Assembly: GCF_014653115.1 (NCBI RefSeq)
Contig: NZ_BNAD01000001.1
Span: 62,001-126,000, forward strand
DNA: 64,000 bases
Origin: Nocardioides flavus (ex Wang et al. 2016)
Lineage (GTDB): Bacteria > Actinomycetota > Actinomycetes > Propionibacteriales > Nocardioidaceae
Direction of reading: 5' to 3'
Shown: positions 1 through 64,000 of the stretch, piece after piece
How the letters are laid out: the number at the start of each line of letters is the position of its first letter
Numbering within the stretch: position 1 is the first letter of the stretch
Program-made: the position numbers and the translations under genes
Notes under the pieces: model-generated
Database searches by the model: none
The model's input: only the letters and a program-made list of their open reading frames with translations
What the model was told of the DNA's origin: nothing

Positions 1-906
1 GCGCAGGTCGGCGTCGACGAGCAGCACGGGGGTGCCGGCCTGCGCGACGAGGCGGGCGATGTTGGCCGAGACCGTCGACTTGCCCTCCCCCGCGAGCGCG
101 GAGGTCACGACGATGCGGCGTGGCTCGTTGTCGACGTCGACGAAGCGCAGGTTGGTGCGCAGCTGGCGGAACGCCTCGCCCGCACGTCCCAGGTCTCCGC
201 GTACGCCCCGGTGCACCAGCCCGAGCGAGTCCTCCTTGGGGATGACGCCCAGCACCGCGGCACCCGTGGCCTCCTCGACGTGCGCGGCCGAGCGGATGCG
301 GCGGTCGATCAGCCGGCGCGCGATCAGCACGGCGTACGCGAGGCCGAGCCCGCCGGCGGCGCCCTTCATGGCCGCGGTGGGGTAGTCCGGGCTGAACGGG
401 GCCGTCGGCAGCCGCGCCTCCTCGACCGGGACGATGCGCGTCAGCGGGGCCTCGCGCGGGTTCGCCTCGCCGGTCTCGACCTCCTGGGCGTAGACCACCA
501 CGGCGTCGACGACGGCGGTCGCCAGGTCCCGCGCCTCCTCGGGCGTGCTGCCGATGGCGGTCACCGTCAGGGCGTTCACGTCGGCGTCGACCGACGCCGA
601 GAAGCGACCCGCGATGGCGCTCGGCGGCACGTCGAGCCCGAGGTCCTCCACGACCTTCTCCGCCACCGGGGTCTTGGAGACCAGGAAGGCGTAGAGCACC
701 GCCTTGTCCTCGGCGAGCTGGGAGTTGCCCTGCTCCTCGCCGGCGGTCGTCGCGGTGCCGACCTGCACGAGCCCCGAGGAGGTCGCCGAGTAGAGCACGG
801 GCTCGCGGGTGGTCCAGGCGACCATCAGCACCGCGCCGAGGACCGTGCAGCCGACCAGCACCCACACGTAGGCGCGGCTGAGCCGCACGAGGTCCGCGAA
901 GGTCAT
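1..906 (-). CDS. Wzz-type co-polymerase / tyrosine autokinase (BY-kinase), C-terminus cut by window edge
   Basis: This encodes the first 302 residues of a capsular/exopolysaccharide chain-length regulator fused to a bacterial tyrosine kinase. An ATG at 906 opens MTFADLVRLSRAYVW. A first membrane helix lies at about residues 12-31, followed by an extracytoplasmic Wzz-like region. A proline-flanked second helix (about 178-200) precedes the kinase domain. The Walker A motif SALAGEGKST sits at about 268-277 and the Walker A' motif VLLVDADLR runs to the window edge. Walker B and any tyrosine-rich tail lie outside. By family knowledge such proteins control polymerisation and export of Wzy-dependent polysaccharides. 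A second, complete copy lies at 50314-51696. It is divergent from the nucleotidyltransferase gene at 979. Confidence 0.88.
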   Translation of the reverse strand, partial: MTFADLVRLSRAYVWVLVGCTVLGAVLMVAWTTREPVLYSATSSGLVQVGTATTAGEEQGNSQLAEDKAVLYAFLVSKTPVAEKVVEDLGLDVPPSAIAGRFSASVDADVNALTVTAIGSTPEEARDLATAVVDAVVVYAQEVETGEANPREAPLTRIVPVEEARLPTAPFSPDYPTAAMKGAAGGLGLAYAVLIARRLIDRRIRSAAHVEEATGAAVLGVIPKEDSLGLVHRGVRGDLGRAGEAFRQLRTNLRFVDVDNEPRRIVVTSALAGEGKSTVSANIARLVAQAGTPVLLVDADLR

Positions 907-978
907 GCTCGCGAGTGTAGGACCTCCGACGCGCTCATCTGGGCCGAAGCGGGACACTCGGGCTGGCACCATGTGCGC

Positions 979-1836
979 ATGGACGAGCACCGGGAGGGCC
1001 GGGCGGCGCCGGTCGCCGCGCGCGTCCACCTCGCCCATGCCGTCGTGCAGAAGCTCGCCGACGACCGCGCCGTCGACGTGCTCCACCTCAAGGGTCCGGC
1101 GGTCCTGCCGGGGCTGCGGGCTGAGGGTCGCCAGTCGAGCGACGTCGACGTCCTCGTGCGCCCGAGCCACCTGCCGCGGCTCGTCGAGGCGCTCGAGTCG
1201 GTCGGCTTCGAGCAGCGCACCCACTTCGAGACGGGCTCGGTGTTCGCCCACGCGGCCAACTGGTGGCACGACGACTGGGGCTGGGTCGACGTCCACACGA
1301 GCTGGCCCGGGGTCGGGCTCGACGCCGAGGCCGCCTTCGACGTCCTGCGGCGCGACCGCGTGTGGCGCGAGATCGCCCACTGGGGCTGCCCGGTGCCCGA
1401 CCGGACAGCACAGCGGCTGATCCTCGTCCTGCACGCCGCACGATCGCGGGGCGACGGCGACGTGGACCGGGCGTGGACCGCGGCCACCGCGGACGAGCAG
1501 ACCGCGGTCCGCGCGCTGGCCGCCGAGCTGGACGCCGAGGTGGCCCTCTCCGCCGGGATCGGCGAGCTCGAGCTGTACCGCCACCACCCCTCGTACCGGC
1601 TGTGGCGCCACTACAGCGAGGGGGGCAGCCGCCTCGACGAGTGGCGAGCCCGGATGACGGCGGCGACGACGCTGCGCGCCAAGGCCGGCCTGGTGGCGGC
1701 GGCCCTCCGGGTCAACCGGGACCACCTCCGCATGGAGCTCGGCCGCGCGCCCACGCGCGAGGAGGTCCGGGCTCGTCAGCGGCTGCGCGTGCGACGCGCG
1801 GCGAACGAGCTCGTCGGTCGGGTGCGCCACGGATGA
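979..1836 (+). CDS. Nucleotidyltransferase-fold protein (NTP_transf_5-like)
   Basis: This is a 285-residue protein of the nucleotidyltransferase superfamily often annotated as a nucleotidyltransferase family protein. The recognisable core is LHLKGPAVLP (about residues 35-45) followed by QSSDVDVLVRP (about 52-62), which carries the paired aspartates expected to bind metal. A Trp/Asp-rich stretch (NWWHDDWGWVDVH) follows. The start is the ATG at 979; a longer reading frame upstream overlaps the divergent kinase gene and is not credible. Its stop overlaps the ATG of the PqqD-like gene (ATGA), so the two are translationally coupled. In other bacteria this family occurs beside PqqD-like and HPr-kinase-like genes, as here. 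Substrate unknown. Confidence 0.75.
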   Translation: MDEHREGRAAPVAARVHLAHAVVQKLADDRAVDVLHLKGPAVLPGLRAEGRQSSDVDVLVRPSHLPRLVEALESVGFEQRTHFETGSVFAHAANWWHDDWGWVDVHTSWPGVGLDAEAAFDVLRRDRVWREIAHWGCPVPDRTAQRLILVLHAARSRGDGDVDRAWTAATADEQTAVRALAAELDAEVALSAGIGELELYRHHPSYRLWRHYSEGGSRLDEWRARMTAATTLRAKAGLVAAALRVNRDHLRMELGRAPTREEVRARQRLRVRRAANELVGRVRHG

Positions 1837-2120
1837 CCTTCACCTACCGCATCGCCGATGACGTCGCCTGGGTGAGCCTCGAGCACCTCGACGTGGGCGG
1901 CGAGCCGACGGCGTACCTCACCCGGGTGCCCAAGGGCCTGCCGATCATGCTCGAGGGCTCCGGCTGCCTGGTCTGGCTCGCCCTCGCCGAGGGCGGCACG
2001 CTCGAGGACGTCACCTCCACCGCAGCCGCGATGTCCGACGCCGACGTCGACGCGATCAGGGACGACGTGGCGGCGCTGGTCGACCAGCTCGTGGCGATCC
2101 GCGTCGTCGACGAGGAGTGA
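1833..2120 (+). CDS. PqqD-like small protein
   Basis: This 95-residue protein resembles the PqqD family, small winged-helix peptide-binding proteins that present a precursor peptide to a modifying enzyme. The visible features are an N-terminal beta-rich segment (VAWVSLEHLDVGGEPTAYL), a central SGCLVWLALAEGGTLEDV that matches the PqqD 'N-x-T-A-x-x-I-W-x-L-l-d-G' region only loosely, and a C-terminal acidic helix ending DQLVAIRVV. It overlaps the nucleotidyltransferase stop by four bases. No radical SAM enzyme or obvious precursor peptide is nearby, so a PQQ role is unlikely. The pairing with an HPr-kinase-like gene at 2529 suggests the less understood HPr-rel type system. Confidence 0.7.
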   Translation: MTFTYRIADDVAWVSLEHLDVGGEPTAYLTRVPKGLPIMLEGSGCLVWLALAEGGTLEDVTSTAAAMSDADVDAIRDDVAALVDQLVAIRVVDEE

Positions 2121-2505
2121 CCGCCGCCGCGCCGACCGCCGCGCCCAGCGTGTTGGCCGCGACGTCGACCCACGTGCCCTGCCGGTCCAGCCACAGCCAC
2201 TGCACCGCCTCGATCACCGCAGAGCCCCCGGCTGCGAGCACGGTCACCGCCCACCACGGACTCCTCGTCAGCAGCACGGCCAGCGCACCGAGCGGGACGA
2301 ACAGCACCACGTTGAGCAGCACGCCGTAGTGCTCCGGCGTGACCCAGTTCGGGGCGAGCGGCCAGTCGTACCTGAGCTGGACCCAGATCGCGACCGTGAG
2401 CCGGTTCAGCGCCCATCCCCAGGGCCCGGCGACCAGGACCGCGAGGGCCACGCCGTAGCCCAGCGCGAGCGCGATCAGCACCCGTCGATCGCCCCACCAG
2501 CCCAC
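2056..2505 (-). CDS. VanZ-like membrane protein
   Basis: This membrane protein of about 149 residues has four predicted helices: ALALGYGVALAVLVAGPWGW, an amphipathic stretch containing NWVTPEHYGVLLNVVLFVPLG, a hydrophobic SPWWAVTVLAAGGSAVIEAVQ, and VAANTLGAAVGAAAV. The LNVVLFVPLG, E-x-x-Q and D-V-x-x-N-T-x-G-A signatures are those of VanZ/teicoplanin-resistance-like proteins, whose molecular function is mostly unclear. I chose the GTG at 2505; an ATG at 2544 would run into the divergent gene starting at 2529. The C-terminal tail is Arg/Pro-rich and overlaps the end of the convergent PqqD-like gene by about 65 bases, so the true end may be less conserved. Confidence 0.7.
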   Translation of the reverse strand: MGWWGDRRVLIALALGYGVALAVLVAGPWGWALNRLTVAIWVQLRYDWPLAPNWVTPEHYGVLLNVVLFVPLGALAVLLTRSPWWAVTVLAAGGSAVIEAVQWLWLDRQGTWVDVAANTLGAAVGAAAVTPRRRRGSPRAGRPAPPRRP

Positions 2506-2528
2506 GTCGCCCACCCTAGAGTGGCCGG

Positions 2529-3605
2529 GTGAGCTCGCAGGCAACGCCGCAGGGGGCGCCCGGGGCGCCCGAGGTCGTGGTCGACGCGCTGGGCGTGCCC
2601 GTCGGCATCCCCGTCACGGGCGAGGCGGCCGTACGGCTGCGCCGCCAGTGGAGCCGGGCGCTCACCGACCGACCGGCCGCCACGGTCGTCGACCTCGCGC
2701 AGCTCGGAGTCGATGACGAGGTCGCGCACGACTACGCCGTCACCTCCCGGGTCACCCTCGCCGCGCTCGACGCGACAGCCGGACTGCGCGTCAACCTGCA
2801 CGCCGGCGTGGTGGCCGACGAGGCGGGCCGGGCACTGGCCGTGGTCGGCCCGTCGGGCTCGGGCAAGACGACCGCGGTGCACCGGCTCGCGCGCCGCCTC
2901 GGCTACCTCTCCGACGAGACGACCTCGATCGACGAGGACCTGGTCGTCCATCCCCACCCCAAGCCGCTCTCGGTCATCACCGACCCGGACACGCCGCTCC
3001 TCAAGCAGTCCCTCTCACCCGACGACCTCGACCTGGCGCAGCCGCCGCCGACGGCCCGGCTGCACCGCGTCGTGCTGCTGCACCGCGACGGCACCGACCG
3101 CGGCCTGGTCCCGCTCACGCCGTCGCGCGCGATCGCCGAGATCGTGGCGCAGACCTCCTCGCTGGTCCGCCTCGAGCACCCCGTACGCCGCCTCGCCGAC
3201 GTGCTCGACGCCTGCGGCGGCGCGTGGGCGCTGCACTTCGGCGACGTCGGTTCCTGGCTCGACGACCTCGCCGGGCTACTCGACGCCGAGGGCCGGCCGT
3301 CGCCGCCGCGCGTCCACCACCCCGGCGTGGACGAGGTCGCGTCCCGGCCCGGGGCCTGGAGCCGTGTGCCGTGGCGCGACGCGGTCGAGTACGACGACGA
3401 GCTGGTGCTCATGGTCGACGACCGGGCGCACGTCCTGGCCGGGCTCGGCGTCGTGCTCTGGCTGGCCCTCGACGTCCCGTGCACCACCGGGGAGCTCGTG
3501 GCCGAGGTCCAGGAGCTGTGGGGCGCGCACCCCGACGCCGCCTCACTGGTCGCCGACGCCCTCGACCTGCTCGCCGCGGAGGGACTGCTCCGGCCTGCAG
3601 GCTGA
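2529..3605 (+). CDS. HPr-kinase-like P-loop ATPase with C-terminal PqqD-like region
   Basis: A GTG at 2529 begins a 358-residue protein. A P-loop, VVGPSGSGKTTAVHRLAR, sits at about residues 104-121 after HAGVVADEAG, the arrangement seen in HPr serine kinase C-terminal (HprK-related) proteins where an 'H-a-s-g' histidine precedes the loop. A second acidic motif, DETTSIDEDLVVHPHPKP, follows. The last ~95 residues (WSRVPWRDAVEYDDELVLMVDDRAHVLAGLGVVLWLALD) look like a second PqqD-type domain. There is no PTS HPr gene nearby. Together with the genes at 979 and 1833 it forms a set found next to polysaccharide kinases. Substrate and product are unknown. Confidence 0.72.
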   Translation: MSSQATPQGAPGAPEVVVDALGVPVGIPVTGEAAVRLRRQWSRALTDRPAATVVDLAQLGVDDEVAHDYAVTSRVTLAALDATAGLRVNLHAGVVADEAGRALAVVGPSGSGKTTAVHRLARRLGYLSDETTSIDEDLVVHPHPKPLSVITDPDTPLLKQSLSPDDLDLAQPPPTARLHRVVLLHRDGTDRGLVPLTPSRAIAEIVAQTSSLVRLEHPVRRLADVLDACGGAWALHFGDVGSWLDDLAGLLDAEGRPSPPRVHHPGVDEVASRPGAWSRVPWRDAVEYDDELVLMVDDRAHVLAGLGVVLWLALDVPCTTGELVAEVQELWGAHPDAASLVADALDLLAAEGLLRPAG

Positions 3606-3632
3606 GCGGCCCGGTTGGGTAGCGTTCGTCAC

Positions 3633-4793
3633 ATGACCGCCCGCCGCCAGCTGCCCACCGACGAGGCCCGCGACCTGCTCGCCCTGACCCGCGAGATCTG
3701 CACCAAGGAGCTCGCTCCGCGCTCGGCGGAGGCGGAGGCGACCGAGACCTTCCCGCGCGACGTGTTCCGGATGCTCGGCCAGGCCGGGCTGCTGTCGCTG
3801 CCCTACCCCGAGGAGCACGGCGGCGGCGCACAGCCCTACGAGGTCTACCTGCAGGTGCTCGAGGAGATCGGCGCGGTGTGGTCGTCGGTCGGCGTGGGTG
3901 TCTCCGTGCACGCGCTGTCCTGCTTCGGCCTCGCCGAGTTCGGCACCGACGAGCAGCGCGAGCGGTGGCTGCCCGACATGCTCGGCGGCGACCTGCTCGG
4001 CGCCTACTGCCTCTCCGAGCCGCACGCCGGCTCCGACCCCGCCGCGATGCGTACGACCGCGCGCCGGGACGGCGACTCGTACGTCCTCAACGGCGCGAAG
4101 GCGTGGACCACGCACGGCGGCCACGCCGACTTCTACAAGGTGATGGCGCGGACGTCGGACGACCGCAACGGCATCTCCTGCTTCCTCGTCCCCGCCGACT
4201 CGGAAGGGCTGTCGGCCGATCCGCCGGAGCGCAAGATGGGCCTCACCGGCTCGGCCACCGCGACGATGCGCTTCGACGACGTCCGCGTCCCGGCGGAGCG
4301 CCTGCTCGGCGCGGAGGGCGAGGGCCTGCGGATCGCCCTTGCCGGCCTCGACTCCGGCCGCCTCGGCATCGCCGCCGTCGCCGTCGGCCTCGCCCAGGGT
4401 GCGCTCGACGCGGCCGTGGCGTACGCCCGCGAGCGCGAGACCTTCGGCTCGCGGATCATCGACCACCAGGGTCTGGCCTTCGTCCTCGCCGACATGGAGG
4501 CCGCGATCGTCTCCGCCCGAGCAACCGTCCTCCACGCCGCGCGGCTCAAGGACGCCGGGCTCCCATTCTCCCGCGAGGCCTCGATCGCCAAGCTCGTCGC
4601 CACCGACAACGCCATGAAGGTCACCACCGACGCCGTCCAGGTCCTCGGCGGCTACGGCTACACCCGCGACTTCCCCGTCGAGCGCTACATGCGCGAGGCC
4701 AAGGTGATGCAGATCTTCGAGGGGACCAACCAGATCCAGCGGATGGTCATCTCCCGCTCGCTCGCCAAGGACGACGCCGGCGCGATCGGCTGA
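3633..4793 (+). CDS. Acyl-CoA dehydrogenase
   Basis: This is a 386-residue FAD-dependent acyl-CoA dehydrogenase, full length for the family. Order of features: an N-terminal helical domain; the first family signature AYCLSEPHAGSD (about residues 126-137); the middle beta domain; and the C-terminal helical domain with the second signature GGYGYTRDFPVERYMRE (about 335-351). The presumed catalytic base is the Glu in IFEGTNQIQ (about residue 362), the position used by short- and medium-chain enzymes. It catalyses alpha,beta-dehydrogenation of acyl-CoA thioesters and passes electrons to ETF. The start is the ATG at 3633. Substrate length cannot be told. It stands alone, followed by the inverted-repeat element at 4815. 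Confidence 0.93.
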   Translation: MTARRQLPTDEARDLLALTREICTKELAPRSAEAEATETFPRDVFRMLGQAGLLSLPYPEEHGGGAQPYEVYLQVLEEIGAVWSSVGVGVSVHALSCFGLAEFGTDEQRERWLPDMLGGDLLGAYCLSEPHAGSDPAAMRTTARRDGDSYVLNGAKAWTTHGGHADFYKVMARTSDDRNGISCFLVPADSEGLSADPPERKMGLTGSATATMRFDDVRVPAERLLGAEGEGLRIALAGLDSGRLGIAAVAVGLAQGALDAAVAYARERETFGSRIIDHQGLAFVLADMEAAIVSARATVLHAARLKDAGLPFSREASIAKLVATDNAMKVTTDAVQVLGGYGYTRDFPVERYMREAKVMQIFEGTNQIQRMVISRSLAKDDAGAIG

Positions 4794-4814
4794 GGTCTCC
4801 GGGCCGGTGTCCCG

Positions 4815-4878
4815 GGTTGGAACCACCGGTTCACCGGTGGTTCGCGCACTTCCAGCCCGTTGCAACGGGCTGGAAGTG
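4815..4878. repeat. Left inverted-repeat block flanking the AbiEi-like gene at 4971
   Basis: Two nested structures are visible. Bases 4815-4842 (28 nt, beginning GGTTGGAACCACCGG) are the exact reverse complement of 5979-6006 on the far side of the gene and are also internally palindromic (AACCACCGG / CCGGTGGTT). Bases 4847-4878 form a perfect 32-base palindrome (CACTTCCAGCCCGTTG and its complement). The corresponding inner block on the other side (5926-5971) is related but diverged, sharing CCGTTGCAACGG. It could be a terminal repeat, a protein-binding site or a strong terminator for the acyl-CoA dehydrogenase gene. Confidence 0.9.
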
Positions 4879-4970
4879 TACGGAAGGGACTGCCGGACCA
4901 CGGCCCGACGGTTCTCCACAGGCTGCGTCCAGCAGGATTGAGGCCCACCGCGGCCGGCAACCATCCCGCC

Positions 4971-5924
4971 ATGATGAAGCCTGTGCAGCTCGCGGAGCTC
5001 CCCGTCGTGTCGTCGCGTGCGGCGCTGCTCGACGAGGGCATGACGGACCGACACCTCACGGCGCTCCTGCGCGCGGGCACGCTCGTACGGATCCGCCGGG
5101 GTCAGTACGTCGACGGCGAGGCGTGGCGATCTCTCAGCCGCGCCGACCACCATCGGCTCCTCACGCGCGGGGTGATGCTCGCCGCCCACCCCGGCACGAC
5201 GGCCACCCACGTCTCCGCCGCCGTCGAGTGGGGCGCGCCGGTGTGGGACCTCCCGCTCGACGTGGTCCACACGACCCGGCGCGACGGCAAGGTCGGCCGC
5301 CGACGCGACGACTGGATCCAGCACGGCGGCGTCCTGCCCGCGATGGACGTCACGGTGCACCACGGCGTCCCCGTGTCCGTCGCAGCCCGCACCTGCGTCG
5401 AGATCACGACCATCACCGACGTGGAGCGGAGCCTGGTCGTGGTCAACGGCCTGCTCAACTCGGGTGCCACCACCGAGCAGGAGTTCGCCGACTGGGTAGG
5501 CAGAGCGCGCCACTGGCCGCACAGCCTGGCCACCGACCTGGTGCTCAGGTTGTGCGACTCGCGCATCGAGTCGGCCGGCGAGTCGCGGTTCCACTACCTC
5601 TGCTGGCGCCAGCACCTGCCCCGCCCGACTCCGCAGGTCAAGGTGTACGACGAGCGCGGCCGGCTCATCGGACGCGTGGACTTCCTCTTCGAGGACTTCG
5701 GCGTCTTCGTCGAGTTCGACGGCAAGGAGAAGTACCTCATCCATCGCCGCGAGGGCGAGACCCTCGACGAGTTCCTCCTGCGCGAGAAGAAGCGCGAGGA
5801 GCTGATCTGCCAGCTGACGGGGTGGGTGTGCATCCGCGTGACGTGGGCCGACCTCGCGACCCCGGAGCTCCTCGCGCGCCGGGTGCGCAAGATCCTCGAC
5901 TCCCGTCGGCCCCTGGGCGCCTGA
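4971..5924 (+). CDS. AbiEi-type winged-helix / DUF559-like nuclease-fold protein
   Basis: This 317-residue protein has an N-terminal winged-helix segment like the AbiEi antitoxin family (ALLDEGMTDRHLTALLRAGTLVRIRRGQY, about residues 20-48) and a C-terminal restriction-like fold. The fold shows E-S-R-F-H-Y, GRVDFLF (about 234-240) and VFVEFDGKEKY (about 243-253), consistent with the D...E-x-K catalytic pattern of PD-(D/E)xK or Vsr/DUF559 nucleases. By family knowledge AbiEi is the antitoxin half of type IV systems, but no AbiEii toxin gene is adjacent, so it is solitary. ATG at 4971 or 4974 is the start. The gene sits exactly between two matching inverted repeats. A second, divergent relative lies at 10314. 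Confidence 0.78.
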   Translation: MMKPVQLAELPVVSSRAALLDEGMTDRHLTALLRAGTLVRIRRGQYVDGEAWRSLSRADHHRLLTRGVMLAAHPGTTATHVSAAVEWGAPVWDLPLDVVHTTRRDGKVGRRRDDWIQHGGVLPAMDVTVHHGVPVSVAARTCVEITTITDVERSLVVVNGLLNSGATTEQEFADWVGRARHWPHSLATDLVLRLCDSRIESAGESRFHYLCWRQHLPRPTPQVKVYDERGRLIGRVDFLFEDFGVFVEFDGKEKYLIHRREGETLDEFLLREKKREELICQLTGWVCIRVTWADLATPELLARRVRKILDSRRPLGA

Positions 5925-5925
5925 C

Positions 5926-6006
5926 TTCCAGTCCTCTTCGTACGCTTCTCGGCCGTTGCAACGGACTGGAACCTCAGCAACCACCGGTGAACCGGTGGTT
6001 CCAACC
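5926..6006. repeat. Right inverted-repeat block flanking the AbiEi-like gene at 4971
   Basis: This block begins two bases after the AbiEi-like stop codon. The inner hairpin pairs TTCCAGTCC (5926-5934) with GGACTGGAA (5963-5971) and contains CCGTTGCAACGG (5953-5964), which also occurs in the left block. The outer 28 bases (5979-6006) are the perfect reverse complement of 4815-4842. Together the two blocks bracket about 1.19 kb. Confidence 0.9.
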
Positions 6007-6069
6007 ACGCCCCACACCCCCACCCCGAAGGCGGTTGCCCGCCCCCCGACCGCGAGGAAGCGTGGACGC

Positions 6070-6600
6070 ATGTCCAAGCGCATCGCATTCCTGACCGCAT
6101 CCGAAGGCATCGAGGAGGTCGAGCTCACGAAGCCGTGGCAGGCCGCTGTCGACGCCGGCCACACCGCCGAGCTCCTCTCGCTCGATGAGGGCGAGGTCCA
6201 GCTCTTCGACCACCTCGACAAGTCCTCCACGCAGCGCGTCGACCGCCGCGTGTCCGACGCCGCCATCGGCGACTACGACGCGCTGGTCCTGCCGGGCGGT
6301 GTCGCCAACCCCGACGCCCTGCGCATGGACGAGGAGGCGGTGGCGTTCATCCGCGACTTCGTCGACTCCGGCAAGCCCGTCGCCGCCATCTGCCACGCGG
6401 CGTGGACGCTCGTCGAGGCCGACCGCGTCCGCGGCAAGCGGGTCGCGAGCTGGCCGAGCCTCCGGACCGACATCCGCAACGCGGGCGGTGAGTGGGTCGA
6501 CGAGGAGGTCGTCACCGACGGCAACCTCATCACCAGCCGCAACCCCGACGACCTCCCCGCGTTCTCCCGCGCCCTGCTGGCGGCGCTCGACCCCGCCTGA
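6070..6600 (+). CDS. PfpI/DJ-1 family type 1 glutamine-amidotransferase-like protein
   Basis: This 176-residue DJ-1/PfpI superfamily protein carries the nucleophile elbow AAICHAAW, with Cys at about residue 108, followed by the usual catalytic-context His, and the upstream DALVLPGGVANPDALRMD loop that supplies the conserved Glu/Asp-rich region. Members include general stress proteins (YhbO/YraA), deglycases and proteases; this sequence (KRIAFLTASEGIEEVELTKPWQ) matches the stress-protein branch best. The start ATG at 6070 has GAGGAAG at 6052-6058 as ribosome-binding site. It begins 63 bases after the inverted-repeat element and is followed by a short GC hairpin. Confidence 0.9.
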   Translation: MSKRIAFLTASEGIEEVELTKPWQAAVDAGHTAELLSLDEGEVQLFDHLDKSSTQRVDRRVSDAAIGDYDALVLPGGVANPDALRMDEEAVAFIRDFVDSGKPVAAICHAAWTLVEADRVRGKRVASWPSLRTDIRNAGGEWVDEEVVTDGNLITSRNPDDLPAFSRALLAALDPA

Positions 6601-6607
6601 AGCACGT

Positions 6608-6623
6608 CCGGGGCGAGCCCCGG
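6608..6623 (+). terminator. Short GC hairpin after the PfpI-like gene
   Basis: CCGGGGC and GCCCCGG form a perfect 7-bp stem with a two-base GA loop, eight bases after the stop codon. There is no U-tract, as is usual in high-GC actinobacteria. Confidence 0.4.
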
Positions 6624-6656
6624 GCCGTGAGCGAACGCCCCGGGACCGGGGGGAGA

Positions 6657-6724
6657 CCACAGGTCGAACCACCTGTGGCGCCGGTCACACCGGCGTGCAA
6701 CACTGCCGAGTGGAAGCGCTCTCA
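6657..6724 (+). promoter_or_regulatory. Hairpins plus a CebR/LacI-like operator upstream of the secreted beta-helix gene
   Basis: CCACAGGT/ACCTGTGG (6657-6678) and CGCCGGT/ACCGGCG (6679-6695) form two adjacent perfect-arm hairpins. At 6711-6724 TGGAAGCGCTCTCA differs at two of 14 positions from TGGGAGCGCTCCCA, the operator described for the actinobacterial cellobiose/glucan repressor CebR, a LacI-family protein. It ends 16 bases before the ATG at 6741. Regulation by a LacI-type sugar repressor is inferred; no such repressor gene is in the window. Confidence 0.5.
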
Positions 6725-6740
6725 CCCGGAAGGTCCAGAC

Positions 6741-8651
6741 ATGCCCCCACGCTCGAACCCCCGCCGTACGCCCCTGGCGGCGGCCCTCACCGCCCTCGCC
6801 CTCGGGCTGGTCGGGCTCGCCCCGCTCGCCCTCACCTCGCAGGCGGTCGCCGAGACCGCCGCACCCGCCGCGCCGGTTGCCGACGCCCCCGACCTCGGCG
6901 ACCGGGTCATCGTCTTCGACGACTCGATGCCGGTCGCGGAGATCCGCGAGCGCACCGACGAGATCTGGCGCCAGCAGGTCGACGCCGAGATGTCGGAGGA
7001 GCGCTGGTCGCTGCTGTTCCGCCCCGGCACGTACGGCACCGACGACGAGCCGCTGCAGATCAAGGTCGGCTACTACACCGAGGTCGCGGGCCTCGGCGCC
7101 TCCCCGTCGGACGTCGTCATCAACGGCAAGGTCGAGGTCTACAACCGCTGCCTCACCGACGCCCCGACCCAGCCCTACTGCGTGGCGCTCAACAACTTCT
7201 GGCGCTCGCTGTCCAACCTGACGATCGACGTCAACGGCGCCGGCCAGGACGGCTGCCGCGCCTCAGCGAACTTCTGGGCCACCTCGCAGGCCGCCTCGCT
7301 GCGTCGCGTCGACGTCCGCGGCGGCAACCTCTCGCTCATGGACTACTGCACCGAGGGCCCGCAGTACGCCAGCGGCGGCTACCTCGCCGACTCGCGCGCC
7401 GGCACCATCATCAACGGCTCCCAGCAGCAGTGGCTGACCCGCAACAGCGAGGTCGGCAACTGGACCAACGGCGTGTGGAACCAGGTCTTCGCCGGCACGG
7501 TCGGCGCCCCGTCCGAGGCGGGCTTCCCCACCCCGCCCTACACCACGCTCGACGAGACCCCGCTGAGCCGCGAGAAGCCCTTCCTCCACATCGGCGATGA
7601 CGGCCAGTGGCAGGTCCGGGTGCCGGACGCGCAGACCGGCTCGCGCGGCATCACCTGGGCCGAGGGCGCCACTGCCGGCAAGGACCTGCCGCTCTCGTCC
7701 TTCCACGTCGCCAGCCCGGACCAGTCCGCCAGGACGATCGCCAAGGCGCTGGACCGCGGCAAGAACCTGCTGCTCACCCCCGGCGTGTACGACGTCGACC
7801 GCAGCCTGGTGATCCGCCGTGACGACACCGTCGTGCTCGGCCTCGGCCACGCCACGCTGACGGCTGTCGGCGGCGCGACCCCGGTCGTCGTACGCCACCA
7901 GGCCGAGGGCGTCGTGCTCGCCGGCATCACCGTCGACGCCGGCACCGAGCTCTCGCGCAACCTGGTCCACATCCAGGGCCAGCCGGGCACCAAGCAGAAG
8001 CCGCGCACGACCACGCCCAGCACCACCCTCAACGACGTCTACATCCGCGTCGGCGGCCCGCACATCGGCAAGGCCGACGTCTCGATGCGCATCGACGCCG
8101 ACGACGTCCTCGTCGACCACACCTGGGTGTGGCGCGCCGACCACGGCGTCGAGGGCTTCACGGCGGGCGTGGCCGGCGACACCGACCGGTGGAACACCAA
8201 CATCGGCCGCGTCGGCGTGATCGTCAACGGCGACCGGCTCAAGGCGACCGGCCTCTTCGTCGAGCACTACCAGGAGTTCAACACCATCTGGAACGGCGAG
8301 GACGGCCACGTCGTGCTCTACCAGAACGAGCTCCCGTACGACCCGCCGAGCCAGGCCGACTGGACCCGTCCGGACGGCACGCTCGGCTGGTCGGGCTACA
8401 AGGTCGCCGACGACGTGCAGCGCCACGAGCTCTTCGGCGGCGGGGTCTACGTCTACAACCGCAACGACCCCTCCATCACCACCGAGAGCGGCTTCGAGGT
8501 GCCCGAGCGCGACGGCGTACGGCTCCACCACGTCATGACGGTCAACCTCGAGGCGGGCAGCATCGAGCACGTCGTCAACGACACGGGCGCGCGCGTCGAC
8601 AGCGACGCACCCGGCGTCCCGAGCTACGTCGTGGACTTCCCGGCGCCCTGA
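6741..8651 (+). CDS. Secreted right-handed beta-helix protein, probable carbohydrate-active
   Basis: This is a 636-residue exported protein. The signal peptide runs from a basic RSNPRR start through a long Ala/Leu core to a likely cleavage at AVAETAA (about residue 38). The mature part has the recurring short beta strands and Asn/Asp/Gly turns of parallel beta-helix folds (for example NNFWRSLSNLTIDVNG, LRRVDVRGGNLSLMDYC, VVLGLGHATLTAVGG, VVVRHQAEGVVLAGITVDAG). It resembles actinobacterial proteins loosely annotated as 'adenylyl cyclase' or 'coagulation factor 5/8 type'; nothing cyclase-like is visible. The sugar-type operator upstream supports a role in glucan breakdown, but the substrate is inferred only. 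Confidence 0.7.
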   Translation: MPPRSNPRRTPLAAALTALALGLVGLAPLALTSQAVAETAAPAAPVADAPDLGDRVIVFDDSMPVAEIRERTDEIWRQQVDAEMSEERWSLLFRPGTYGTDDEPLQIKVGYYTEVAGLGASPSDVVINGKVEVYNRCLTDAPTQPYCVALNNFWRSLSNLTIDVNGAGQDGCRASANFWATSQAASLRRVDVRGGNLSLMDYCTEGPQYASGGYLADSRAGTIINGSQQQWLTRNSEVGNWTNGVWNQVFAGTVGAPSEAGFPTPPYTTLDETPLSREKPFLHIGDDGQWQVRVPDAQTGSRGITWAEGATAGKDLPLSSFHVASPDQSARTIAKALDRGKNLLLTPGVYDVDRSLVIRRDDTVVLGLGHATLTAVGGATPVVVRHQAEGVVLAGITVDAGTELSRNLVHIQGQPGTKQKPRTTTPSTTLNDVYIRVGGPHIGKADVSMRIDADDVLVDHTWVWRADHGVEGFTAGVAGDTDRWNTNIGRVGVIVNGDRLKATGLFVEHYQEFNTIWNGEDGHVVLYQNELPYDPPSQADWTRPDGTLGWSGYKVADDVQRHELFGGGVYVYNRNDPSITTESGFEVPERDGVRLHHVMTVNLEAGSIEHVVNDTGARVDSDAPGVPSYVVDFPAP

Positions 8652-8658
8652 CCGGGGC

Positions 8659-9333
8659 TCACTCCACGAGCCAGCGGCCCAGCAGCGTCCCGTCCTGCTC
8701 CAGCAGCAGGGCGGGACGCAGCGCGACCTCGACCTCGGCGCCGGTGGCGATGCGGACCGCGTCGCCACCGGTGAGGGCCGGCACGATCGTCCAGCACAGC
8801 TCGTCGACGACCCCGGCCGCCAGCATGTCGGCGAACAGCGACGGTCCGCCCTCGCACAGCTGCTCGGTCCACCCGCGCTCGACCAGCGCGGCCTTGAGGG
8901 CGGGGAGGTCGATCTCGTCCTCGCCCAGCTCCATCACGTTCTCCTCGCCGAGCGCCTCGCGCGCAGCGGCCAGGCCGTCGGAGGACGACACCGTCGCCAT
9001 CAGGATCCGCCCCCGCGGGGCGTCGGCCAGCGTCGGCGGGACGTCCGCGGACCGGCTCACCACCACGAGCGGGATCGGCGGCACGTCGTAGCCCTCCTCG
9101 CGCAGCGTCCCGGCGCCCACCACGAGGCAGTCGGCGCGGCGCCGCAGCGCGTCGAAGACCCGCTTGTCGGCGTCGTTGTTGATGCTCTTGCTCACGCCGT
9201 CGGCCCCCTGGGCGGCCCCGTCGACGGTGCTGACGAAGTTGACCCGCAGCCACGGCTCGCGCTCGGGCGTGTACGCCGCCGCCAGCTCGTCGTCGGACAG
9301 GTCGGCCAGGCGCTGCAGCTCGAGGTCGCTCAC
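8659..9333 (-). CDS. RibD C-terminal-like / dihydrofolate-reductase-fold reductase
   Basis: This is a 224-residue NADPH-dependent reductase of the RibD-C/pyrimidine reductase family. Visible family features are RVNFVSTVDGAAQGADGVSKSINNDADKRVFDALRRRAD near the start (substrate-binding D-G and the N-x-x-D-K/R-x-x-F run), VVGAGTLREEGY, and LCEGGPSLFADMLAAGVVDELCWTIVPALTGG, where EGGP is the NADPH-loop signature. The GTG at 9333 is chosen as start because it is divergent, with 30 bases between it and the GTG of the DHPS-like gene. There is no riboflavin operon here, so it may act in another pteridine-like or general reductase role. Confidence 0.85.
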   Translation of the reverse strand: MSDLELQRLADLSDDELAAAYTPEREPWLRVNFVSTVDGAAQGADGVSKSINNDADKRVFDALRRRADCLVVGAGTLREEGYDVPPIPLVVVSRSADVPPTLADAPRGRILMATVSSSDGLAAAREALGEENVMELGEDEIDLPALKAALVERGWTEQLCEGGPSLFADMLAAGVVDELCWTIVPALTGGDAVRIATGAEVEVALRPALLLEQDGTLLGRWLVE

Positions 9334-9363
9334 CTCTTCATCCTGCCGCCTACGCTGGCAGGC

Positions 9364-10266
9364 GTGATCACCCTTGCGGACCTGGCCGCCCTCCACCGTG
9401 AGCACGCCGACGCCCTCGCGGCGGTCGTCGAGCCGGTCGTCCTCGACGGGCCGCGCGGCGCGGTCGTCATCGGCGACGAGGCCGTCACCCTGATGGGCTG
9501 CATCAACCTCTCGCGCGACTCGACCTACCGTGAGAGCGTGGCGACCAGCCCGGCCGACGCCGTACGGATGGGCCGGATCCAGGCCGCCCAGGGTGCGGCG
9601 CTCCTCGACCTCGGCGCCGAGTCGACCAACGCCCGCGCGGCCCGCGTCACCGCCGACGACCAGGTCGCGACACTCGTGCCGGCGATCAAGGAGCTCGCCG
9701 TCGAGGCCGTCGTGTCGGTCGAGACGTACGAGCCGGAGGTGGTGCGCGCCTGCCTCGACGCCGGCGCGCGGGTCCTCAACATGACCGGGCGCCAGCACGA
9801 GGAGGAGATGCTGGCGCTCGCCGCGGAGTACGACGCGGCGGTGGTGATGTGCTTCGGCGTGACGTCCAACGTCCGCGAGATCGCCGACGTCCCGCCCGAC
9901 GCCGACCCGGTCCCGGTCCTGCTCGACCACTTCGCCCCCCGCATCGCCCGCGCGCGCTCGCTCGGCGTGGACAAGGTCGTCATCGACCCCGGGATGGGCT
10001 TCTACTACGGCAACCTCGTCGACCCGATGACCCGCGCGCGCCACCAGATGCGCGTCCTGGCGCAGGGCTTCCGACTGCGCCCCCTCGGCGTACCGGTCTG
10101 CAACGCCGTCCCCCACAGCTTCGACCTCTTCGGTGACGAGTTCCGCAAGGCGGAGGGGTTCTACGCCGTCTTCGCCACCCTCGGCGGCACCCACCTGGTC
10201 CGTACGCACGAGGTGCCGCACCTGCGCACCGTGCTGCGGGGGCTCGACGAGCTGGACGTGCGCTGA
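9364..10266 (+). CDS. Dihydropteroate synthase-like (FolP/pterin-binding) TIM-barrel protein
   Basis: This 300-residue protein has the pterin-binding TIM-barrel pattern: MGCINLSRDSTYRES (near residues 44-58), LLDLGAESTNARAARV, VVSVETYEPEVVRACLDAGARVLNMTG, and VIDPGMGFYYGN. In true FolP the corresponding motifs are M-x-I-(L/V)-N-x-T-P-D-S-F-S-D, D-I-G-G-E-S-T and D-P-G-x-G-F; here GGEST reads GAEST and the D-S-F-S-D loop is altered. It is probably one of the actinobacterial FolP2-like or distinct DHPS-related paralogs rather than the canonical folate enzyme. Start GTG 9364. Confidence 0.75.
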   Translation: MITLADLAALHREHADALAAVVEPVVLDGPRGAVVIGDEAVTLMGCINLSRDSTYRESVATSPADAVRMGRIQAAQGAALLDLGAESTNARAARVTADDQVATLVPAIKELAVEAVVSVETYEPEVVRACLDAGARVLNMTGRQHEEEMLALAAEYDAAVVMCFGVTSNVREIADVPPDADPVPVLLDHFAPRIARARSLGVDKVVIDPGMGFYYGNLVDPMTRARHQMRVLAQGFRLRPLGVPVCNAVPHSFDLFGDEFRKAEGFYAVFATLGGTHLVRTHEVPHLRTVLRGLDELDVR

Positions 10267-10270
10267 CACG

Positions 10271-10355
10271 AGCACCATGAAGGCAGTTCGCGCTCGGCGA
10301 GCGCATTCCACGCTCAGGCAGCCAGCCCGTGGCGCCCAACTGCCTGCATGGTGCG
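10271..10355. repeat. Left inverted-repeat block of the second AbiEi-like element
   Basis: AGCACCATGAAGGCAGTTCG (10271-10290) is the perfect reverse complement of 11308-11327 beyond the gene. It also pairs locally with 10338-10355 (16 of 18 bases). That inner arm lies inside the coding region and encodes the protein's TMQAVG near its C-terminus, so repeat and gene are structurally joined. Confidence 0.9.
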
Positions 10356-11186
10356 CCATCGGACGACGTCGGCGATCGCCTCGGCGACCTGGTCCGGCTC
10401 GAACATGACATCCGCCCAGGTGAACCGCAGCACGACCAGTCCGAGCCGCGCAGCCGTGGTGTATCGGTCGACGTCACGCTGGAGACCGGCCTTCGTCCAG
10501 TGGTGCTCCAGCGACTCGGCCTCCAGCACGATCCCGAGCACCCGGTCGAGCAGGTCGACGAAGCCGACACCCGGGACGGCGCCCTGCGGCACCACCTCGA
10601 GGCCGGGGACTCCCCGGGCGATCGCGTAGAGGCAGGACTCAAAGGGGTTCGCCCGGAGTGGCGACGCCTCCCGCGCCACCTGCACCGCCTTCGCACGCCC
10701 AGTGCGCGGGCTGCGCGCCGCACCGATCAGCAGGTCGTCGCGGTCCACGATCCCCTCGCGCAGCGCCGAGTCGGCGACCGAGAGCGCGACGTCGAAGTCA
10801 TAGGCCCGGGCACAGTCGATGACCGTGCGCGTGCGGGACGTGACGTTGCGCCGCACCTCCCGATCCGAGAGGTCAGCCCAGTGGAGCTCGTACGCCCCCG
10901 AGGGCTTCCTGGCACTGCGCGGCAACGTGATGCACGGCCGCGTCGGATCCTCCTTGAGCTTCCAGCCGAACTCCTGCGCAGCGCTCAGGTGGGAGGCGGT
11001 GCCACCGGTCCGGGCCACGGCGTGCCGCACCGCATCGATGTCGGCCAGGCAGTAGCGGTTGTGCCGCGGCTTGCTGATCCGCCGGCCGGCGAGGGCCCTC
11101 TCGATCTCACCGCGATCCGTGAAGGGGATCAGCTCGCCGAACGTCGCCACCCCACCGAGCTCGCGCAGCGCCCCGACCGGATCCAT
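10314..11186 (-). CDS. Second AbiEi-type winged-helix / DUF559-like protein
   Basis: This 290-residue protein has an N-terminal winged-helix region typical of the AbiEi/DUF559 family (LRELGGVATFGELIPFTDRGEIERALAGRRISKPRHNRYCL) and a C-terminal nuclease-like segment: NPFESCLYAIA, then GFVDLLDRVLGIVLEAESLEHH (from about residue 208), and VVLRFTWADVM at the end, which matches RVTWADL of the gene at 4971. The active-site Lys is not obvious, so catalytic competence is uncertain. No partner toxin is adjacent. It is bracketed by inverted repeats unrelated in sequence to those of the first element. Confidence 0.75.
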   Translation of the reverse strand: MDPVGALRELGGVATFGELIPFTDRGEIERALAGRRISKPRHNRYCLADIDAVRHAVARTGGTASHLSAAQEFGWKLKEDPTRPCITLPRSARKPSGAYELHWADLSDREVRRNVTSRTRTVIDCARAYDFDVALSVADSALREGIVDRDDLLIGAARSPRTGRAKAVQVAREASPLRANPFESCLYAIARGVPGLEVVPQGAVPGVGFVDLLDRVLGIVLEAESLEHHWTKAGLQRDVDRYTTAARLGLVVLRFTWADVMFEPDQVAEAIADVVRWRTMQAVGRHGLAA

Positions 11187-11244
11187 GACTGGAGACTGGC
11201 ACCTCGTCGCGGTCCTCGCTCGCGCTCTCCACAGGGCTCGCCCG

Positions 11245-11327
11245 CATCATGAAGGCAGTTCGTCGTGGCGGCGGAGCCGGCCACGCTCACAGTCCGCCGA
11301 CCGCGGCCGAACTGCCTTCATGGTGCT
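11245..11327. repeat. Right inverted-repeat block of the second AbiEi-like element
   Basis: ATGAAGGCAGTTCG (11249-11262) pairs with CGAACTGCCTTCAT (11308-11321) to make a long hairpin with a GC-rich loop. The outer part, 11308-11327, matches 10271-10290 perfectly in inverted orientation. The block ends four bases before the galE stop codon at 11332-11334. Confidence 0.9.
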
Positions 11328-11331
11328 GACC

Positions 11332-12345
<1,014 letters not shown>

Positions 12346-12387
12346 GAGGCCCACCCTAACGATGCGCAGCCCTGACAGACTGCCCGC

Positions 12388-13368
12388 ATGCCGAGCGCAC
12401 TGATCACGGGAATCACCGGCCAGGACGGCCTCTACCTCGCCGAGCTGCTGCTGGAGAAGGGCTACGAGGTGCACGGCCTGATCCGGGGCCAGAACAACCC
12501 GCGGCGCGAGCTGGTGTCGACGCTCGTTCCCGACGTACGGCTGCACAACGGCGACCTCACCGACCTGTCCAGCCTGATGCGCGCGATGCGCGACTCCGAG
12601 CCCGACGAGGTCTACAACCTCGGCGCGATCAGCTTCGTCGCCTACTCCTGGGAGAACGCGTTCGTCACCAGCGACGTGACCGGCATGGGCGTGCTCAACA
12701 TGCTCGAGGCCGTACGCCTCCACGCGGGCGACGACCCGGGCGCGATCCGCTTCTACCAGGCGTCGAGCTCGGAGATGTTCGGCAAGGTGCAGGAGGTGCC
12801 GCAGTCGGAGCGCACGCTGCTGTGGCCGCGCTCGCCGTACGGCGTGAGCAAGGTCTACGGCCACTACATGACCATCAACTACCGCGAGTCCTACGGCATG
12901 CACGCCTCCTCGGGGATCCTGTTCAACCACGAGTCGCCGCGCCGCGGCCCGGAGTTCGTGACCCGCAAGATCAGCCAGGCGGTCGCCCGGATCCACCTCG
13001 GCCTGCAGGACTCGATGGCGCTGGGCAACCTCGACGCGCGGCGCGACTGGGGCTACGCCGGCGACTACGTCGAGGCGATGTGGCGGATGCTGCAGCAGGA
13101 CACGGCCGACGACTACGTGATCGCCACCGGTGAGACCTGGTCGATCCGCGACTTCCTCGACCTCGCGTTCGCGCACGTCGGGATCGACGACTGGAGCGCG
13201 CACGTCACCCAGGACCCGCGCTTCATGCGCCCGGCCGAGGTCGAGCTGCTCATCGGCGACGCGTCCAAGGCGCGCGAGGTGCTCGGGTGGGCGCCCACCG
13301 TCACCTTCGCCGAGCTGGTAGCGATGATGGTCGACGCCGACATCGCCGCGGCGAAGGCCGGCTGGTGA
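12388..13368 (+). CDS. gmd: GDP-mannose 4,6-dehydratase
   Basis: This 326-residue extended SDR carries [27 protein letters not shown] (NADP-binding G-x-x-G-x-D-G typical of GMD rather than UDP-sugar enzymes), [11 protein letters not shown] (residues 126-136) and Tyr151-x-x-x-Lys155 in [23 protein letters not shown] and [21 protein letters not shown] are GMD hallmarks. It converts GDP-D-mannose to GDP-4-keto-6-deoxymannose, the precursor of GDP-fucose, GDP-rhamnose or GDP-perosamine. Its stop overlaps the GTG of the next gene by four bases (GTGA), so the two are coupled. Confidence 0.93.
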
Positions 13369-14294
13369 CCGCGGCCCTCGTCACCGGCATCGGCGGGCAG
13401 GACGGCACCTACCTCGCCGAGCGGCTCGTCGCCGAGGGTCTGGAGGTGCACGCCCTCGTGCTCGAGGCCGACGGCCACCCGGACCACTGCCCCGACGAGG
13501 TCGTGCTGCACACCGGCGACCTCGCCGACGTCGAGGCCACCCGGCGCCTGGTGGCCGACATCGCGCCGCGCGAGGTCTACAACCTCGCCGCGATCAGCTC
13601 GGTCGCCCAGTCGTGGGACGAGCCCGACCGCACCTCGCTGGTCAACGGCCACGCCGCGGTCGCGCTGATGGAGTCGGCGCGCCGCGTGGGCGACGTACGC
13701 CTCGTGCAGGCCTCGAGCGCGGAGATCTTCGGCGAGGCCCACGAGTCCCCGCAGGACGAGGAGACCCCGCTCGCGCCGGTGAACCCGTACGGCGCGGCGA
13801 AGGCCTACGCCCACCTGGCCGCCCGCGTCTTCCGCCAGCGCGACCTGCACGCCTCCAGCCTGGTCCTCTACAACCACGAGTCGCCCCGGCGCCCGACGCG
13901 CTTCGTGACGCGCAAGATCACCCGGGGCGTGGCCGCGATCGCGCGGGGCGAGGCGGACGAGCTGGTGCTCGGCAACCTCGACGCCCGCCGCGACTGGGGG
14001 TGGGCGCCCGACTACGTCGACGCGATGGTGCGCGCCGCCCGGGCCGACCAGCCGGCCGACTACGTCGTGGCCACCGGCACCGCGCACTCCGTACGCGACT
14101 TCGTGGCCGCCGCGTTCGCCGCGGCCGGGATCGCCGACTGGGAACCGCTCGTACGCCAGGACGCGGCGTTCTTCCGCCCCGCCGATCCCGCCGAGCTGGT
14201 GGGCGACGCGACCCGGGCCCGCGAGGAGCTGGGGTGGGCCCCGACGGTCGGCTTCGAGGAGATCGTGCGACGGATGGTGGCCGCCGACCTCTAG
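13365..14294 (+). CDS. GDP-mannose dehydratase paralog (possible GDP-4-keto-6-deoxymannose reductase)
   Basis: This 309-residue SDR is clearly homologous to the preceding gene ([52 protein letters not shown] with Tyr-x-x-x-Lys; [39 protein letters not shown]). It is therefore a tandem duplicate or a functional partner. In GDP-deoxyhexose pathways the second step is a reductase such as RMD, an SDR of this group, giving GDP-rhamnose; that assignment is inference, and it could also be a second dehydratase. GTG start at 13365 from the four-base overlap. It converges with rmlA, overlapping its stop by four bases. Confidence 0.8.
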
Positions 14295-15157
14295 CCGTGC
14301 TGCAGCAGCCCGATCAGGTACTCCCCGTAGCCGCTCTTGCGCAGCGGCTCGGCGCGCGCGACGAGCTCGTCGTCGGAGAGCCAGCCCATCCGCCAGGCGA
14401 CCTCCTCGGGCGCACCGACCTTGAAGCCCTGCCGGCCCTCGATGGTGCGCACGAAGTTGGAGGCGTCGTTGAGCGAGTCGAAGGTGCCGGTGTCGAGCCA
14501 GGCGGTGCCGCGCGGCAGGACCTCGACGTGCAGGCGCCCCTCCTCGAGGTAGCGGCGGTTGAGGTCGGTGATCTCGAGCTCGCCGCGGGCCGACGGCTGG
14601 AGCTCCGCGGCGTACTCGACGACGTCGTTGTCGTAGAAGTAGAGCCCCGGCACCGCGAAGTCGCTCCGGGGGTGCTCGGGCTTCTCCTCCAGCGACAGCG
14701 CGCGTCCGTCCTCGTCGAACTCCACGACGCCGTATGCGCGGGGGTCGGCGACGTGGTAGCCGAAGACGGCGGCACCGTCGAGCTCGGAGAAGCGCAGCAG
14801 CTGGTGGCCGAGGCCCGAGCCGTAGAAGATGTTGTCGCCGAGGACCAGCGCGGAGCGCTCGTCGCCGATGTGGTCGGCGCCGATGACGAACGCCTGCGCC
14901 AGCCCGTCCGGCGACGGCTGGACCGCGAAGGTGATGGAGATCCCGAACTGCGAGCCGTCGCCGAGCAGGCGGTGGAAGCCGTCGGCCTCGTGCGGCGTGG
15001 TGATGATCAGCACGTCCCGGATGCCCGCGAGCATCAGCGTGGAGAGTGGGTAGTAGATCATCGGCTTGTCGTACACCGGGACCAGCTGCTTGCTGATGCC
15101 CTGCGTGATCGGGTGCAGTCGGGAGCCGGTGCCACCGGCCAGGATGATTCCGCGCAT
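14291..15157 (-). CDS. rmlA: Glucose-1-phosphate thymidylyltransferase
   Basis: This 288-residue nucleotidyltransferase is nearly textbook Rml[21 protein letters not shown] (residues 4-23) with the pyrophosphorylase loop G-x-G-x-[70 protein letters not shown] and [18 protein letters not shown]. It makes dTDP-glucose, the first step to dTDP-L-rhamnose. It lies on the opposite strand from rmlB and the rmlCD fusion, separated from them by a DUF4012 gene, so the rhamnose genes are not one operon. Confidence 0.95.
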
Positions 15158-15221
15158 GGCAGCACCCTAGGGTGTCGGTCGTTCGCGCCCGCGAGTCCGG
15201 CCGGTTTGGCAGCATGAGCGC

Positions 15222-19547
<4,326 letters not shown>

Positions 19548-19602
19548 GTCGTCCCGCGGCACCGCGCGCGACCGCCGTCCGTGCGCGACCCCTGATGCAG
19601 AG

Positions 19603-19620
19603 TTGATTGACGTCAATTCA
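19603..19620. promoter_or_regulatory. Palindromic operator candidate upstream of the TetR-like gene
   Basis: TTGATTGACGTCAATTCA contains the perfect 12-base palindrome ATTGACGTCAAT (19606-19617), about 80 bases before the TetR-like start. TetR-family regulators commonly bind a palindrome next to their own gene, so autoregulation is plausible. Confidence 0.5.
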
Positions 19621-19696
19621 CTCCGCGTGCGGGCGGCCTCGCTGCGCCTGTGGATGAGCACGGCGGTGGCCGTGATCGTTCTGGTCTCCTGACCTG

Positions 19697-20338
19697 GTGG
19701 ACCATGACAGGCACTTCATGCCGACCTCGGGGCCGATGTTCTCGCGCACCAGCCCCGCCAAGTCGAACCTGGCGACCGACCTCGCCATCCCCCTCCTGGC
19801 GCAGGGCGGCTGGCCGGCGCTCACGCTGCGCAACATGGCGCGCGAGGGCAACGTGACACCACAGGCCATCGCTGCGTGGTTCCCCTCCGTGCGTGACATG
19901 CGAGTGGCAATCGCGCGGACCTACGGCGAGCGGTGGCTGCGTGAGCGCGGACATCAGGCGCGGCGCCGGATGCGGTTCCCCCACATCTACCAGCCGCCGC
20001 CCCCACCGGCGGTCGGGGTCCCCGACGGACTACTGCCGCGCGCGGTCTTCGCCCTCCTCCCGGCGACGTGGCTGGAGGAGGTGTTCGACGGCGTGTGGCT
20101 GAGCGTGGTCGAGGCGAGCCGGTGGGACGAGGTGATCAGCTCGTCCGTGGGTGCGGTCGAGGACGGCGAGCGGCGGCTGGTCTCCGAGCTGCTCGGCGGG
20201 CAACCCGGTCTCGGCCGGGCTCCTCTGGAGCACGACGTCGACCTCGTACTCGCGACGGTCCGCGGGTTGCGCGCGGCGCTGGTGGCTCAGCGGGGCGAGG
20301 TGACCTCGGCGAGCGCGGGACGTACGTCTGCGATGTAG
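19697..20338 (+). CDS. TetR-like transcriptional regulator
   Basis: This encodes about 213 residues from the GTG at 19697, or 206 from the ATG at 19718. The N-terminal DNA-binding region reads LATDLAIPLLAQGGWPALTLRNMAREGNVTPQAIAAWFPSVRDMRVAIARTYGERW, the three-helix TetR arrangement with the recognition helix around VTPQAIAAWF. This helix departs from the usual 'V-s-x-g-x-l-Y-x-H-F' (AWF in place of YHF). The C-terminal ligand domain is unremarkable. It overlaps the convergent DUF2516 gene by 52 bases. A palindrome at 19603 is a likely operator. Ligand unknown. Confidence 0.75.
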   Translation: MDHDRHFMPTSGPMFSRTSPAKSNLATDLAIPLLAQGGWPALTLRNMAREGNVTPQAIAAWFPSVRDMRVAIARTYGERWLRERGHQARRRMRFPHIYQPPPPPAVGVPDGLLPRAVFALLPATWLEEVFDGVWLSVVEASRWDEVISSSVGAVEDGERRLVSELLGGQPGLGRAPLEHDVDLVLATVRGLRAALVAQRGEVTSASAGRTSAM

Positions 20339-20580
20339 ACGAGCGAGGCGATCGTGAACACGAGGTGGATCAGCCCGAGCGGCGACGAGCCGATCAGCAG
20401 CAGCTGGGCACCGAAGCCGAGGCCGGTGATCGCGACCCAGGCCTGCTTGGTGAGCTTGCCGGCGGCCTCGTACGCCTGGGCGGAGTAGGTCAGCGAGCTG
20501 ATGAACGCGAATCCCTTGATCGCGAGGAGCGCGACGAGCACCACCAGCATCAGCGTGCTCTGGAAGGCGTAGATGTTCAC
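20287..20580 (-). CDS. DUF2516 small membrane protein (Rv0476-like)
   Basis: This 97-residue protein has three predicted membrane helices (STLMLVVLVALLAIKGFAFI; AWVAITGLGFGAQLLLI; LIHLVFTIASLVYIADV) and the family pattern Y-A-x-K/G-L-T-K-x-x-W between helices 1 and 2. DUF2516 proteins follow HbhA-like genes in mycobacteria (Rv0474-Rv0475-Rv0476), the same order as here: XRE regulator, HbhA, DUF2516. Function is unknown. It is separated from the HbhA gene by a strong hairpin at 20606. Confidence 0.85.
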   Translation of the reverse strand: MNIYAFQSTLMLVVLVALLAIKGFAFISSLTYSAQAYEAAGKLTKQAWVAITGLGFGAQLLLIGSSPLGLIHLVFTIASLVYIADVRPALAEVTSPR

Positions 20581-20605
20581 GGGTCAAGAGTAGGCGACGC
20601 GAGAA

Positions 20606-20632
20606 GGCCCCCGCCCTGGACGGACGGGGGCC
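20606..20632 (-). terminator. Strong GC hairpin between HbhA-like and DUF2516 genes
   Basis: GGCCCCCG and CGGGGGCC flank a short loop with one internal mismatch (arms of 11 bases). It lies downstream of the HbhA-like stop and 26 bases before the DUF2516 start, so it may end or attenuate the transcript. Confidence 0.55.
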
Positions 20633-20689
20633 CTCGGTCGCGGTGACGACTCAGAACAACATCAGCTGGTCGTCATCGGCGGGTGCTCT

Positions 20690-21409
20690 TCAGTCGCCGA
20701 CCTTCTCGGCGGCCTCGACGACGGCCTTGGCCGCGCTGGTGGCGGTCTTCTGGGCGGCGGTCGCGGTCGCCTTGGCGCTGCTCTGGGCGGTCGCGGTCTT
20801 CTTGGCGGCGCTCTTGCGGGCGGTGGTCGCGGCGGCCTTCTTGGCGGCGGCCTTCTGCGTGGCCTTCTTGGCGGTCGGCTTCGGCTTGGGGGCGACCTTG
20901 GTGGCGGCGGTCTTGTCGGCGGCCGCGGTGGTGGCCTCGGCAGCCTTCTTGGCCTGCGTCGCGGTGGTCTTGGCCTTGGCGACCGTGGACTTGGCCGAGG
21001 ACACGGTGGCCTTGGTCGACTCCTGGCGGCGGATGCGGCCCACGAGGGACTCGCCGCGCTTGACGAGGTCGGCGTACGTCGCGTTGGCGGCGGCCACGTT
21101 CTCGTCCACGATGCTGGAGACCTGGGTGGTGACCTTGGCGGGGTAGGCCTTGGCATCGGCCTGGAGCTCGGCGACGCGGGCCTCGACGGCGGCGCGACGG
21201 GCCTGGGCCTGCTTGCGCAGGGCCTTGGTGTCGGTGGCGGTCTTCTGGACGTCGTTCACGCGGGTGGTGACGTCCTTCTGCACGGCGGCGACGCGCTTCT
21301 GCACGTCGGCGACGGCCTCGCGGACGGCCTCGACGGCGAGGTCGGTGACGCCGACGCCGGCGAGGACGGGCTTGAGGGCTTCGGTCTTGAGGTCGCGCTT
21401 GGTGGCCAT
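20690..21409 (-). CDS. HbhA-like heparin-binding hemagglutinin homolog
   Basis: This is a 239-residue protein of low complexity. Residues 1 to about 130 form a predicted coiled coil (VQKRVAAVQKDVTTRVNDVQ, KQAQARRAAVEARVAELQADA, YADLVKRGESLVGRIRRQE); the segment YADLVKRGE matches the HbhA family. The C-terminal ~85 residues are Lys/Ala/Thr repeats (for example KKATQKAAAKKAAATTARKSAAKKT), like the heparin-binding tail of mycobacterial HbhA. No signal peptide is seen, as in HbhA. The upstream XRE gene and downstream DUF2516 gene reproduce the mycobacterial order. A role in surface or membrane association is inferred; adhesion is not shown. Confidence 0.8.
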   Translation of the reverse strand: MATKRDLKTEALKPVLAGVGVTDLAVEAVREAVADVQKRVAAVQKDVTTRVNDVQKTATDTKALRKQAQARRAAVEARVAELQADAKAYPAKVTTQVSSIVDENVAAANATYADLVKRGESLVGRIRRQESTKATVSSAKSTVAKAKTTATQAKKAAEATTAAADKTAATKVAPKPKPTAKKATQKAAAKKAAATTARKSAAKKTATAQSSAKATATAAQKTATSAAKAVVEAAEKVGD

Positions 21410-21457
21410 GTGGCTCTCCTTCTGGTGGGTGCTGCTGATTCGGTGGGTGGCTGACAG

Positions 21458-21853
21458 CTAGGGCAGCTCGGGCTGCTCGATCTGGTCGGGGACTGCGTCC
21501 CGCTCGTTGAGGGCGAGGAACGAGGCGTAGACGTCGAGCAGCGAGTTCTTCTGCCGCTCGGTCAGGGCGGTGTCGGCGAGGATCGCCAGCTCGACCGAGC
21601 CGGCCTGACCTGGGTCGGGATGCACGATCCCGGCCCGGACGTAGAGCTGCTCGGCGCTGACGCGCAGCGCGCGTGCCAGCTGTTGGAGCACCTCCGCGGA
21701 CGGCTTGCGCAGCCCGCGCTCGATCTGGCTGAGGTATGGGTTGCTGACACCGACCTGGTCGGCGAGCTGCCGCAGGGAGAGCTGCGCACCGAGGCGCTGC
21801 TCCCTGAGGTAGTCGCCCAGCGTGCCGAGCGCTCCCGTCTTGTCCTTGGCCAT
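21458..21853 (-). CDS. XRE-family regulator of the HbhA operon
   Basis: This 131-residue protein has a clear Cro/C1-type helix-turn-helix at about residues 10-68: LGDYLREQRLGAQLSLRQLADQVGVSNPYLSQIERGLRKPSAEVLQQLARALRVS. The C-terminal half (ILADTALTERQKNSLLDVYASFL) is a small dimerisation region typical of the Rv0474 group. It is 48 bases upstream of the HbhA-like start. A perfect 10-bp-arm palindrome at 21862-21882 lies just upstream of its start, so autoregulation of the operon is likely. Confidence 0.88.
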   Translation of the reverse strand: MAKDKTGALGTLGDYLREQRLGAQLSLRQLADQVGVSNPYLSQIERGLRKPSAEVLQQLARALRVSAEQLYVRAGIVHPDPGQAGSVELAILADTALTERQKNSLLDVYASFLALNERDAVPDQIEQPELP

Positions 21854-21861
21854 GTATCCAG

Positions 21862-21882
21862 TGTGCTAACTCAGTTAGCACA
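21862..21882. promoter_or_regulatory. Perfect palindrome upstream of the XRE-HbhA operon
   Basis: TGTGCTAACT and AGTTAGCACA are separated by a single C, giving perfect 10-base arms centred at 21872. It lies 9 bases upstream of the XRE start codon (21853), where an operator would block transcription or translation of the operon. A further perfect palindrome, GTGAGTCGACTCAC, lies at 21900-21913. Confidence 0.65.
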
Positions 21883-21970
21883 ACTCAAGTCCTCGCAGGG
21901 TGAGTCGACTCACAACGCCAATTCGCAAGCGGAACTTGTGCGCTAGCACGCCTGCTCGCAACAAGGCGGC

Positions 21971-22927
21971 TCAGAAGGCCGCGCGGATCTCCCCGACCGG
22001 CACCCCACCGCCGAGCAGCTCGAACCGCCCCGTTGACCGCACCGCGTCCGCGTCCACGCCGGGCTCGTCGAGCACCCCGGAGCGGCGCAGCGCCTCGGCC
22101 ATCAGCACCGGGCGTACGCGCGGGGCGCCGTCGTCGGTCTTGAGCGCCCACGCCCGGCCGTCGGGCAGCGCCACGGCGTGGACCGACTCCGCCCCCGCCT
22201 TGCAGATCAGGCCCGGCACCGCGCGGTGCAGGACGAGCTCGTCGCGGGTGGTGCCGCTGACCATCTCGGGGTGGCGCCGGATCGCGTCGGCGACACGGCG
22301 CTGCGGGCCCTCGGTGGCGGTCGCCAGCGTCGCGAAGGCGCGGGCCAGCCCGATGAGCGACGTCGACAGCAGCGGGGCGCCGCAGCCGTCGACCGCGACG
22401 GTCGTGACGGGCTCGCCGGTGAGCCGCTCGAACGTCTCGACGATCGCGACCTGCAGCGGGTGGGCGGCGTCGAGGTAGGTCGCGGTGTCCCAGCCGCGCA
22501 GCACGCAGGTGGCGAGCATCGCGGCGTGCTTGCCGGAGCAGTTCATCAGCATGGGCGTACGGGCGCCGCCGCCCCGGATCACCGCCTCGCGGGCGGCGTC
22601 GTCGAGCGGGTAGTCCGGCGGGGTCCGCAGGGCCGACTCGTCGAGCCCGGCGGAGGCCAGGGTGCGGCGCACCCCCTCGACGTGGAACGGCTCGCCGGAG
22701 TGCGACGCGCAGGCGAGCGCGAGCAGGTCGTCGGGCAGGTCGAGGCCGAGCTCGACCATCGCGAGCGCCTGGACCGGCTTGTTGCTCGAGCGCGGGAGGA
22801 CCGGCGCTCCGACGTCGCCGACCGACCAGTCCACCGTCCCGTCGGCGGCGAGCGCCACGATCGAGCCGTAGTGGTGGCCCTCGACGAACCCGGAGCGGAC
22901 GATCTCGGCGACGACAGGGGCAGACAT
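21971..22927 (-). CDS. L-asparaginase II family protein
   Basis: This 318-residue protein matches the asparaginase II / AnsA-like family of Rhizobium etli type: VAEIVRSGFVEGHHYGSIVALAADG, PRSSNKPVQALAMVE (with the conserved S-S-x-K), ACASHSGEPFHVEGVRRTL, MLMNCSGKHAAMLATC (the conserved N-C-S-G-K-H), and VDGCGAPLLSTSL. It hydrolyses asparagine to aspartate and ammonia. It is divergent from the APS kinase fusion with a 41-base gap. Cytosolic: no signal peptide. Confidence 0.92.
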   Translation of the reverse strand: MSAPVVAEIVRSGFVEGHHYGSIVALAADGTVDWSVGDVGAPVLPRSSNKPVQALAMVELGLDLPDDLLALACASHSGEPFHVEGVRRTLASAGLDESALRTPPDYPLDDAAREAVIRGGGARTPMLMNCSGKHAAMLATCVLRGWDTATYLDAAHPLQVAIVETFERLTGEPVTTVAVDGCGAPLLSTSLIGLARAFATLATATEGPQRRVADAIRRHPEMVSGTTRDELVLHRAVPGLICKAGAESVHAVALPDGRAWALKTDDGAPRVRPVLMAEALRRSGVLDEPGVDADAVRSTGRFELLGGGVPVGEIRAAF

Positions 22928-22968
22928 GCGGGCAGGCTAGGCGATCACAGGTCTGAGAGGATGCGCGG

Positions 22969-24180
22969 GTGATCCAGCACTGCCCCACGCCGACCGAGCT
23001 CGACGACCTGGAGCTCCTGGTCTCCGGCGCCTACGCCCCGCTCACCCGCTTCAACGAGCAAGGCTCCCCCGTCACCCTGACCCTCCCCGACGGCGCCGCC
23101 GAGGCCGAGCTGGTCGACCCCGAGGGCCTGCCCCTGGCCCGGGTCGCCGCCGACGGCTCGCTCGAGCCGCTGACGCACGCGCAGTACGGCCCCTTCCGCC
23201 GGCTGCACCTCACGCCCGCGCAGGCCCGCGAGCAGCACGCCGGCGCGACCTGGGTGCCGGTCGTCGACGCGCTCACCGAGGCCGATCTCGACGACCTCCG
23301 CGGCCGGGGCCGCGTGGTGCTGCTGGCCCTGATGGGCACCGGCACCTCCGCGCTGTCGCCCGTCGCGCTCGTACGTGCCACGCTCGCCGCGTCCGACCTG
23401 CTCGACGACGCGTCCGCCGTGGCCGTGCCGCTGCCCTCCCACGGTGACGCCGAGGCCGACCACGCCCTCGGCACGCAGGTCGTGGGGACGTACGCCGGGG
23501 GCGACCCGGTCCACGCGCTCCCCTCCCGCTGGTTGAGCAGCGAGCGAAGCGAGCGTGTCGAAACCGACTCCTTCCCGGACACCATCGCCGCGATCGTCGA
23601 CGAGGACCAGCCCACCCCCGAGGAGCAGGGGCTCGTCCTGTTCTTCACCGGCCTCTCCGGCAGCGGCAAGTCCACACTGGCCCGCGCCCTGATGGACCTG
23701 CTGCTCGAGCAGGGCGGGCGCTCGGTGACCAGCCTGGACGGCGACGTCGTACGGCGGCACCTGTCGGCCGGGCTCACCTTCTCCAAGGCCGACCGCGAGA
23801 CCAACATCCGCCGCATCGGCTGGGTGGCCGCCGAGATCGCCCGCCACGGCGGCGTCGCGGTCTGCTCGCCCATCGCGCCGTTCGCCGAGACCCGCGAGCA
23901 GGTCCGCGAGATGGTCGAGGCCGCGGGCGGGGCGTTCTTCCTCGTCCACGTCGCGACCCCGCTCGAGGAGTGCGAGCGCCGCGACCGCAAGGGCCTGTAC
24001 GCCAAGGCGCGCGCCGGCGAGATCCCGGAGTTCACCGGCATCTCCTCGCCCTACGAGGAGCCGGACGACCCCGCCGTACGCGTGGACACCACCGGCCGCA
24101 GCATCGAGGACGCGCTCGACGACGTGCTCGTCGCGCTCGACGAGGCCGGCTACCTCCACCTCACCCGCACCGATGGCTGA
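22969..24180 (+). CDS. cysC: Sulfurylase-like / APS kinase fusion
   Basis: This is a 403-residue protein. The C-terminal half is a complete adenylylsulfate kinase: Walker A FTGLSGSGKSTLARAL (about residues 226-241), SLDGDVVRRHLSAGLTFSKADRETNIRRIG, and GLYAKARAGEIPEFTGISSPYEEP. It phosphorylates APS to PAPS. The N-terminal ~200 residues have the ATP-sulfurylase start pattern (DDLELLVSGAYAPLTRF) but lack the catalytic H-x-x-H and R-N-P-x-H regions, so that domain is degenerate. Codons for RWLSSERSERVETDS, in the linker, are a translated REP-like repeat (23529-23565). It overlaps the LMW phosphatase start by eight bases. Confidence 0.88.
   Translation: MIQHCPTPTELDDLELLVSGAYAPLTRFNEQGSPVTLTLPDGAAEAELVDPEGLPLARVAADGSLEPLTHAQYGPFRRLHLTPAQAREQHAGATWVPVVDALTEADLDDLRGRGRVVLLALMGTGTSALSPVALVRATLAASDLLDDASAVAVPLPSHGDAEADHALGTQVVGTYAGGDPVHALPSRWLSSERSERVETDSFPDTIAAIVDEDQPTPEEQGLVLFFTGLSGSGKSTLARALMDLLLEQGGRSVTSLDGDVVRRHLSAGLTFSKADRETNIRRIGWVAAEIARHGGVAVCSPIAPFAETREQVREMVEAAGGAFFLVHVATPLEECERRDRKGLYAKARAGEIPEFTGISSPYEEPDDPAVRVDTTGRSIEDALDDVLVALDEAGYLHLTRTDG
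23529..23565. repeat. REP-like element inside the cysC coding region
   Basis: The bases starting CTGGTTGAGCAGCGAGCGAA and ending GTGTCGAAACC are closely related to the reverse complement of 55984-56020. The element is open in the reading frame and encodes the linker between the sulfurylase-like and kinase domains. Confidence 0.8.
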
Positions 24181-24718
24181 GCCGCTGCGGGTGCTCTTCG
24201 TGTGCACCGCCAACATCTGCCGCTCGCCCGTGATGGAGCTCGTCGCGCGCGACCTCGCCGGCGACCCGGAGGAGTCGGGCGTCGTGTTCAGCAGCGCCGG
24301 CACCCACGGCCAGGAGGGGCACGTGATCAACGCCGACATGGCGCCCACGCTGCCGACGACGCTCGCGCCCGACGCCGCCGACGCCTTCCGCAGTCGCCAC
24401 CTCTCGGCGGCGATCCTCCAGGAGGCCGACCTCGTCCTCACCGCAGAGGCGGTCCACCGCCAGCACATCCTCGACGACCGCCCGCAGCTGCACCGCAAGG
24501 TCTTCACGCTCGGCCAGTTCGAGGCGACGATCGCGGACCTGCCGGGCCTCAGCGGGCGCGAGCTCGTCGAGGCGGCCGGCCGGCGGCGTACGGCGTCGTC
24601 CCCCGCGCACGACGTCGCCGACCCCTACCGGCGCGGTACGGCTGCCGCCGAGAACGCAACCGGCACAATCACTGCCATGCTGAGCGTCGTCGTACCCAGA
24701 CTCGTCGGAGACCGCTGA
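24173..24718 (+). CDS. Low-molecular-weight protein tyrosine phosphatase
   Basis: This 181-residue protein has the P-loop VLFVCTANICRSP: Cys11-x5-Arg17 is the phosphocysteine nucleophile and phosphate-binding Arg. The general-acid Asp lies in DVADPYRRGT (about residue 149). The length is about 25 residues above the usual 155. Family members oppose BY-kinases in polysaccharide control (Wzb/Wzc), and two such kinases are in the window, but this gene is coupled to cysC (8-base overlap) and to the exporter gene (ATGA overlap at 24716). Target unknown. Confidence 0.9.
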   Translation: MAEPLRVLFVCTANICRSPVMELVARDLAGDPEESGVVFSSAGTHGQEGHVINADMAPTLPTTLAPDAADAFRSRHLSAAILQEADLVLTAEAVHRQHILDDRPQLHRKVFTLGQFEATIADLPGLSGRELVEAAGRRRTASSPAHDVADPYRRGTAAAENATGTITAMLSVVVPRLVGDR

Positions 24719-25728
24719 TGCTCGAGTTCCTCACCGTCGCCTTCTTCTCGATCCTCGCGGCCGGCTTCTTCGTCGGCGTCGTGGTCGGGCTGACCGGCAT
24801 GGGCGGCGGCGCGCTGATGACGCCGGCGCTGCTCTTCCTGGGCGTCGGCTCGCCGGCCGTGGTCGTCACCGCCGACCTCACCGCGGCGGCCGTCTACAAG
24901 ACCGGCGGGGCGATCGTGCACAAGCGCGAGGGCTCGCCCAACATGCAGCTGGCCAAGTGGCTGATGATCGGCTCGATCCCGATGGCGCTGCTCGGCCCGC
25001 ACCTGGTGGCGTGGTTCACCGACGACGCCGACCAGCTCAACTACGTCCTGATCATCTGCATCGGCTTCGCGCTCCTGCTGGCGGCCGCGACGTACGCCCT
25101 GCGCCTCTACGTCAACCTCCTGCGGGTGCGCTCGGGCTCGCACGTCGAGGACGACAACCCCGCGGTCCGGGTCGTGCCGACCCTGCTGGTCGGCATGCTC
25201 GGTGGCCTGCTGGTGGGCGTGACCAGCGTCGGCTCCGGCTCGGTCATCATGATCGCGCTGCTGATGCTCTACCCCGGTCTGTCCGCCGTACGGCTCGTCG
25301 GCACCGACCTCGTGCAGGCGGTCCCGCTGGTCCTGGCGGCCGCGGTCTCCAACATCTTCCTCCACGGCATCGACTGGGCGATCCTCATCCCCCTCCTGCT
25401 CGGGTCGGTGCCCGGCACCATCCTCGGCTCGATGCTCGCCCCGCGCGTGCCGCAGTCGTTCATCCGCCGCGGGATCGTCGTGGTGCTGACGATGAGCGGC
25501 GTCGCCCTGCTCGACAAGTCCGGCTGGGCCCCGCTGGGCGTCGAGGAGACCCACCCGATGCTCATCGCCGGCATCGGCCTCGCGGTGCTGGTGGTGCTGC
25601 CGATCGTGTGGGGCTTCCTGCGCAAGCAGCAGGGCCTGCCGATGTTCGGCTCGCCGACGATCGCGCAGCTCGAGGACCCGTCCTACCGTCCCGGGCTGGT
25701 CGGGATGAAGAAGGTCGACGACACCTGA
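24718..25728 (+). CDS. TSUP/TauE-SafE family sulfite or organic-anion exporter
   Basis: This 336-residue membrane protein has about eight helices and the duplicated TauE signature: GVVVGLTGMGGGALMTPALLFLGV near the N-terminus and MLGGLLVGVTSVGSGSVIMIALLMLYPG in the second half. The family moves sulfite, sulfonates or related anions. Its linkage to the APS kinase gene supports a sulfur-related substrate. ATG at 24718 overlaps the phosphatase stop. Confidence 0.9.
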   Translation: MLEFLTVAFFSILAAGFFVGVVVGLTGMGGGALMTPALLFLGVGSPAVVVTADLTAAAVYKTGGAIVHKREGSPNMQLAKWLMIGSIPMALLGPHLVAWFTDDADQLNYVLIICIGFALLLAAATYALRLYVNLLRVRSGSHVEDDNPAVRVVPTLLVGMLGGLLVGVTSVGSGSVIMIALLMLYPGLSAVRLVGTDLVQAVPLVLAAAVSNIFLHGIDWAILIPLLLGSVPGTILGSMLAPRVPQSFIRRGIVVVLTMSGVALLDKSGWAPLGVEETHPMLIAGIGLAVLVVLPIVWGFLRKQQGLPMFGSPTIAQLEDPSYRPGLVGMKKVDDT

Positions 25729-25788
25729 GGCCGTCGATCGTGTGCCGGACGCCCGTCACCCGGGCCCCTCGCCGGTGAGTGCAAGTTT

Positions 25789-26385
25789 TCACTCAGCGGC
25801 GGAGGGCGAGCGGTCGAGGGCCGCGATGAGCCGGCCGAGGAGGTCGGCCGCTCGCTCGGGGGTGAACGCGGGGTCCAGCGCTCGACGGATCGAGGTCCCC
25901 AGGACGTACGCCTGGAGCACCTCCGCGTCGTCGCGCACGTCGTCGTCGACGGCCTCCGGAGCGATGGTGCCCATCAGCTGGGCCTCGAGCCCCCGCAGCT
26001 CGGACGCCCACGCGGCGCAGACGGCGCTGGCGGCGGCGGACGAGGCCGCGCCCAGCTCGAGGCAGGCGATCCACACGCGCACGTCCGTGAGGTCCCTCGC
26101 GGTTGCCGGGAGCCAGCGACCCCACCCCTCGGAGGCCCACCCGGGCGGATAGGTCCTGGTCCGGGCCCGGACGAGCGCTGAGACCAGTCGCTCCTCGGTG
26201 CACACTTCCTGCATCCGACGACCGACCGTGGCCTCGGACAGCCGCGCCCAACGCGCAAGCTGGCGTCGGGCCGGCAGACGCAGCCCCGTCTCGGCGATGG
26301 TCATGTGCAGCGCAGCAGCCAGCTCGCCGAGCCGGGTGTAGCGCGACTCCAGGTGCTGGACCATCCGCGGCGGGAGCTCGTACAT
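25789..26385 (-). CDS. TetR-like transcriptional regulator
   Basis: This encodes about 198 residues. The N-terminal region has a helix-turn-helix (LGELAAALHMTIAETGLRLPARRQLARWARLSEATVGRRMQEVCTEERLVSALVRAR, about residues 16-72), in which LSEATVGRRM is the presumed recognition helix. The C-terminal part contains ASAVCAAWASELRGLEAQLMGTI and looks like a TetR ligand-binding domain. I chose the ATG at 26385; longer frames upstream overlap the lipoprotein gene's 5' region. It faces the exporter gene tail to tail, with a 60-base gap. Ligand unknown. Confidence 0.65.
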   Translation of the reverse strand: MYELPPRMVQHLESRYTRLGELAAALHMTIAETGLRLPARRQLARWARLSEATVGRRMQEVCTEERLVSALVRARTRTYPPGWASEGWGRWLPATARDLTDVRVWIACLELGAASSAAASAVCAAWASELRGLEAQLMGTIAPEAVDDDVRDDAEVLQAYVLGTSIRRALDPAFTPERAADLLGRLIAALDRSPSAAE

Positions 26386-26503
26386 GCCTCCCACCCCACC
26401 AGCGTCCGGCCCGAGGGGGAAACGCCTCTCCACAGACGCCGGCTGGACCAGACCAGCGACTATCTCAGTGGCGACCGGCGCCCTGCCGTGGATCATCGAA
26501 GGC

Positions 26504-27565
26504 ATGCGCGTCGGCCGGCCTGCAGTGACGCTCCTCCTGCTCGCAGGGGTGCTGCTCGGCTGCGCCGAGGGGGACCGGGCCGAGGGGTCCGGGAGCACGA
26601 CCGAGACCCCGAGCCAGACCCCCAGCGAGACGTCGGGCGGGAGCGAGACCGACGACGAGACCACGTACGAGCCGACCTACCTCGAGGCGGGCGACCTGCC
26701 CCGAAGGCTGTCGCTGGAGGAGGTCGGCGCCCGCACGCTGCCGGCCCGGCCGTTCGCCGACTTCGCCGTGACCGCGGGCGACGGGGTGTGGCTGTCGGGC
26801 GTCGCGCCGGGCGCCGTGCGCTACGCCGCGGACGGAACCGTCACCGCGCGTGCGCGGATCCCCGGCGAGGTCGTGCAGGCGCTGGCGGCGAGCCCGGGGT
26901 CGGTGTGGGTGCCCAGCCTCAACCCGAGCGCCCTCTTCCGCCTCGACGCGGCTACGGGCGAGGTGCTCGCCCGAGTGCCACTGCCCGGCAGCCCCCTGGC
27001 CGAGGGCGTCGTCGGCGCCGCGGGCGACCGGGCGTACGTGCTGGTCGACCCGCTGGAGCCGCGGATCGTCGTGGTCGAGGGCGACGCGGTCGCCGACGAG
27101 ATCGAAGCACCCGCGGGGGCGGTGGCCGTACGGGCTGGGTTCGGGTCGCTGTGGGTGCCGACCAGCGAGCACGCGGTCGAGAGGTACGACTTCCGCTCAC
27201 AGGAGTGGACGAGCATCCCGGTGGGTCCGCGGCCGCGATTCCTCGACGTCGGCTTCGGGGCGGTGTGGGTGATGAACCAGGGCGACGGCTCGGTCTCCCG
27301 CATCGACCCACGCACCGGCGAGACCGAGCAGCTCGCGATGGGGGGCGTGGCCATCGGCGGCGGCGACCTCACCGTCGGCGGCGGCGCGGTGTGGCTGCGT
27401 ACGGACTCGCTCGTCATCCGCATCGACCCGCGCACGCGACGGGCCACCCACGTCGTCGCACCGCCCCCGGGCAGCGCGAGCGCGGCCGCGACCGACGACT
27501 TCCTGCTGATCTCCAACCACGACCACAACGCCGTCCACGTGGTGGGGCTGCCGCTGCCGCGGTGA
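26504..27565 (+). CDS. Lipoprotein with beta-propeller (YVTN/NHL-like) repeats
   Basis: This 353-residue protein has a signal peptide ending in the lipobox LLGC (Cys20) and a Ser/Thr/Glu-rich linker up to about residue 60. The rest is a series of about 40-residue repeats of the kind 'G-x-x-G-S-V-W-V-P-x-L-N-x-x-x-L-x-R-L-D-A-A-T-G-E-V' (for example SPGSVWVPSLNPSALFRLDAATGEVLARVPL; GFGAVWVMNQGDGSVSRIDPRTGETEQL; GGGAVWLRTDSLVIRIDPRTRRATHV), which fold as beta-propellers. The protein is anchored on the outer face of the membrane. Function unknown. Confidence 0.83.
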   Translation: MRVGRPAVTLLLLAGVLLGCAEGDRAEGSGSTTETPSQTPSETSGGSETDDETTYEPTYLEAGDLPRRLSLEEVGARTLPARPFADFAVTAGDGVWLSGVAPGAVRYAADGTVTARARIPGEVVQALAASPGSVWVPSLNPSALFRLDAATGEVLARVPLPGSPLAEGVVGAAGDRAYVLVDPLEPRIVVVEGDAVADEIEAPAGAVAVRAGFGSLWVPTSEHAVERYDFRSQEWTSIPVGPRPRFLDVGFGAVWVMNQGDGSVSRIDPRTGETEQLAMGGVAIGGGDLTVGGGAVWLRTDSLVIRIDPRTRRATHVVAPPPGSASAAATDDFLLISNHDHNAVHVVGLPLPR

Positions 27566-27578
27566 CCCCGGGCGCGGG

Positions 27579-28403
27579 TCAGCCCAGGCCGAGCAGCTCC
27601 CGGCACCCCGCGGGCGTCATCGGCTCGCGCTGGGCGATCCGGCCGAGCTCGACCGCGCGCTCGACGAGCTGGGCGTTGGACTCGACCGGCACGCCGCGGC
27701 TGATCGTGAGGACGTCCTCCATGCCGACGCGCAGGTGCCCACCCATCGAGAGGGAGGCCATCGCGACCGCGAGGGTCGAGCGGCCGATGCCGGTGGCGGA
27801 CCACGACGTGACCTCGGGCGGGAGCGCCGAGACTCCGGCGACGAGCGCGGGGGCGGTGCCGGGCATGCCGCCGGGCACGCCCATCACGAAGTCGACGTGC
27901 ACCTTGCCGCCGTCCGGGATGCCGTACTCGCGCATCAGCCGTCCCAGCGCGTGCACCTGGCCGAGGTCGAAGAGCTCGAACTCGGGGGCGACGCCGCGTG
28001 CGAGCGCCAGCTGGTAGAGCTCCTTGACGAACGGCCACGGGTTGAGGAAGACGTCGTCGCCGAAGTTCGTCGTGCCCATCGTCAGCGAGCACGAGTCGGG
28101 CTCGGCGTCGAGCACCTTGAGCCGCTCCTCGAGCGGGTCGTGCACCGACCCGCCGGTGGAGAGCTGCACGACGAGCGAGGACGACTCGCGCACCGCGGCG
28201 ACCCACTCGCGCAGCAGCGCCTGGTCGAGCGTCGGGGCGTGCGAGGTGTCGCGCACGTGGATGTGGATCATGGCGGCGCCGGCCGCCTCGCACTCGGCGG
28301 CCGTGCGCGCGATCTCCTCCGGGGTGGTGGGGAGCTGCGGGCAGTCGGCCTTGGCGGTCTCGGCCCCGGTGGGGGCGACCGTGATCAGCAACGCGTCAGA
28401 CAT
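27579..28403 (-). CDS. 3-keto-5-aminohexanoate cleavage enzyme family (BKACE)
   Basis: This 274-residue TIM-barrel protein contains [10 protein letters not shown] (metal-binding His-x-His), [21 protein letters not shown], and [13 protein letters not shown] with the conserved Glu. BKACE enzymes condense a beta-keto acid with acetyl-CoA; the original member cleaves 3-keto-5-aminohexanoate in lysine fermentation, but most actinobacterial members have other or unknown substrates. No pathway genes are adjacent. Divergent from dtd (17 bases). Confidence 0.88.
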
Positions 28404-28420
28404 GGCGGCATCCTTGCACC

Positions 28421-28849
28421 ATGCGTGCGGTCATCCAGCGGGTCCTCTCCGCCAGCGTCCGGGTCGACGGCGAGGTGGTCGGCGAGCTCGACCGGCCGGG
28501 GCTGCTGGTCTACCTCGGCGTCACCCACGACGACGGCCCGCGCGAGGTGGGGTGGACGGCCCGCAAGGTGTGGGACCTGCGCCTGCTGCGCGAGGAGCAG
28601 AGCGCGAGCGACGTCGGCGCCCCGGTGCTCGTGGTCAGCCAGTTCACGCTCTACGGCGACGCGCGCAAGGGCCGCCGCCCCACCTGGCAGGCGGCCGCGC
28701 CGGGTCAGGTGAGCGAGCCGCTGTACGACGCGGTGTGCGCCGAGCTGGAGCGCCTGGGCGCGGAGGTGGCGCGGGGCCGCTTCGGCGCCGACATGCAGGT
28801 GGAGAGCGTCAACGACGGCCCGATCACCCTCGTGCTCGACACTCCCTAG
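28421..28849 (+). CDS. dtd: D-aminoacyl-tRNA deacylase
   Basis: This 142-residue protein is nearly canonical Dtd: [21 protein letters not shown] at the start, [19 protein letters not shown] (the S-Q-x-T-L-x-x-x-x-x-K-G signature), and [12 protein letters not shown] with the cis Gly-Pro motif that excludes L-amino acids. It removes D-amino acids (and Gly) mischarged on tRNA. It converges with the GH16 gene with a four-base overlap. Confidence 0.96.
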
Positions 28850-30042
28850 CGCGGGCCGGTCTCCCACACCCGCGCCCAGTCGACCTCCATGGTCTCGGGC
28901 AGCTCGCCGTTGAAGCGCGGCAGCTCGTAGTCCGAGGACAGCAGCGACAGGATCAAGAACTCCGGGCGCCCCGACGTCGGGCCCTCGAGCCGCTGGGTGA
29001 CCTGGCCGTCGATGCGGAAGACGTACTCCTCGGGCGTCCACTCCACGGAGAACACGTGGTACTGCTCGGACCAGTCGTCGCCGAGGTCCTCGACGTCGGG
29101 CAGCCAGCCGCCGACGGTCTGCTTCTTGCCGTCCTCGTCGAGGAAGTAGGTGAAGCTGGTCAGCCCGCCCTCGGGGTGGTCGTCGCCGAAGTACTCGATG
29201 ATGTCGATCTCGGCGCCGCCCTTCTGGGGCCCGCCCTCCTGCTGGCCCCCGGCGGCCTGCATCCAGAAGGCGGCGTGCTGTCCGCGCGCGGACTGCGTAC
29301 GGATGCGCGCGGCCGCGAAGCCGTAGGTGAAGTCGTAGGTGCCCTCGGTGCCGACGTGGCCGTTGAGGCGGTAGGGGAACTTCTTGCGGCGCCCCGGCAG
29401 CTGGCACTCGTCGCCCTTGCGGTCGGGGTCCTCCGCGACGCTCAGCTCGAGCACGCCGTCGGTGACCTCGGCGGCCTCGGCGCTGGCGCGCGAGCAGGTG
29501 CGTACGCCGATGTAGCCCTGGTCGCGGGTCCTCCACGAGCCGTCCGCGGTGTCGACCGAGTCCTCGTCGAAGTCGTCGGTGAAGCTGGCCTCGGGCGCAT
29601 CGCCCGTGGAGACCTCGGCGCCGATCGCGTCGTCGCCGTCCCCGACGACGACGTGCAGGTCGCCGTCGGCGCGGCTGGTGAGCGAGACGCGCCCCTCGGC
29701 GTCGGTCTCCTGCTCGTCGACGTCGCTCCAGCCGTCGTCGGTGCGGGCGACGAGGGTGACCTCGGTGCCCTCGTCGACGCCGTCGACGGTGGCGTCGACG
29801 ACCCAGGCCGCGTCATCGGCGGCCTCGGTGTCCTCACCGTTGGCGGCCAGCTGCGGCAGGACGGTGGCGTCGACCGCGTCGCTGCGCTCGTACGCCGGCG
29901 GGGTGTCGCTCTCGCCGGAGGCCGAGCAGGCGGCGGTGACGAAGACCATGGCGAGCGTCCCGGCCAGCAGGCGCTGGGAGCGGCGTACGCGGGGGGCCGG
30001 GCGGCGGGCGGGGCGGTGCGCGAGTCGGGGGGTGCGGCTCAT
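28846..30042 (-). CDS. Exported glycoside hydrolase family 16 protein
   Basis: This 398-residue protein has a signal segment ([15 protein letters not shown], Cys39 as a possible lipidation site although TAAC is an imperfect lipobox) and an acidic region of about 110 residues that looks like an Ig-type module. The GH16 catalytic domain follows. Its active-site motif is EIDIIEYFG at about residues 277-285, the E-x-D-x-(x)-E pattern with nucleophile and acid/base Glu. [23 protein letters not shown] and DWARVWE support the fold. Family members cut beta-1,3- or beta-1,3/1,4-glucans or galactans. It may remodel the polysaccharide made from the downstream locus, or act on environmental glucan. Confidence 0.9.
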
Positions 30043-30079
30043 TCCAACGAGTCTGACCGACCGCGCCCCGCAGTGCGAA

Positions 30080-30108
30080 TTCACCGAAGGGTGCCTCGTC
30101 GCTACGAT
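30080..30108 (+). promoter_or_regulatory. Candidate promoter for cysDN
   Basis: TTCACC (30080-30085) and TACGAT (30103-30108) are separated by 17 bases and each match the -35/-10 consensus at four of six positions. Initiation would fall about 30 bases upstream of the cysD ATG. Confidence 0.35.
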
Positions 30109-30144
30109 GAACGCTGCTGTCCCTAGAGAGGTCTTCGCCACGCC

Positions 30145-31059
30145 ATGACCAACACCCACGTCGACTACCAGCTGAGTCAGCTGGACCAGCTCGAGGCCGA
30201 GTCGATCCACATCTTCCGTGAGGTCGCCGCCGAGTTCGAGAAGCCGGTCCTGATGTTCTCCGGTGGCAAGGACTCGATCGTCATGCTCCGCCTGGCGGAG
30301 AAGGCGTTCTTCCCTGCCAAGCTGCCGTTCCCGCTGCTGCAGGTCGACACCGGCCTCGACTTCGACGAGGTGCTGTCCACCCGCGACTCGTGGGTCGAGC
30401 GCCTCGGCGCGCGGATGGTCATCGCCACGATCGACGAGGCGATCAAGGCCGGCCACGTCGTCGACGACGGCAAGACCAGCCGCAACCGGATGCAGATCGG
30501 CACGCTGCTCGGTGCCATCGAGGAGAACGGCTTCACCGCCGCCTTCGGTGGTGGCCGCCGCGACGAGGAGAAGGCCCGCGCCAAGGAGCGCGTCTACTCC
30601 CACCGCGACGACTTCGGCCAGTGGGACCCCAAGAACCAGCGCCCCGAGCTGTGGAGCCTCTACAACGGGCGCATCCACGCCGGCGAGCACATGCGGATCT
30701 TCCCGCTGTCCAACTGGACCGAGCTCGACATCTGGAGCTACATCCACCGCGAGCAGATCGAGATCCCCTCGATCTACTTCGCCCACGAGCGCGAGGTCAT
30801 CGAGCGCGACGGCATGCTGCTGTCGGTCGGCCCGGAGATCCAGCCCAAGGGCGGCGAGAAGGTCGAGACCCGGATGGTGCGCTTCCGCACCGTCGGCGAC
30901 CGCACCCAGACCGGCTGCGTGGAGTCCGAGGCCACCGACACCGCCTCGATCATCGAGGAGATCGCCGTGGCCCGGGTCACCGAGCGCGGCGCCACCCGAG
31001 GAGACGACCGGTTCTCCGAGGCCGCCATGGAAGACCGCAAGAAGGAAGGCTACTTCTGA
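30145..31059 (+). CDS. cysD: Sulfate adenylyltransferase subunit 2
   Basis: This 304-residue PP-loop ATP pyrophosphatase carries SGGKDSIVMLRL (from residue 39), LLQVDTGLDFDEVLSTRDSWVE, AAFGGGRRDEEKARAKERVYSHRD, FPLSNWTELDIWSYIHRE and VESEATDTASIIEEI, all CysD hallmarks. With CysN it makes APS from ATP and sulfate. The stop overlaps the cysN ATG by one base. Ribosome-binding site GAGAGG at 30124-30129. Confidence 0.96.
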   Translation: MTNTHVDYQLSQLDQLEAESIHIFREVAAEFEKPVLMFSGGKDSIVMLRLAEKAFFPAKLPFPLLQVDTGLDFDEVLSTRDSWVERLGARMVIATIDEAIKAGHVVDDGKTSRNRMQIGTLLGAIEENGFTAAFGGGRRDEEKARAKERVYSHRDDFGQWDPKNQRPELWSLYNGRIHAGEHMRIFPLSNWTELDIWSYIHREQIEIPSIYFAHEREVIERDGMLLSVGPEIQPKGGEKVETRMVRFRTVGDRTQTGCVESEATDTASIIEEIAVARVTERGATRGDDRFSEAAMEDRKKEGYF

Positions 31060-32372
31060 TGGCCAGCACCCCCCAGACCCAGTCCAGCGCCGGCGAGGAG
31101 GCCGCTGCGGTCACGGAGAACGCCGACCTGCTGCGCTTCGCCACCGCCGGCTCCGTCGACGACGGCAAGTCCACCCTCATCGGGCGGCTGCTCCTCGACT
31201 CCAAGTCGATCTTCGAGGACCAGCTCGAGGCGGTGGAGTCGACCAGCCAGTCCAAGGGCTACGACTACACCGACCTCGCGCTGCTGACCGACGGCCTGCG
31301 CTCCGAGCGCGAGCAGGGCATCACCATCGACGTGGCCTACCGCTACTTCGCGACGCCCAACCGCAAGTTCATCATCGCCGACACCCCTGGCCACATCCAG
31401 TACACCCGCAACATGGTGACCGGCGCCTCGACCGCCGACCTGGGCCTCGTCCTCGTCGACGCCCGCCAGGGCCTCACCGAGCAGTCGCGCCGCCACGCGG
31501 TGCTGCTCTCGCTGCTGCGCGTGCCGCACCTGGTGCTGGCGATCAACAAGATGGACCTCGTCGACTGGTCGGAGGAGGTCTACGAGAAGATTCACCGCGA
31601 GTTCACCCAGTTCGCGACGAAGCTCAACATCCCCGACCTCGAGGTCATCCCGATCTCGGCGCTGCAGGGCGACAACGTCGTCAACCGCTCCGAGAACACC
31701 CCGTGGTACTCCGGGCCGACGCTCATGCACCACCTCGAGCACGTCCACGTCGCCTCCGACCGCGACCTCGTGGACACCCGCTTCCCCGTGCAGTACGTCA
31801 TCCGCCCCAAGTCCGACCAGTACCACGACTTCCGCGGGTACGCCGGCCAGGTCGCCGGTGGCGTGCTGAAGAAGGGCGACGAGGTCGTCGTGCTGCCCAG
31901 CGGCATGACCTCGACCATCTCCAAGGTCGAGCTGTTCGACACCGAGATCGCCGAGGCGTTCCCGCCGATGTCGGTGACGATCCACCTCGAGGACGACGTC
32001 GACGTCTCGCGCGGCGACATGATCGCCCGTCCCAAGAACGCGCCCAAGCCCAGCCAGGACATCGACGCGATGATCTGCTGGATGACCAACGAGCCGCTCA
32101 AGCCGCGGCAGAAGCTGGCCATCAAGCACACCACCCGCACCGGGCGCGCGATGGTCAAGGACATCCAGTACCGCCTTGACGTCAACTCGCTGCACCGCGA
32201 CCAAGAGGCCGGCGAGCTCGGGCTCAACGAGATCGGCCGCGTCCAGCTGCGCACCACGGTGCCGCTGCTGTGCGACCCGTACTCGAAGAACCGCACCACG
32301 GGCTCGTTCATCCTGATCGACGAGGCGACCGGCGTCACCGTCGGCGCGGGCATGATCAACAGCGGCAGCTAG
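31059..32372 (+). CDS. cysN: Sulfate adenylyltransferase subunit 1 (GTPase)
   Basis: This 437-residue protein is a translation-factor-type GTPase. G1 is AGSVDDGKSTLIGRLL (about residues 30-45), G2/G3 EREQGITIDVAYRYF and DTPGHIQYTRNM, G4 NKMDLVDW; domains II and III follow. It lacks a C-terminal APS kinase domain, which in mycobacteria is fused to CysN; the kinase is supplied here by the separate gene at 22969. GTP hydrolysis drives APS synthesis with CysD. A GC hairpin follows the stop. Confidence 0.95.
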   Translation: MASTPQTQSSAGEEAAAVTENADLLRFATAGSVDDGKSTLIGRLLLDSKSIFEDQLEAVESTSQSKGYDYTDLALLTDGLRSEREQGITIDVAYRYFATPNRKFIIADTPGHIQYTRNMVTGASTADLGLVLVDARQGLTEQSRRHAVLLSLLRVPHLVLAINKMDLVDWSEEVYEKIHREFTQFATKLNIPDLEVIPISALQGDNVVNRSENTPWYSGPTLMHHLEHVHVASDRDLVDTRFPVQYVIRPKSDQYHDFRGYAGQVAGGVLKKGDEVVVLPSGMTSTISKVELFDTEIAEAFPPMSVTIHLEDDVDVSRGDMIARPKNAPKPSQDIDAMICWMTNEPLKPRQKLAIKHTTRTGRAMVKDIQYRLDVNSLHRDQEAGELGLNEIGRVQLRTTVPLLCDPYSKNRTTGSFILIDEATGVTVGAGMINSGS

Positions 32373-32390
32373 GACGAGTGACGCAGCTTG

Positions 32391-32408
32391 GCCCACCAGC
32401 GGGTGGGC
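32391..32408 (+). terminator. Hairpin after cysDN
   Basis: GCCCACC (32391-32397) and GGTGGGC (32402-32408) form a perfect 7-bp stem with a four-base loop 18 bases after the cysN stop and ahead of the polysaccharide locus. Confidence 0.5.
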
Positions 32409-32487
32409 GGCCGCGGTCGCGTAAGATCTGCGGGCCGCAGCCGCATGGCCGTATGCGCGCGTGACGTACTCACGGGGGAAAGCGAAA

Positions 32488-33414
32488 ATGCACCTGCTCA
32501 TCACGGGAGGAGCCGGCTTCATCGGCTCCAATGTCGCCGAGATGGCACTGGCCTCAGGCCACCAAGTGACCATCGTCGACGACCTTTCGACCGGCTACGC
32601 CGAGAACCTCGTCGACATGGACGTCGATTTTCTCCAGAGCTCCATCCTCGAGCTCGAGACTCTCGCCAAAGCCATGCGTGGAGTGGACTCGGTTATCCAC
32701 TTGGCGGCTCTCGGCAGCGTCCCTCGGAGCATCAAAAACCCCGTCGCCACGCACGCAGCCAATGCCACCGGCACTCTCACGGTGCTGGAGGCCGCGCGCG
32801 CCGCAGGCGTCAATCACCTACTCGCGGCCTCATCATCCAGCGTCTACGGACTCAATCCCGCACTCCCCAAGCACGAGCGAGAATGGGTGCGCGCCATGAG
32901 CCCGTACGCCGTGACCAAGATGGCGACGGAGCAGTATCCACTCGCCTACCAACAGTCCTATGGCATGGAGACGCTGTCCTTCCGTTTCTTCAACGTCTTT
33001 GGCCCGCGGCAGCGGGCTGGGCACGCATATGCCGCCGTCATCCCTACGTTCATCGATTCGCTTCTCAAGGGCGAGCCGCTGTGGATCAACGGCGACGGCT
33101 TCAACTCGCGCGATTTCACCTACGTCGGCACCGTGTGCCGAGTGTTGCTCGATGCTTGCGAGCGCCGCATCTCGCACCCGGAGCCGGTGAACCTCGCCTT
33201 CGGCACCAACACGAACCTCTTGCAGCTCGTGACCGAAATCGAGCGCACCTCCGGGCTGGCCGCCGACGTACGACACAGGGACCCGCGTCCCGGAGACGTC
33301 CCGCACTCGCAGGCGGACAACCAGTCGCTTCGGTCGCTGTTTCCCGGCGTCATGCCTGTGACGTTGGAGCAGGGCCTCCAAGAAACACTCAACTGGTTCA
33401 AGGAGATTCAGTGA
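32488..33414 (+). CDS. NAD-dependent nucleotide-sugar epimerase/dehydratase
   Basis: This 308-residue SDR opens with [17 protein letters not shown] and has SSSSVYG and SPYAVTKMATEQY (Tyr-x-x-x-Lys). FFNVFGPRQRAGHAYAAVIPTFIDSLLKGEPLWINGDGFNSRDFTYVGTVC matches UDP-GlcNAc/GalNAc 4-epimerases of the WbpP/TviC type better than GalE. With the next gene it would convert UDP-GlcNAc to a UDP-HexNAc uronate. ATG at 32488 (GGGGGAAAG upstream) is chosen over one at 32461. First gene of the polysaccharide locus; stop overlaps the next start by four bases. Confidence 0.88.
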   Translation: MHLLITGGAGFIGSNVAEMALASGHQVTIVDDLSTGYAENLVDMDVDFLQSSILELETLAKAMRGVDSVIHLAALGSVPRSIKNPVATHAANATGTLTVLEAARAAGVNHLLAASSSSVYGLNPALPKHEREWVRAMSPYAVTKMATEQYPLAYQQSYGMETLSFRFFNVFGPRQRAGHAYAAVIPTFIDSLLKGEPLWINGDGFNSRDFTYVGTVCRVLLDACERRISHPEPVNLAFGTNTNLLQLVTEIERTSGLAADVRHRDPRPGDVPHSQADNQSLRSLFPGVMPVTLEQGLQETLNWFKEIQ

Positions 33415-34679
33415 CCGGCACCCTCGTCGTCATCGGACAGGGCTACGTCGGGCTGCCTATGGCCCTACGAGCTGCCGAGGGCGGATTCAAGGTCTATGGC
33501 CTCGACACCAACGCCAAGACCGTCGAAGCGCTCAACTCAGGCTTGTCGCACATCGATGACGTGTCGGACGACGAGCTGCGGCGAGGCCTGAAGAATGGCT
33601 TCGAGGCTTCGGGCGACCCGGCCGTGATCGGGCTGGCCGACGTGGTCCTCGTCTGCGTTCCCACCCCGCTAGCCGAAGAGGGCGGCCCCGACCTGGAGGC
33701 AGTTCGCATGGCCGCCGGGACCATCGGTGACTACATCACGCCCAAGACACTGGCCATCCTGGAATCGACCACCTATCCCGGGACCACCGAGGAAGTGTTT
33801 GCGCCCTTGGTCAGCAAGGGCGGGCTCACGGTCGGCGAGGACATCTTCATCGCCTTCTCCCCCGAGCGCATCGACCCCGGCAACGAGAAGTACGGCGTCC
33901 GCAACACCCCCAAAGTCGTCGGAGGGATGACCGAGGCCTGCACAATCCAGGCAGTGCAATTTTACACCCACTTCGTCGACACGGTCGTCCCTGCCAAGGG
34001 CGCGAAAGAGGCGGAGATGTCCAAGCTCATCGAGAACACCTTCCGTCACGTCAACATCGCCCTGGTCAACGAGATGCTCCGGTTCTCCCACGAGCTGGAC
34101 ATCGACCTGTGGAACGCCATCGATTGTGCTGAGACGAAGCCGTTTGGTTTCATGGCGTTCCGTCCCGGCCCTGGCGTAGGAGGCCATTGCATCCCGGTCG
34201 ACCCGTCATACCTCAGCCATCGGGTCAAAGCACGACTGGGATACTCGTTCCGCATGGTCGAGCTCGCGGAGGAAATCAACACCGCAGCCCCCTTATACGT
34301 CGCAGACCGGGTGAGGGAGCTGCTCAACGAGCGCGAGCGGTCAGTCAAGGGTGCAAAGATCCTGTTGCTGGGCGTAACATACAAAGCGAACATCTCCGAC
34401 ATGCGCGAAAGTCCCGCCGATCCGCTTGCCAAGCGCCTCATCGGCTGGGGCGCAGACGTCTCCTACCACGATCCGCACGTCCCACAGTGGCAGCCTCATC
34501 GGGCTGGCGTCTCACTCACGAGTGTCGAAGACCCTGATCAGGCGGCTTCGGTGGCGGATCTCACCATCCTGCTTCAACTGCACAGCACATACAACTTGCC
34601 CGCTCTCGCGTCGCGCGCGAAGTGCATGCTGGACACTCGTGGCGTTTCCCAGAACGACGGAAGGGTTGCCAAGCTGTGA
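33411..34679 (+). CDS. Nucleotide-sugar 6-dehydrogenase (WbpO/TviB/WecC-like)
   Basis: This 422-residue UDP-sugar dehydrogenase starts VIGQGYVGLPMALRA (NAD fold). LIENTFRHVNIALVNEMLRF and GPGVGGHCIPVDPSYL follow, the latter with the catalytic Cys near residue 259. LLGVTYKANISDMRESPA belongs to the C-terminal UDP-binding domain. The GVGGHCIPVDPxYL variant is typical of enzymes oxidising UDP-N-acetylhexosamines (ManNAc, GlcNAc or GalNAc) to uronates rather than UDP-glucose. Two rounds of NAD reduction convert C6 alcohol to acid. GTG start at 33411 by the overlap. Confidence 0.93.
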   Translation: MTGTLVVIGQGYVGLPMALRAAEGGFKVYGLDTNAKTVEALNSGLSHIDDVSDDELRRGLKNGFEASGDPAVIGLADVVLVCVPTPLAEEGGPDLEAVRMAAGTIGDYITPKTLAILESTTYPGTTEEVFAPLVSKGGLTVGEDIFIAFSPERIDPGNEKYGVRNTPKVVGGMTEACTIQAVQFYTHFVDTVVPAKGAKEAEMSKLIENTFRHVNIALVNEMLRFSHELDIDLWNAIDCAETKPFGFMAFRPGPGVGGHCIPVDPSYLSHRVKARLGYSFRMVELAEEINTAAPLYVADRVRELLNERERSVKGAKILLLGVTYKANISDMRESPADPLAKRLIGWGADVSYHDPHVPQWQPHRAGVSLTSVEDPDQAASVADLTILLQLHSTYNLPALASRAKCMLDTRGVSQNDGRVAKL

Positions 34680-35287
34680 CTGCGGAGTTCTCCCAAAGGA
34701 CACTTGAGGTTTTTCTCCAGCGGCCCAAAGTCAGTATCGAGTTGGGGTGCGGACCGGCTAAACGTGACCCCCAGGCACTCGGCGTGGACGTCCTAGACCT
34801 TCCGGGAGTAGATCTGGTCTCAGATGCCCAAACGTTTCTGCAGAGCCTTCCGGACGGCAGCGTGGACTCCATTTACTCCGAACACTTTCTTGAGCATGTC
34901 CCCAATGCCTACGCACTCGTGGCCGAGTCGAGCCGAGTCCTCAAGGCCGGTGGTCAGTTCCGAGCCGTGATCCCTCACTTCTCGAATCCTTGGTTCTATA
35001 GTGACCCAACTCACTCTACACACTTCGGCCTATACACCTTCGCCTATTGGGTGGAATCGCATCCATTCAGCAGAGGCGTGCCGCATTACAGCACTCCACT
35101 GCCTTTCCATGTGGAATCTGCAAATCACATATTTAAGTCAAATCGCCCGTTTCTCCTTCGGCATGCCTTAAAGAAGACACTCGGGAGTTGGGTGAACACC
35201 TCCCGATGGACGCAGGAATTCTACGAAGAGCATCTGACTTGGATCATGCCTTGTTATGAGATCGACTACAGGCTGACGCGCCTGTGA
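34676..35287 (+). CDS. SAM-dependent methyltransferase
   Basis: This 203-residue class I methyltransferase has SIELGCGPAKRDPQALGVDVLD (motif I with the acidic loop), DLVSDAQTFLQSLPDGSVDSIYSEHFLEHV (motif II area) and SSRVLKAGGQFRAVIPHFS (post motif). It likely methylates a sugar or lipid-linked glycan intermediate. GTG at 34676 overlaps the dehydrogenase stop by four bases. From here the base composition is clearly less GC-rich than the flanks. Confidence 0.85.
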   Translation: MTAEFSQRTLEVFLQRPKVSIELGCGPAKRDPQALGVDVLDLPGVDLVSDAQTFLQSLPDGSVDSIYSEHFLEHVPNAYALVAESSRVLKAGGQFRAVIPHFSNPWFYSDPTHSTHFGLYTFAYWVESHPFSRGVPHYSTPLPFHVESANHIFKSNRPFLLRHALKKTLGSWVNTSRWTQEFYEEHLTWIMPCYEIDYRLTRL

Positions 35288-36213
35288 CGTCGCCATCTCA
35301 ACTTGAAGAGTTCTCCGAGCATGGGATCGGTGCCGTAGTCGTTGCCTACATGTCCGCAGGCACGATTGAGTCCTGCGTGACCAGCTGCCTTGCAGACCCG
35401 CTGACTACCGCGGTCGTGGTCATTGACAACTCGAGCGACCGCGCTACGGAATCGATCGTTTCAGCCATCGCTCAAAACGACTGCCGAGTCCGCTATCGCG
35501 CGGTCCCAAACCTTGGGTTTTCTCGCGGCTGCAATCTGGGCGCGGCTATGTGTGACACGCCGTGGATTGCTTTCGTAAACCCCGACGTAGTGCTTGACAG
35601 ACCCCTATCGGAACTCGCACGCGCGCTTGACACTACATCGTTTTCGGTTGGGGCAGGGATACTCCAAACCCAAGGCGGACGAGCGCACGGCATCAATTGT
35701 CGCCTCTCATTTTCCGTTCGAAGAGAACTTCTTGCGGTTGCCATGGGTCCTACGCGTGTCTACTCTCCGAGGTTCGCTCTTGGAGTCGACGGCTGGACGC
35801 GAGTCGGACAACTCGCCGGCGCGCTCTTGGTAATGCGGACTGCAACATTCCAGAGAATCGGCGGATTTGACGAGCGGTTCGAGCTGTACTACGACGACGT
35901 CGATCTCGCAGTCAACCTTGAGGCGTTCGGAGGCTCGGGCTTGTTGCACGTCCCATGGGGTACCCACTTTGCTGGACAAAGTTCGCGCAGCGTGCCACAT
36001 ATGTCATACGTGGTCGGCAAGGTAAGCCGAGTGCGCTTCCTAGCAAAGCATTACTCGAGATGGCGAGCGGCGCTAGCTGCACTGAGCATTGCTGTAACTG
36101 AATGGGCGGCACGCACGCTGGCCAGGCGCCCGGAGGGGCAATCGGCTCGAAATGAGGCACTGCGTCTGCAGACCAAGGAAGTCTTTCGACCAGGCGTCAA
36201 GGTCCTGAAGTAG
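35284..36213 (+). CDS. Glycosyltransferase family 2 (rhamnosyltransferase-like)
   Basis: This 309-residue GT-A protein has AVVVAYMSAGTIESCVTSCL, VVVIDNSSDRATESIV (nucleotide-binding Asp), RYRAVPNLGFSRGCNLGAAM, WIAFVNPDVVLD (the D-x-D equivalent) and GGFDERFELYYDDVDLAVNLEAFG. The N-x-G-F-x-x-G-x-N and FYEDxDL-like pattern is characteristic of WbbL/RfbN-type rhamnosyltransferases, consistent with the rml genes upstream. Donor and acceptor are inferred. It is the last gene of the forward arm of the locus; an insertion-sequence relic follows. Confidence 0.9.
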   Translation: MTSPSQLEEFSEHGIGAVVVAYMSAGTIESCVTSCLADPLTTAVVVIDNSSDRATESIVSAIAQNDCRVRYRAVPNLGFSRGCNLGAAMCDTPWIAFVNPDVVLDRPLSELARALDTTSFSVGAGILQTQGGRAHGINCRLSFSVRRELLAVAMGPTRVYSPRFALGVDGWTRVGQLAGALLVMRTATFQRIGGFDERFELYYDDVDLAVNLEAFGGSGLLHVPWGTHFAGQSSRSVPHMSYVVGKVSRVRFLAKHYSRWRAALAALSIAVTEWAARTLARRPEGQSARNEALRLQTKEVFRPGVKVLK

Positions 36214-36342
36214 CGCGATAAGCCGACTGGCCGTGATCGATCCAGTCACCGCAAGTCCCACTTGGGTCGAGCGCCCGCTTCCGACCGTGCCGAAAGAAGC
36301 TGACTGGGTCAGGATCAGGTTCTCCGCCACCGCCCACGCAAC

Positions 36343-36785
36343 ATGGGTTCGCGGCGCTCGAGCGCGACCGCGGCGCAGATCGCTGAGTCGCTTGCGTTCG
36401 GCCGCACCGTTCACCACATCGGGTCTGCGCATGATGCGAACGAGCTGGGACCGCTGCTCGAGGAAGCCAACTGGCTGCGGGCCAATGACCAGCGAGGTAC
36501 ACGACCCTCGGCGCACTCCGGCGTCCCCGAGTGCCAAGAAGGCGCCGCCCGCACGGACCGGCTTGTTCCGCGGCGCTCTGGCATCTCCGCCGTCCCGGCA
36601 GTCGTGGCCGACGGTGTGCTCAAGACGTCCCGGCCGCGGTGTACGCCCGCGTCGGATTCGACCTCGTGGACGGCGGAGTCCGTTGCCGGCTGGCGATCCC
36701 ACGCGCAATCGAGCCGATCACTCTGCTGGACGTCCACGTGGCCCTGCAGAGATGCTCGCAGCGCTGCCGGCGGGGCGCCGGGTAG
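36343..36785 (+). pseudogene. Relic of an IS1634-like transposase, frameshifted and truncated
   Basis: One frame reads RRSSATAAQIAESLAFGRTVHHIGSAHDANELGPLLEEA from about 36352, the N-terminal block of actinobacterial IS1634-type transposases ('sGatAvQi...r.v.HiGSAHdeaELa.Ll..A'). After a shift near 36633 a second frame reads AVYARVGFDLVDGGVRCRLAIPRAIEPITLLDV, matching their 'VydrLGFd.vgdevFrdLVLARIIEPTSk.D' block, and ends at a stop at 36783-36785. Both stretches keep coding-like GC3. The DDE catalytic region is absent. No terminal repeats were found. Bases 36214-36342 and 36786-36925 show no gene. Confidence 0.6.
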
Positions 36786-36925
36786 TTCCGGGAGGAGCAA
36801 CCCCAGTCCCGCTCAGCGGGCATAAGTCGCATTCCAGCTGCTGCGATGAGTGATAGCACGGCGCGTTGAACCATTGAATTCGCCGATCGCGGGCGAGTAC
36901 CTGCCGCGCGCGCAATGGCAGACGT

Positions 36926-38239
36926 TCAAGAACGGCGGGAAGGCCGACGGATTGGCTGCGCGCCGCGCCTAGAAGGCGCACGCATAGTCGCCTCACGTCG
37001 TTCCCCCATACGCGCAAGCGAAAGAAACACAGCGAATCCGACAATCAATTGAACGGCGACATCTAGGAAGAACAACCGATACGTTAATGGCAACGTCAGA
37101 ACCAAGACCATGCTCGATGATGAGACCCACGCCCACTCGGGAGCTCCGCGCATAGCACGGCGATGAGATGTCACGGCGACATGCCCCAGGAGCAGGGAGA
37201 GAGCGGCAACCCCGACGATGCCGAAGTCGAACCAGATCTGGCCGAACCCGGTGAAGACGTTGAATGGGATCGGGATAGGCACGAAATCCCCCACGGTATT
37301 TGGTGACGTCGCGACGAATCCCAAAGCTTGCGCGAAGCGCACGATGGCGAAGATGGAGCCCCCCTGTTCTTGAGGGCTGATCCCGTTGTCCATAGACACG
37401 CTGAGGGCAGGTAACCCCCCAGTGAAGTAGAGCACTGGACTCAACGTCCATTGGGGCCAGGAATAGTCAGGGAAGTACATCGAGGCTGTCGAGTTCTTTC
37501 CTAGCTGCCCACCGACGTAGTTGAAAATCAATGTGCCGGCCGTCAGAGTCAACAAAGATAGAAAGATTAGCCGTTTGCGACTGGTCCTCGCGATGAACGA
37601 TCCCACCGAAGAATACGCGAGAAAGGCGATTGCTTGCACGACCAAGCCGACACTGAGGAGCCTGCCTGGGCTCTGAAGGGCAATCATCACAGCGAAGACA
37701 GGAAGTAGCCAGGCCCATCGATATCCAGTCTTCGCCGCATAGATGCCGACACAAGCGAGGATGGGGTTAGCGGCGATCAGTAGTGCGGCGATACCTCCCC
37801 CTCGAGCATCGGAAGTTTGCGCCCTTCTGACTTCCTCCATAGTGAGTTGTCCAAAGCTCGAGCCAGTCGCCGCGGCGATCTGGCTCCGGAATGCCAGGAT
37901 TCCGATGAGATCTGCTGCGACGAGCACGGACACCAGAATCAGCAGTCCCGCCAACGGAACCTTAGGCCATGCATTGTGAAGCAACCCCGTGGGCAGAGTT
38001 TGCCCCCTCGGCATGAATGTCGCGGCAAACATCGCCACGACCCCCACTATGGCCACGGTCGCGGCACTCCAACTGACTTCGGCCAGACCGAGCGGATCGA
38101 CCAGCAGGATCGCCGTCGCCCCGACCCAGAGCCAAGAACTGGCAGCGAGTGCGCCAAACCCCTCTCGCTTTGTTGCTACTGCTGCAGAAATCAGCGCGAC
38201 AAGGAGCAAGCACATCACCGGCACGGAGGCGGAACTCAT
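36926..38239 (-). CDS. Wzy-type O-antigen/capsule polymerase
   Basis: This 437-residue polytopic protein has about 11 hydrophobic segments (for example VPVMCLLLVALISAAVATK, AATVAIVGVVAMFAATF, VPLAGLLILVSVLVAADLIG, WAWLLPVFAVMIALQSPGR, IWFDFGIVGVAALSLLLGHVAV) and a large extracytoplasmic loop around NYVGGQLGKNSTASMYFPDYSWPQ. That architecture, with weak sequence signature, and the position beside Wzx, define it as the repeat-unit polymerase. The ATG at 38239 is preferred; one at 38320 would overlap the flippase gene by 38 bases. Moderate GC. Confidence 0.78.
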   Translation of the reverse strand: MSSASVPVMCLLLVALISAAVATKREGFGALAASSWLWVGATAILLVDPLGLAEVSWSAATVAIVGVVAMFAATFMPRGQTLPTGLLHNAWPKVPLAGLLILVSVLVAADLIGILAFRSQIAAATGSSFGQLTMEEVRRAQTSDARGGGIAALLIAANPILACVGIYAAKTGYRWAWLLPVFAVMIALQSPGRLLSVGLVVQAIAFLAYSSVGSFIARTSRKRLIFLSLLTLTAGTLIFNYVGGQLGKNSTASMYFPDYSWPQWTLSPVLYFTGGLPALSVSMDNGISPQEQGGSIFAIVRFAQALGFVATSPNTVGDFVPIPIPFNVFTGFGQIWFDFGIVGVAALSLLLGHVAVTSHRRAMRGAPEWAWVSSSSMVLVLTLPLTYRLFFLDVAVQLIVGFAVFLSLARMGERREATMRAPSRRGAQPIRRPSRRS

Positions 38240-38282
38240 TGACTCCTGTCCTCGCGACCATCCAAAAGATAAGAGTTCCCCT

Positions 38283-39506
38283 TCATGAACCCCACTCCCG
38301 TCGGGCCAACTGCCGGTCAACGAGAAGAACCCCTATACCCTGCAAGCCGAACAGCACGGACGCCGCCGTCGCCACTCCAATTGCACCCCACGCCGCAGCG
38401 ACGGGGAAGAAGGTAAGGGAAAGGACCCCAGAGATTATGCCGATTCTGGAACTAGCATTCACACCGCCGCGTCCGGTGACACGGGACATCGCAACTCTTG
38501 CGTGCCCTTGCACTAGGACACCCGGCAGCAGAATTAAGACCAGCAAAGGCACTTCGGGGAAGGTTGGCAGGATATATGGGAACAGAGTTACTACACCCAC
38601 TGCGATAACTGCGGCGCTCACTGTGGTCATCCATACGTGGAGAGCATGAAGAGTTCGATCCCTGTCCCGTTTTTGTTGCCGGTCAGCGACCGCCTTCCGG
38701 AAGGCTAAGAGACTGAACGCCTCAGATATCAGCCACGTTAGTTCGCTGATCGGCGCCGCCACCGAGTACACACCGACCGTCGCTGGAGGAGCAGTGACGC
38801 CGAGGGCCACGACTGGCAGCCTGTTGAGTACCTGCGTTCCGACCGTTCCGGCATGCGCACGAAGTGAGTGGGACAGAAGCCGCCGCCTTTGGGCGCCATG
38901 ATATTCCGGGGCGAACCACGTGCGCCGCCGGAAAACGTAGAGCGCCGAGGCAAACAAACTGCTGAGCCATACCACCAGGAATGGCGTCACAGTCGGAAAC
39001 ACGAGCAGTATCGGAATGCCCGGAAAGACCATCATCAGTCCCTGGATCAGCCAACCACGCTTGAACCCCTCATCGTCTCCTAGTGCTTGGCACGCCCTCA
39101 GAATGAACAAGTTGAGTACGACGAGGGCGGCGCCCATCCCAGTGACAAGCACCAGCGCCGCGGTATCCGCGTGGTCAGTGGCTAAGAGGAATCCGGACCA
39201 CACGACGCTCGCAATGAAGATGCCGAAGGAGATCCTGGCTGCCATACTGAGGCCCACTCGGGGGGCTAATTCATTTCCTTCGCTGACCTCTTTAAGGACA
39301 CCCACGTGGAGGCTGCTGAATCCCAATGCGCCAATGATATTCGACGCCGCCAGAACGAATGCTATCTGTCCTCGGCCCTCCGGGCCCAGGAGGAATGCAG
39401 TCATGAAGACGGTAATGACAGACGAGGTTGCGGCGACGAAGTGCGCCGTCAGGAGGGCGAAGAGTGGTTTTACCCTATCCACCGCATGCCCCCAGTTTCC
39501 GCGCAT
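38283..39506 (-). CDS. Wzx-type polysaccharide flippase
   Basis: This 407-residue protein has about 12 membrane helices and the MATE/PST organisation: VKPLFALLTAHFVAATSSVITVFMTAFLLGPEGRGQIAFVLAASNIIGALGF at the start, then helix pairs to LGVTAPPATVGVYSVAAPISELTWLIS and the C-terminal IGIISGVLSLTFFPVAAAWGAIGVATAASVLFG. It would flip the lipid-linked repeat unit to the outer face for Wzy. It is 44 bases upstream of the polymerase start and lies in the less GC-rich core of the locus. Confidence 0.85.
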   Translation of the reverse strand: MRGNWGHAVDRVKPLFALLTAHFVAATSSVITVFMTAFLLGPEGRGQIAFVLAASNIIGALGFSSLHVGVLKEVSEGNELAPRVGLSMAARISFGIFIASVVWSGFLLATDHADTAALVLVTGMGAALVVLNLFILRACQALGDDEGFKRGWLIQGLMMVFPGIPILLVFPTVTPFLVVWLSSLFASALYVFRRRTWFAPEYHGAQRRRLLSHSLRAHAGTVGTQVLNRLPVVALGVTAPPATVGVYSVAAPISELTWLISEAFSLLAFRKAVADRQQKRDRDRTLHALHVWMTTVSAAVIAVGVVTLFPYILPTFPEVPLLVLILLPGVLVQGHARVAMSRVTGRGGVNASSRIGIISGVLSLTFFPVAAAWGAIGVATAASVLFGLQGIGVLLVDRQLARREWGS

Positions 39507-39631
39507 GACGGAGTACCGATTGCGACCTCAGCGCCTCGGTAGTTCGCCCACACGGTCGGGTTTTCATGGACGTCCGTCTTGTGAAATCGCCGCCTGCGCC
39601 CAGTGGACGCGACTTAGGCCAGGTAGGAGCA

Positions 39632-41767
39632 TCAGATCTTTGGCCATGACGTTGCAGTGGATCCACCGCTGGCTAGTCGGTTTGTGACTCCACGCATGGG
39701 CGGCGCCGTCTTCCGCTTTGCGGCGGCCGGGTATGAGTCCAGGAGGGGGTTGTCACCCAAGGCCCGTCGCAGCCGCGAAGTATCCACAACGAGGGACTCC
39801 GTCATCTTCTCGAGCCGCTCTAGCGTGAGTGGGCCGCCAACCATGGTTCCGACTGTCGCACCGAGCCGTACAAGGCCCCGCGGGACGCGGAGCACGAGGG
39901 GTCGTCGTCCCGCGGCAGCTCCCATCGACCTGACGATGTCCACGGTGGACAACGGCTCGTCGTCCGCGACGTTGTAGAGGCCAGCGGGCAGCGCCCCGAC
40001 CCCCGCGAGCTCCACCACGTGCGCGAGGTTGCGGATGGACAGAACGGACCGCGAGTTCTGAAAGGCCCCGAGCGGATAGGGGATGCGCAGTCTGACGAGG
40101 GACTGCAAGAGCCTGAGATTGCCCTTCACCTCGGGTCCGTAGATGAGGCAAGGACGCAGGATGGTCAACTCTGGGCTGTCGGGTTGCTCCGCCAACGCCG
40201 CAACAGCACGCTCAGCACGCAACTTGGATGCACCGTACGGAGTCTGCGGCGATGGCTCAACTTCCTCGGTGATTGGCCCGTTCGAGTGGTCGATCACCGC
40301 CTTGATCGAGCTCATGAAAACGAAGCGAGCGGCACGGTGGCGACGCGCGAGATTCCACACCTCGACGGTCAGATCGACGTTCACCTCGTCGTACTCAGCA
40401 ACAAGGGTGTCGTCGCGCAGGTCGTGGGCCTTACCGGCCAGGTGCACGAAGCAGGCCCCGACGGGGATCGCCGCGCCGGCCAGCGCCGCGTGATCAAGGT
40501 CGCATCCTCGACGGCCCACGGTGATCACCCGATGTCCGCGCGCACGGAGGATCGGCACGATGCTCCTCCCGACGAACCCGGTAGCGCCGGTAACGACGAA
40601 GGTCGTTGGTGGCCAGGGGCGGGGCTGCTCAGCCGGCTGCCGGACTCCGAGCGCGTGGTCCACGATCGCGCGCGCCACATCTGTGGGCTGGAAGTCGCGC
40701 ACCGCCCGATCACGAGCGGCTGCGCCGAGACGGGCACAGAGGGCGGAGTTCTGGATCAGGGTGAGGATCGCGGCGCCCAGCGCCCCGGCATCCTGCGGCG
40801 GCACCAGAAGGCCCGTCTCGTCGTGGACAACTGAGTCAATCGCGCCGGTCGCGGTGGTGGTGATGCTCGGGACGCCCATGGCAGCCGCCTCGAGGACGAC
40901 GTTGGGCATGCCCTCGCGGAGGGTCGGCAGCACCAGCAGGTCGCTCGCGGCCAGGTAGGGACGCACGTCGTCGAGGTGATTGAGGACACGCACACGTTCA
41001 GAGACCTCGCGAAGGCTGGTGACGTGCATCGCGGAGTCACGCTCGTCTTGGGCTCCGACGACGACGAGCTGCACGTGTTCCCCAACCTGCGCCACCGCCC
41101 GCAGCGCCTCGATCAACGTCGAAGGACCCTTGTCGGCCGTGAGACGCCCAATGAAGATCAGGACGGGGTGATCGGGGTCGAGGCCGAGCTCGTTCAGCAG
41201 GGCGATGTTCCGCTCCCGCGGCTGGAAGAAGTCGGTGTCGACGCCATGGCTGCTGCCGTGATTCGGCACCACGACAGGTCTGCCCGCGTGGAGCCACTTC
41301 CGTCGGTACTCCTCGGCCAGCGAGGGGGACACCGCGATTACCACTTGGCTGCACCAGCTGCTGAGCCTCTCCATCAGGGCTAGCACCCGTCGCTTCGGTC
41401 CGTGCACACCCTCGAGACGCAGACCCTGCAGCAGGTAACCGCGCCGCGGGACCCTGACCAGGCGGGAAGCGATCATGCTCAGCAGACCGGCCTTGGGCGT
41501 ACCGCCGATGATGATCTCCGGGCGAAGTTGTCGAAGCAGACGCACCCACCTGACGAGTGCCCGAACGTCCTTGAGCAACGAGACGTCACGGGCCATCTCG
41601 ATCAGCCGCACCTCGTCGGCACGCTGGGACAGTCGCGGGATCTCTGGGCCGGGCGACGTCACGACTACCACTCGGAAGCCACGGCCCCGGAGGTCGTCGA
41701 TCATCTGACCGTAGAAGCTGTCGACGCTCCTCGAAATGGTCGTGGTCACCACCGCAGTCGGGGTCAT
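39632..41767 (-). CDS. Fusion of GT4 glycosyltransferase and NAD-dependent sugar epimerase
   Basis: This is a 711-residue two-domain protein. Residues 1 to about 375 are a GT-B glycosyltransferase 4: IIIGGTPKAGLLSMIASRLV, VIAVSPSLAEEYRRKW, LIFIGRLTADKGPSTLIEAL and DLLVLPTLREGMPNVVLEAAAMG (E-x7-E). After a short linker (RQPAEQPRPWPP) an SDR domain starts at about 387: TTFVVTGATGFVGRSIVPIL, FVFMSSIKAVID, TPYGASKLRAERAV (Tyr-x-x-x-Lys) and RPCLIYGPEVKGNLRLL, resembling WbpV/Gnu-type epimerases. Start ATG 41767 overlaps the upstream gene's stop. Fusion implies the epimerised sugar is made and transferred together. Confidence 0.88.
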   Translation of the reverse strand: MTPTAVVTTTISRSVDSFYGQMIDDLRGRGFRVVVVTSPGPEIPRLSQRADEVRLIEMARDVSLLKDVRALVRWVRLLRQLRPEIIIGGTPKAGLLSMIASRLVRVPRRGYLLQGLRLEGVHGPKRRVLALMERLSSWCSQVVIAVSPSLAEEYRRKWLHAGRPVVVPNHGSSHGVDTDFFQPRERNIALLNELGLDPDHPVLIFIGRLTADKGPSTLIEALRAVAQVGEHVQLVVVGAQDERDSAMHVTSLREVSERVRVLNHLDDVRPYLAASDLLVLPTLREGMPNVVLEAAAMGVPSITTTATGAIDSVVHDETGLLVPPQDAGALGAAILTLIQNSALCARLGAAARDRAVRDFQPTDVARAIVDHALGVRQPAEQPRPWPPTTFVVTGATGFVGRSIVPILRARGHRVITVGRRGCDLDHAALAGAAIPVGACFVHLAGKAHDLRDDTLVAEYDEVNVDLTVEVWNLARRHRAARFVFMSSIKAVIDHSNGPITEEVEPSPQTPYGASKLRAERAVAALAEQPDSPELTILRPCLIYGPEVKGNLRLLQSLVRLRIPYPLGAFQNSRSVLSIRNLAHVVELAGVGALPAGLYNVADDEPLSTVDIVRSMGAAAGRRPLVLRVPRGLVRLGATVGTMVGGPLTLERLEKMTESLVVDTSRLRRALGDNPLLDSYPAAAKRKTAPPMRGVTNRLASGGSTATSWPKI

Positions 41768-42813
41768 ACGCCGACCGCCCCCTTCCAGGCATCCGTCCAC
41801 ACGTCGAATGAATAATGCGCCCGCACAGCGGAGATGGCCGTATCACCGCGACGGCGGCGCTCCGCCGGTGAGGAGTGGAGCAGCGACGTGATGGCGTCGA
41901 TCCAGTCATCCAGCGTGTTTGCGGCTAGCCCGTCGAACCTCGACAGAGCCAACTTGTTGGCGCCCACTGGAGACCCGACCATGGGCAGCCCTGACGCGGC
42001 GTACTGCAGAAGTTTGTACGCGCATTTGCCGCGGGAGTACTCGTCGTCGCTCAGCGGTCCCAGCGCGACGTCCGCCGCGGCCAGCAGCTCGGGCGTCGAC
42101 TGCGGGTTCCACGCGGCTCTGTCGGTCAACCCGTCCAGCTCGGGGTGCTCGACCTCCTTCGGCACTGAGATCAGAGTCAGCCTCGCTCCCGTGCGCCGGT
42201 GGACCTCTCGGAGAGCTGGTGCGATGTCCAGGAGGTACCGCTCGGTCGACGGCGATCCGAGCCAGACGAGCCTCGGCCGGTCAGTCAGGTCATAGGTCGG
42301 CTTGTGCTTATACGCCGCCGGCTCCACGCAGGTCGGGATGACCGTGACATCGTGGGAGTACCGGGCCGCGTACTCGGCGAGGTATTCGTTACCGACGATG
42401 ACGTGATCGGCCGACTCCATCGAACGACGACACTTGGGCTCCTTGCCCAGCATTCGCCGCCAACCCTGACGATCCGCGAACAACGCGTCGTCCAGGTCAT
42501 AGACACCCCGTCGGGCGCTCTGCAACAGCCGCGACTCGAGCCCGCCCGAGCTCCAGGGGCTCGCCTCGCGCGACAACAGGAGCACGGAGTCTCGCACGCC
42601 CACCACCATGGATCGGGTCCGGCGCTCGGCCTGCACCACCGCCGCAGGGTGGGAGGCAATGGAACCCAGCCCGTTCCTCCCCAGCCCGGCGTACTCACCT
42701 CGCCGGGCAGACAGATTCAAGTGATCCAGCCATTCGTACAGACGGACCCGCGTGCTGGGGGCGGCAGGCCCGTAGGGCGACATCACAACGAAGGACTCGG
42801 CATCAGGCGGCAT
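41764..42813 (-). CDS. Glycosyltransferase (GT4/GT-B-like)
   Basis: This 349-residue GT-B fold protein has RPRLVWLGSPSTERYLLDIAPALREV (donor-binding domain start), TRDVTVIPT-like HDVTVIPTCVEPAAYKHKP, and AAADVALGPLSDDEYSRGKCAYKLLQYAASGLPMVGSPVGANK, the family GT4 C-terminal pattern. The N-terminal part (SPYGPAAPSTRVRLYEWLDHL) resembles glycosyltransferases of S-layer or capsule loci. Sugar specificity cannot be told. It overlaps asnB by 11 bases and the GT-SDR fusion by four, so the three genes are co-translated. Confidence 0.85.
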   Translation of the reverse strand: MPPDAESFVVMSPYGPAAPSTRVRLYEWLDHLNLSARRGEYAGLGRNGLGSIASHPAAVVQAERRTRSMVVGVRDSVLLLSREASPWSSGGLESRLLQSARRGVYDLDDALFADRQGWRRMLGKEPKCRRSMESADHVIVGNEYLAEYAARYSHDVTVIPTCVEPAAYKHKPTYDLTDRPRLVWLGSPSTERYLLDIAPALREVHRRTGARLTLISVPKEVEHPELDGLTDRAAWNPQSTPELLAAADVALGPLSDDEYSRGKCAYKLLQYAASGLPMVGSPVGANKLALSRFDGLAANTLDDWIDAITSLLHSSPAERRRRGDTAISAVRAHYSFDVWTDAWKGAVGV

Positions 42814-44674
42814 TGCTGTCCCTCAGCCACATCTCCAACACCAGCAACCCGTAACGGAGGTAGGTCAGATTGCGGTCCGCGTACCCCGTCCCGTCGACAA
42901 GCTCAACTACCGCGTCCCGATCGATGAAGTCGAGCACGCGAGCATCGGGCGCCAGTACCAGGTCCTGGACCATTGGCCGCAGCCCGCCGGCCAGCCAGTC
43001 CGACATGGGGATCTCGAAACCGCGCTTGGCGCCGTCGAGCACCTCCGAGCTGAGCAGGCCGCGGTAGCTCTCACGCAGCAGACCCTTGGGGGTGCGCTTC
43101 GGCAGTCGGACCTTCGGCGGGAGCGACCACACGTAATCAGCGAGCCGGTGGTCGAGGAGCGGCGACCGCGCCTCCAGCGAGTGGGCCATGCTGGCTATGT
43201 CCATCTTGACCAGTAGGTCGGACAGCAAATTGATGCGGATATCGCTCAGCAGCTGCTGGTCCAGTGCGCTGAGCCACGGCACACGGGTGGCCGCAACGAG
43301 TCTCTCCGTCGGCTCACAGTGCCTACCCCGCCAGATGGCGGTCTTGTCGCCCTCGCGCAGCATGTCCGTGGTCCAGGCCAGATAGCGCTCGTCTGCGGGA
43401 AGTCGGAGACCACGTGCGACTCGCAGGGCGAGTCCCAAAGGCCCTCTTCGCGCGACCGAGCGCGGCACCAGCGACTGCATCAAGCCGGCCGCCCCACCGA
43501 CGAGCCGCGCGCGCGGAACCATGAGGTGCGCCGCCAGGTGGCGCCGATAGCCACCGAAGACCTCGTCGCCTCCATCGCCATTGAGGACTACGGTCACGTG
43601 CTCGCGCGCCAGCGCCGAGATGGCAAGTGAGGGGATTGCGCTCGAATCCGCAAAGGGCTGGTCGTAAGCCCGGACGACTTGTTGGACGCCGGCCACCGGG
43701 TCAAGCGTCAAGGGAAGAACCGTGTGGCGGATGCCGAGCGTGGCGGCCGTGCGAGCTGCAACGTCCGACTCATCCAGTTCTCCGCTCGTCTTGACCGTGA
43801 ACGCCTGGAGTTCTCCACCGAGGGCTCGGGCCGCCTCGTAGCCGACCACTGAACTGTCCACCCCGCCCGACAAGAAGATCCCCAGAGGCACGTCCGACCG
43901 CAGCCGGATTCGCGTCGCCTCAGCGATGAGCTCCCTGACCCGCTTACCTGGGTCGCCCAGCGGCTCGGCGCTCCCCTGCTGGGCGACACCCTCGATGACA
44001 GGACTCCAGTAGGAGGTGGTGCGAGAGCGCCCGGCCCGATCCGTCACCATTACCGTGCCCGGCTCGAGAGTCAGCACACCTTCCCAGATGGTGGCTGGCT
44101 GCGGCACTACTCCCAGGGAGAGGTAGTCGTAGACGGACTGCGGCCGAACCCGCCTGTCGAGGCCTGCAGCCGCCAGCATCGGGGCCAGGCCCTTGAGCTC
44201 AGACGCGAAGGTCAACCCACCCTCGGGAAGGCCTGCGTAGTAGAGCGGCTTCTTGCCGAACCTGTCGCGAGCCAGCACAAGCTCGTCCGAGCGACTGTCG
44301 GCGATGGCCACGGCGAACATGCCTACCAGGTCGTCGACGAAGCGGAGTCCCTTTCTCAAGTACGCCGCGAGAACAACCTCCGTATCGGAATTGGTGAGGA
44401 ACCGGTGGCCCGACCCCTGAAGGCCTTGCCGCAGTTCCTTGTAGTTGTAGATCTCACCGTTGAAGACGATGGCGACCTTGCCCTCGGCTGCCGTCATCGG
44501 CTGGCGACCGTCGACGGGGTCAATGACAGCCAGACGGGTCATTCCCAACGCGGCATCCCCGAGGCGGATGCTCCCCATGTCGTCGGGACCGCGGTGGCGG
44601 ATGCATGCGAGCGCTGCCGGCAGCGCGTCCGCGACCTGTTCCGGCGCACGCCAACTGCCTGCGATACCGCACAT
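42803..44674 (-). CDS. asnB: Asparagine synthetase (glutamine-hydrolysing), AsnB type
   Basis: This 623-residue protein has the N-terminal nucleophile Cys2 (MCGIAGSW) of a class II glutamine amidotransferase domain (residues 1 to ~200: IRHRGPDD, FNGEIYNYKELR). The synthetase domain carries the P-loop SGGVDSSVVGYEAA and the LNGDGGDEVFGGYRRH and SLEARSPLLDHRLADYVWSLP motifs. In polysaccharide loci AsnB paralogs probably amidate a uronic acid, for example a HexNAcA made by the dehydrogenase at 33411; that is inference. It starts eight bases after the WecA-like stop. Confidence 0.93.
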   Translation of the reverse strand: MCGIAGSWRAPEQVADALPAALACIRHRGPDDMGSIRLGDAALGMTRLAVIDPVDGRQPMTAAEGKVAIVFNGEIYNYKELRQGLQGSGHRFLTNSDTEVVLAAYLRKGLRFVDDLVGMFAVAIADSRSDELVLARDRFGKKPLYYAGLPEGGLTFASELKGLAPMLAAAGLDRRVRPQSVYDYLSLGVVPQPATIWEGVLTLEPGTVMVTDRAGRSRTTSYWSPVIEGVAQQGSAEPLGDPGKRVRELIAEATRIRLRSDVPLGIFLSGGVDSSVVGYEAARALGGELQAFTVKTSGELDESDVAARTAATLGIRHTVLPLTLDPVAGVQQVVRAYDQPFADSSAIPSLAISALAREHVTVVLNGDGGDEVFGGYRRHLAAHLMVPRARLVGGAAGLMQSLVPRSVARRGPLGLALRVARGLRLPADERYLAWTTDMLREGDKTAIWRGRHCEPTERLVAATRVPWLSALDQQLLSDIRINLLSDLLVKMDIASMAHSLEARSPLLDHRLADYVWSLPPKVRLPKRTPKGLLRESYRGLLSSEVLDGAKRGFEIPMSDWLAGGLRPMVQDLVLAPDARVLDFIDRDAVVELVDGTGYADRNLTYLRYGLLVLEMWLRDSNAA

Positions 44675-44682
44675 GAAGACTC

Positions 44683-45669
44683 TTACCTCTTACCCGAATT
44701 GTTCTTGACGGCATCGCCATCAACTGGTCGCTTCCGTACGGCGGGTGACGCAACGTAGGCCAAGCCGACCAAGATCGCCAAGATAACTGCAATCCAGCTC
44801 TCAGATACCCATCTCACAATCAGAAGCATTGACGAAAGCACGCCTGCCGCTAGAAACGCGACACCCAGATGTGGCAGCCCTGAGTCCACCCAGCGTTGAT
44901 ATGCATGCAGACGGTGTGGCTCCCCGGGGCGCCCCCCGCGTCTCATCAGCAGCAACATGGCGGCTGCGGTCTCGAGCCCATACAACGACATGGGCGCGAA
45001 CGAGGTCACCACGTCAGTTCCAGAAGCCAGTGCCAGGGCGGTCATGGACCAGATGAGCGAACCCAGCGCATAGCTGCCGACGTCTCCCAGGAACACTTTC
45101 CCTCGACTGTTGAGCAACAAGAAGCCGAATGCGGACGCCGCCGTCGCCCAAGCGAGAGTCTCCAAGGACCCCTCGCCTACCAGCACGAACCATAGCGACA
45201 CGACAATGGTCATGGCCGCCGAGATCCCGTTGATGCCGTCCATGAAGTTCATTGCATTGACGAACGCGACCCAACTGAGCGCGAGCGCGAGCAGAGCAAG
45301 AAGACCCATCGTCGGCATCTGGGGACGAACAAGTGCTACTGCAAGGAGAGCCAGGACACACTGCGCAAGCAAACGTGCCCTCACCTCGAGTCCGAACCTA
45401 TCGTCGGCGAGCCCGAGCAAGCCGACGAGGACGGCTACGGCAATCGAGCTTGCCAGATCTCTCGGAAAACCAGTGGCGAGCAGACCAGCCACGACACCTA
45501 CCAGCACCGCCAGCCCCCCACCCCGCGGCACAGGACTCGAGTGAGATGACCTGGCGTTCGGTCGATCCACAAGGCCCAAACGAGGAAGGACGCGTACAAG
45601 TGCGACAGTCGCAGCCCAGGACGCCAGAGCAGCGACTAGTGCGGGGAGCAACATCGAGGCTTTAAGCAT
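44683..45669 (-). CDS. Polyprenyl-phosphate GlcNAc-1-phosphate transferase (WecA/MraY family)
   Basis: This 328-residue membrane protein with about ten helices has LGLVDRPNARSSHSSPVPRGGGLAVLVG, LGLADDRFGLEVRARL (the D-D-x-x-x-x-x motif) and NAMNFMDGINGISAAMTIV (N-x-x-N-x-x-D-G). These are the MraY/WecA/WbpL signatures. It would transfer a HexNAc-1-phosphate to undecaprenyl phosphate and initiate the repeat unit. It overlaps a small reading frame at 45636-45779 and starts four bases after the PglF-like stop at 45673. Confidence 0.9.
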   Translation of the reverse strand: MLKASMLLPALVAALASWAATVALVRVLPRLGLVDRPNARSSHSSPVPRGGGLAVLVGVVAGLLATGFPRDLASSIAVAVLVGLLGLADDRFGLEVRARLLAQCVLALLAVALVRPQMPTMGLLALLALALSWVAFVNAMNFMDGINGISAAMTIVVSLWFVLVGEGSLETLAWATAASAFGFLLLNSRGKVFLGDVGSYALGSLIWSMTALALASGTDVVTSFAPMSLYGLETAAAMLLLMRRGGRPGEPHRLHAYQRWVDSGLPHLGVAFLAAGVLSSMLLIVRWVSESWIAVILAILVGLAYVASPAVRKRPVDGDAVKNNSGKR

Positions 45670-45779
45670 TCCTCACCCAACACCACGAACGTGTCGGTCA
45701 AGAGGTCTGTGGCCACTCCGCTCAGCCTGCGACGCACGGCCGTCGGATCCCCGACGAAGATCAACGGAGTGCTGCTCAT
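45636..45779 (-). CDS. Short unassigned reading frame overlapping PglF-like 3' end and WecA-like 5' end
   Basis: This is a 47-codon frame starting MSSTPLIFVGDPTAVRRRLS and running into the WecA-like gene in another frame. Its first ~33 codons have the high GC3 of a real gene, higher than the overlapping last 36 codons of the PglF-like gene. It could be the degenerate start of a lost gene, or an artefact of the overlap. No function can be assigned. Confidence 0.3.
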   Translation of the reverse strand: MSSTPLIFVGDPTAVRRRLSGVATDLLTDTFVVLGEECLKPRCCSPH

Positions 45780-47649
45780 CTCTTTCCGAGCGGGGGACAG
45801 CGGATGCTCCTTCCGCGTGGAGAACAGGCATGCCCGGATCGCGCAGGTGTACCCAGTCCTCGAAGGCCTGGAGCAGGCCGAGGTGGTGGGCGGCGCCAAG
45901 ATCGAACGAGCGTACGACGTCGACCGACAGGGGTTGCACGTGCGCGTGGGAGACGAGCGGGTGCTTCGACCGCTCGTCGCTCTCGGCGGCGCCGAAGAGC
46001 TCCTCGTGCAGCTTCTCGCCGTCGCGGAGGCCGGTGTAGACGATCTCGATGTCCTTGCCCGACATCGCGATGAGCTGCTGGGCCATGTCGACGATCCGCA
46101 CCGGCTCGCCCATGTCGAGGATCATCACCTCGCCGTCCTCGCCGATGGCACCGGCCTGGATGACGAGCTGCACCGCCTCCTCCACCGTCATGAAGTAGCG
46201 CGTGACCTCGGGGTGCACCACGGTCACGGGGCCGCCCGCCTCGATCTGGGCCGTGAAGGTGTGCAGCACCGACCCGCGCGAGCCGAGGACGTTGCCGAAC
46301 CTCACGCTGAGGTAGGCACCCTCGGCCCGGCGTGACATGTCAGCGGTCAGGCGCTCAGCGGCGCGCTTGGAGTAACCCAGGACGCTGGTCGGGTCGGCCG
46401 CCTTGTCGGTCGAGATGTTGACGAAGGTGGTCACGCCGACAGCGTTCGCAGCCTCGAGGACGTTGGCCGTACCGAGCACGTTGGTCTTCATCGCCTCGTG
46501 GGGATACTGCTCGAGCATCGGCAGGTGCTTGAGCGCCGCGGCGTGGAAGACCACCTCGGGACGGCGGTCCTCGAAGACGCGCCGCAGCGCGACCTCGTCG
46601 CGGATGTCGTTGAGCACCACGTCGGGGCTGTCGAGCAGGGCGCGGCCATGGATCGAGAGCTGCACGCCGTGCAGCGCCGACTCGTCGCGGTCGAGCATGA
46701 TCAGCTCGGCGGGGCTGAAGCGGTGCAGCTGGCGGCACAGCTCGGAGCCGATCGAGCCGCCGGCGCCGGTGACCAGCACCCGCTTGCCGGTGACGTAGCC
46801 CGCGATTGCTCCCAGGTCGGTGTCGATGGCGGCGCGGCCCAGCAGGTCGCGCATGTCGACGTCGCGCACGTCGCGGACGTCGGCCTTGCTGGCGAACGTC
46901 TCGGCGAAGGACGGCAGCACCTTGGCGGTGACGTTCAGCTCGGTGCAGCATTCGACGACAGCCTTGATCAGCTCCTTGCTGGCGCTGGGGATCGCCACGA
47001 CCACCGTTGTCGCACCGGTGGCACGCACGACGCGCTCGAGGTCGGCGACCGTGCCGAGCACCGGGACGCCGAAGTGGCGCCGCTTGCGCATCCACCGGTC
47101 GTCGTCGAGGAAGCCCACCGGGCGCAGGCCCGCGTCCGGGTGGGAGCGCATCGAGTGCACGAGCCGGGCGCCGCTGGCACCCGCACCCACGACGATCGTC
47201 GGCTGCCCCTCAACCGTCGACACGAGTCCCAACCGCAGGGTGAGGCGGCGCCAAGCCGCGCGGGTGGCGATCATGGCGGACAGGGCCAGGAAGGTCGCTG
47301 TCACCGGCAGGCTGCGAGCGACCCAGTACGGGTCGACCCAGGCGTTGGCCACGAAGACGATGCCTCCCGCGGCGAACGCTGCCGAGCTGAGGACCAAGGT
47401 CTCCTCGTTGGTGGCGACGCCGACCCGGCCGAGGTAGACCCGCCCCAGCATCCCGAACAGCCAGTGCAGGCCGATCGCGGCGGTAGCCACCAGCGCTGCG
47501 TTTCGCCAGATCTCGGGCGGCACCGTGTCGTAACGAACGACGACTCCGAAGAAGTAGGCGGCGGCGAGCGCCAGCGCGTCGAGCGCCATCAGCATCGCCG
47601 TCCTGCGCCCGCGCACAGCAGACTCGAGCCCCAGCACAGTCATCGACAT
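45673..47649 (-). CDS. Membrane-bound UDP-HexNAc 4,6-dehydratase (PglF/WbpM/CapD family)
   Basis: This 658-residue protein has four N-terminal helices (LMALDALALAAAYFFGVVV; AALVATAAIGLHWLFGMLG; LVLSSAAFAAGGIVFVANA; LPVTATFLALSAMIATRAA), a Rossmann-like linker domain (PTIVVGAGASGARLVHSM, VVVAIPSASKELI) and the SDR dehydratase domain with KRVLVTGAGGSIGSELCRQL, FHAAALKHLPMLE, VNISTDKAADPTSVLGYSKRAAERL and VRFGNVLGSRGSV. It makes a UDP-4-keto-6-deoxy-HexNAc. The C-terminal ~36 residues (after PVLHAEG) have poor codon use and may be extended by a frameshift. ATG at 47649 or 47643. Confidence 0.9.
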   Translation of the reverse strand: MSMTVLGLESAVRGRRTAMLMALDALALAAAYFFGVVVRYDTVPPEIWRNAALVATAAIGLHWLFGMLGRVYLGRVGVATNEETLVLSSAAFAAGGIVFVANAWVDPYWVARSLPVTATFLALSAMIATRAAWRRLTLRLGLVSTVEGQPTIVVGAGASGARLVHSMRSHPDAGLRPVGFLDDDRWMRKRRHFGVPVLGTVADLERVVRATGATTVVVAIPSASKELIKAVVECCTELNVTAKVLPSFAETFASKADVRDVRDVDMRDLLGRAAIDTDLGAIAGYVTGKRVLVTGAGGSIGSELCRQLHRFSPAELIMLDRDESALHGVQLSIHGRALLDSPDVVLNDIRDEVALRRVFEDRRPEVVFHAAALKHLPMLEQYPHEAMKTNVLGTANVLEAANAVGVTTFVNISTDKAADPTSVLGYSKRAAERLTADMSRRAEGAYLSVRFGNVLGSRGSVLHTFTAQIEAGGPVTVVHPEVTRYFMTVEEAVQLVIQAGAIGEDGEVMILDMGEPVRIVDMAQQLIAMSGKDIEIVYTGLRDGEKLHEELFGAAESDERSKHPLVSHAHVQPLSVDVVRSFDLGAAHHLGLLQAFEDWVHLRDPGMPVLHAEGASAVPRSERDEQHSVDLRRGSDGRASQAERSGHRPLDRHVRGVG

Positions 47650-47809
47650 GTCCCCACATGTGTTGATCGCCTCAGAGAGGCAGCAAGACCCAGTTCCCCG
47701 AGAACGGTCATCCCTGATCCTAAGTCAAGCGTGCCCTGACGCGTGACCATCTCGCGGCACGGACGTGCAAAACCACCCGCGGGGGTGGACAGGCGAGGGG
47801 TGAGTTCCA

Positions 47810-49597
47810 TCACTCCTCCCCGCTGGCGCACGGCGCCGGGACGAACTGCTTGCCGCCGCCGCGCTGGACGCCGGGCGTGCTGATGAGCTCGACGCCGCCG
47901 GAGTGGTCGGCACCCGAGGTCGCGCGCCAGGTCAGGGTGACCACGTCGCCCGGCTCGAGCAGGATCGGCACCGAGACGATCGGGCGGCCCTCGAAGGTGC
48001 GGTTGGTGCCGGTCGACCGCACCCCGTTGACGACGACGTCGGTGATCTCGCCGCCGGTGGGCGCGACGAGGTCGAAGACGTTGAGGTGGTCGCCGCGCGC
48101 CACCCCGTACTCTCCCGACCCAGTGACGGTGGGCGGCAGGGACGCGGCGTCTGCGGGAGCGCTCGAGTGGATCCGGAGCTGGCCGCTGAAGCCGATCTCG
48201 CCGGCCGCACAGGAGACGCTGCTGATCCGCGCGTCGTAGTCGAGGAACCAGCCCATCTTGGAGCCGGTGGCGTCGTTGACGTAGACGCCGGCCTGCGCCG
48301 CGCCGCCGTCCTCACTGGGGAAGGAGCCGGCGACTCGGGTGCCGTCGAGCTGCTCCTGCTCGGCCTCGACCGCGGAGTGCGCCAGCAGGCGCCCCTCCGT
48401 GGCGCCGCGCGACAGGGCGGTGACCAGCGCGGACGGGTCCGTCCCGGGGGCGAGGAGCCGGTCGAAGACCGTGGTCAGCACCTCGCCGAAGAAGGCGTCC
48501 TCCGCAGCGGAGTCCTCGGCATAGCGCAGGTACGGCTGGTGGAGGATCTCGTCGACGAAGTTCTCGCTGGTCAGCCGTCGACCGTCGACCTCGAGCGGCC
48601 CCGTGGCCTCGAGCAGGTAGGACAGGGCGACCGGGTCGACCGACAGCACCCCGTCGACGTCCTGACCGGTCTCGAGCTTCCACCGGGCGGCCATCAGCTC
48701 GCCGGCCCGCTCGAAGTCGGGGATGAAGACAGCGTCCTGGAACCAGGTGCCTGGCTGGTCGAACCAGATGTCCCGCTCTTCCTCGGTCAGCGGCAGGATG
48801 GGCCGGTCGAGCTCGCCGAACTCGCTGGCCGCGACCGTCTCGCCGAGCGTGATCGTGCCCTTGTCGGCCCTTAGCGGCGCCATCAGGCCGGGCATGCCGC
48901 CGAGCGAGCGGGGCTCGGCATTGTTCTGGAAGACGAGGAGGTAGTCGCGGGCGCCGTCGCGACCGAGCATCGCCGGGAGCAGCTCGGCCGCCCGGGTCGC
49001 GCCGTCGAGCGTGCCGACGCCCTCGTCGACCTGGCGGCTCAGGGCCTCGAGCTGCGGTCGCAGCTCGCGCACCAGTCCCTCGACCCGGATGCCGTCGAGC
49101 TCGTCCTGCGCGCGGACAAATCCGTCGCGGGCCTCGGCGAGCGGGGCGGCAGCACGCGCCACCCGGTCGACCGGGATGCGACCGCCGCGCGGGGCGAACG
49201 TCTCGGCGCTCAGCCCGCTGTCGACCAGCGGGCCGGCGCCGTCGCGGGCGACGATGTCGACCGCGCGGGAGACCCGGGCCGCGGCGTCGAAGTCGTCGCC
49301 GAGGGCCGGCAGCGCGCTGAGCACCTGCCACGTGGGCCCCGACGTACGCTCGGCGGCCGCACCCGCGTGCGCCTGGAGCTCGTCGACCACCGCGGCGCCG
49401 TCGCCGGCGTCACCGGCCAGCGCCTCGGGCAGCGCGACGGCCTGGGCGCGGGCAGCCGACAGGTCGCGCTGGACCTGCCAGACCGTCCAGCCGGCCCAGA
49501 GGACCCCGGCGACCACGACCGCCAGTGCGGTCGCGAGCACCCAGCGCCACCGGCGCCCGGTCGCGCGCTCGGCGCGCTCTCGTGTGGTTGTCGCCAC
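47810..49597 (-). CDS. DUF4012 membrane-anchored protein (copy 2)
   Basis: This 595-residue protein has one N-terminal helix (RWVLATALAVVVAGVLWAGWTVW, about residues 18-40), a coiled region, and the DUF4012 core: GARDYLLVFQNNAEPRSLGGMPGLMAPLRADKG, the same 'L-x-x-x-x-N-x-E-x-R-x-x-G-G' strand as in the copy at 15222 (LLNPSEQRFSGG). It also has WFQDAVFIPDFERAGELMAARW and VDGVLSVDPVALSYLLEATGPLEV. It is exported and membrane-anchored, role unknown. Placement between the dehydratase and a second Wzz/kinase ties it to polysaccharide assembly. Confidence 0.82.
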   Translation of the reverse strand: MATTTRERAERATGRRWRWVLATALAVVVAGVLWAGWTVWQVQRDLSAARAQAVALPEALAGDAGDGAAVVDELQAHAGAAAERTSGPTWQVLSALPALGDDFDAAARVSRAVDIVARDGAGPLVDSGLSAETFAPRGGRIPVDRVARAAAPLAEARDGFVRAQDELDGIRVEGLVRELRPQLEALSRQVDEGVGTLDGATRAAELLPAMLGRDGARDYLLVFQNNAEPRSLGGMPGLMAPLRADKGTITLGETVAASEFGELDRPILPLTEEERDIWFDQPGTWFQDAVFIPDFERAGELMAARWKLETGQDVDGVLSVDPVALSYLLEATGPLEVDGRRLTSENFVDEILHQPYLRYAEDSAAEDAFFGEVLTTVFDRLLAPGTDPSALVTALSRGATEGRLLAHSAVEAEQEQLDGTRVAGSFPSEDGGAAQAGVYVNDATGSKMGWFLDYDARISSVSCAAGEIGFSGQLRIHSSAPADAASLPPTVTGSGEYGVARGDHLNVFDLVAPTGGEITDVVVNGVRSTGTNRTFEGRPIVSVPILLEPGDVVTLTWRATSGADHSGGVELISTPGVQRGGGKQFVPAPCASGEE

Positions 49598-49677
49598 AGT
49601 GCATTACCCCGTCATGACTGCTGCCCACCCGGCTCGGCCTGGTGGGCAGCAGATCGTTGAAGCGTGTGGAGCCCGGA

Positions 49678-50097
49678 TCAGAAGCGCTTGCGCACCTTGA
49701 TCTTGGAGGTCGTGGCCTCGCAGTTGCGGAAGATCGACGTGCGCTTGGCAGCGGTCTCGAACTCGACGTAGTAGTTGCCGGTGCGCTTGAAGGTGAAGTA
49801 CTTCACCGACGCCTGCTTCTTGGCACCGCTCCAGAAGAAGCCCTTCTCGACGGTGCCGGTGCGCTTGCGGGTCACGGTGTAGTTGACGCGGCCCTTGGGC
49901 GTGATGTTGCCCTCGGCGGTCCACTTGAACTTGACCTTGACGCGGTCACCGGGGCCGACCTTGGTGTCGGCGGCGACGGCGACACACGCGGTGTCGATCG
50001 AGCGCGGGTACGGGTCGGCCTGGGCGGCGGGAGCGACCAGCACAGTGCTGGCCGCGGCGAACATGGTGGCGGCGGCGATGGCCGTCTTCTTCAGCAT
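49678..50097 (-). CDS. Small secreted protein, unrecognised
   Basis: This 139-residue protein has a clear signal peptide (KKTAIAAATMFAAASTVLVAPAAQA, cleavage after about residue 25). The mature 114 residues are basic (calculated by eye: many Lys/Arg, few acidic), with VGPGDRVKVKFKWTAEGNITPKG and RTGNYYVEFETAAKRTSIFRNCEA suggesting a beta-sandwich, and two Cys. I do not recognise a family. It is divergent from the Wzz/kinase gene and probably shares the palindrome-rich intergenic region 50098-50313. Confidence 0.7.
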   Translation of the reverse strand: MLKKTAIAAATMFAAASTVLVAPAAQADPYPRSIDTACVAVAADTKVGPGDRVKVKFKWTAEGNITPKGRVNYTVTRKRTGTVEKGFFWSGAKKQASVKYFTFKRTGNYYVEFETAAKRTSIFRNCEATTSKIKVRKRF

Positions 50098-50221
50098 GAA
50101 GAACCTTCCAATGGGTGCGGGTGGGATCGTTACCCCAATTTTTTCGATCCGATCCGACCCACGGCAAGGAGGTCTTGACGGGGGCGGTCGCGGGAACCGT
50201 AACCCGAAACGTGCACAGATC

Positions 50222-50272
50222 GGTAACCGGTTGCCAAACCGTGGTCAAGTTGCCCTTGTCGCCACGCGTGGC
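50222..50272. promoter_or_regulatory. Palindromes between the small secreted protein gene and the Wzz/kinase gene
   Basis: GGTAACCGGTTGCC (50222-50235) is a near-perfect palindrome and GCCACGCGTGGC (50261-50272) a perfect one. Related GTAACC-type cores occur nearby at about 50130 (CGTTACCCC) and 50195 (CGTAACCC). The region lies between divergent genes, so regulator binding is plausible. No regulator was identified. Confidence 0.4.
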
Positions 50273-50313
50273 TGACACTGGCGGCTCATCCGACTCTGGG
50301 GGAACGCCGCACC

Positions 50314-51696
50314 GTGGAACTGTCCGACTACTTGCGCATCCTGCGCCGACGCTGGCGCCTCGTGGTCGCCACCCTCCTGGTCGTGCTCGTGGGTGCCGCG
50401 CTCGTCACCTGGCGCACCACCCCGCAGTACCAGTCGACGACGCAGCTCTTCATCTCCACCAGCGCGTCGTCGTCAGCGGAGGCCTACCAGGGCAACCTGT
50501 TCAGCAGCCAGCGGCTCTCGTCGTACGCCGACCTGGCCGCCGGCACCGAGCTCGCCACCCGCGTCGTCGCGGAGACCGGCAGCGACCTGACGCCCAGCGA
50601 GCTGGCCGCCAAGGTGACCGCGCAGGCCTCCCCCGAGACGGTGCTGCTCAACATCTCGGTCACCGACCCCGACCCGGTCGTGGCGCAGCAGCTCACCCAG
50701 ACCTACGGCGAGGAGCTGATGGCGCTCGTCGCCGAGCTCGAGACGCCGCCCGGGCGCAACAAGCCCGTCCTCAAGGCCACCATCGTCGACGCGGCGAGCC
50801 TGCCCACCTCGCCCATCTCGCCCAACCCGGTGCGCAACCTCGGCCTCGCCCTCGTCCTCGGCCTGCTGCTCGGCGTCGGCCTCGCCGTCGTGCGCGAGCT
50901 GCTCGACACGAGCGCCAAGTCGGCCGACGACGTCACCACCGCGCTGGACGCACCGATCCTCGGCACCTTCGCCTTCGACGGCGAGGTCGGCAAGCGCCCG
51001 CTGCTCACCCAGCTGACCTCGCACGAGCCGCGCTCGGAGGCCTTCCGGGTGCTGCGCACCAACCTGTCCTTCGTCGACATCGACGCCACGTCCAAGGCGA
51101 TCGTGATCACCAGCGGCCTGCCCGGCGAGGGCAAGTCGACCACTGCGGTCAACACCGCCCTGGCGCTCCAGCAGGCCGGCGAGCGCACCCTGCTCATCGA
51201 CGGCGACCTGCGCCGCCCGCAGGCCGCGGAGCTGCTCGGCCTCGACGGCACGATCGGGCTCACCACCGCGCTCGTCGGCAAGGTCACCGCCGACGACGTC
51301 ATCCTCACCCACGGCTCCGGCCTGCACGTGCTGCCGTCCGGGGCGATCCCGCCCAACCCCTCGGAGCTGCTGCAGTCGCAGGCGATGGCCACGCTGCTGC
51401 GCGAGCTGCGCGCGGCGTACGACGTGATCATCATCGACGCGCCGCCGCTGCTGCCGGTCACCGACGCCGCGCTCATCGCCTCGCAGGTCGACGGCGCCGT
51501 CGTCGTCGTGCGGCACGGCCGCACCACCCGCGAGCAGCTCGCCGCCGCACGCGAGCGCCTCGACGCCGTCGGGGCACACACCCTCGGCGCGGTCTTCAAC
51601 ATGGTGCCGAAGAAGGGCCGCGGCAACTACGGCTCGGGCTACGGCTACGGGTACGGCTACGGCTACGCCCCCAAGGCGGGACCCGCCGAGGCCTGA
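50314..51696 (+). CDS. Wzz-type co-polymerase / tyrosine autokinase (BY-kinase), complete
   Basis: This 460-residue protein begins with the GTG at 50314. Helix 1 is RLVVATLLVVLVGAALVTW (about residues 15-33), helix 2 LGLALVLGLLLGVGLAVVREL (about 171-191), with an extracytoplasmic Wzz loop between. The kinase has Walker A SGLPGEGKSTTAVN (about 267-280), A' LLIDGDLRRPQ and Walker B DVIIIDAPPLLPVTD. The tail GYGYGYGYGYAPK is the tyrosine cluster used for autophosphorylation. It controls chain length and export of the Wzy-made polymer and is probably regulated by an LMW phosphatase. GGGGGA at 50297-50302 is the ribosome-binding site. Confidence 0.93.
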   Translation: MELSDYLRILRRRWRLVVATLLVVLVGAALVTWRTTPQYQSTTQLFISTSASSSAEAYQGNLFSSQRLSSYADLAAGTELATRVVAETGSDLTPSELAAKVTAQASPETVLLNISVTDPDPVVAQQLTQTYGEELMALVAELETPPGRNKPVLKATIVDAASLPTSPISPNPVRNLGLALVLGLLLGVGLAVVRELLDTSAKSADDVTTALDAPILGTFAFDGEVGKRPLLTQLTSHEPRSEAFRVLRTNLSFVDIDATSKAIVITSGLPGEGKSTTAVNTALALQQAGERTLLIDGDLRRPQAAELLGLDGTIGLTTALVGKVTADDVILTHGSGLHVLPSGAIPPNPSELLQSQAMATLLRELRAAYDVIIIDAPPLLPVTDAALIASQVDGAVVVVRHGRTTREQLAAARERLDAVGAHTLGAVFNMVPKKGRGNYGSGYGYGYGYGYAPKAGPAEA

Positions 51697-51778
51697 AGCC
51701 CCGGGATTCCAGCTGGTGTCAGCCCCACTTTGACGGAATTGGACACCACGCCGGCAAGTCGTGTCGCACAATGTGCGG

Positions 51779-53137
51779 ATGGACCCACGCCATGCCGAGC
51801 TGTTGGAGCACGCCGACCGTGAGGAGCTGGGACGCCGCCTGCGCGCCGCGCGCCTGGCCCGCGGACTCACCCAGGGCGAGGTGGCCGACGACCTCATGTC
51901 GGTGGCCTTCCTCTCCCGCATCGAGTCCGGCCACCGCGGCCCGTCCTACCCCGCGCTGACCGAGCTCGCCACCCGTCTCGGCGTCACCGTCGACTCGCTG
52001 CTCGGCGAGCCCGACCGCCACGTGGTCGACGAGATCCGCCTGGCGCTCGACTATGCCGAGCTGTCGCTGGAGTCGGGCCAGCCCGCGGACGCCGAGACAC
52101 ACCTCCGGAGCGCTCTCGAGCGGCTCGACACCTCGCGCATCGACGGCATGCGCGACCGGGCCCGGCTGCTGCACGCGCGGTGCCTCGAGGCGACCCAGCG
52201 CGAGGACGACGCGATCGTCGAGCTCGAGGAACTGGCCGACGACGAGCACGTCGACGGCGTCACCCGCATCAAGGCCGGCATCGCGCTGTGCCGCATCTAT
52301 CGCGACACGGGCGACCTGGGCCGCGCCATCGAGTGCGGCCAGCGCGTCATGACCTACGTCGAGGAGGCCGGTCTCGAGGCCTGCGACGAGGCCGTGCAGC
52401 TGTCCGTGACCCTGGCGGCCGCCCACTTCGAGCACGGCGACACCGGCCACGCCGTACGGATGTGCCAGAAGGCCATCGCGCGGGCCGAGTCGCTCGGCAC
52501 GGCCAGGGCACGTGCCTCGGCCTACTGGAATGCCAGCGCCATGCAGGCCCGGCGCGGCGACGTTGCGGCGGCCGTCCCCCTCGCCGAGCGCGCGCTCGCG
52601 CTGCTCGGCGAGGGCCAGGACGCACGCAACCTGGCCCTCCTGCGCGGCGAGGTCGGCCGGCTCCAGCTCGAGCTCGACCCGCCCGCCCTCGACGACGCGC
52701 GGCACAACCTCGAGCAGGCCGCTGCCGAGATGGAGTGGAGCCCGTCCACCTCCTCCGACCGGGCGCAGGTGCTGCTCGGACTCGCGCGGGCCGCGTACCT
52801 CTCCGGCGACGTCCCCGCAAGCCGCGACCTCGTCGCCCAGGTGCACAGCGTCGCCAACGGTCACCTACCGCTCGCCGAGGCTGAGGCCTGGGCGCTGCTC
52901 GGCAGCACCTACGCGGCCGAGGGCGACGTGCCCGAGGCGAGCTCGTGCTTCCAGCGAGCCGTGCTCACTCTCTCGGCCATCGGTGCCGACCGGTCAGCGG
53001 CCCAGCTGTGGTTCGACCTGGCCGACCTCCTCGAGGGCGTCGGTCTGACTGAGGCCGCGTCGGACGCCTACCGCCGCGCGGCGGCGTCGACCGGGCTGCG
53101 GGCGCGCGTGGCGTCCTCCACGTACGCCCGCAGCTGA
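51779..53137 (+). CDS. XRE-TPR regulator (possible peptide receptor)
   Basis: This 452-residue protein has an XRE helix-turn-helix (GRRLRAARLARGLTQGEVADDLMSVAFLSRIESGHRGPSYPALTELATRLGV, about residues 16-68) followed by about ten TPR-type helical pairs (for example RARLLHARCLEATQREDDAIVELEELAD, AEAWALLGSTYAAEGDVPEASSCFQRAVL). That is the architecture of RRNPP/PlcR-type cytosolic peptide receptors, but also of non-peptide HTH-TPR regulators. It faces a 39-codon secreted-peptide gene 20 bases away, tail to tail. Start ATG 51779; a GTG at 51761 is possible. Confidence 0.85.
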   Translation: MDPRHAELLEHADREELGRRLRAARLARGLTQGEVADDLMSVAFLSRIESGHRGPSYPALTELATRLGVTVDSLLGEPDRHVVDEIRLALDYAELSLESGQPADAETHLRSALERLDTSRIDGMRDRARLLHARCLEATQREDDAIVELEELADDEHVDGVTRIKAGIALCRIYRDTGDLGRAIECGQRVMTYVEEAGLEACDEAVQLSVTLAAAHFEHGDTGHAVRMCQKAIARAESLGTARARASAYWNASAMQARRGDVAAAVPLAERALALLGEGQDARNLALLRGEVGRLQLELDPPALDDARHNLEQAAAEMEWSPSTSSDRAQVLLGLARAAYLSGDVPASRDLVAQVHSVANGHLPLAEAEAWALLGSTYAAEGDVPEASSCFQRAVLTLSAIGADRSAAQLWFDLADLLEGVGLTEAASDAYRRAAASTGLRARVASSTYARS

Positions 53138-53157
53138 GTCGGCGACTGCTCAGGCGG

Positions 53158-53277
53158 TCAGCAGCACCAGCCCGTACGGACCTGCTTGACCGGGCCCGCC
53201 TCGGCGGGCGCGGCGAAGCCGGCCAGGCTGACGAGTGCGACGGTGGCGACGAAGAGGCGGGTGGCCTTGCGGTTCAT
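53158..53277 (-). CDS. 39-residue exported peptide, possible signal for the XRE-TPR regulator
   Basis: A short gene encodes a signal peptide (MNRKATRLFVATVALVSLAG..., basic start, hydrophobic core, AxA site) with predicted cleavage after PAEA (residue 27), leaving the mature dodecapeptide GPVKQVRTGWCC. A ribosome-binding site is not strong; GGAG lies nine bases upstream. It is convergent with the XRE-TPR gene, the arrangement expected for a peptide-receptor pair. It could instead be a small membrane peptide or a Cys-rich antimicrobial. No homolog is recognised. Confidence 0.6.
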   Translation of the reverse strand: MNRKATRLFVATVALVSLAGFAAPAEAGPVKQVRTGWCC

Positions 53278-53372
53278 GGTGGACTCCAGGGTGAGTGCTG
53301 GTGTGGGGTTGGGCAGGCTCCCGAGCGTCTGCTGAAGAAATCTTGTCAAAACTAGTGCCGAGTGTCGCGGTG

Positions 53373-53404
53373 TTTGGCAAACTTGGGCAAGTACCACTGG
53401 CAAA
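53373..53404 (-). promoter_or_regulatory. Clustered TTGCC repeats upstream of the peptide gene
   Basis: Read on the minus strand there are three TTGCC copies in 32 bases (TTTGCCA, CTTGCCC, TTTGCCA), spaced 13 and 10 bases. They lie about 100-125 bases upstream of the peptide start and between it and the histidine kinase gene. Regulator binding is inferred. Confidence 0.35.
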
Positions 53405-53517
53405 TACCCCCTGACAGCCAGTGTGCACCTCCTCGCGACTCCCCCTCGCGAGACACGCACCGGTCCCCACCCGGTTGCCGCCCGGACCCCCCGCTCCCCG
53501 CGGGGGGTCCTCGCACG

Positions 53518-54636
53518 TCAGCGGGGGATCGAGACGCGGACGGTGGTGCCGTGGCCGGGGGCGCTGTCGATCGCCACCTGCCCGCCGTGGGCCTCGACGA
53601 TGGTGCGCACGACGGTGAGCCCCAGGCCCGTGCCGGGCACGTGGAGCCGGCGCGCATTGGCGCCGCGGAAGAACCGGCCGAAGACCTCGTCGAGGTCGTC
53701 GGCCTCGATGCCGACGCCCCCGTCGGCGACGACCAGCTCGAGCCCGCTGTCGCCCTCGTCCCCGACCTCACTGAGCTCGACGGTGACCACGCCGCCGGCC
53801 CGGCTGTAGGCGATCGCGTTGTCGAGCAGGTTGTCGACGACCTGGCGCAGCCGCAGCCCGTCGGCGACCACGACCAGCGACGCTGGGTGCCGGCTCTCGA
53901 GGCGTACGCCCGCGACCTCCGCGTCGAGGCCCGCCGTGTCGACGGCCTCGGCGAGCAACCGCGCCACGTCGACGCGGTACCGGTCGACGACCGCACCCGA
54001 CGACATCCGCGTGGCGAGGAGCAGGTCGGCGACCAGGTGGGAGAGCCGCCGCAGGTTGCGGCGCGCCGCGACGACCTGCCGGTGACCCTCGGCGCCCACG
54101 CCGACCGAGTCGTCGAGCAGCTCGAGGTGGGCCAGCGCGGCGGCGAGGGGCGTACGGAGCTCGTGCGACACCGTCGCCACGAACTCGTCCGCCGTGCGGC
54201 GCTCGGCCTCCGCGGCGGCCTCGGCCGCGTCGAGCCGCTCGACGAAGGCGTGGCGCTCGGTGAGGTCGGCGACCTGGGAGATGAAGTGGATCGGGGCGCC
54301 GCACGGGTCGCGCAGGAGCGTTACCGACAGGTCGCCCATGACCACGACGCCGTCGGAGCGTACGAACCGCCGGGTCGTGCGGTAGGAGTCGATCTCGCCG
54401 GCCAGCGCGCGGGAGACGAGGCGTCGCTCGTCGGCGCGGTCGTCGGGGTGGGTGAGGTCCTCGACGGCGAGCGTGGCGAGCACGTCGGGGTCGTGGCCGA
54501 GCATGTCGCACAGAGCGATGTTGGCGGTAAGGACGTGCCCGGAGGGCGACACGAGCGCCATCCCCACCGGCGAGTGCTCCATGGTCAGTCGCCAGAGGTC
54601 GTCGGTGCCCTGAGCGGGAACCAGCTCTGCGACCAC
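53518..54636 (-). CDS. PAS-domain sensor histidine kinase (soluble)
   Basis: This 372-residue kinase carries a PAS domain (LTMEHSPVGMALVSPSGHVLTANIALCDMLGHDPDVL, about residues 16-55, through VADLTERHAFVERLDAAE), an H box VSHELRTPLAAALAH with the phospho-His, and the N (LDNAIAYSRAGG), G1 (VADGGVGIE), F (VFGRFFRGANAR) and G2 (VPGTGLGLTVV) boxes. No membrane helices, so it senses an internal signal or redox/ligand via PAS. The GTG at 54636 has GAGGGAG upstream; longer frames reach into the intergenic hairpin. No response regulator gene is adjacent (orphan). Confidence 0.9.
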   Translation of the reverse strand: MVAELVPAQGTDDLWRLTMEHSPVGMALVSPSGHVLTANIALCDMLGHDPDVLATLAVEDLTHPDDRADERRLVSRALAGEIDSYRTTRRFVRSDGVVVMGDLSVTLLRDPCGAPIHFISQVADLTERHAFVERLDAAEAAAEAERRTADEFVATVSHELRTPLAAALAHLELLDDSVGVGAEGHRQVVAARRNLRRLSHLVADLLLATRMSSGAVVDRYRVDVARLLAEAVDTAGLDAEVAGVRLESRHPASLVVVADGLRLRQVVDNLLDNAIAYSRAGGVVTVELSEVGDEGDSGLELVVADGGVGIEADDLDEVFGRFFRGANARRLHVPGTGLGLTVVRTIVEAHGGQVAIDSAPGHGTTVRVSIPR

Positions 54637-54730
54637 CGCTGCTCCCTCGACGACACGTCCCGGACACCGCCACCGTAGGGGCACGCGTGTCGCGCGAGAC
54701 GGACTATGGGAGAACCGGACCCAAAATGAG

Positions 54731-54764
54731 GAGATCACCCCGCGCAGGAGCGCGGGGTGATCTC
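54731..54764 (-). terminator. Perfect 15-bp hairpin ending the cysA-sseC operon
   Basis: GAGATCACCCCGCGC pairs perfectly with GCGCGGGGTGATCTC around an AGGA loop, 22 bases after the DUF1416 stop. This is the strongest terminator-like structure in the window. Confidence 0.75.
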
Positions 54765-54786
54765 GTCTGTCCAGACCAGTGCCGGA

Positions 54787-55089
54787 TCAGGCGCTGACGA
54801 GCACCTGCACCTCGGCCACCGAGCCGGTGGCGGCGACGACGCGGGTGTCGACCGGCTGCGCCTTGGGCGCGAGCGTGCGCAGGGTCCACTCGCCGTCACC
54901 GGCGAAGAAGCGGAAGTGCCCGGTCGCCGAGGTCGGGACCTCGGCGGTGAACTCGCCGCTGCGGTCGAGCAGCCGGACGTACGCGTTGGGAACCGGCTCC
55001 TCACCGCGCAGGACCTGGCCCTGGATCACGGCCTCCTTGGCGACGTTGACGCCGTCGAGCGACAGGCCGCCTTCCTTGGCTCCGCACAT
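54787..55089 (-). CDS. sseC: DUF1416 protein (SseC-like)
   Basis: This 100-residue protein starts MCGAKEGGLSLDGVNVAKEAVIQGQV and has a transthyretin-like beta-sandwich pattern (YVRLLDRSGEFTAEVPTSATGHFRFFAGDGEWTLRTL). It matches the SseC proteins that follow CysA in mycobacteria (Rv0814c). Function unknown, linked to thiosulfate sulfurtransferase. Only one base separates it from cysA. Confidence 0.9.
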   Translation of the reverse strand: MCGAKEGGLSLDGVNVAKEAVIQGQVLRGEEPVPNAYVRLLDRSGEFTAEVPTSATGHFRFFAGDGEWTLRTLAPKAQPVDTRVVAATGSVAEVQVLVSA

Positions 55090-55090
55090 G

Positions 55091-55939
55091 TCAGGCCTCC
55101 CCGGGCTCGTCGCCGAGGGTGATCGGCACGCCGACGAGCGAGCCGTACTCGGTCCACGAGCCGTCGTAGTTCTTGACGTTCTGGTGCCCGAGCAGCTCCT
55201 TGAGCACGAACCAGGTGAGCGAGGAGCGCTCGCCGATCCGGCACAGCGCGATGGTGTCCTTGGAGTCGTCGATACCGACCTCGGCGTAGAGCGCCTTGAG
55301 CTCGTCGTCGGACTTGAAGGTGCCGTCGTCGTTGCAGTTCTTGCTCCACGGGACGTTGAGCGACGTCGGGACGTGACCGGCGCGCTGCGACTGCTCCTGC
55401 GGGAGGTGGGCCGGGGCGAGCAGGCGGCCGGCGTACTCGTCGGGGCTCCGCACGTCGATCAGGTTCTTCACGCCGATGGCGGCAACCGTCTCGTCACGGA
55501 ACGCACGGATGGAGTGGTCCTGCTCGGTCGCGGTGTAGCTGGTCTTCTCGCGCGTGGGCAGCGCGTCGGTCAGCTCGCGGGAGTCGAGCTCCCACTTCTT
55601 GCGGCCGCCGTCGAGGAGCTTGACGTCGGAGTGGCCGTAGAGCTTGAAGTACCAGTAGGCGTAGGCGGCGAACCAGTTGTTGTTGCCGCCGTAGAGCACG
55701 ACGGTGTCGTCGTTGGACACCCCGCGCTCGGACAGCAGCGCCTCGAACTGCTCCTTGTCGACGAAGTCGCGGCGGACCTGGTCCTGGAGGTCGGTGGTCC
55801 AGTCGAGCTTGATGGCGCCACGGATGTGGCCCTTGTCGTAGGCGGTGGTGTCCTCGTCGACCTCGATGAGGACGATGCCGTCGGTGTCGAGGTTGTCCTC
55901 GACCCACTGGGCGGTGACGAGCGAGTTCTCGCGGCTCAT
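55091..55939 (-). CDS. cysA: Thiosulfate sulfurtransferase (CysA2/CysA3-like rhodanese)
   Basis: This 282-residue protein has two tandem rhodanese domains. The catalytic loop in the second is ALCRIGERSSLTWFVLKELLG with the persulfide Cys, identical in pattern to mycobacterial CysA2/A3. DLQDQVRRDFVDKEQFEALL, VVLYGGNNNWFAAYAYWYFKLYGH and LIDVRSPDEYAGRLLAPAHLPQEQSQRAGHVPTSLNVPWSKNC support the family. It transfers sulfur from thiosulfate to cyanide or protein acceptors. ATG 55939 follows a REP-like repeat (55984-56020). Confidence 0.95.
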   Translation of the reverse strand: MSRENSLVTAQWVEDNLDTDGIVLIEVDEDTTAYDKGHIRGAIKLDWTTDLQDQVRRDFVDKEQFEALLSERGVSNDDTVVLYGGNNNWFAAYAYWYFKLYGHSDVKLLDGGRKKWELDSRELTDALPTREKTSYTATEQDHSIRAFRDETVAAIGVKNLIDVRSPDEYAGRLLAPAHLPQEQSQRAGHVPTSLNVPWSKNCNDDGTFKSDDELKALYAEVGIDDSKDTIALCRIGERSSLTWFVLKELLGHQNVKNYDGSWTEYGSLVGVPITLGDEPGEA

Positions 55940-55983
55940 GGTGGATGTGCTCCTAGTTCTTGGTGGATCTTCGGTGTCAGGGA

Positions 55984-56020
55984 CTGGTTTCGAGGCTCGC
56001 TGCGCTCGCACCTCAACCAG
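55984..56020. repeat. REP-like palindromic repeat between DUF4395 and cysA genes
   Basis: CTGGTTTCGAGGCTCGCTGC... to CCTCAACCAG is imperfectly palindromic and related in reverse orientation to 23529-23565. Such interspersed elements recur in Nocardioides-type genomes (recollection, not searched). Confidence 0.7.
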
Positions 56021-56029
56021 CGGAAAGGG

Positions 56030-56500
56030 TCAGACGGTGGCGATGAAGCGGCGGACGAGCAGGTAGACCTCGCATCCCAGGCAGAAGGCGAAGGCCGCGT
56101 TGAGCAGGGCGGCGAGCAGGGCGAAGCCGACCGCGACCTGACCGACGACGGTCGCGCCGGACAGCAGCGCGACCAGGCCGACGAGCGCGAAGGCCAGGCC
56201 GACGGCCTGCGCGAAGCGGGGCGGCTCCGGGGCCTCCCACTCGACGGGCGGGCCCAGTCGCGGGCGCACGAGCGTGCGGAACAGCCAGGCGTGGGGCGTG
56301 GCCTGCACCCCGCGTACGGCGCCGATCGCGAACAGCACCGCCTGCACGGCGAGCAGCGCCACCCCGTACGGAGCGGGCAGCAGCAGCACGGCCACGAGCA
56401 CGACCGCCGTGAGGGCGGCTGCGAGCTGGGGGCCGCGCGGGTCGATGGCCCCGTCCGGGCGGACGCCGGACGCGGCGCGGGGGGTGGTGATGGTGGACAT
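56030..56500 (-). CDS. DUF4395 membrane protein
   Basis: This 156-residue protein has four membrane helices (AAALTAVVLVAVLLLPAPYGVALLAVQAVLFAIGAV; FAQAVGLAFALVGLVALLSG; VAVGFALLAALLNAAFAFCLGC...) and the family ending AFCLGCEVYLLVRRFI, where the conserved F-C-x-x-C-x-x-Y is characteristic of DUF4395 proteins associated with rhodanese and thioredoxin genes. It is probably a sulfur-relay or transport partner of CysA. First gene of the DUF4395-cysA-sseC operon, preceded by a leader peptide. Confidence 0.88.
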   Translation of the reverse strand: MSTITTPRAASGVRPDGAIDPRGPQLAAALTAVVLVAVLLLPAPYGVALLAVQAVLFAIGAVRGVQATPHAWLFRTLVRPRLGPPVEWEAPEPPRFAQAVGLAFALVGLVALLSGATVVGQVAVGFALLAALLNAAFAFCLGCEVYLLVRRFIATV

Positions 56501-56583
56501 GTCTCTCCTGAGGTCGGTCGGCACAGCACGGGGCCGGACGCACCGGGACGTGACCCGGCGCAGGGTCCCAACCGAGGAGCACG

Positions 56584-56604
56584 CCTCCAGCGGGTCGCTG
56601 GAGG
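56584..56604 (-). promoter_or_regulatory. Attenuator-like hairpin downstream of the Cys leader peptide
   Basis: CCTCCAGCG pairs perfectly with CGCTGGAGG around a three-base loop, 28 bases after the leader stop and 84 bases before DUF4395. It could be the switch for leader-controlled expression. Confidence 0.5.
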
Positions 56605-56632
56605 GCAGGGGCTCAGGCGAGCGGTGGGACCG

Positions 56633-56710
56633 CTACGACATTCGACACAGCGCCGAGCGCACGCGGCAGTGGTCGACTGCGCGGCGCTTGGTGAGCATGG
56701 TCGAGGACAT
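56633..56710 (-). CDS. Cysteine-containing leader peptide for the DUF4395-cysA-sseC operon
   Basis: This is a 25-codon frame (ATG 56710) or 21-codon frame (ATG 56698). Its core TKRRAVDHCRVRSALCRM matches the actinobacterial 'putative leader peptide' pattern R-R-x-V-D-L-C-R-V-x-S-x-L-C, short upstream peptides with Cys codons that sense cysteine supply for sulfur genes; a related uORF mechanism is described in mycobacteria. It lies 132 bases before DUF4395, with a hairpin between. Function as attenuator is inferred. Confidence 0.65.
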   Translation of the reverse strand: MSSTMLTKRRAVDHCRVRSALCRMS

Positions 56711-56787
56711 GACGACGACAGTAGGCCGTCGGCGTCGGACGCTGCTCATCAGTCTCACGATGTGGGCCATGCATCCATATCCTGAGA

Positions 56788-57282
56788 TCAGACCGACGCC
56801 AGCGCCGTCAGGACCTGGTCGCGGGTCGGGGCGCCGCTCGCGCGGGTGACCTCGGCGCCGCGGGCGTCCAGGACGATCGTGGTGGGGGTGCGCAGCACGC
56901 CGAAGGTGCGCGTCGCGTCGAGGTGGTGCTCGGCGTCGACCTCGACGTGGGCCACCCCCTCGACGAGGCCGGTCACCTCGCCGAGGACCCGGCGGGTCGC
57001 ACGGCACGGCGCGCAGAAGGCGCTGGAGAACTGCAGGAGCGTGGCGCGCTCGCCCAGCGTGGCGCCGACGGCCGCGACGAGCTCGGCGCCGGGGGGTCTC
57101 GTGACGGGCGCTGGGGCGCCCTCCTCGACCAGCGACCGAGGGGCGCCCTCCTCGACCCGCGGTCCGACCTGCCCCCGTACGGCGTGGGTGCCGCGGAAGC
57201 GGCCGTCGGTCGCGGCCCGCCACAGGCCGAAGGCCAGGGCGAGCACGACGGCGGCGAGGGCGATCCAGGCTCCGGTGCTCAC
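56788..57282 (-). CDS. Membrane-anchored thioredoxin-like protein
   Basis: This 164-residue protein has an N-terminal membrane anchor (AWIALAAVVLALAFGLW, from the GTG at 57282), a Pro/Glu-rich linker, and a thioredoxin fold with the FSSAFCAPCRATRRVL active site (C-x-P-C), followed by a cis-Pro loop VLRTPTTIVLDARG. The orientation suggests a soluble cytoplasmic or extracytoplasmic redox domain depending on anchor topology. It is the first sulfur-linked gene of the run in the position of mycobacterial ThiX (Rv0816c). Confidence 0.85.
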   Translation of the reverse strand: MSTGAWIALAAVVLALAFGLWRAATDGRFRGTHAVRGQVGPRVEEGAPRSLVEEGAPAPVTRPPGAELVAAVGATLGERATLLQFSSAFCAPCRATRRVLGEVTGLVEGVAHVEVDAEHHLDATRTFGVLRTPTTIVLDARGAEVTRASGAPTRDQVLTALASV

Positions 57283-57334
57283 ACCCGGCCAACGACCGCG
57301 GTCGGCGGATTTGTTCCGGGTCGCCCGGGACGGA

Positions 57335-57366
57335 GCGAGGCCCCAGGAGGGATCCTGGGGCCTCGC
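57335..57366 (-). terminator. Perfect 14-bp hairpin after the large secreted repeat gene
   Basis: GCGAGGCCCCAGGA pairs perfectly with TCCTGGGGCCTCGC around a four-base loop, 29 bases downstream of the stop at 57396, ahead of the thioredoxin gene. Confidence 0.7.
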
Positions 57367-57395
57367 GTGGTGCTGGCGGAACGGTGACGCAGGGG

Positions 57396-59564
57396 TCAGC
57401 GCTTGAGCTTGACCTTCTTCATGATGTCGCCGGAGCCGACCTTGCCCTTGCCCTTGATGCGCAGCACGAGCTTGTGCTTGCCCTTGCCGAGGGGCTTCTT
57501 GAGGGTGGCGGTGCCGGCACCGTCCTTGACCTTGCCCTTGCCGATCTTCTTCAGCTTGAGCTCGCCGTCGGCGCGCTTGCCCCTGACCTCGTAGACCACG
57601 ACCGTGGCGTCGGTCTTCTTGGCCTTGAGCGGCTTGGCCTTGATGGTGAGACGGATCTTCTTGCCCGCGACCGTCGCCTTGACCTTCGGCTTGTAGCCGA
57701 CCTTGGCCGTGGTCTTGGTGATCGCCTGGCCCTGGGCGAAGCCGGCGTCGTTGGTGACGCGGCCGGTGACCTTCTTGCCCCGGTAGGACTTGGTGAGCTT
57801 GAGCGACGGCCCGGTCGCGACGACCGTGTTGCCGACGAGCCACTCGTAGGTGAACCGCGAGGAGTCCTCGGTGTTCCACGCGCCCTTGTCGAGGCGGACG
57901 GTCTTGCCGACCCAGGCGTTGCCCTTCACCTCGGGACGCTCGACGGCCTTGACCTCCTTGCCCAGTGCGGCGGAGATGCCGGTGACGACCTGGCCCGGCT
58001 TCACCGTGATGGTGACGGCCTTGTCGGGAGTGGCGTTCTTCCACCACTCGGCGACGTGGTCGACGGCCGAGAAGCGCACCGTGTAGGTGCCGGCCCACAG
58101 CGAGCGCTGGTCATAGCTGCCGTCGGCGAGCACCTCGTCGGCAGCGCCGAACCGCTCCTTGCCCGAGCCGTAGAACGTCACGCCCGCGCCGTCGGGGCGA
58201 CCGCCGGCCTCGCTGGTGACCGCGCCGCTCACGCCACCCGCGACGGGCAGGTTGACGTCGAGCGTGCGCGGGGCCGCGGTGATCGCGGCAGCCGTGGCGT
58301 AGCCGTGCTTGTCGCCCGACCACGTCGTACGACGGGCGAAGTCGCCGTCCTCGCGCGGACCCTCGCCCACGACCTGGATCTTGAACTCGGTCTCACCGGG
58401 GATCCGGTCGAGCTGCGAGAAGTGGTACGCGCCGGCGCGGTTGCTGAAGGTCGAGGCGATGGGCTTGGCGGCCTTCGGGTCGGCCGGCGTGTCCCAGAGC
58501 CTGATCTCGTAGCCGATGCCGACGTTGCCGAGCTCGTCGCGCACGGTGCCGCTCACGTCGACGCCGGTGGGGGCGGCGGCCGGAGCGGCGGCGAGCGCGG
58601 CGTCGATCCCGGTCACGGCCTGGCCCGGAGCGACCGTCACGAGGTTGGCGGGCGTGCCGGAGCTCAGCGGCACGTTGTTCCAGCGCTCGCCGACGAACTC
58701 GCCGATCGGGTCGGTGAAGGTGACGGTGTTCTCACCCGTGCGGACGCTCTCGATCGTGTACGCGCCGTTGGCGTCGGTGTAGTCACAGGTGTAGTCGGTG
58801 ACACACGCCTTGGCCCGCTGGATCGGGGCTCCGGCCTCGGTGGTGACGCGACCGGAGATGGACCCGGCGGGCGCGAGGGCCACGGTGCCGATGTCGGCGC
58901 CGGCCGCCGTGGGCGTCACGACGTCCGCGGCGGCGTACGTCGCCTTGTCGTTGAACCACTCCCCGGCGAGGGGCTTGCCGGTCGAGGGGTCGTTGCCCGA
59001 GACGAAGACCTTGACCGACGCGGCGGACGTGGCGACGCGGAAGTTGCCCGACGTCTCGATCTCGCCATAGGCGACGGCGTAGCCGGTGGAGGTGTCGCGG
59101 ACCTCGACGGAGCCGTAGCGCACCACGCGCCCGTCGGCGGTGCGGACGGCGCCGACCACGCTCGGGAGGCGGTCGATGGTCCAGGGCGCCAGCGTCTGCG
59201 CGGTCCCGGCGACGGTGACGACGTCGGCGGTCGCGAGGTCGGGCTTGTCCCGGTAGTACTCGGGCGTGAGCTCCTCGTAGAAGTCGTCGTCGGAGTTGGT
59301 GAACCCGAGCTTGTAGGCGCCGTCGTCGAGCGGGATGTCGAACGTCCCCGCCTGGGTGTCGTAGGAGCCGACCTCGGCGCCCGCGGCCGTGTAGACGGTG
59401 ATGGTGCCGTCGACGTAGTTGCCGGCAGCGTCGATCGTGCTCCCGCTGACCATCACGGCGGCGTTGGCGGGCGTGGCCGAGACCACGCCCAGTGCTGCCG
59501 CGGCGAGCGCGCCCGCTGCCACGACCGAAGTGAGGCGCCTGCGCGCCCCAGACCCAGCTTGCAT
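57396..59564 (-). CDS. Large secreted protein with carboxypeptidase-regulatory-like repeats
   Basis: This 722-residue exported protein has a signal peptide ([28 protein letters not shown], cleavage near residue 35). The body is a series of beta-sandwich repeats of CarboxypepD_reg/CnaB type with recurring G-x-V-(S/T)-x-E-(A/G)-G-x-P and D-x-x-G-x-Y ([69 protein letters not shown]). It contains four similar WW/EWW-marked blocks and a Lys-rich C-terminal Ig-like tail ([28 protein letters not shown]). Likely cell-surface adhesin or structural protein. No sorting signal visible. Confidence 0.78.
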
Positions 59565-59718
59565 CCTGGTTCCCCCTAGGTATTCGTCATCTGCATGGAG
59601 CCGCGCGAACCCACCGGCGACACGACTGTGTCGCCGACCGGCACGTCCCCCGTGCGGAGCCATGGGACTCCGAACAGGTGCATCATGTCCCGCTCGCGGC
59701 CCGCGCAAACCAGCGGGC

Positions 59719-60015
59719 TCAGCCACCCGCGAAGGGCGGCAGCAGCTCGACGACGGCTCCCGGGCGTACGACGACCGACGCGGGGTCCTGCGAGCGGACC
59801 GGCTGGTCGCCGAGCAGCACCGAGCAGACGGCGACCGTACGGGCCATCTGATCGCCCGGGTGGCGCTCGAGGACCCGCTCGACGACCTCGGCGAGGGTCA
59901 GCTCGCCGGCCGCGTCGAAGACGTCCTCCGCCGTGCCGGCCGCGGCCCGGGCGCCCGCCCAGTAGCGCACGGTGACCGTCTCACCCTCGTGATCGCGACC
60001 AGTGTCGACACCCAT
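59719..60015 (-). CDS. MoaD/ThiS-family sulfur-carrier protein
   Basis: This 98-residue ubiquitin-fold protein ends in the diagnostic LLPPFAGG; the terminal Gly-Gly is adenylated and thiocarboxylated as sulfur donor. [35 protein letters not shown] and [17 protein letters not shown] define the MoaD group. Activating enzyme (MoeB/ThiF) is not in the window. Start at 60015 is uncertain. Divergent from glnR by 46 bases. Confidence 0.85.
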
Positions 60016-60060
60016 GCGGGATATCCTTCCTCATCCCCGGTGGACGAGGAGGCCAGCCCC

Positions 60061-60783
60061 ATGAGCGCACTGCTGCTGCTCACGAGCGCGCTGCAGCCCT
60101 CGGCCGAGGTGCTGCCCGGCCTCGCGCTGCTGTCCCACTCGGTCAAGATCGTGCCCGCCCAGGGCAGCGCGCTGCTCGACGCCCCCGACTCCGACCTGGT
60201 CCTCGTCGACGGCCGCCAGGACCTCGCCGCCGCGCGCGACCTGTGCCGGCTGATCCGCACCACCGGCACCGACGCCCCGGTGCTGCTGATCGTCACCGAG
60301 GGCGGCCTGGCCGTCGTCGCGCACGACTGGGGCATGGACGACGTGGTCCTGCACACCTGCGGGCCCGCCGAGCTCGACGCCCGGATCCGGCTCGCGATCG
60401 GACGCGCCGGCGCGGCTTCCCCGGACGACCCCTCCGCGCACGTCATCCACCGCGGGGAGGTGGTGGTCGACGACGCGACCTACACCGCACGCATCGGCGG
60501 GCGCCCGCTCGACCTGACCTACAAGGAGTTCGAGCTCCTCAAGTACCTCGCCCAGCACCCCGGCCGGGTCTTCAGCCGCGAGCAGCTGCTGCAGGAGGTC
60601 TGGGGCTACGACTACTTCGGCGGCACCCGCACCGTCGACGTCCACGTGCGCCGGCTGCGCGCCAAGCTCGGCACCGAGCACGAGCACCACATCGGCACCG
60701 TCCGCAACGTCGGCTACCGCTTCGTGGTGCCCTCGCGCGACAAGGACGCCGAGGCGCCGACCCGTACGACCAGCGACGCCTGA
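60061..60783 (+). CDS. glnR: GlnR-type response regulator
   Basis: This 240-residue OmpR-family protein begins [28 protein letters not shown], the characteristic GlnR N-terminus, with the receiver Asp equivalent in [11 protein letters not shown]. The C-terminal winged helix is [55 protein letters not shown]. GlnR is the actinobacterial orphan nitrogen regulator, not controlled by a partner kinase. Its neighbourhood (cysA, thioredoxin, mshD) matches mycobacteria (Rv0814c-Rv0819). Confidence 0.93.
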
Positions 60784-60814
60784 GCCCGCCCACGCCAGGG
60801 CTAGGGTCCTCGCC

Positions 60815-61630
60815 ATGAGCGCCACCACCGACCTCGTCGAGCAGGTCGCCGCCGAGGCGACGGTCGCCGACGGAGCCGACCCCCTCGACGAGGCGACCCG
60901 GATCGCCCTGGCCGACGGGGCCGCCGAGGTGGTGGCCGAGGACGACGCCTTCGCGCTCCTGCACGACGGGGACCTGTCGCTCGTCGTACGCCCCTCCGCG
61001 CGGCGCCGCGGCCTCGGCTCCGCCCTGCTCGGCAGGGTCGAGGAGTCGTACGCCGGGCAGCTGGTCGCCTGGTCGCACGGCAACCACCCGGCGGCCGCGC
61101 GCCTCGCCGCCACCCACGGCTGGGAGCGGGTGCGCGACCTGTGGGTGATGCGCCGCCCGGCCGCCCGCGAGCTGCCGCCGCTGGAGCCGCCGGCCGGGGT
61201 GACGATCCGCGGCTACCGCGACGGCGACGCCGCCGACGTCGTGGCGATCAACGCCGCCGCGTTCGCCGACCACCCCGAGCAGGGCGCGATGGACCTCGAC
61301 AACCTCGCCCGCCGGATGGCCGAGCCGTGGTTCGACCCCGCCGGGCTGCTGGTCGCGGAGGACGCCTCGGGGATCCTCGGCTTCCACTGGACCAAGCAGC
61401 ACGACGCGCGGCTCGGCGAGGTCTACGTCGTGGGGGTCTCCCCCGCCGCGCAGGGGCGCGGCCTCGGGAAGGTGCTCACCCTCGCGGGCCTCCACCACCT
61501 CGCCGGGCTCGGCGTGGACGAGGTGCTGCTCTACGTCGAGTCCGACAACGCCCCGGCGGTCGCGGTCTACTCCCGCCTCGGGTTCGAGCACGCCGACGCC
61601 GACACGCACGTCCAGTACCGCCGCGGCTGA
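60815..61630 (+). CDS. mshD: Mycothiol synthase
   Basis: This 271-residue protein has two GNAT domains. The N-terminal one ends ARELPP; the C-terminal one is complete with VSPAAQGRGLGKVLTLAGLHHLAG (acetyl-CoA pyrophosphate loop) and LYVESDNAPAVAVYSRLGFEHADADTHVQYRR, the MshD end. It transfers acetyl to Cys-GlcN-Ins in mycothiol synthesis. Diagnostic of Actinomycetia. Its stop is followed by the solo hairpin at 61673. Confidence 0.95.
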   Translation: MSATTDLVEQVAAEATVADGADPLDEATRIALADGAAEVVAEDDAFALLHDGDLSLVVRPSARRRGLGSALLGRVEESYAGQLVAWSHGNHPAAARLAATHGWERVRDLWVMRRPAARELPPLEPPAGVTIRGYRDGDAADVVAINAAAFADHPEQGAMDLDNLARRMAEPWFDPAGLLVAEDASGILGFHWTKQHDARLGEVYVVGVSPAAQGRGLGKVLTLAGLHHLAGLGVDEVLLYVESDNAPAVAVYSRLGFEHADADTHVQYRRG

Positions 61631-61672
61631 CCGTCCGCCGGCCGGGAGGAGGTCCTCGTCCCGCCCCCCGCG

Positions 61673-61734
61673 GTAGTTAGGGACGTTCTGGTAGGCGAAC
61701 CGGCCGGATCCCCTACCAAAACGTCCCTAACTAC
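61673..61734. repeat. Solo long inverted repeat between mshD and ygfZ
   Basis: The 23-base arms GTAGTTAGGGACGTTCTGG... (61673-61695) and ...CCAAAACGTCCCTAACTAC (61712-61734) match at 22 of 23 positions around a 16-base loop. It resembles in form, not sequence, the palindromes flanking the AbiEi-like genes but carries no gene. It may be a bidirectional terminator for the two convergent genes. Confidence 0.85.
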
Positions 61735-61781
61735 GCCTGATCCGGGCGGGCGGCCGCCCGCGGTCCTCGCGAAGTCGGCCG

Positions 61782-62717
61782 TCAGCGCAGGGGGCGTACG
61801 TGCAGCCCGACCTCGGGGTCGACCACGACCTCCTGGGCGGCCGGCATCTCGTCGACGGTGAGGGTGGCGTCCACCGGCACGTTGCGCTTGACCAGCGCGA
61901 GGGCGATGGGGCCGAGCTCGTGGTGGCGCGCGCTCGAGCCGACGAAGCCGACGTCGCGCCCCTCGTACGACACGGGGGAGCCGGCGGGCGGGAGCCGGTT
62001 CTCCGAGCCGTCGAGGTGCAGCAGCACCAGCCGGCGCGGTGGTCGGCCGAGGGTGTGCACCCGGGCGACGGTCTCCTGGCCGCGGTAGCAGCCCTTGTCG
62101 AGGTGGACTGCCGAGCCGATCCAGCCGACCTCGTTGGGGATGGTGCGGTGGTCGGTGTCGATCCCGAGCCGCGGCTCGCCGCGTTCGATGCGCAGCGCCT
62201 CGAACGCCCAGAGCCCGCAGGCGGGACCGGCCGCCTCGGCGTACGCCTCCAGCCGGTCGCGGGGCACGAGGTCGTAGCGGCCGGCGCCCTCCCCCGGTCG
62301 CCACATCACGGCGAGGTCGTCGACGAGCGAGATCTCGACGCGGGTCATGAACTTCATCCGCTCCAGCCACTCGACCAGCGCGGCACCGGCGCCGGGTTCG
62401 GTGTGCGCGGTGAAGGCCTCCCCGTCGTCGACACCGGCGAACGCGTGCTCGACGTGGCCCTGCGGGCTCAGCACCAGCGCCTGCGTCCACGTGCCGGGGG
62501 CGAGACCCTCGAAGAACTGGGTGGTGAGGCTGTGCAGCCACGACAGCCGGTCGGGACCGGCGATCCGCAGCACGTCGCGGTGCGACAGGTCGACGAATCC
62601 GTCGCCGCCGGCGAGGCTGCGCTGCTCGGTGTTGAACGAGCCGTAGTGGGCGGCCACCGGGGCGTCGATGCCGTCGCCGGCGACGGCCCCGGGAAGGGTG
62701 AGGAGGGGGCTGGCCAT
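61782..62717 (-). CDS. ygfZ: Folate-binding YgfZ/GcvT-like protein
   Basis: This 311-residue protein has the YgfZ diagnostic KGCYRGQETVARVH (Lys-Gly-Cys-Tyr-x-Gly-Gln-Glu) near residue 210 and a GcvT-type fold (LAGGDGFVDLSHRDVLRIAGPDRLSWLHSLTTQFF). Known members act in folate-dependent Fe-S cluster or tRNA-modification support. Divergent from nothing: it follows fur in the same direction, and converges with mshD. Confidence 0.93.
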   Translation of the reverse strand: MASPLLTLPGAVAGDGIDAPVAAHYGSFNTEQRSLAGGDGFVDLSHRDVLRIAGPDRLSWLHSLTTQFFEGLAPGTWTQALVLSPQGHVEHAFAGVDDGEAFTAHTEPGAGAALVEWLERMKFMTRVEISLVDDLAVMWRPGEGAGRYDLVPRDRLEAYAEAAGPACGLWAFEALRIERGEPRLGIDTDHRTIPNEVGWIGSAVHLDKGCYRGQETVARVHTLGRPPRRLVLLHLDGSENRLPPAGSPVSYEGRDVGFVGSSARHHELGPIALALVKRNVPVDATLTVDEMPAAQEVVVDPEVGLHVRPLR

Positions 62718-62726
62718 GCCTCGAGT

Positions 62727-63191
62727 CTAGGTCGGTTGCCCGCGCCTGCCGGTTTCCCGGATACCCGGGGATCGCGACGACGAGGCGGCGCAGTCGGCGC
62801 ACGTGCCGAAGACCGCCAGGTGGCCCACGTCGACGGAGAACCCGTCCTCGCCCAGCGCCGCGACGAGGGGCGCGACGAGGTCGGGGTCGTAGGAGCGTAC
62901 GGAGTGGCAGCGGCGGCACACGACGTGGACGTGCTCGTGCTCGAGGGTGGAGTGGTACGTCGGCGCGCGGTCGCTGAGGTGGGTGTGGCGCACCAGCCCG
63001 AGCTCCTCGAGGACCTCGAGCGTGCGGTAGACCGTCGAGGCGTTGACCGAGCTCGCCTGCGCGCGCACGTGGACGAGGACCTCGTCGGGCGTGGCGTGGC
63101 GCAGCTCCTCGACGGCGCGCAGGATCAGCTCGCGCTGCGGGGTCAGCCGCAGGCCCTTCTCGCGCAGCCGGCTCGCCAGGTCGTCGCTCAT
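62727..63191 (-). CDS. Fur-family transcriptional regulator
   Basis: This 154-residue protein has the Fur winged helix (LRLTPQRELILRAVEELRHATPDEVLVHVRAQASSVNASTVYRTLEVLEELGLV), the regulatory-site HEHVHVVCRRCHSVRSYD and a second Cys pair CADC. The two Cys-x-x-Cys pairs are the structural zinc site. Actinobacterial FurB/Zur-like proteins have this arrangement; whether it senses zinc, iron or peroxide cannot be decided here. Confidence 0.92.
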   Translation of the reverse strand: MSDDLASRLREKGLRLTPQRELILRAVEELRHATPDEVLVHVRAQASSVNASTVYRTLEVLEELGLVRHTHLSDRAPTYHSTLEHEHVHVVCRRCHSVRSYDPDLVAPLVAALGEDGFSVDVGHLAVFGTCADCAASSSRSPGIRETGRRGQPT

Positions 63192-63203
63192 CGGCCCTCC
63201 GGG

Positions 63204-63698
63204 TCAGGCGCGCTTGAGCCGCGCCCAGGTGTGGGGCTGGAGCTCCTGGCCGACGGCGGCCATGTCGTAGGCGTAGAGCAGGTCGCCCTCGACGTTGCCG
63301 TACATCCGGGAGCCGGCCGTGACCTCCTTGGCGGTCTCGGTGAAGGAGACGCCGGCGGTGTGCATCTCGAGCTTGCCGCCCTCGGCCGCGCCGTACCAGA
63401 CCTCCGAGAAGCCGATGTTGTGGGCGAGCAGCAGCTCGACCTTGCCGGGCTCGGGGCAGCGCAGGAACCCGGTCTCCATCGCGGCGTCGCGGACGAACTC
63501 GCCGTCCTCGTCCTCGATCCAGGCGCGCGACATGTAGTGGAAGAACGGCCGCCCGTCGTGGGTGAAGATCAGCTCCTGGCCGAAGTGGAACTTCTCGATC
63601 GTCGGGTAGTCACCGTGGCCGTTGCCGCGCCAGGTGCCGAGCAGCCACGCGACGGGGCCGCAGTTGGGGTGCAGGTTGTCGGGCAGCTCGAAGGGCAT
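63204..63698 (-). CDS. Nitrobindin-like heme-binding beta-barrel protein (DUF1794/FABP family)
   Basis: This 164-residue protein has LHPNCGPVAWLLGTWRGNGHGDYPTIEKFHFGQELIFTHDG, the G-x-W-x-G-x-G signature of the nitrobindin family, ending with a HTWARLKRA that supplies the proximal His. It is the relative of mycobacterial Rv0813c. It binds heme/nitric-oxide-type ligands in studied members; specific role here unknown. Starts 13 bases upstream of the fur start. Confidence 0.9.
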   Translation of the reverse strand: MPFELPDNLHPNCGPVAWLLGTWRGNGHGDYPTIEKFHFGQELIFTHDGRPFFHYMSRAWIEDEDGEFVRDAAMETGFLRCPEPGKVELLLAHNIGFSEVWYGAAEGGKLEMHTAGVSFTETAKEVTAGSRMYGNVEGDLLYAYDMAAVGQELQPHTWARLKRA

Positions 63699-63720
63699 GG
63701 GCCCACTCTAGTGTTGGGGC

Positions 63721-64000
63721 ATGGCTCGCCCACTGGTCCTCAAGGTCACCTGCGGCGCCGAGGACGCCGAGCGCTGCAACCAGGGCTTCACGGTCGCCGC
63801 CGCTGCCGCCGCCTCCGGCGCCGACGTCTCCCTCTGGCTGACCGGTGAGGCCGCGTGGTTCGGCGTCCCGGGGCGCGCGGAGGAGTTCGCGCTCGACCTC
63901 GCCACGCCGCTCGAGGCGCTGATGGCCGCGGTCCTCACCAGCGGGACGATCACCGTGTGCTCGCAGTGCGCGGCCCGTCGCGGGATCGTCGCGGACGACC
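63721..64000 (+). CDS. DsrE-family protein (3' end outside window)
   Basis: The first 93 residues are seen: MARPLVLKVTCGAEDAERCNQGFTVAAAAAASGADVSLWLTGEAAWF, then TVCSQCAARRGI. This matches the small DsrE/TusD-like sulfur-relay proteins with a conserved Cys (VCSQCAARRG). The gene continues past the window end. Confidence 0.75.
   Translation, partial: MARPLVLKVTCGAEDAERCNQGFTVAAAAAASGADVSLWLTGEAAWFGVPGRAEEFALDLATPLEALMAAVLTSGTITVCSQCAARRGIVADD

Follow-up and report, generated by a model that had tools for sequence, protein, structure and literature searches.

A conserved pairing of an HTH-TPR regulator with a secreted-looking Cys-Cys peptide gene suggests RRNPP-like peptide signaling in Nocardioides and other actinobacteria

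Introduction

Do actinobacteria possess peptide-receptor pairs of the RRNPP kind? The question is raised by a locus in Nocardioides flavus (ex Wang et al. 2016), in which the gene of an XRE-HTH and TPR regulator converges on a gene for a 39-amino acid, secreted-looking peptide that ends in two cysteines. Actinobacteria are thought to signal typically through small molecules (PMC10075063), and the surveys of RRNPP receptors, as far as their accessible portions extend, concern Bacillota (PMC10075063, PMC9765709, PMC12700828). A 2016 review of actinobacterial quorum sensing does give a 'TPR' receptor type, reported or predicted, for Streptomyces, Rhodococcus, Saccharopolyspora, and Thermobifida (PMC4748050); in the portion of that review available, RRNPP is not named, the entry for Nocardioides is without TPR, and no peptide partner is given. 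Within the open-access literature, some of it available only as partial text, we found neither an actinobacterial HTH-TPR receptor with a peptide partner nor a Cys-Cys pheromone. This is weak evidence, as preprints were excluded and few subscription papers were covered.

We analyzed a 64,000-nucleotide stretch of N. flavus DNA (the window), to which all coordinates refer.

The small Cys-Cys peptide gene

The pair consists of the following features.

51779–53137, plus strand: XRE-HTH and TPR transcription regulator, 452 amino acids, putative cytoplasmic peptide receptor (ORF, Pfam, AlphaFold2 model)
53158–53277, minus strand: small secreted-peptide gene, 39 amino acids with a WCC end, convergent with the regulator (ORF; conserved in relatives)
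53197–53277, minus strand: predicted signal peptide MNRKATRLFVATVALVSLAGFAAPAEA, with n-region RK, a hydrophobic core, and an AEA cleavage site (read from the sequence)
53161–53196, minus strand: predicted mature peptide GPVKQVRTGWCC, of which the final six residues are the conserved part (pN/pS contrast)
53284–53287, minus strand: GGAG, Shine-Dalgarno-like, of the small gene (read from the sequence; relatives show a similar ..GGAGnCnCC-ATG)

The coordinates, orientation, intergenic gap, and predicted peptide given in the original prediction all proved correct when the sequence was re-read. The regulator ORF extends from an ATG at 51779 to a stop codon ending at 53137, and the small gene from an ATG at 53277–53275 to a stop codon at 53160–53158 on the minus strand, with 20 bases (53138–53157) between the two convergent stops. 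The small gene product is MNRKATRLFVATVALVSLAGFAAPAEA-GPVKQVRTGWCC. A longer frame of 100 amino acids with a GTG start is also available, but the ATG start is preferred because it is preceded by GGAG and because the ATG start, signal peptide, and tail recur in relatives.

The product is predicted to be a secreted-looking pre-peptide; export is inferred, and the exact 12-mer mature form is unproven. The family signal-peptide consensus reads ..APAEA at its cleavage end. Among 105 convergent peptides of the genus, 92 have an AxA 7–30 residues before the end (13 have none in this range), and the predicted mature length is 10–14 residues in 59. Conservation is concentrated in the tail: pN/pS across 29 close loci is 0.38 for the final six codons and ~1.4 for the linker and signal. 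These values were pooled over pairs in an ungapped comparison, which inflates the linker and signal value, and they are therefore to be taken as a contrast only. The sequence TGCTGC directly precedes the stop codon in all 29 of these loci. Position –3 is tryptophan in 59 of 90 peptides and otherwise G, T, Y, L, or others. Several relatives have two or three tandem copies of the peptide gene at their loci.

The regulator and its relation to known receptors

The HTH of the regulator spans residues 16–73 (Pfam HTH_31, E 3.9e-12; HTH_3, E 5.9e-11), and TPR families (TPR_12 and others) cover residues ~87–435 in the C-terminal part. No family named for RRNPP occurs among its 15 NCBIfam matches or the best 25 of its 29 Pfam matches. 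An AlphaFold2 model (18 sequences, mean pLDDT 87) has the HTH followed by 18 paired helices. For a profile built from 49 regulators (A1), the best natural match to HTH and TPR together was PlcR (E 6.3e-15, residues 14–239); the profile also matches generic TPR and HTH proteins, and ComR over its HTH. The TPR part of the model aligns with RapI (Z 25.4 over 348 residues), NprR (Z 22.5 over 343 residues; 12–13% identity for both), and Rap complexes. The eukaryotic protein LGN, at Z 26.9, scores no lower than Rap, and shape alone is therefore little proof of kinship with RRNPP receptors. Nonetheless, the proposal that the regulator has the layout of such receptors was borne out, with PlcR as the top profile match over the full architecture and Rap and NprR as strong structural matches over the TPR part.

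The closest parallel in architecture is PlcR-PapR of the Bacillus cereus group, which likewise combines an XRE HTH with a TPR domain. In that system, a neighboring gene encodes a pre-peptide that is exported and active through its C-terminus, and the regulator acts on the peptide gene; the corresponding likenesses, an exported pre-peptide and a self-regulated peptide gene, are inferred for the Nocardioides pair. The latter differs in belonging to Actinobacteria and not Bacillota, in its convergent or divergent gene order, in its C-terminal Cys-Cys, and in that no binding has been shown, and its regulator has a longer TPR domain than PlcR (nine helix pairs in the model). NprR-NprX and Rap-Phr resemble the pair in having a TPR solenoid of similar length and shape and small exported peptides, but are unlike it in sequence, as noted above; Rap has no HTH, and to our knowledge none of the known NprR-NprX or Rap-Phr peptides ends in Cys-Cys. 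Rgg-SHP and ComR-ComS share the XRE HTH and a TPR-like domain, and their small peptide genes adjoin the receptor gene in differing orientations. Unlike the Cys-Cys (CC) peptide, which has a Sec-like signal with an AxA site, SHP and ComS are without a classical signal peptide.

We infer that the pair is RRNPP-like by anatomy, assign it to no named subfamily, and regard its host class, gene order, and Cys-Cys end as departures from the known systems. The described range of RRNPP systems, so far as the available parts of the surveys cover it, is Bacillota and their mobile elements, while the loci of this pair belong to the actinobacterial phylum. Since this mismatch is one of range and not of mechanism, it bears on novelty and leaves the pair unassigned to a named subfamily.

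Conservation of the pair within Nocardioides

The 39-amino acid peptide, used alone as a query against 58 related genomes, matched four other genomes at E < 1e-4, and in all four the match adjoins a regulator 66–76% identical to that of the window. At E values up to 1, some match occurred in 36 of the 58 genomes, mostly as weak fragments of longer frames.

A search of 215 genomes of the genus with the regulator found homologs (E 1e-40 or better) at 124 places in 99 of them, and the stretches around these places yielded three additional regulators. Two regulators extending beyond their contig (L109 and L292) and two cut close behind the gene (L046 and L104) were left out of the count. A partner was counted as an ORF of 18–90 amino acids with an exact CC end and a hydrophobic 11-mer (mean hydropathy > 1.5) that contains no charged residue and no Asn, Gln, or His. 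As an exact CC end was required, the invariance of this end is partly a product of the rule; the near misses L110 (CCL end), L159 (CCG end), and L251 (internal WCC) were scored as absent.

By this rule, 97 of 123 testable regulators of the genus have an adjacent secreted-looking CC ORF, which is convergent in 91 and divergent in six. Its presence depends on identity to the window's regulator: 29/29 at ≥60% (the window's own included), 9/9 at 50–60%, 19/25 at 45–50%, 34/44 at 40–45%, and 6/16 below 40%. The 26 regulators without a nearby CC gene all fall below 50% identity. The small gene is present at 29 of the 30 best regulator places, again counting the window's own, with the thirtieth (L046) cut by a contig end, and in 16 of 17 named Nocardioides records, with the seventeenth likewise cut.

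The pairing is conserved beyond chance. All 111 unique secreted-looking CC ORFs in the genus loci adjoin a regulator, up to 900 bases downstream of it or up to 750 upstream, and none lies elsewhere in those loci. Among signal-peptide-like ORFs of up to 90 amino acids in the same loci, a CC end occurs in 105 of the 167 that are convergent with the regulator and in 8 of the 356 located elsewhere, and six ORFs of this non-convergent kind are divergent partners of regulators. At L160 and L163, four regulators stand in tandem with one CC peptide gene at the end of the array.

The pairing had been predicted to be refuted if homologs of the regulator commonly lacked the small gene. Within the genus this did not occur, with the gene present beside 38 of 38 testable regulators of at least 50% identity and 97 of 123 overall; outside the genus, the gene was within reach of about half of the regulators (52 of 107).

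Spread outside the genus

Profile A1 was searched against samples of the family, order, class, and phylum. At E 1e-60, the phylum sample gave matches in only 4 of 345 genomes besides the window's own; the narrow phyletic range that this suggested was corrected by the class sample, which gave, with the genus itself included, matches at E 1e-35 or better in 58 of its 246 genomes, from 27 of 103 genera. All loci examined belong to the phylum of the window, and no relative was found in the viral contigs searched. One phage record (MT836207.1, positions 32–1117), a fecal 'bacteriophage', does carry a regulator at its extreme end, with 66.6% identity over 80% of the regulator; this is perhaps bacterial DNA inside a phage record.

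Pairing outside the genus follows profile score, with a CC gene at 50 of 77 regulators scoring at least 250 and 2 of 30 scoring below. (Two of the 107 rows, L199 and L270, are one place in genome G743 entered twice, both without a CC gene.) Other genera of Nocardioidaceae have the gene at 14 of 29 regulators, which comprise 8 of the 12 best scoring and 6 of the remaining 17. Outside the family, the CC gene is mostly divergent and ~100–250 bases upstream of the regulator, with tail ends such as WPGMCC, PGMYCC, VDMCC, PGDFCC, HPPTCC, and GTWCC. Nonomuraea gerenzanensis has a divergent CC gene with the end TGDAGCC, and in Streptomyces sp. NBC_01707, a protein ending in DLPLCC (WP_331750220.1) is encoded 1.9 kb from the regulator and was scored as absent. 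On plasmid pSMg1-1 of Streptomyces sp. Mg1 (L272), the regulator (WP_008741298.1) is followed by WP_008741297.1, which is annotated as hypothetical and ends in KDIPLCC. The four remaining named plasmid loci (L273, L275, L276, and L278) have no CC gene nearby. An HTH-TPR regulator and a secreted-looking peptide gene are linked across much of a bacterial class.

Several of these loci have features of their own. At pSMg1-1 (4291–6188), the genes after the CC gene encode another small protein of secreted appearance (WP_008741296.1) and a SARP/BTAD regulator, and a link to secondary metabolism is therefore conceivable. In one other family of the class (L231, L232, L233, and L237), the regulator lies between two different CC genes, the divergent one with an end such as PGDFCC and the convergent one with an end such as GGSDFCC. 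L291 has two tandem regulators, each with its own convergent CC gene and with related ends (GGRWGCC and RGKYGCC). Secreted-looking peptides of ~28–40 amino acids are encoded divergently upstream of regulators of ~29–31% identity at L195–L198, with the ends SFPWGGT, SFPGP, GYPWPK, and GFPWPK, and are possibly a second peptide class without Cys-Cys.

A conserved element at the peptide promoter

Upstream of the small gene are two further features.

53344–53349, minus strand: TTGACA, a conserved –35-like hexamer downstream of the operator-like element, without a clear –10 (alignment of 29 promoters)
53373–53404, minus strand: operator-like element TTTGCCA n5 ACTTGCCCAAGTTTGCCAAA, with three TTGCC repeats, conserved at peptide promoters

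The core of the operator-like element (53373–53392) occurs once in the window and not at all in shuffles. A 19-base core, allowing up to three mismatches, was searched for in 20 genomes, those of the 21 closest regulators minus one truncated at a contig end; every genome had a single match, which by its coordinates lies at the peptide promoter. The reversed pattern, as a control, gave four matches across all 20 genomes. Peptide promoters have the element (in the window, in the form given above) upstream of the TTGACA hexamer, with variants in more distant relatives. Both this promoter element and the C-terminal tail ending in Cys-Cys are conserved.

At the six tandem loci displayed, the element stands only before the distal peptide copy, so the copies are probably on one transcript. 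A scan with the sigma-70 consensus returned no full promoter and no terminator. The operator-like element is likely the binding site of the regulator, for which there are no binding data, and its position upstream of the –35-like hexamer suggests, by inference, activation. No second target gene was identified, the strict operator being confined to the peptide gene in the 20 genomes; weaker sites would escape such a search.

Conserved residues of the predicted TPR groove

Inner and outer positions of the TPR helices were assigned by the TPR register and not from coordinates. The predicted inner positions are more conserved than the outer ones (mean entropy 1.61 vs. 2.16, p = 5e-5). All 91 genus regulators with a convergent CC gene have E137, R172, and W250 (window numbering), and 90 of them have N251. 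Those outside the family that have a CC gene are nearly as uniform (E137 37/38, R172 38/38, W250 38/38, and N251 34/38), while low-scoring ones without the gene are not (E137 9/27, R172 20/27, W250 21/27, and N251 rarely kept). Regulators outside the family that score at least 250 and lack the gene mostly keep the four residues (E137 11/13, R172 11/13, W250 13/13, and N251 8/13), which indicates that these residues track overall similarity as well. Most orphans of the genus, which have no CC gene, also retain all four, though L160_3, L163_3, and L165 have lost every one; where the CC gene is divergent (six regulators of the genus), substitutions affect E137 in three cases and R172 and N251 in one case each. 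Judged from these alignments, E137, R172, W250, and N251 appear to go with a Cys-Cys partner, with overall similarity as part of the pattern.

Tail positions –3 to –8 were compared with receptor columns by mutual information (90 pairs, effective number ~45). The predicted inner TPR positions showed no excess (smallest p = 0.15), and two signal-peptide columns used as controls gave p values of 0.02–0.03. This test for coevolution was null; the sample is small and phylogeny dominates.

Gene order and alternative explanations

The genes on either side of the pair are as follows.

50314–51693, on the strand of the regulator: Wzz/GNVR and tyrosine-kinase-like protein, ending ~80 bases upstream of the regulator
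53521–54738: PAS histidine kinase, beyond the peptide promoter

Conserved synteny alone, in which unrelated genes stay together by vertical descent, could draw support from the PAS kinase, which is retained beyond the peptide gene in 14 of 17 named relatives; the Wzz-kinase gene holds its place in only 2 of the 17. Yet neither gene was found in 40 more distant loci, most of which have the peptide gene. On a FastTree tree of 197 regulators (142 of them paired), from which 17 other-genus regulators examined later are absent, the order of the pair, scored as convergent, divergent, or co-directional (one case, L272), has also undergone no fewer than six changes. Shuffled labels require at least 32 changes, a comparison that demonstrates clustering only. 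Retention of the partner through these rearrangements argues for a functional link over passive synteny, and with the flanking genes not found in the 40 distant loci and the pair rearranged but kept, we rejected pure synteny, which has very little left to recommend it. A toxin-antitoxin or other membrane-peptide module, with the hydrophobic protein acting in the membrane and the XRE protein as repressor or antitoxin, is very improbable as well. It would account for a small hydrophobic peptide beside an XRE regulator, and convergent genes could pair as antisense, but conservation at the protein level lies in the tail past the cleavage site and not in the hydrophobic core, and the divergent order of many families leaves no 3' antisense. 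The type II form was rejected since the genes are convergent or divergent and not a co-transcribed operon. Cysteine-responsive leaders exist in actinobacteria (Canestrari et al. 2020, as cited in PMC9094748, itself available in part), and the mycobacterial polycysteine short ORFs, which regulate a downstream gene according to the same source, resemble the CC gene in being short actinobacterial ORFs with adjacent Cys codons, here the tandem codons just before the stop. Such an attenuator requires a downstream gene on the same transcript, which the CC gene mostly lacks, L272 being the sole counted locus in which the small gene is co-directional with the regulator; most CC ORFs also retain a signal peptide with an AxA site, which sets them apart from the mycobacterial leaders. 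On these two grounds the attenuator was rejected, and we give it next to no credence.

The principal alternative casts the peptide as a dedicated output of the regulator and not as its ligand, that is, as a secreted antimicrobial, metal-binding, or redox-active Cys-Cys peptide, with the regulator sensing something else. Adjacent cysteines suit metal or disulfide chemistry, and tandem peptide copies would fit an output, as would an operator-like element that, in its strict form, all 20 genomes have solely at the peptide gene. RRNPP receptors, however, commonly activate their own peptide gene, so a unique operator fits ligand and output alike. What speaks for a ligand is that the predicted concave TPR face is conserved and carries residues that go with a Cys-Cys partner. 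In addition, no modification or immunity gene was seen among the 14 largest neighbor clusters (L078–L165), each of which is confined to one or two clades with no family recurring across clades; the neighbors were not annotated singly. We consider the output explanation unlikely, albeit not negligible.

Proposed receptor-peptide circuit

We favor the reading that the locus encodes an actinobacterial peptide-receptor circuit of RRNPP-like type, unusual in the C-terminal Cys-Cys of its peptide, at a probability of roughly 70% and in the absence of binding, export, import, or expression data. In this circuit, the pre-peptide would be exported by Sec, cleaved after AxA, perhaps trimmed to its last 6–12 residues, and re-imported through an oligopeptide ABC importer. 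The 4.18-Mb genome has three OppA-type binding proteins (SBP_bac_5), which make re-import possible and nothing beyond that; re-import itself is inferred. The C-terminal Cys-Cys would be bound in the concave TPR groove near E137, R172, W250, and N251, upon which the loaded regulator would bind the TTGCC repeats upstream of TTGACA and turn on the peptide gene in positive feedback. Further targets with weaker sites may also be switched. Cys-Cys would serve as an anchor, and the preceding residues (WCC, YCC, GCC, MCC, FCC, and so on) may constitute a specificity code.

The recurring pairing suggests an overlooked peptide communication between actinobacteria, although action as a density signal is unproven. 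Some 150 receptors have an adjacent predicted peptide (97 in the genus and 52 outside), so inexpensive synthetic peptides of 6 to 12 residues would allow direct tests of peptide signaling in this class. The Cys-Cys end also raises a chemical question, namely whether it exists as free thiols, a vicinal disulfide, or a metal ligand. A broader proposal, which we put forward tentatively and consider rather doubtful, is a class-wide, undescribed family of actinobacterial signaling systems whose pheromones end in Cys-Cys. It would have a constant thiol, vicinal-disulfide, or metal anchor and a variable specificity code, several insulated channels in some genomes, a presence on some linear plasmids, and a coupling to redox or metal state. 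We know of no RRNPP pheromone that is coupled to redox or metal state by Cys-Cys chemistry.

Other features of the window

A stretch of lower GC content (58–70%, against 70–75% around it) occupies positions 30000–48000 and runs into a Polysacc_synt_2 polysaccharide biosynthesis gene (45676–47724, minus strand); it looks like an exopolysaccharide island. On the other side of the pair, a rhodanese protein is encoded beside a DUF4395 protein (55094–56632).
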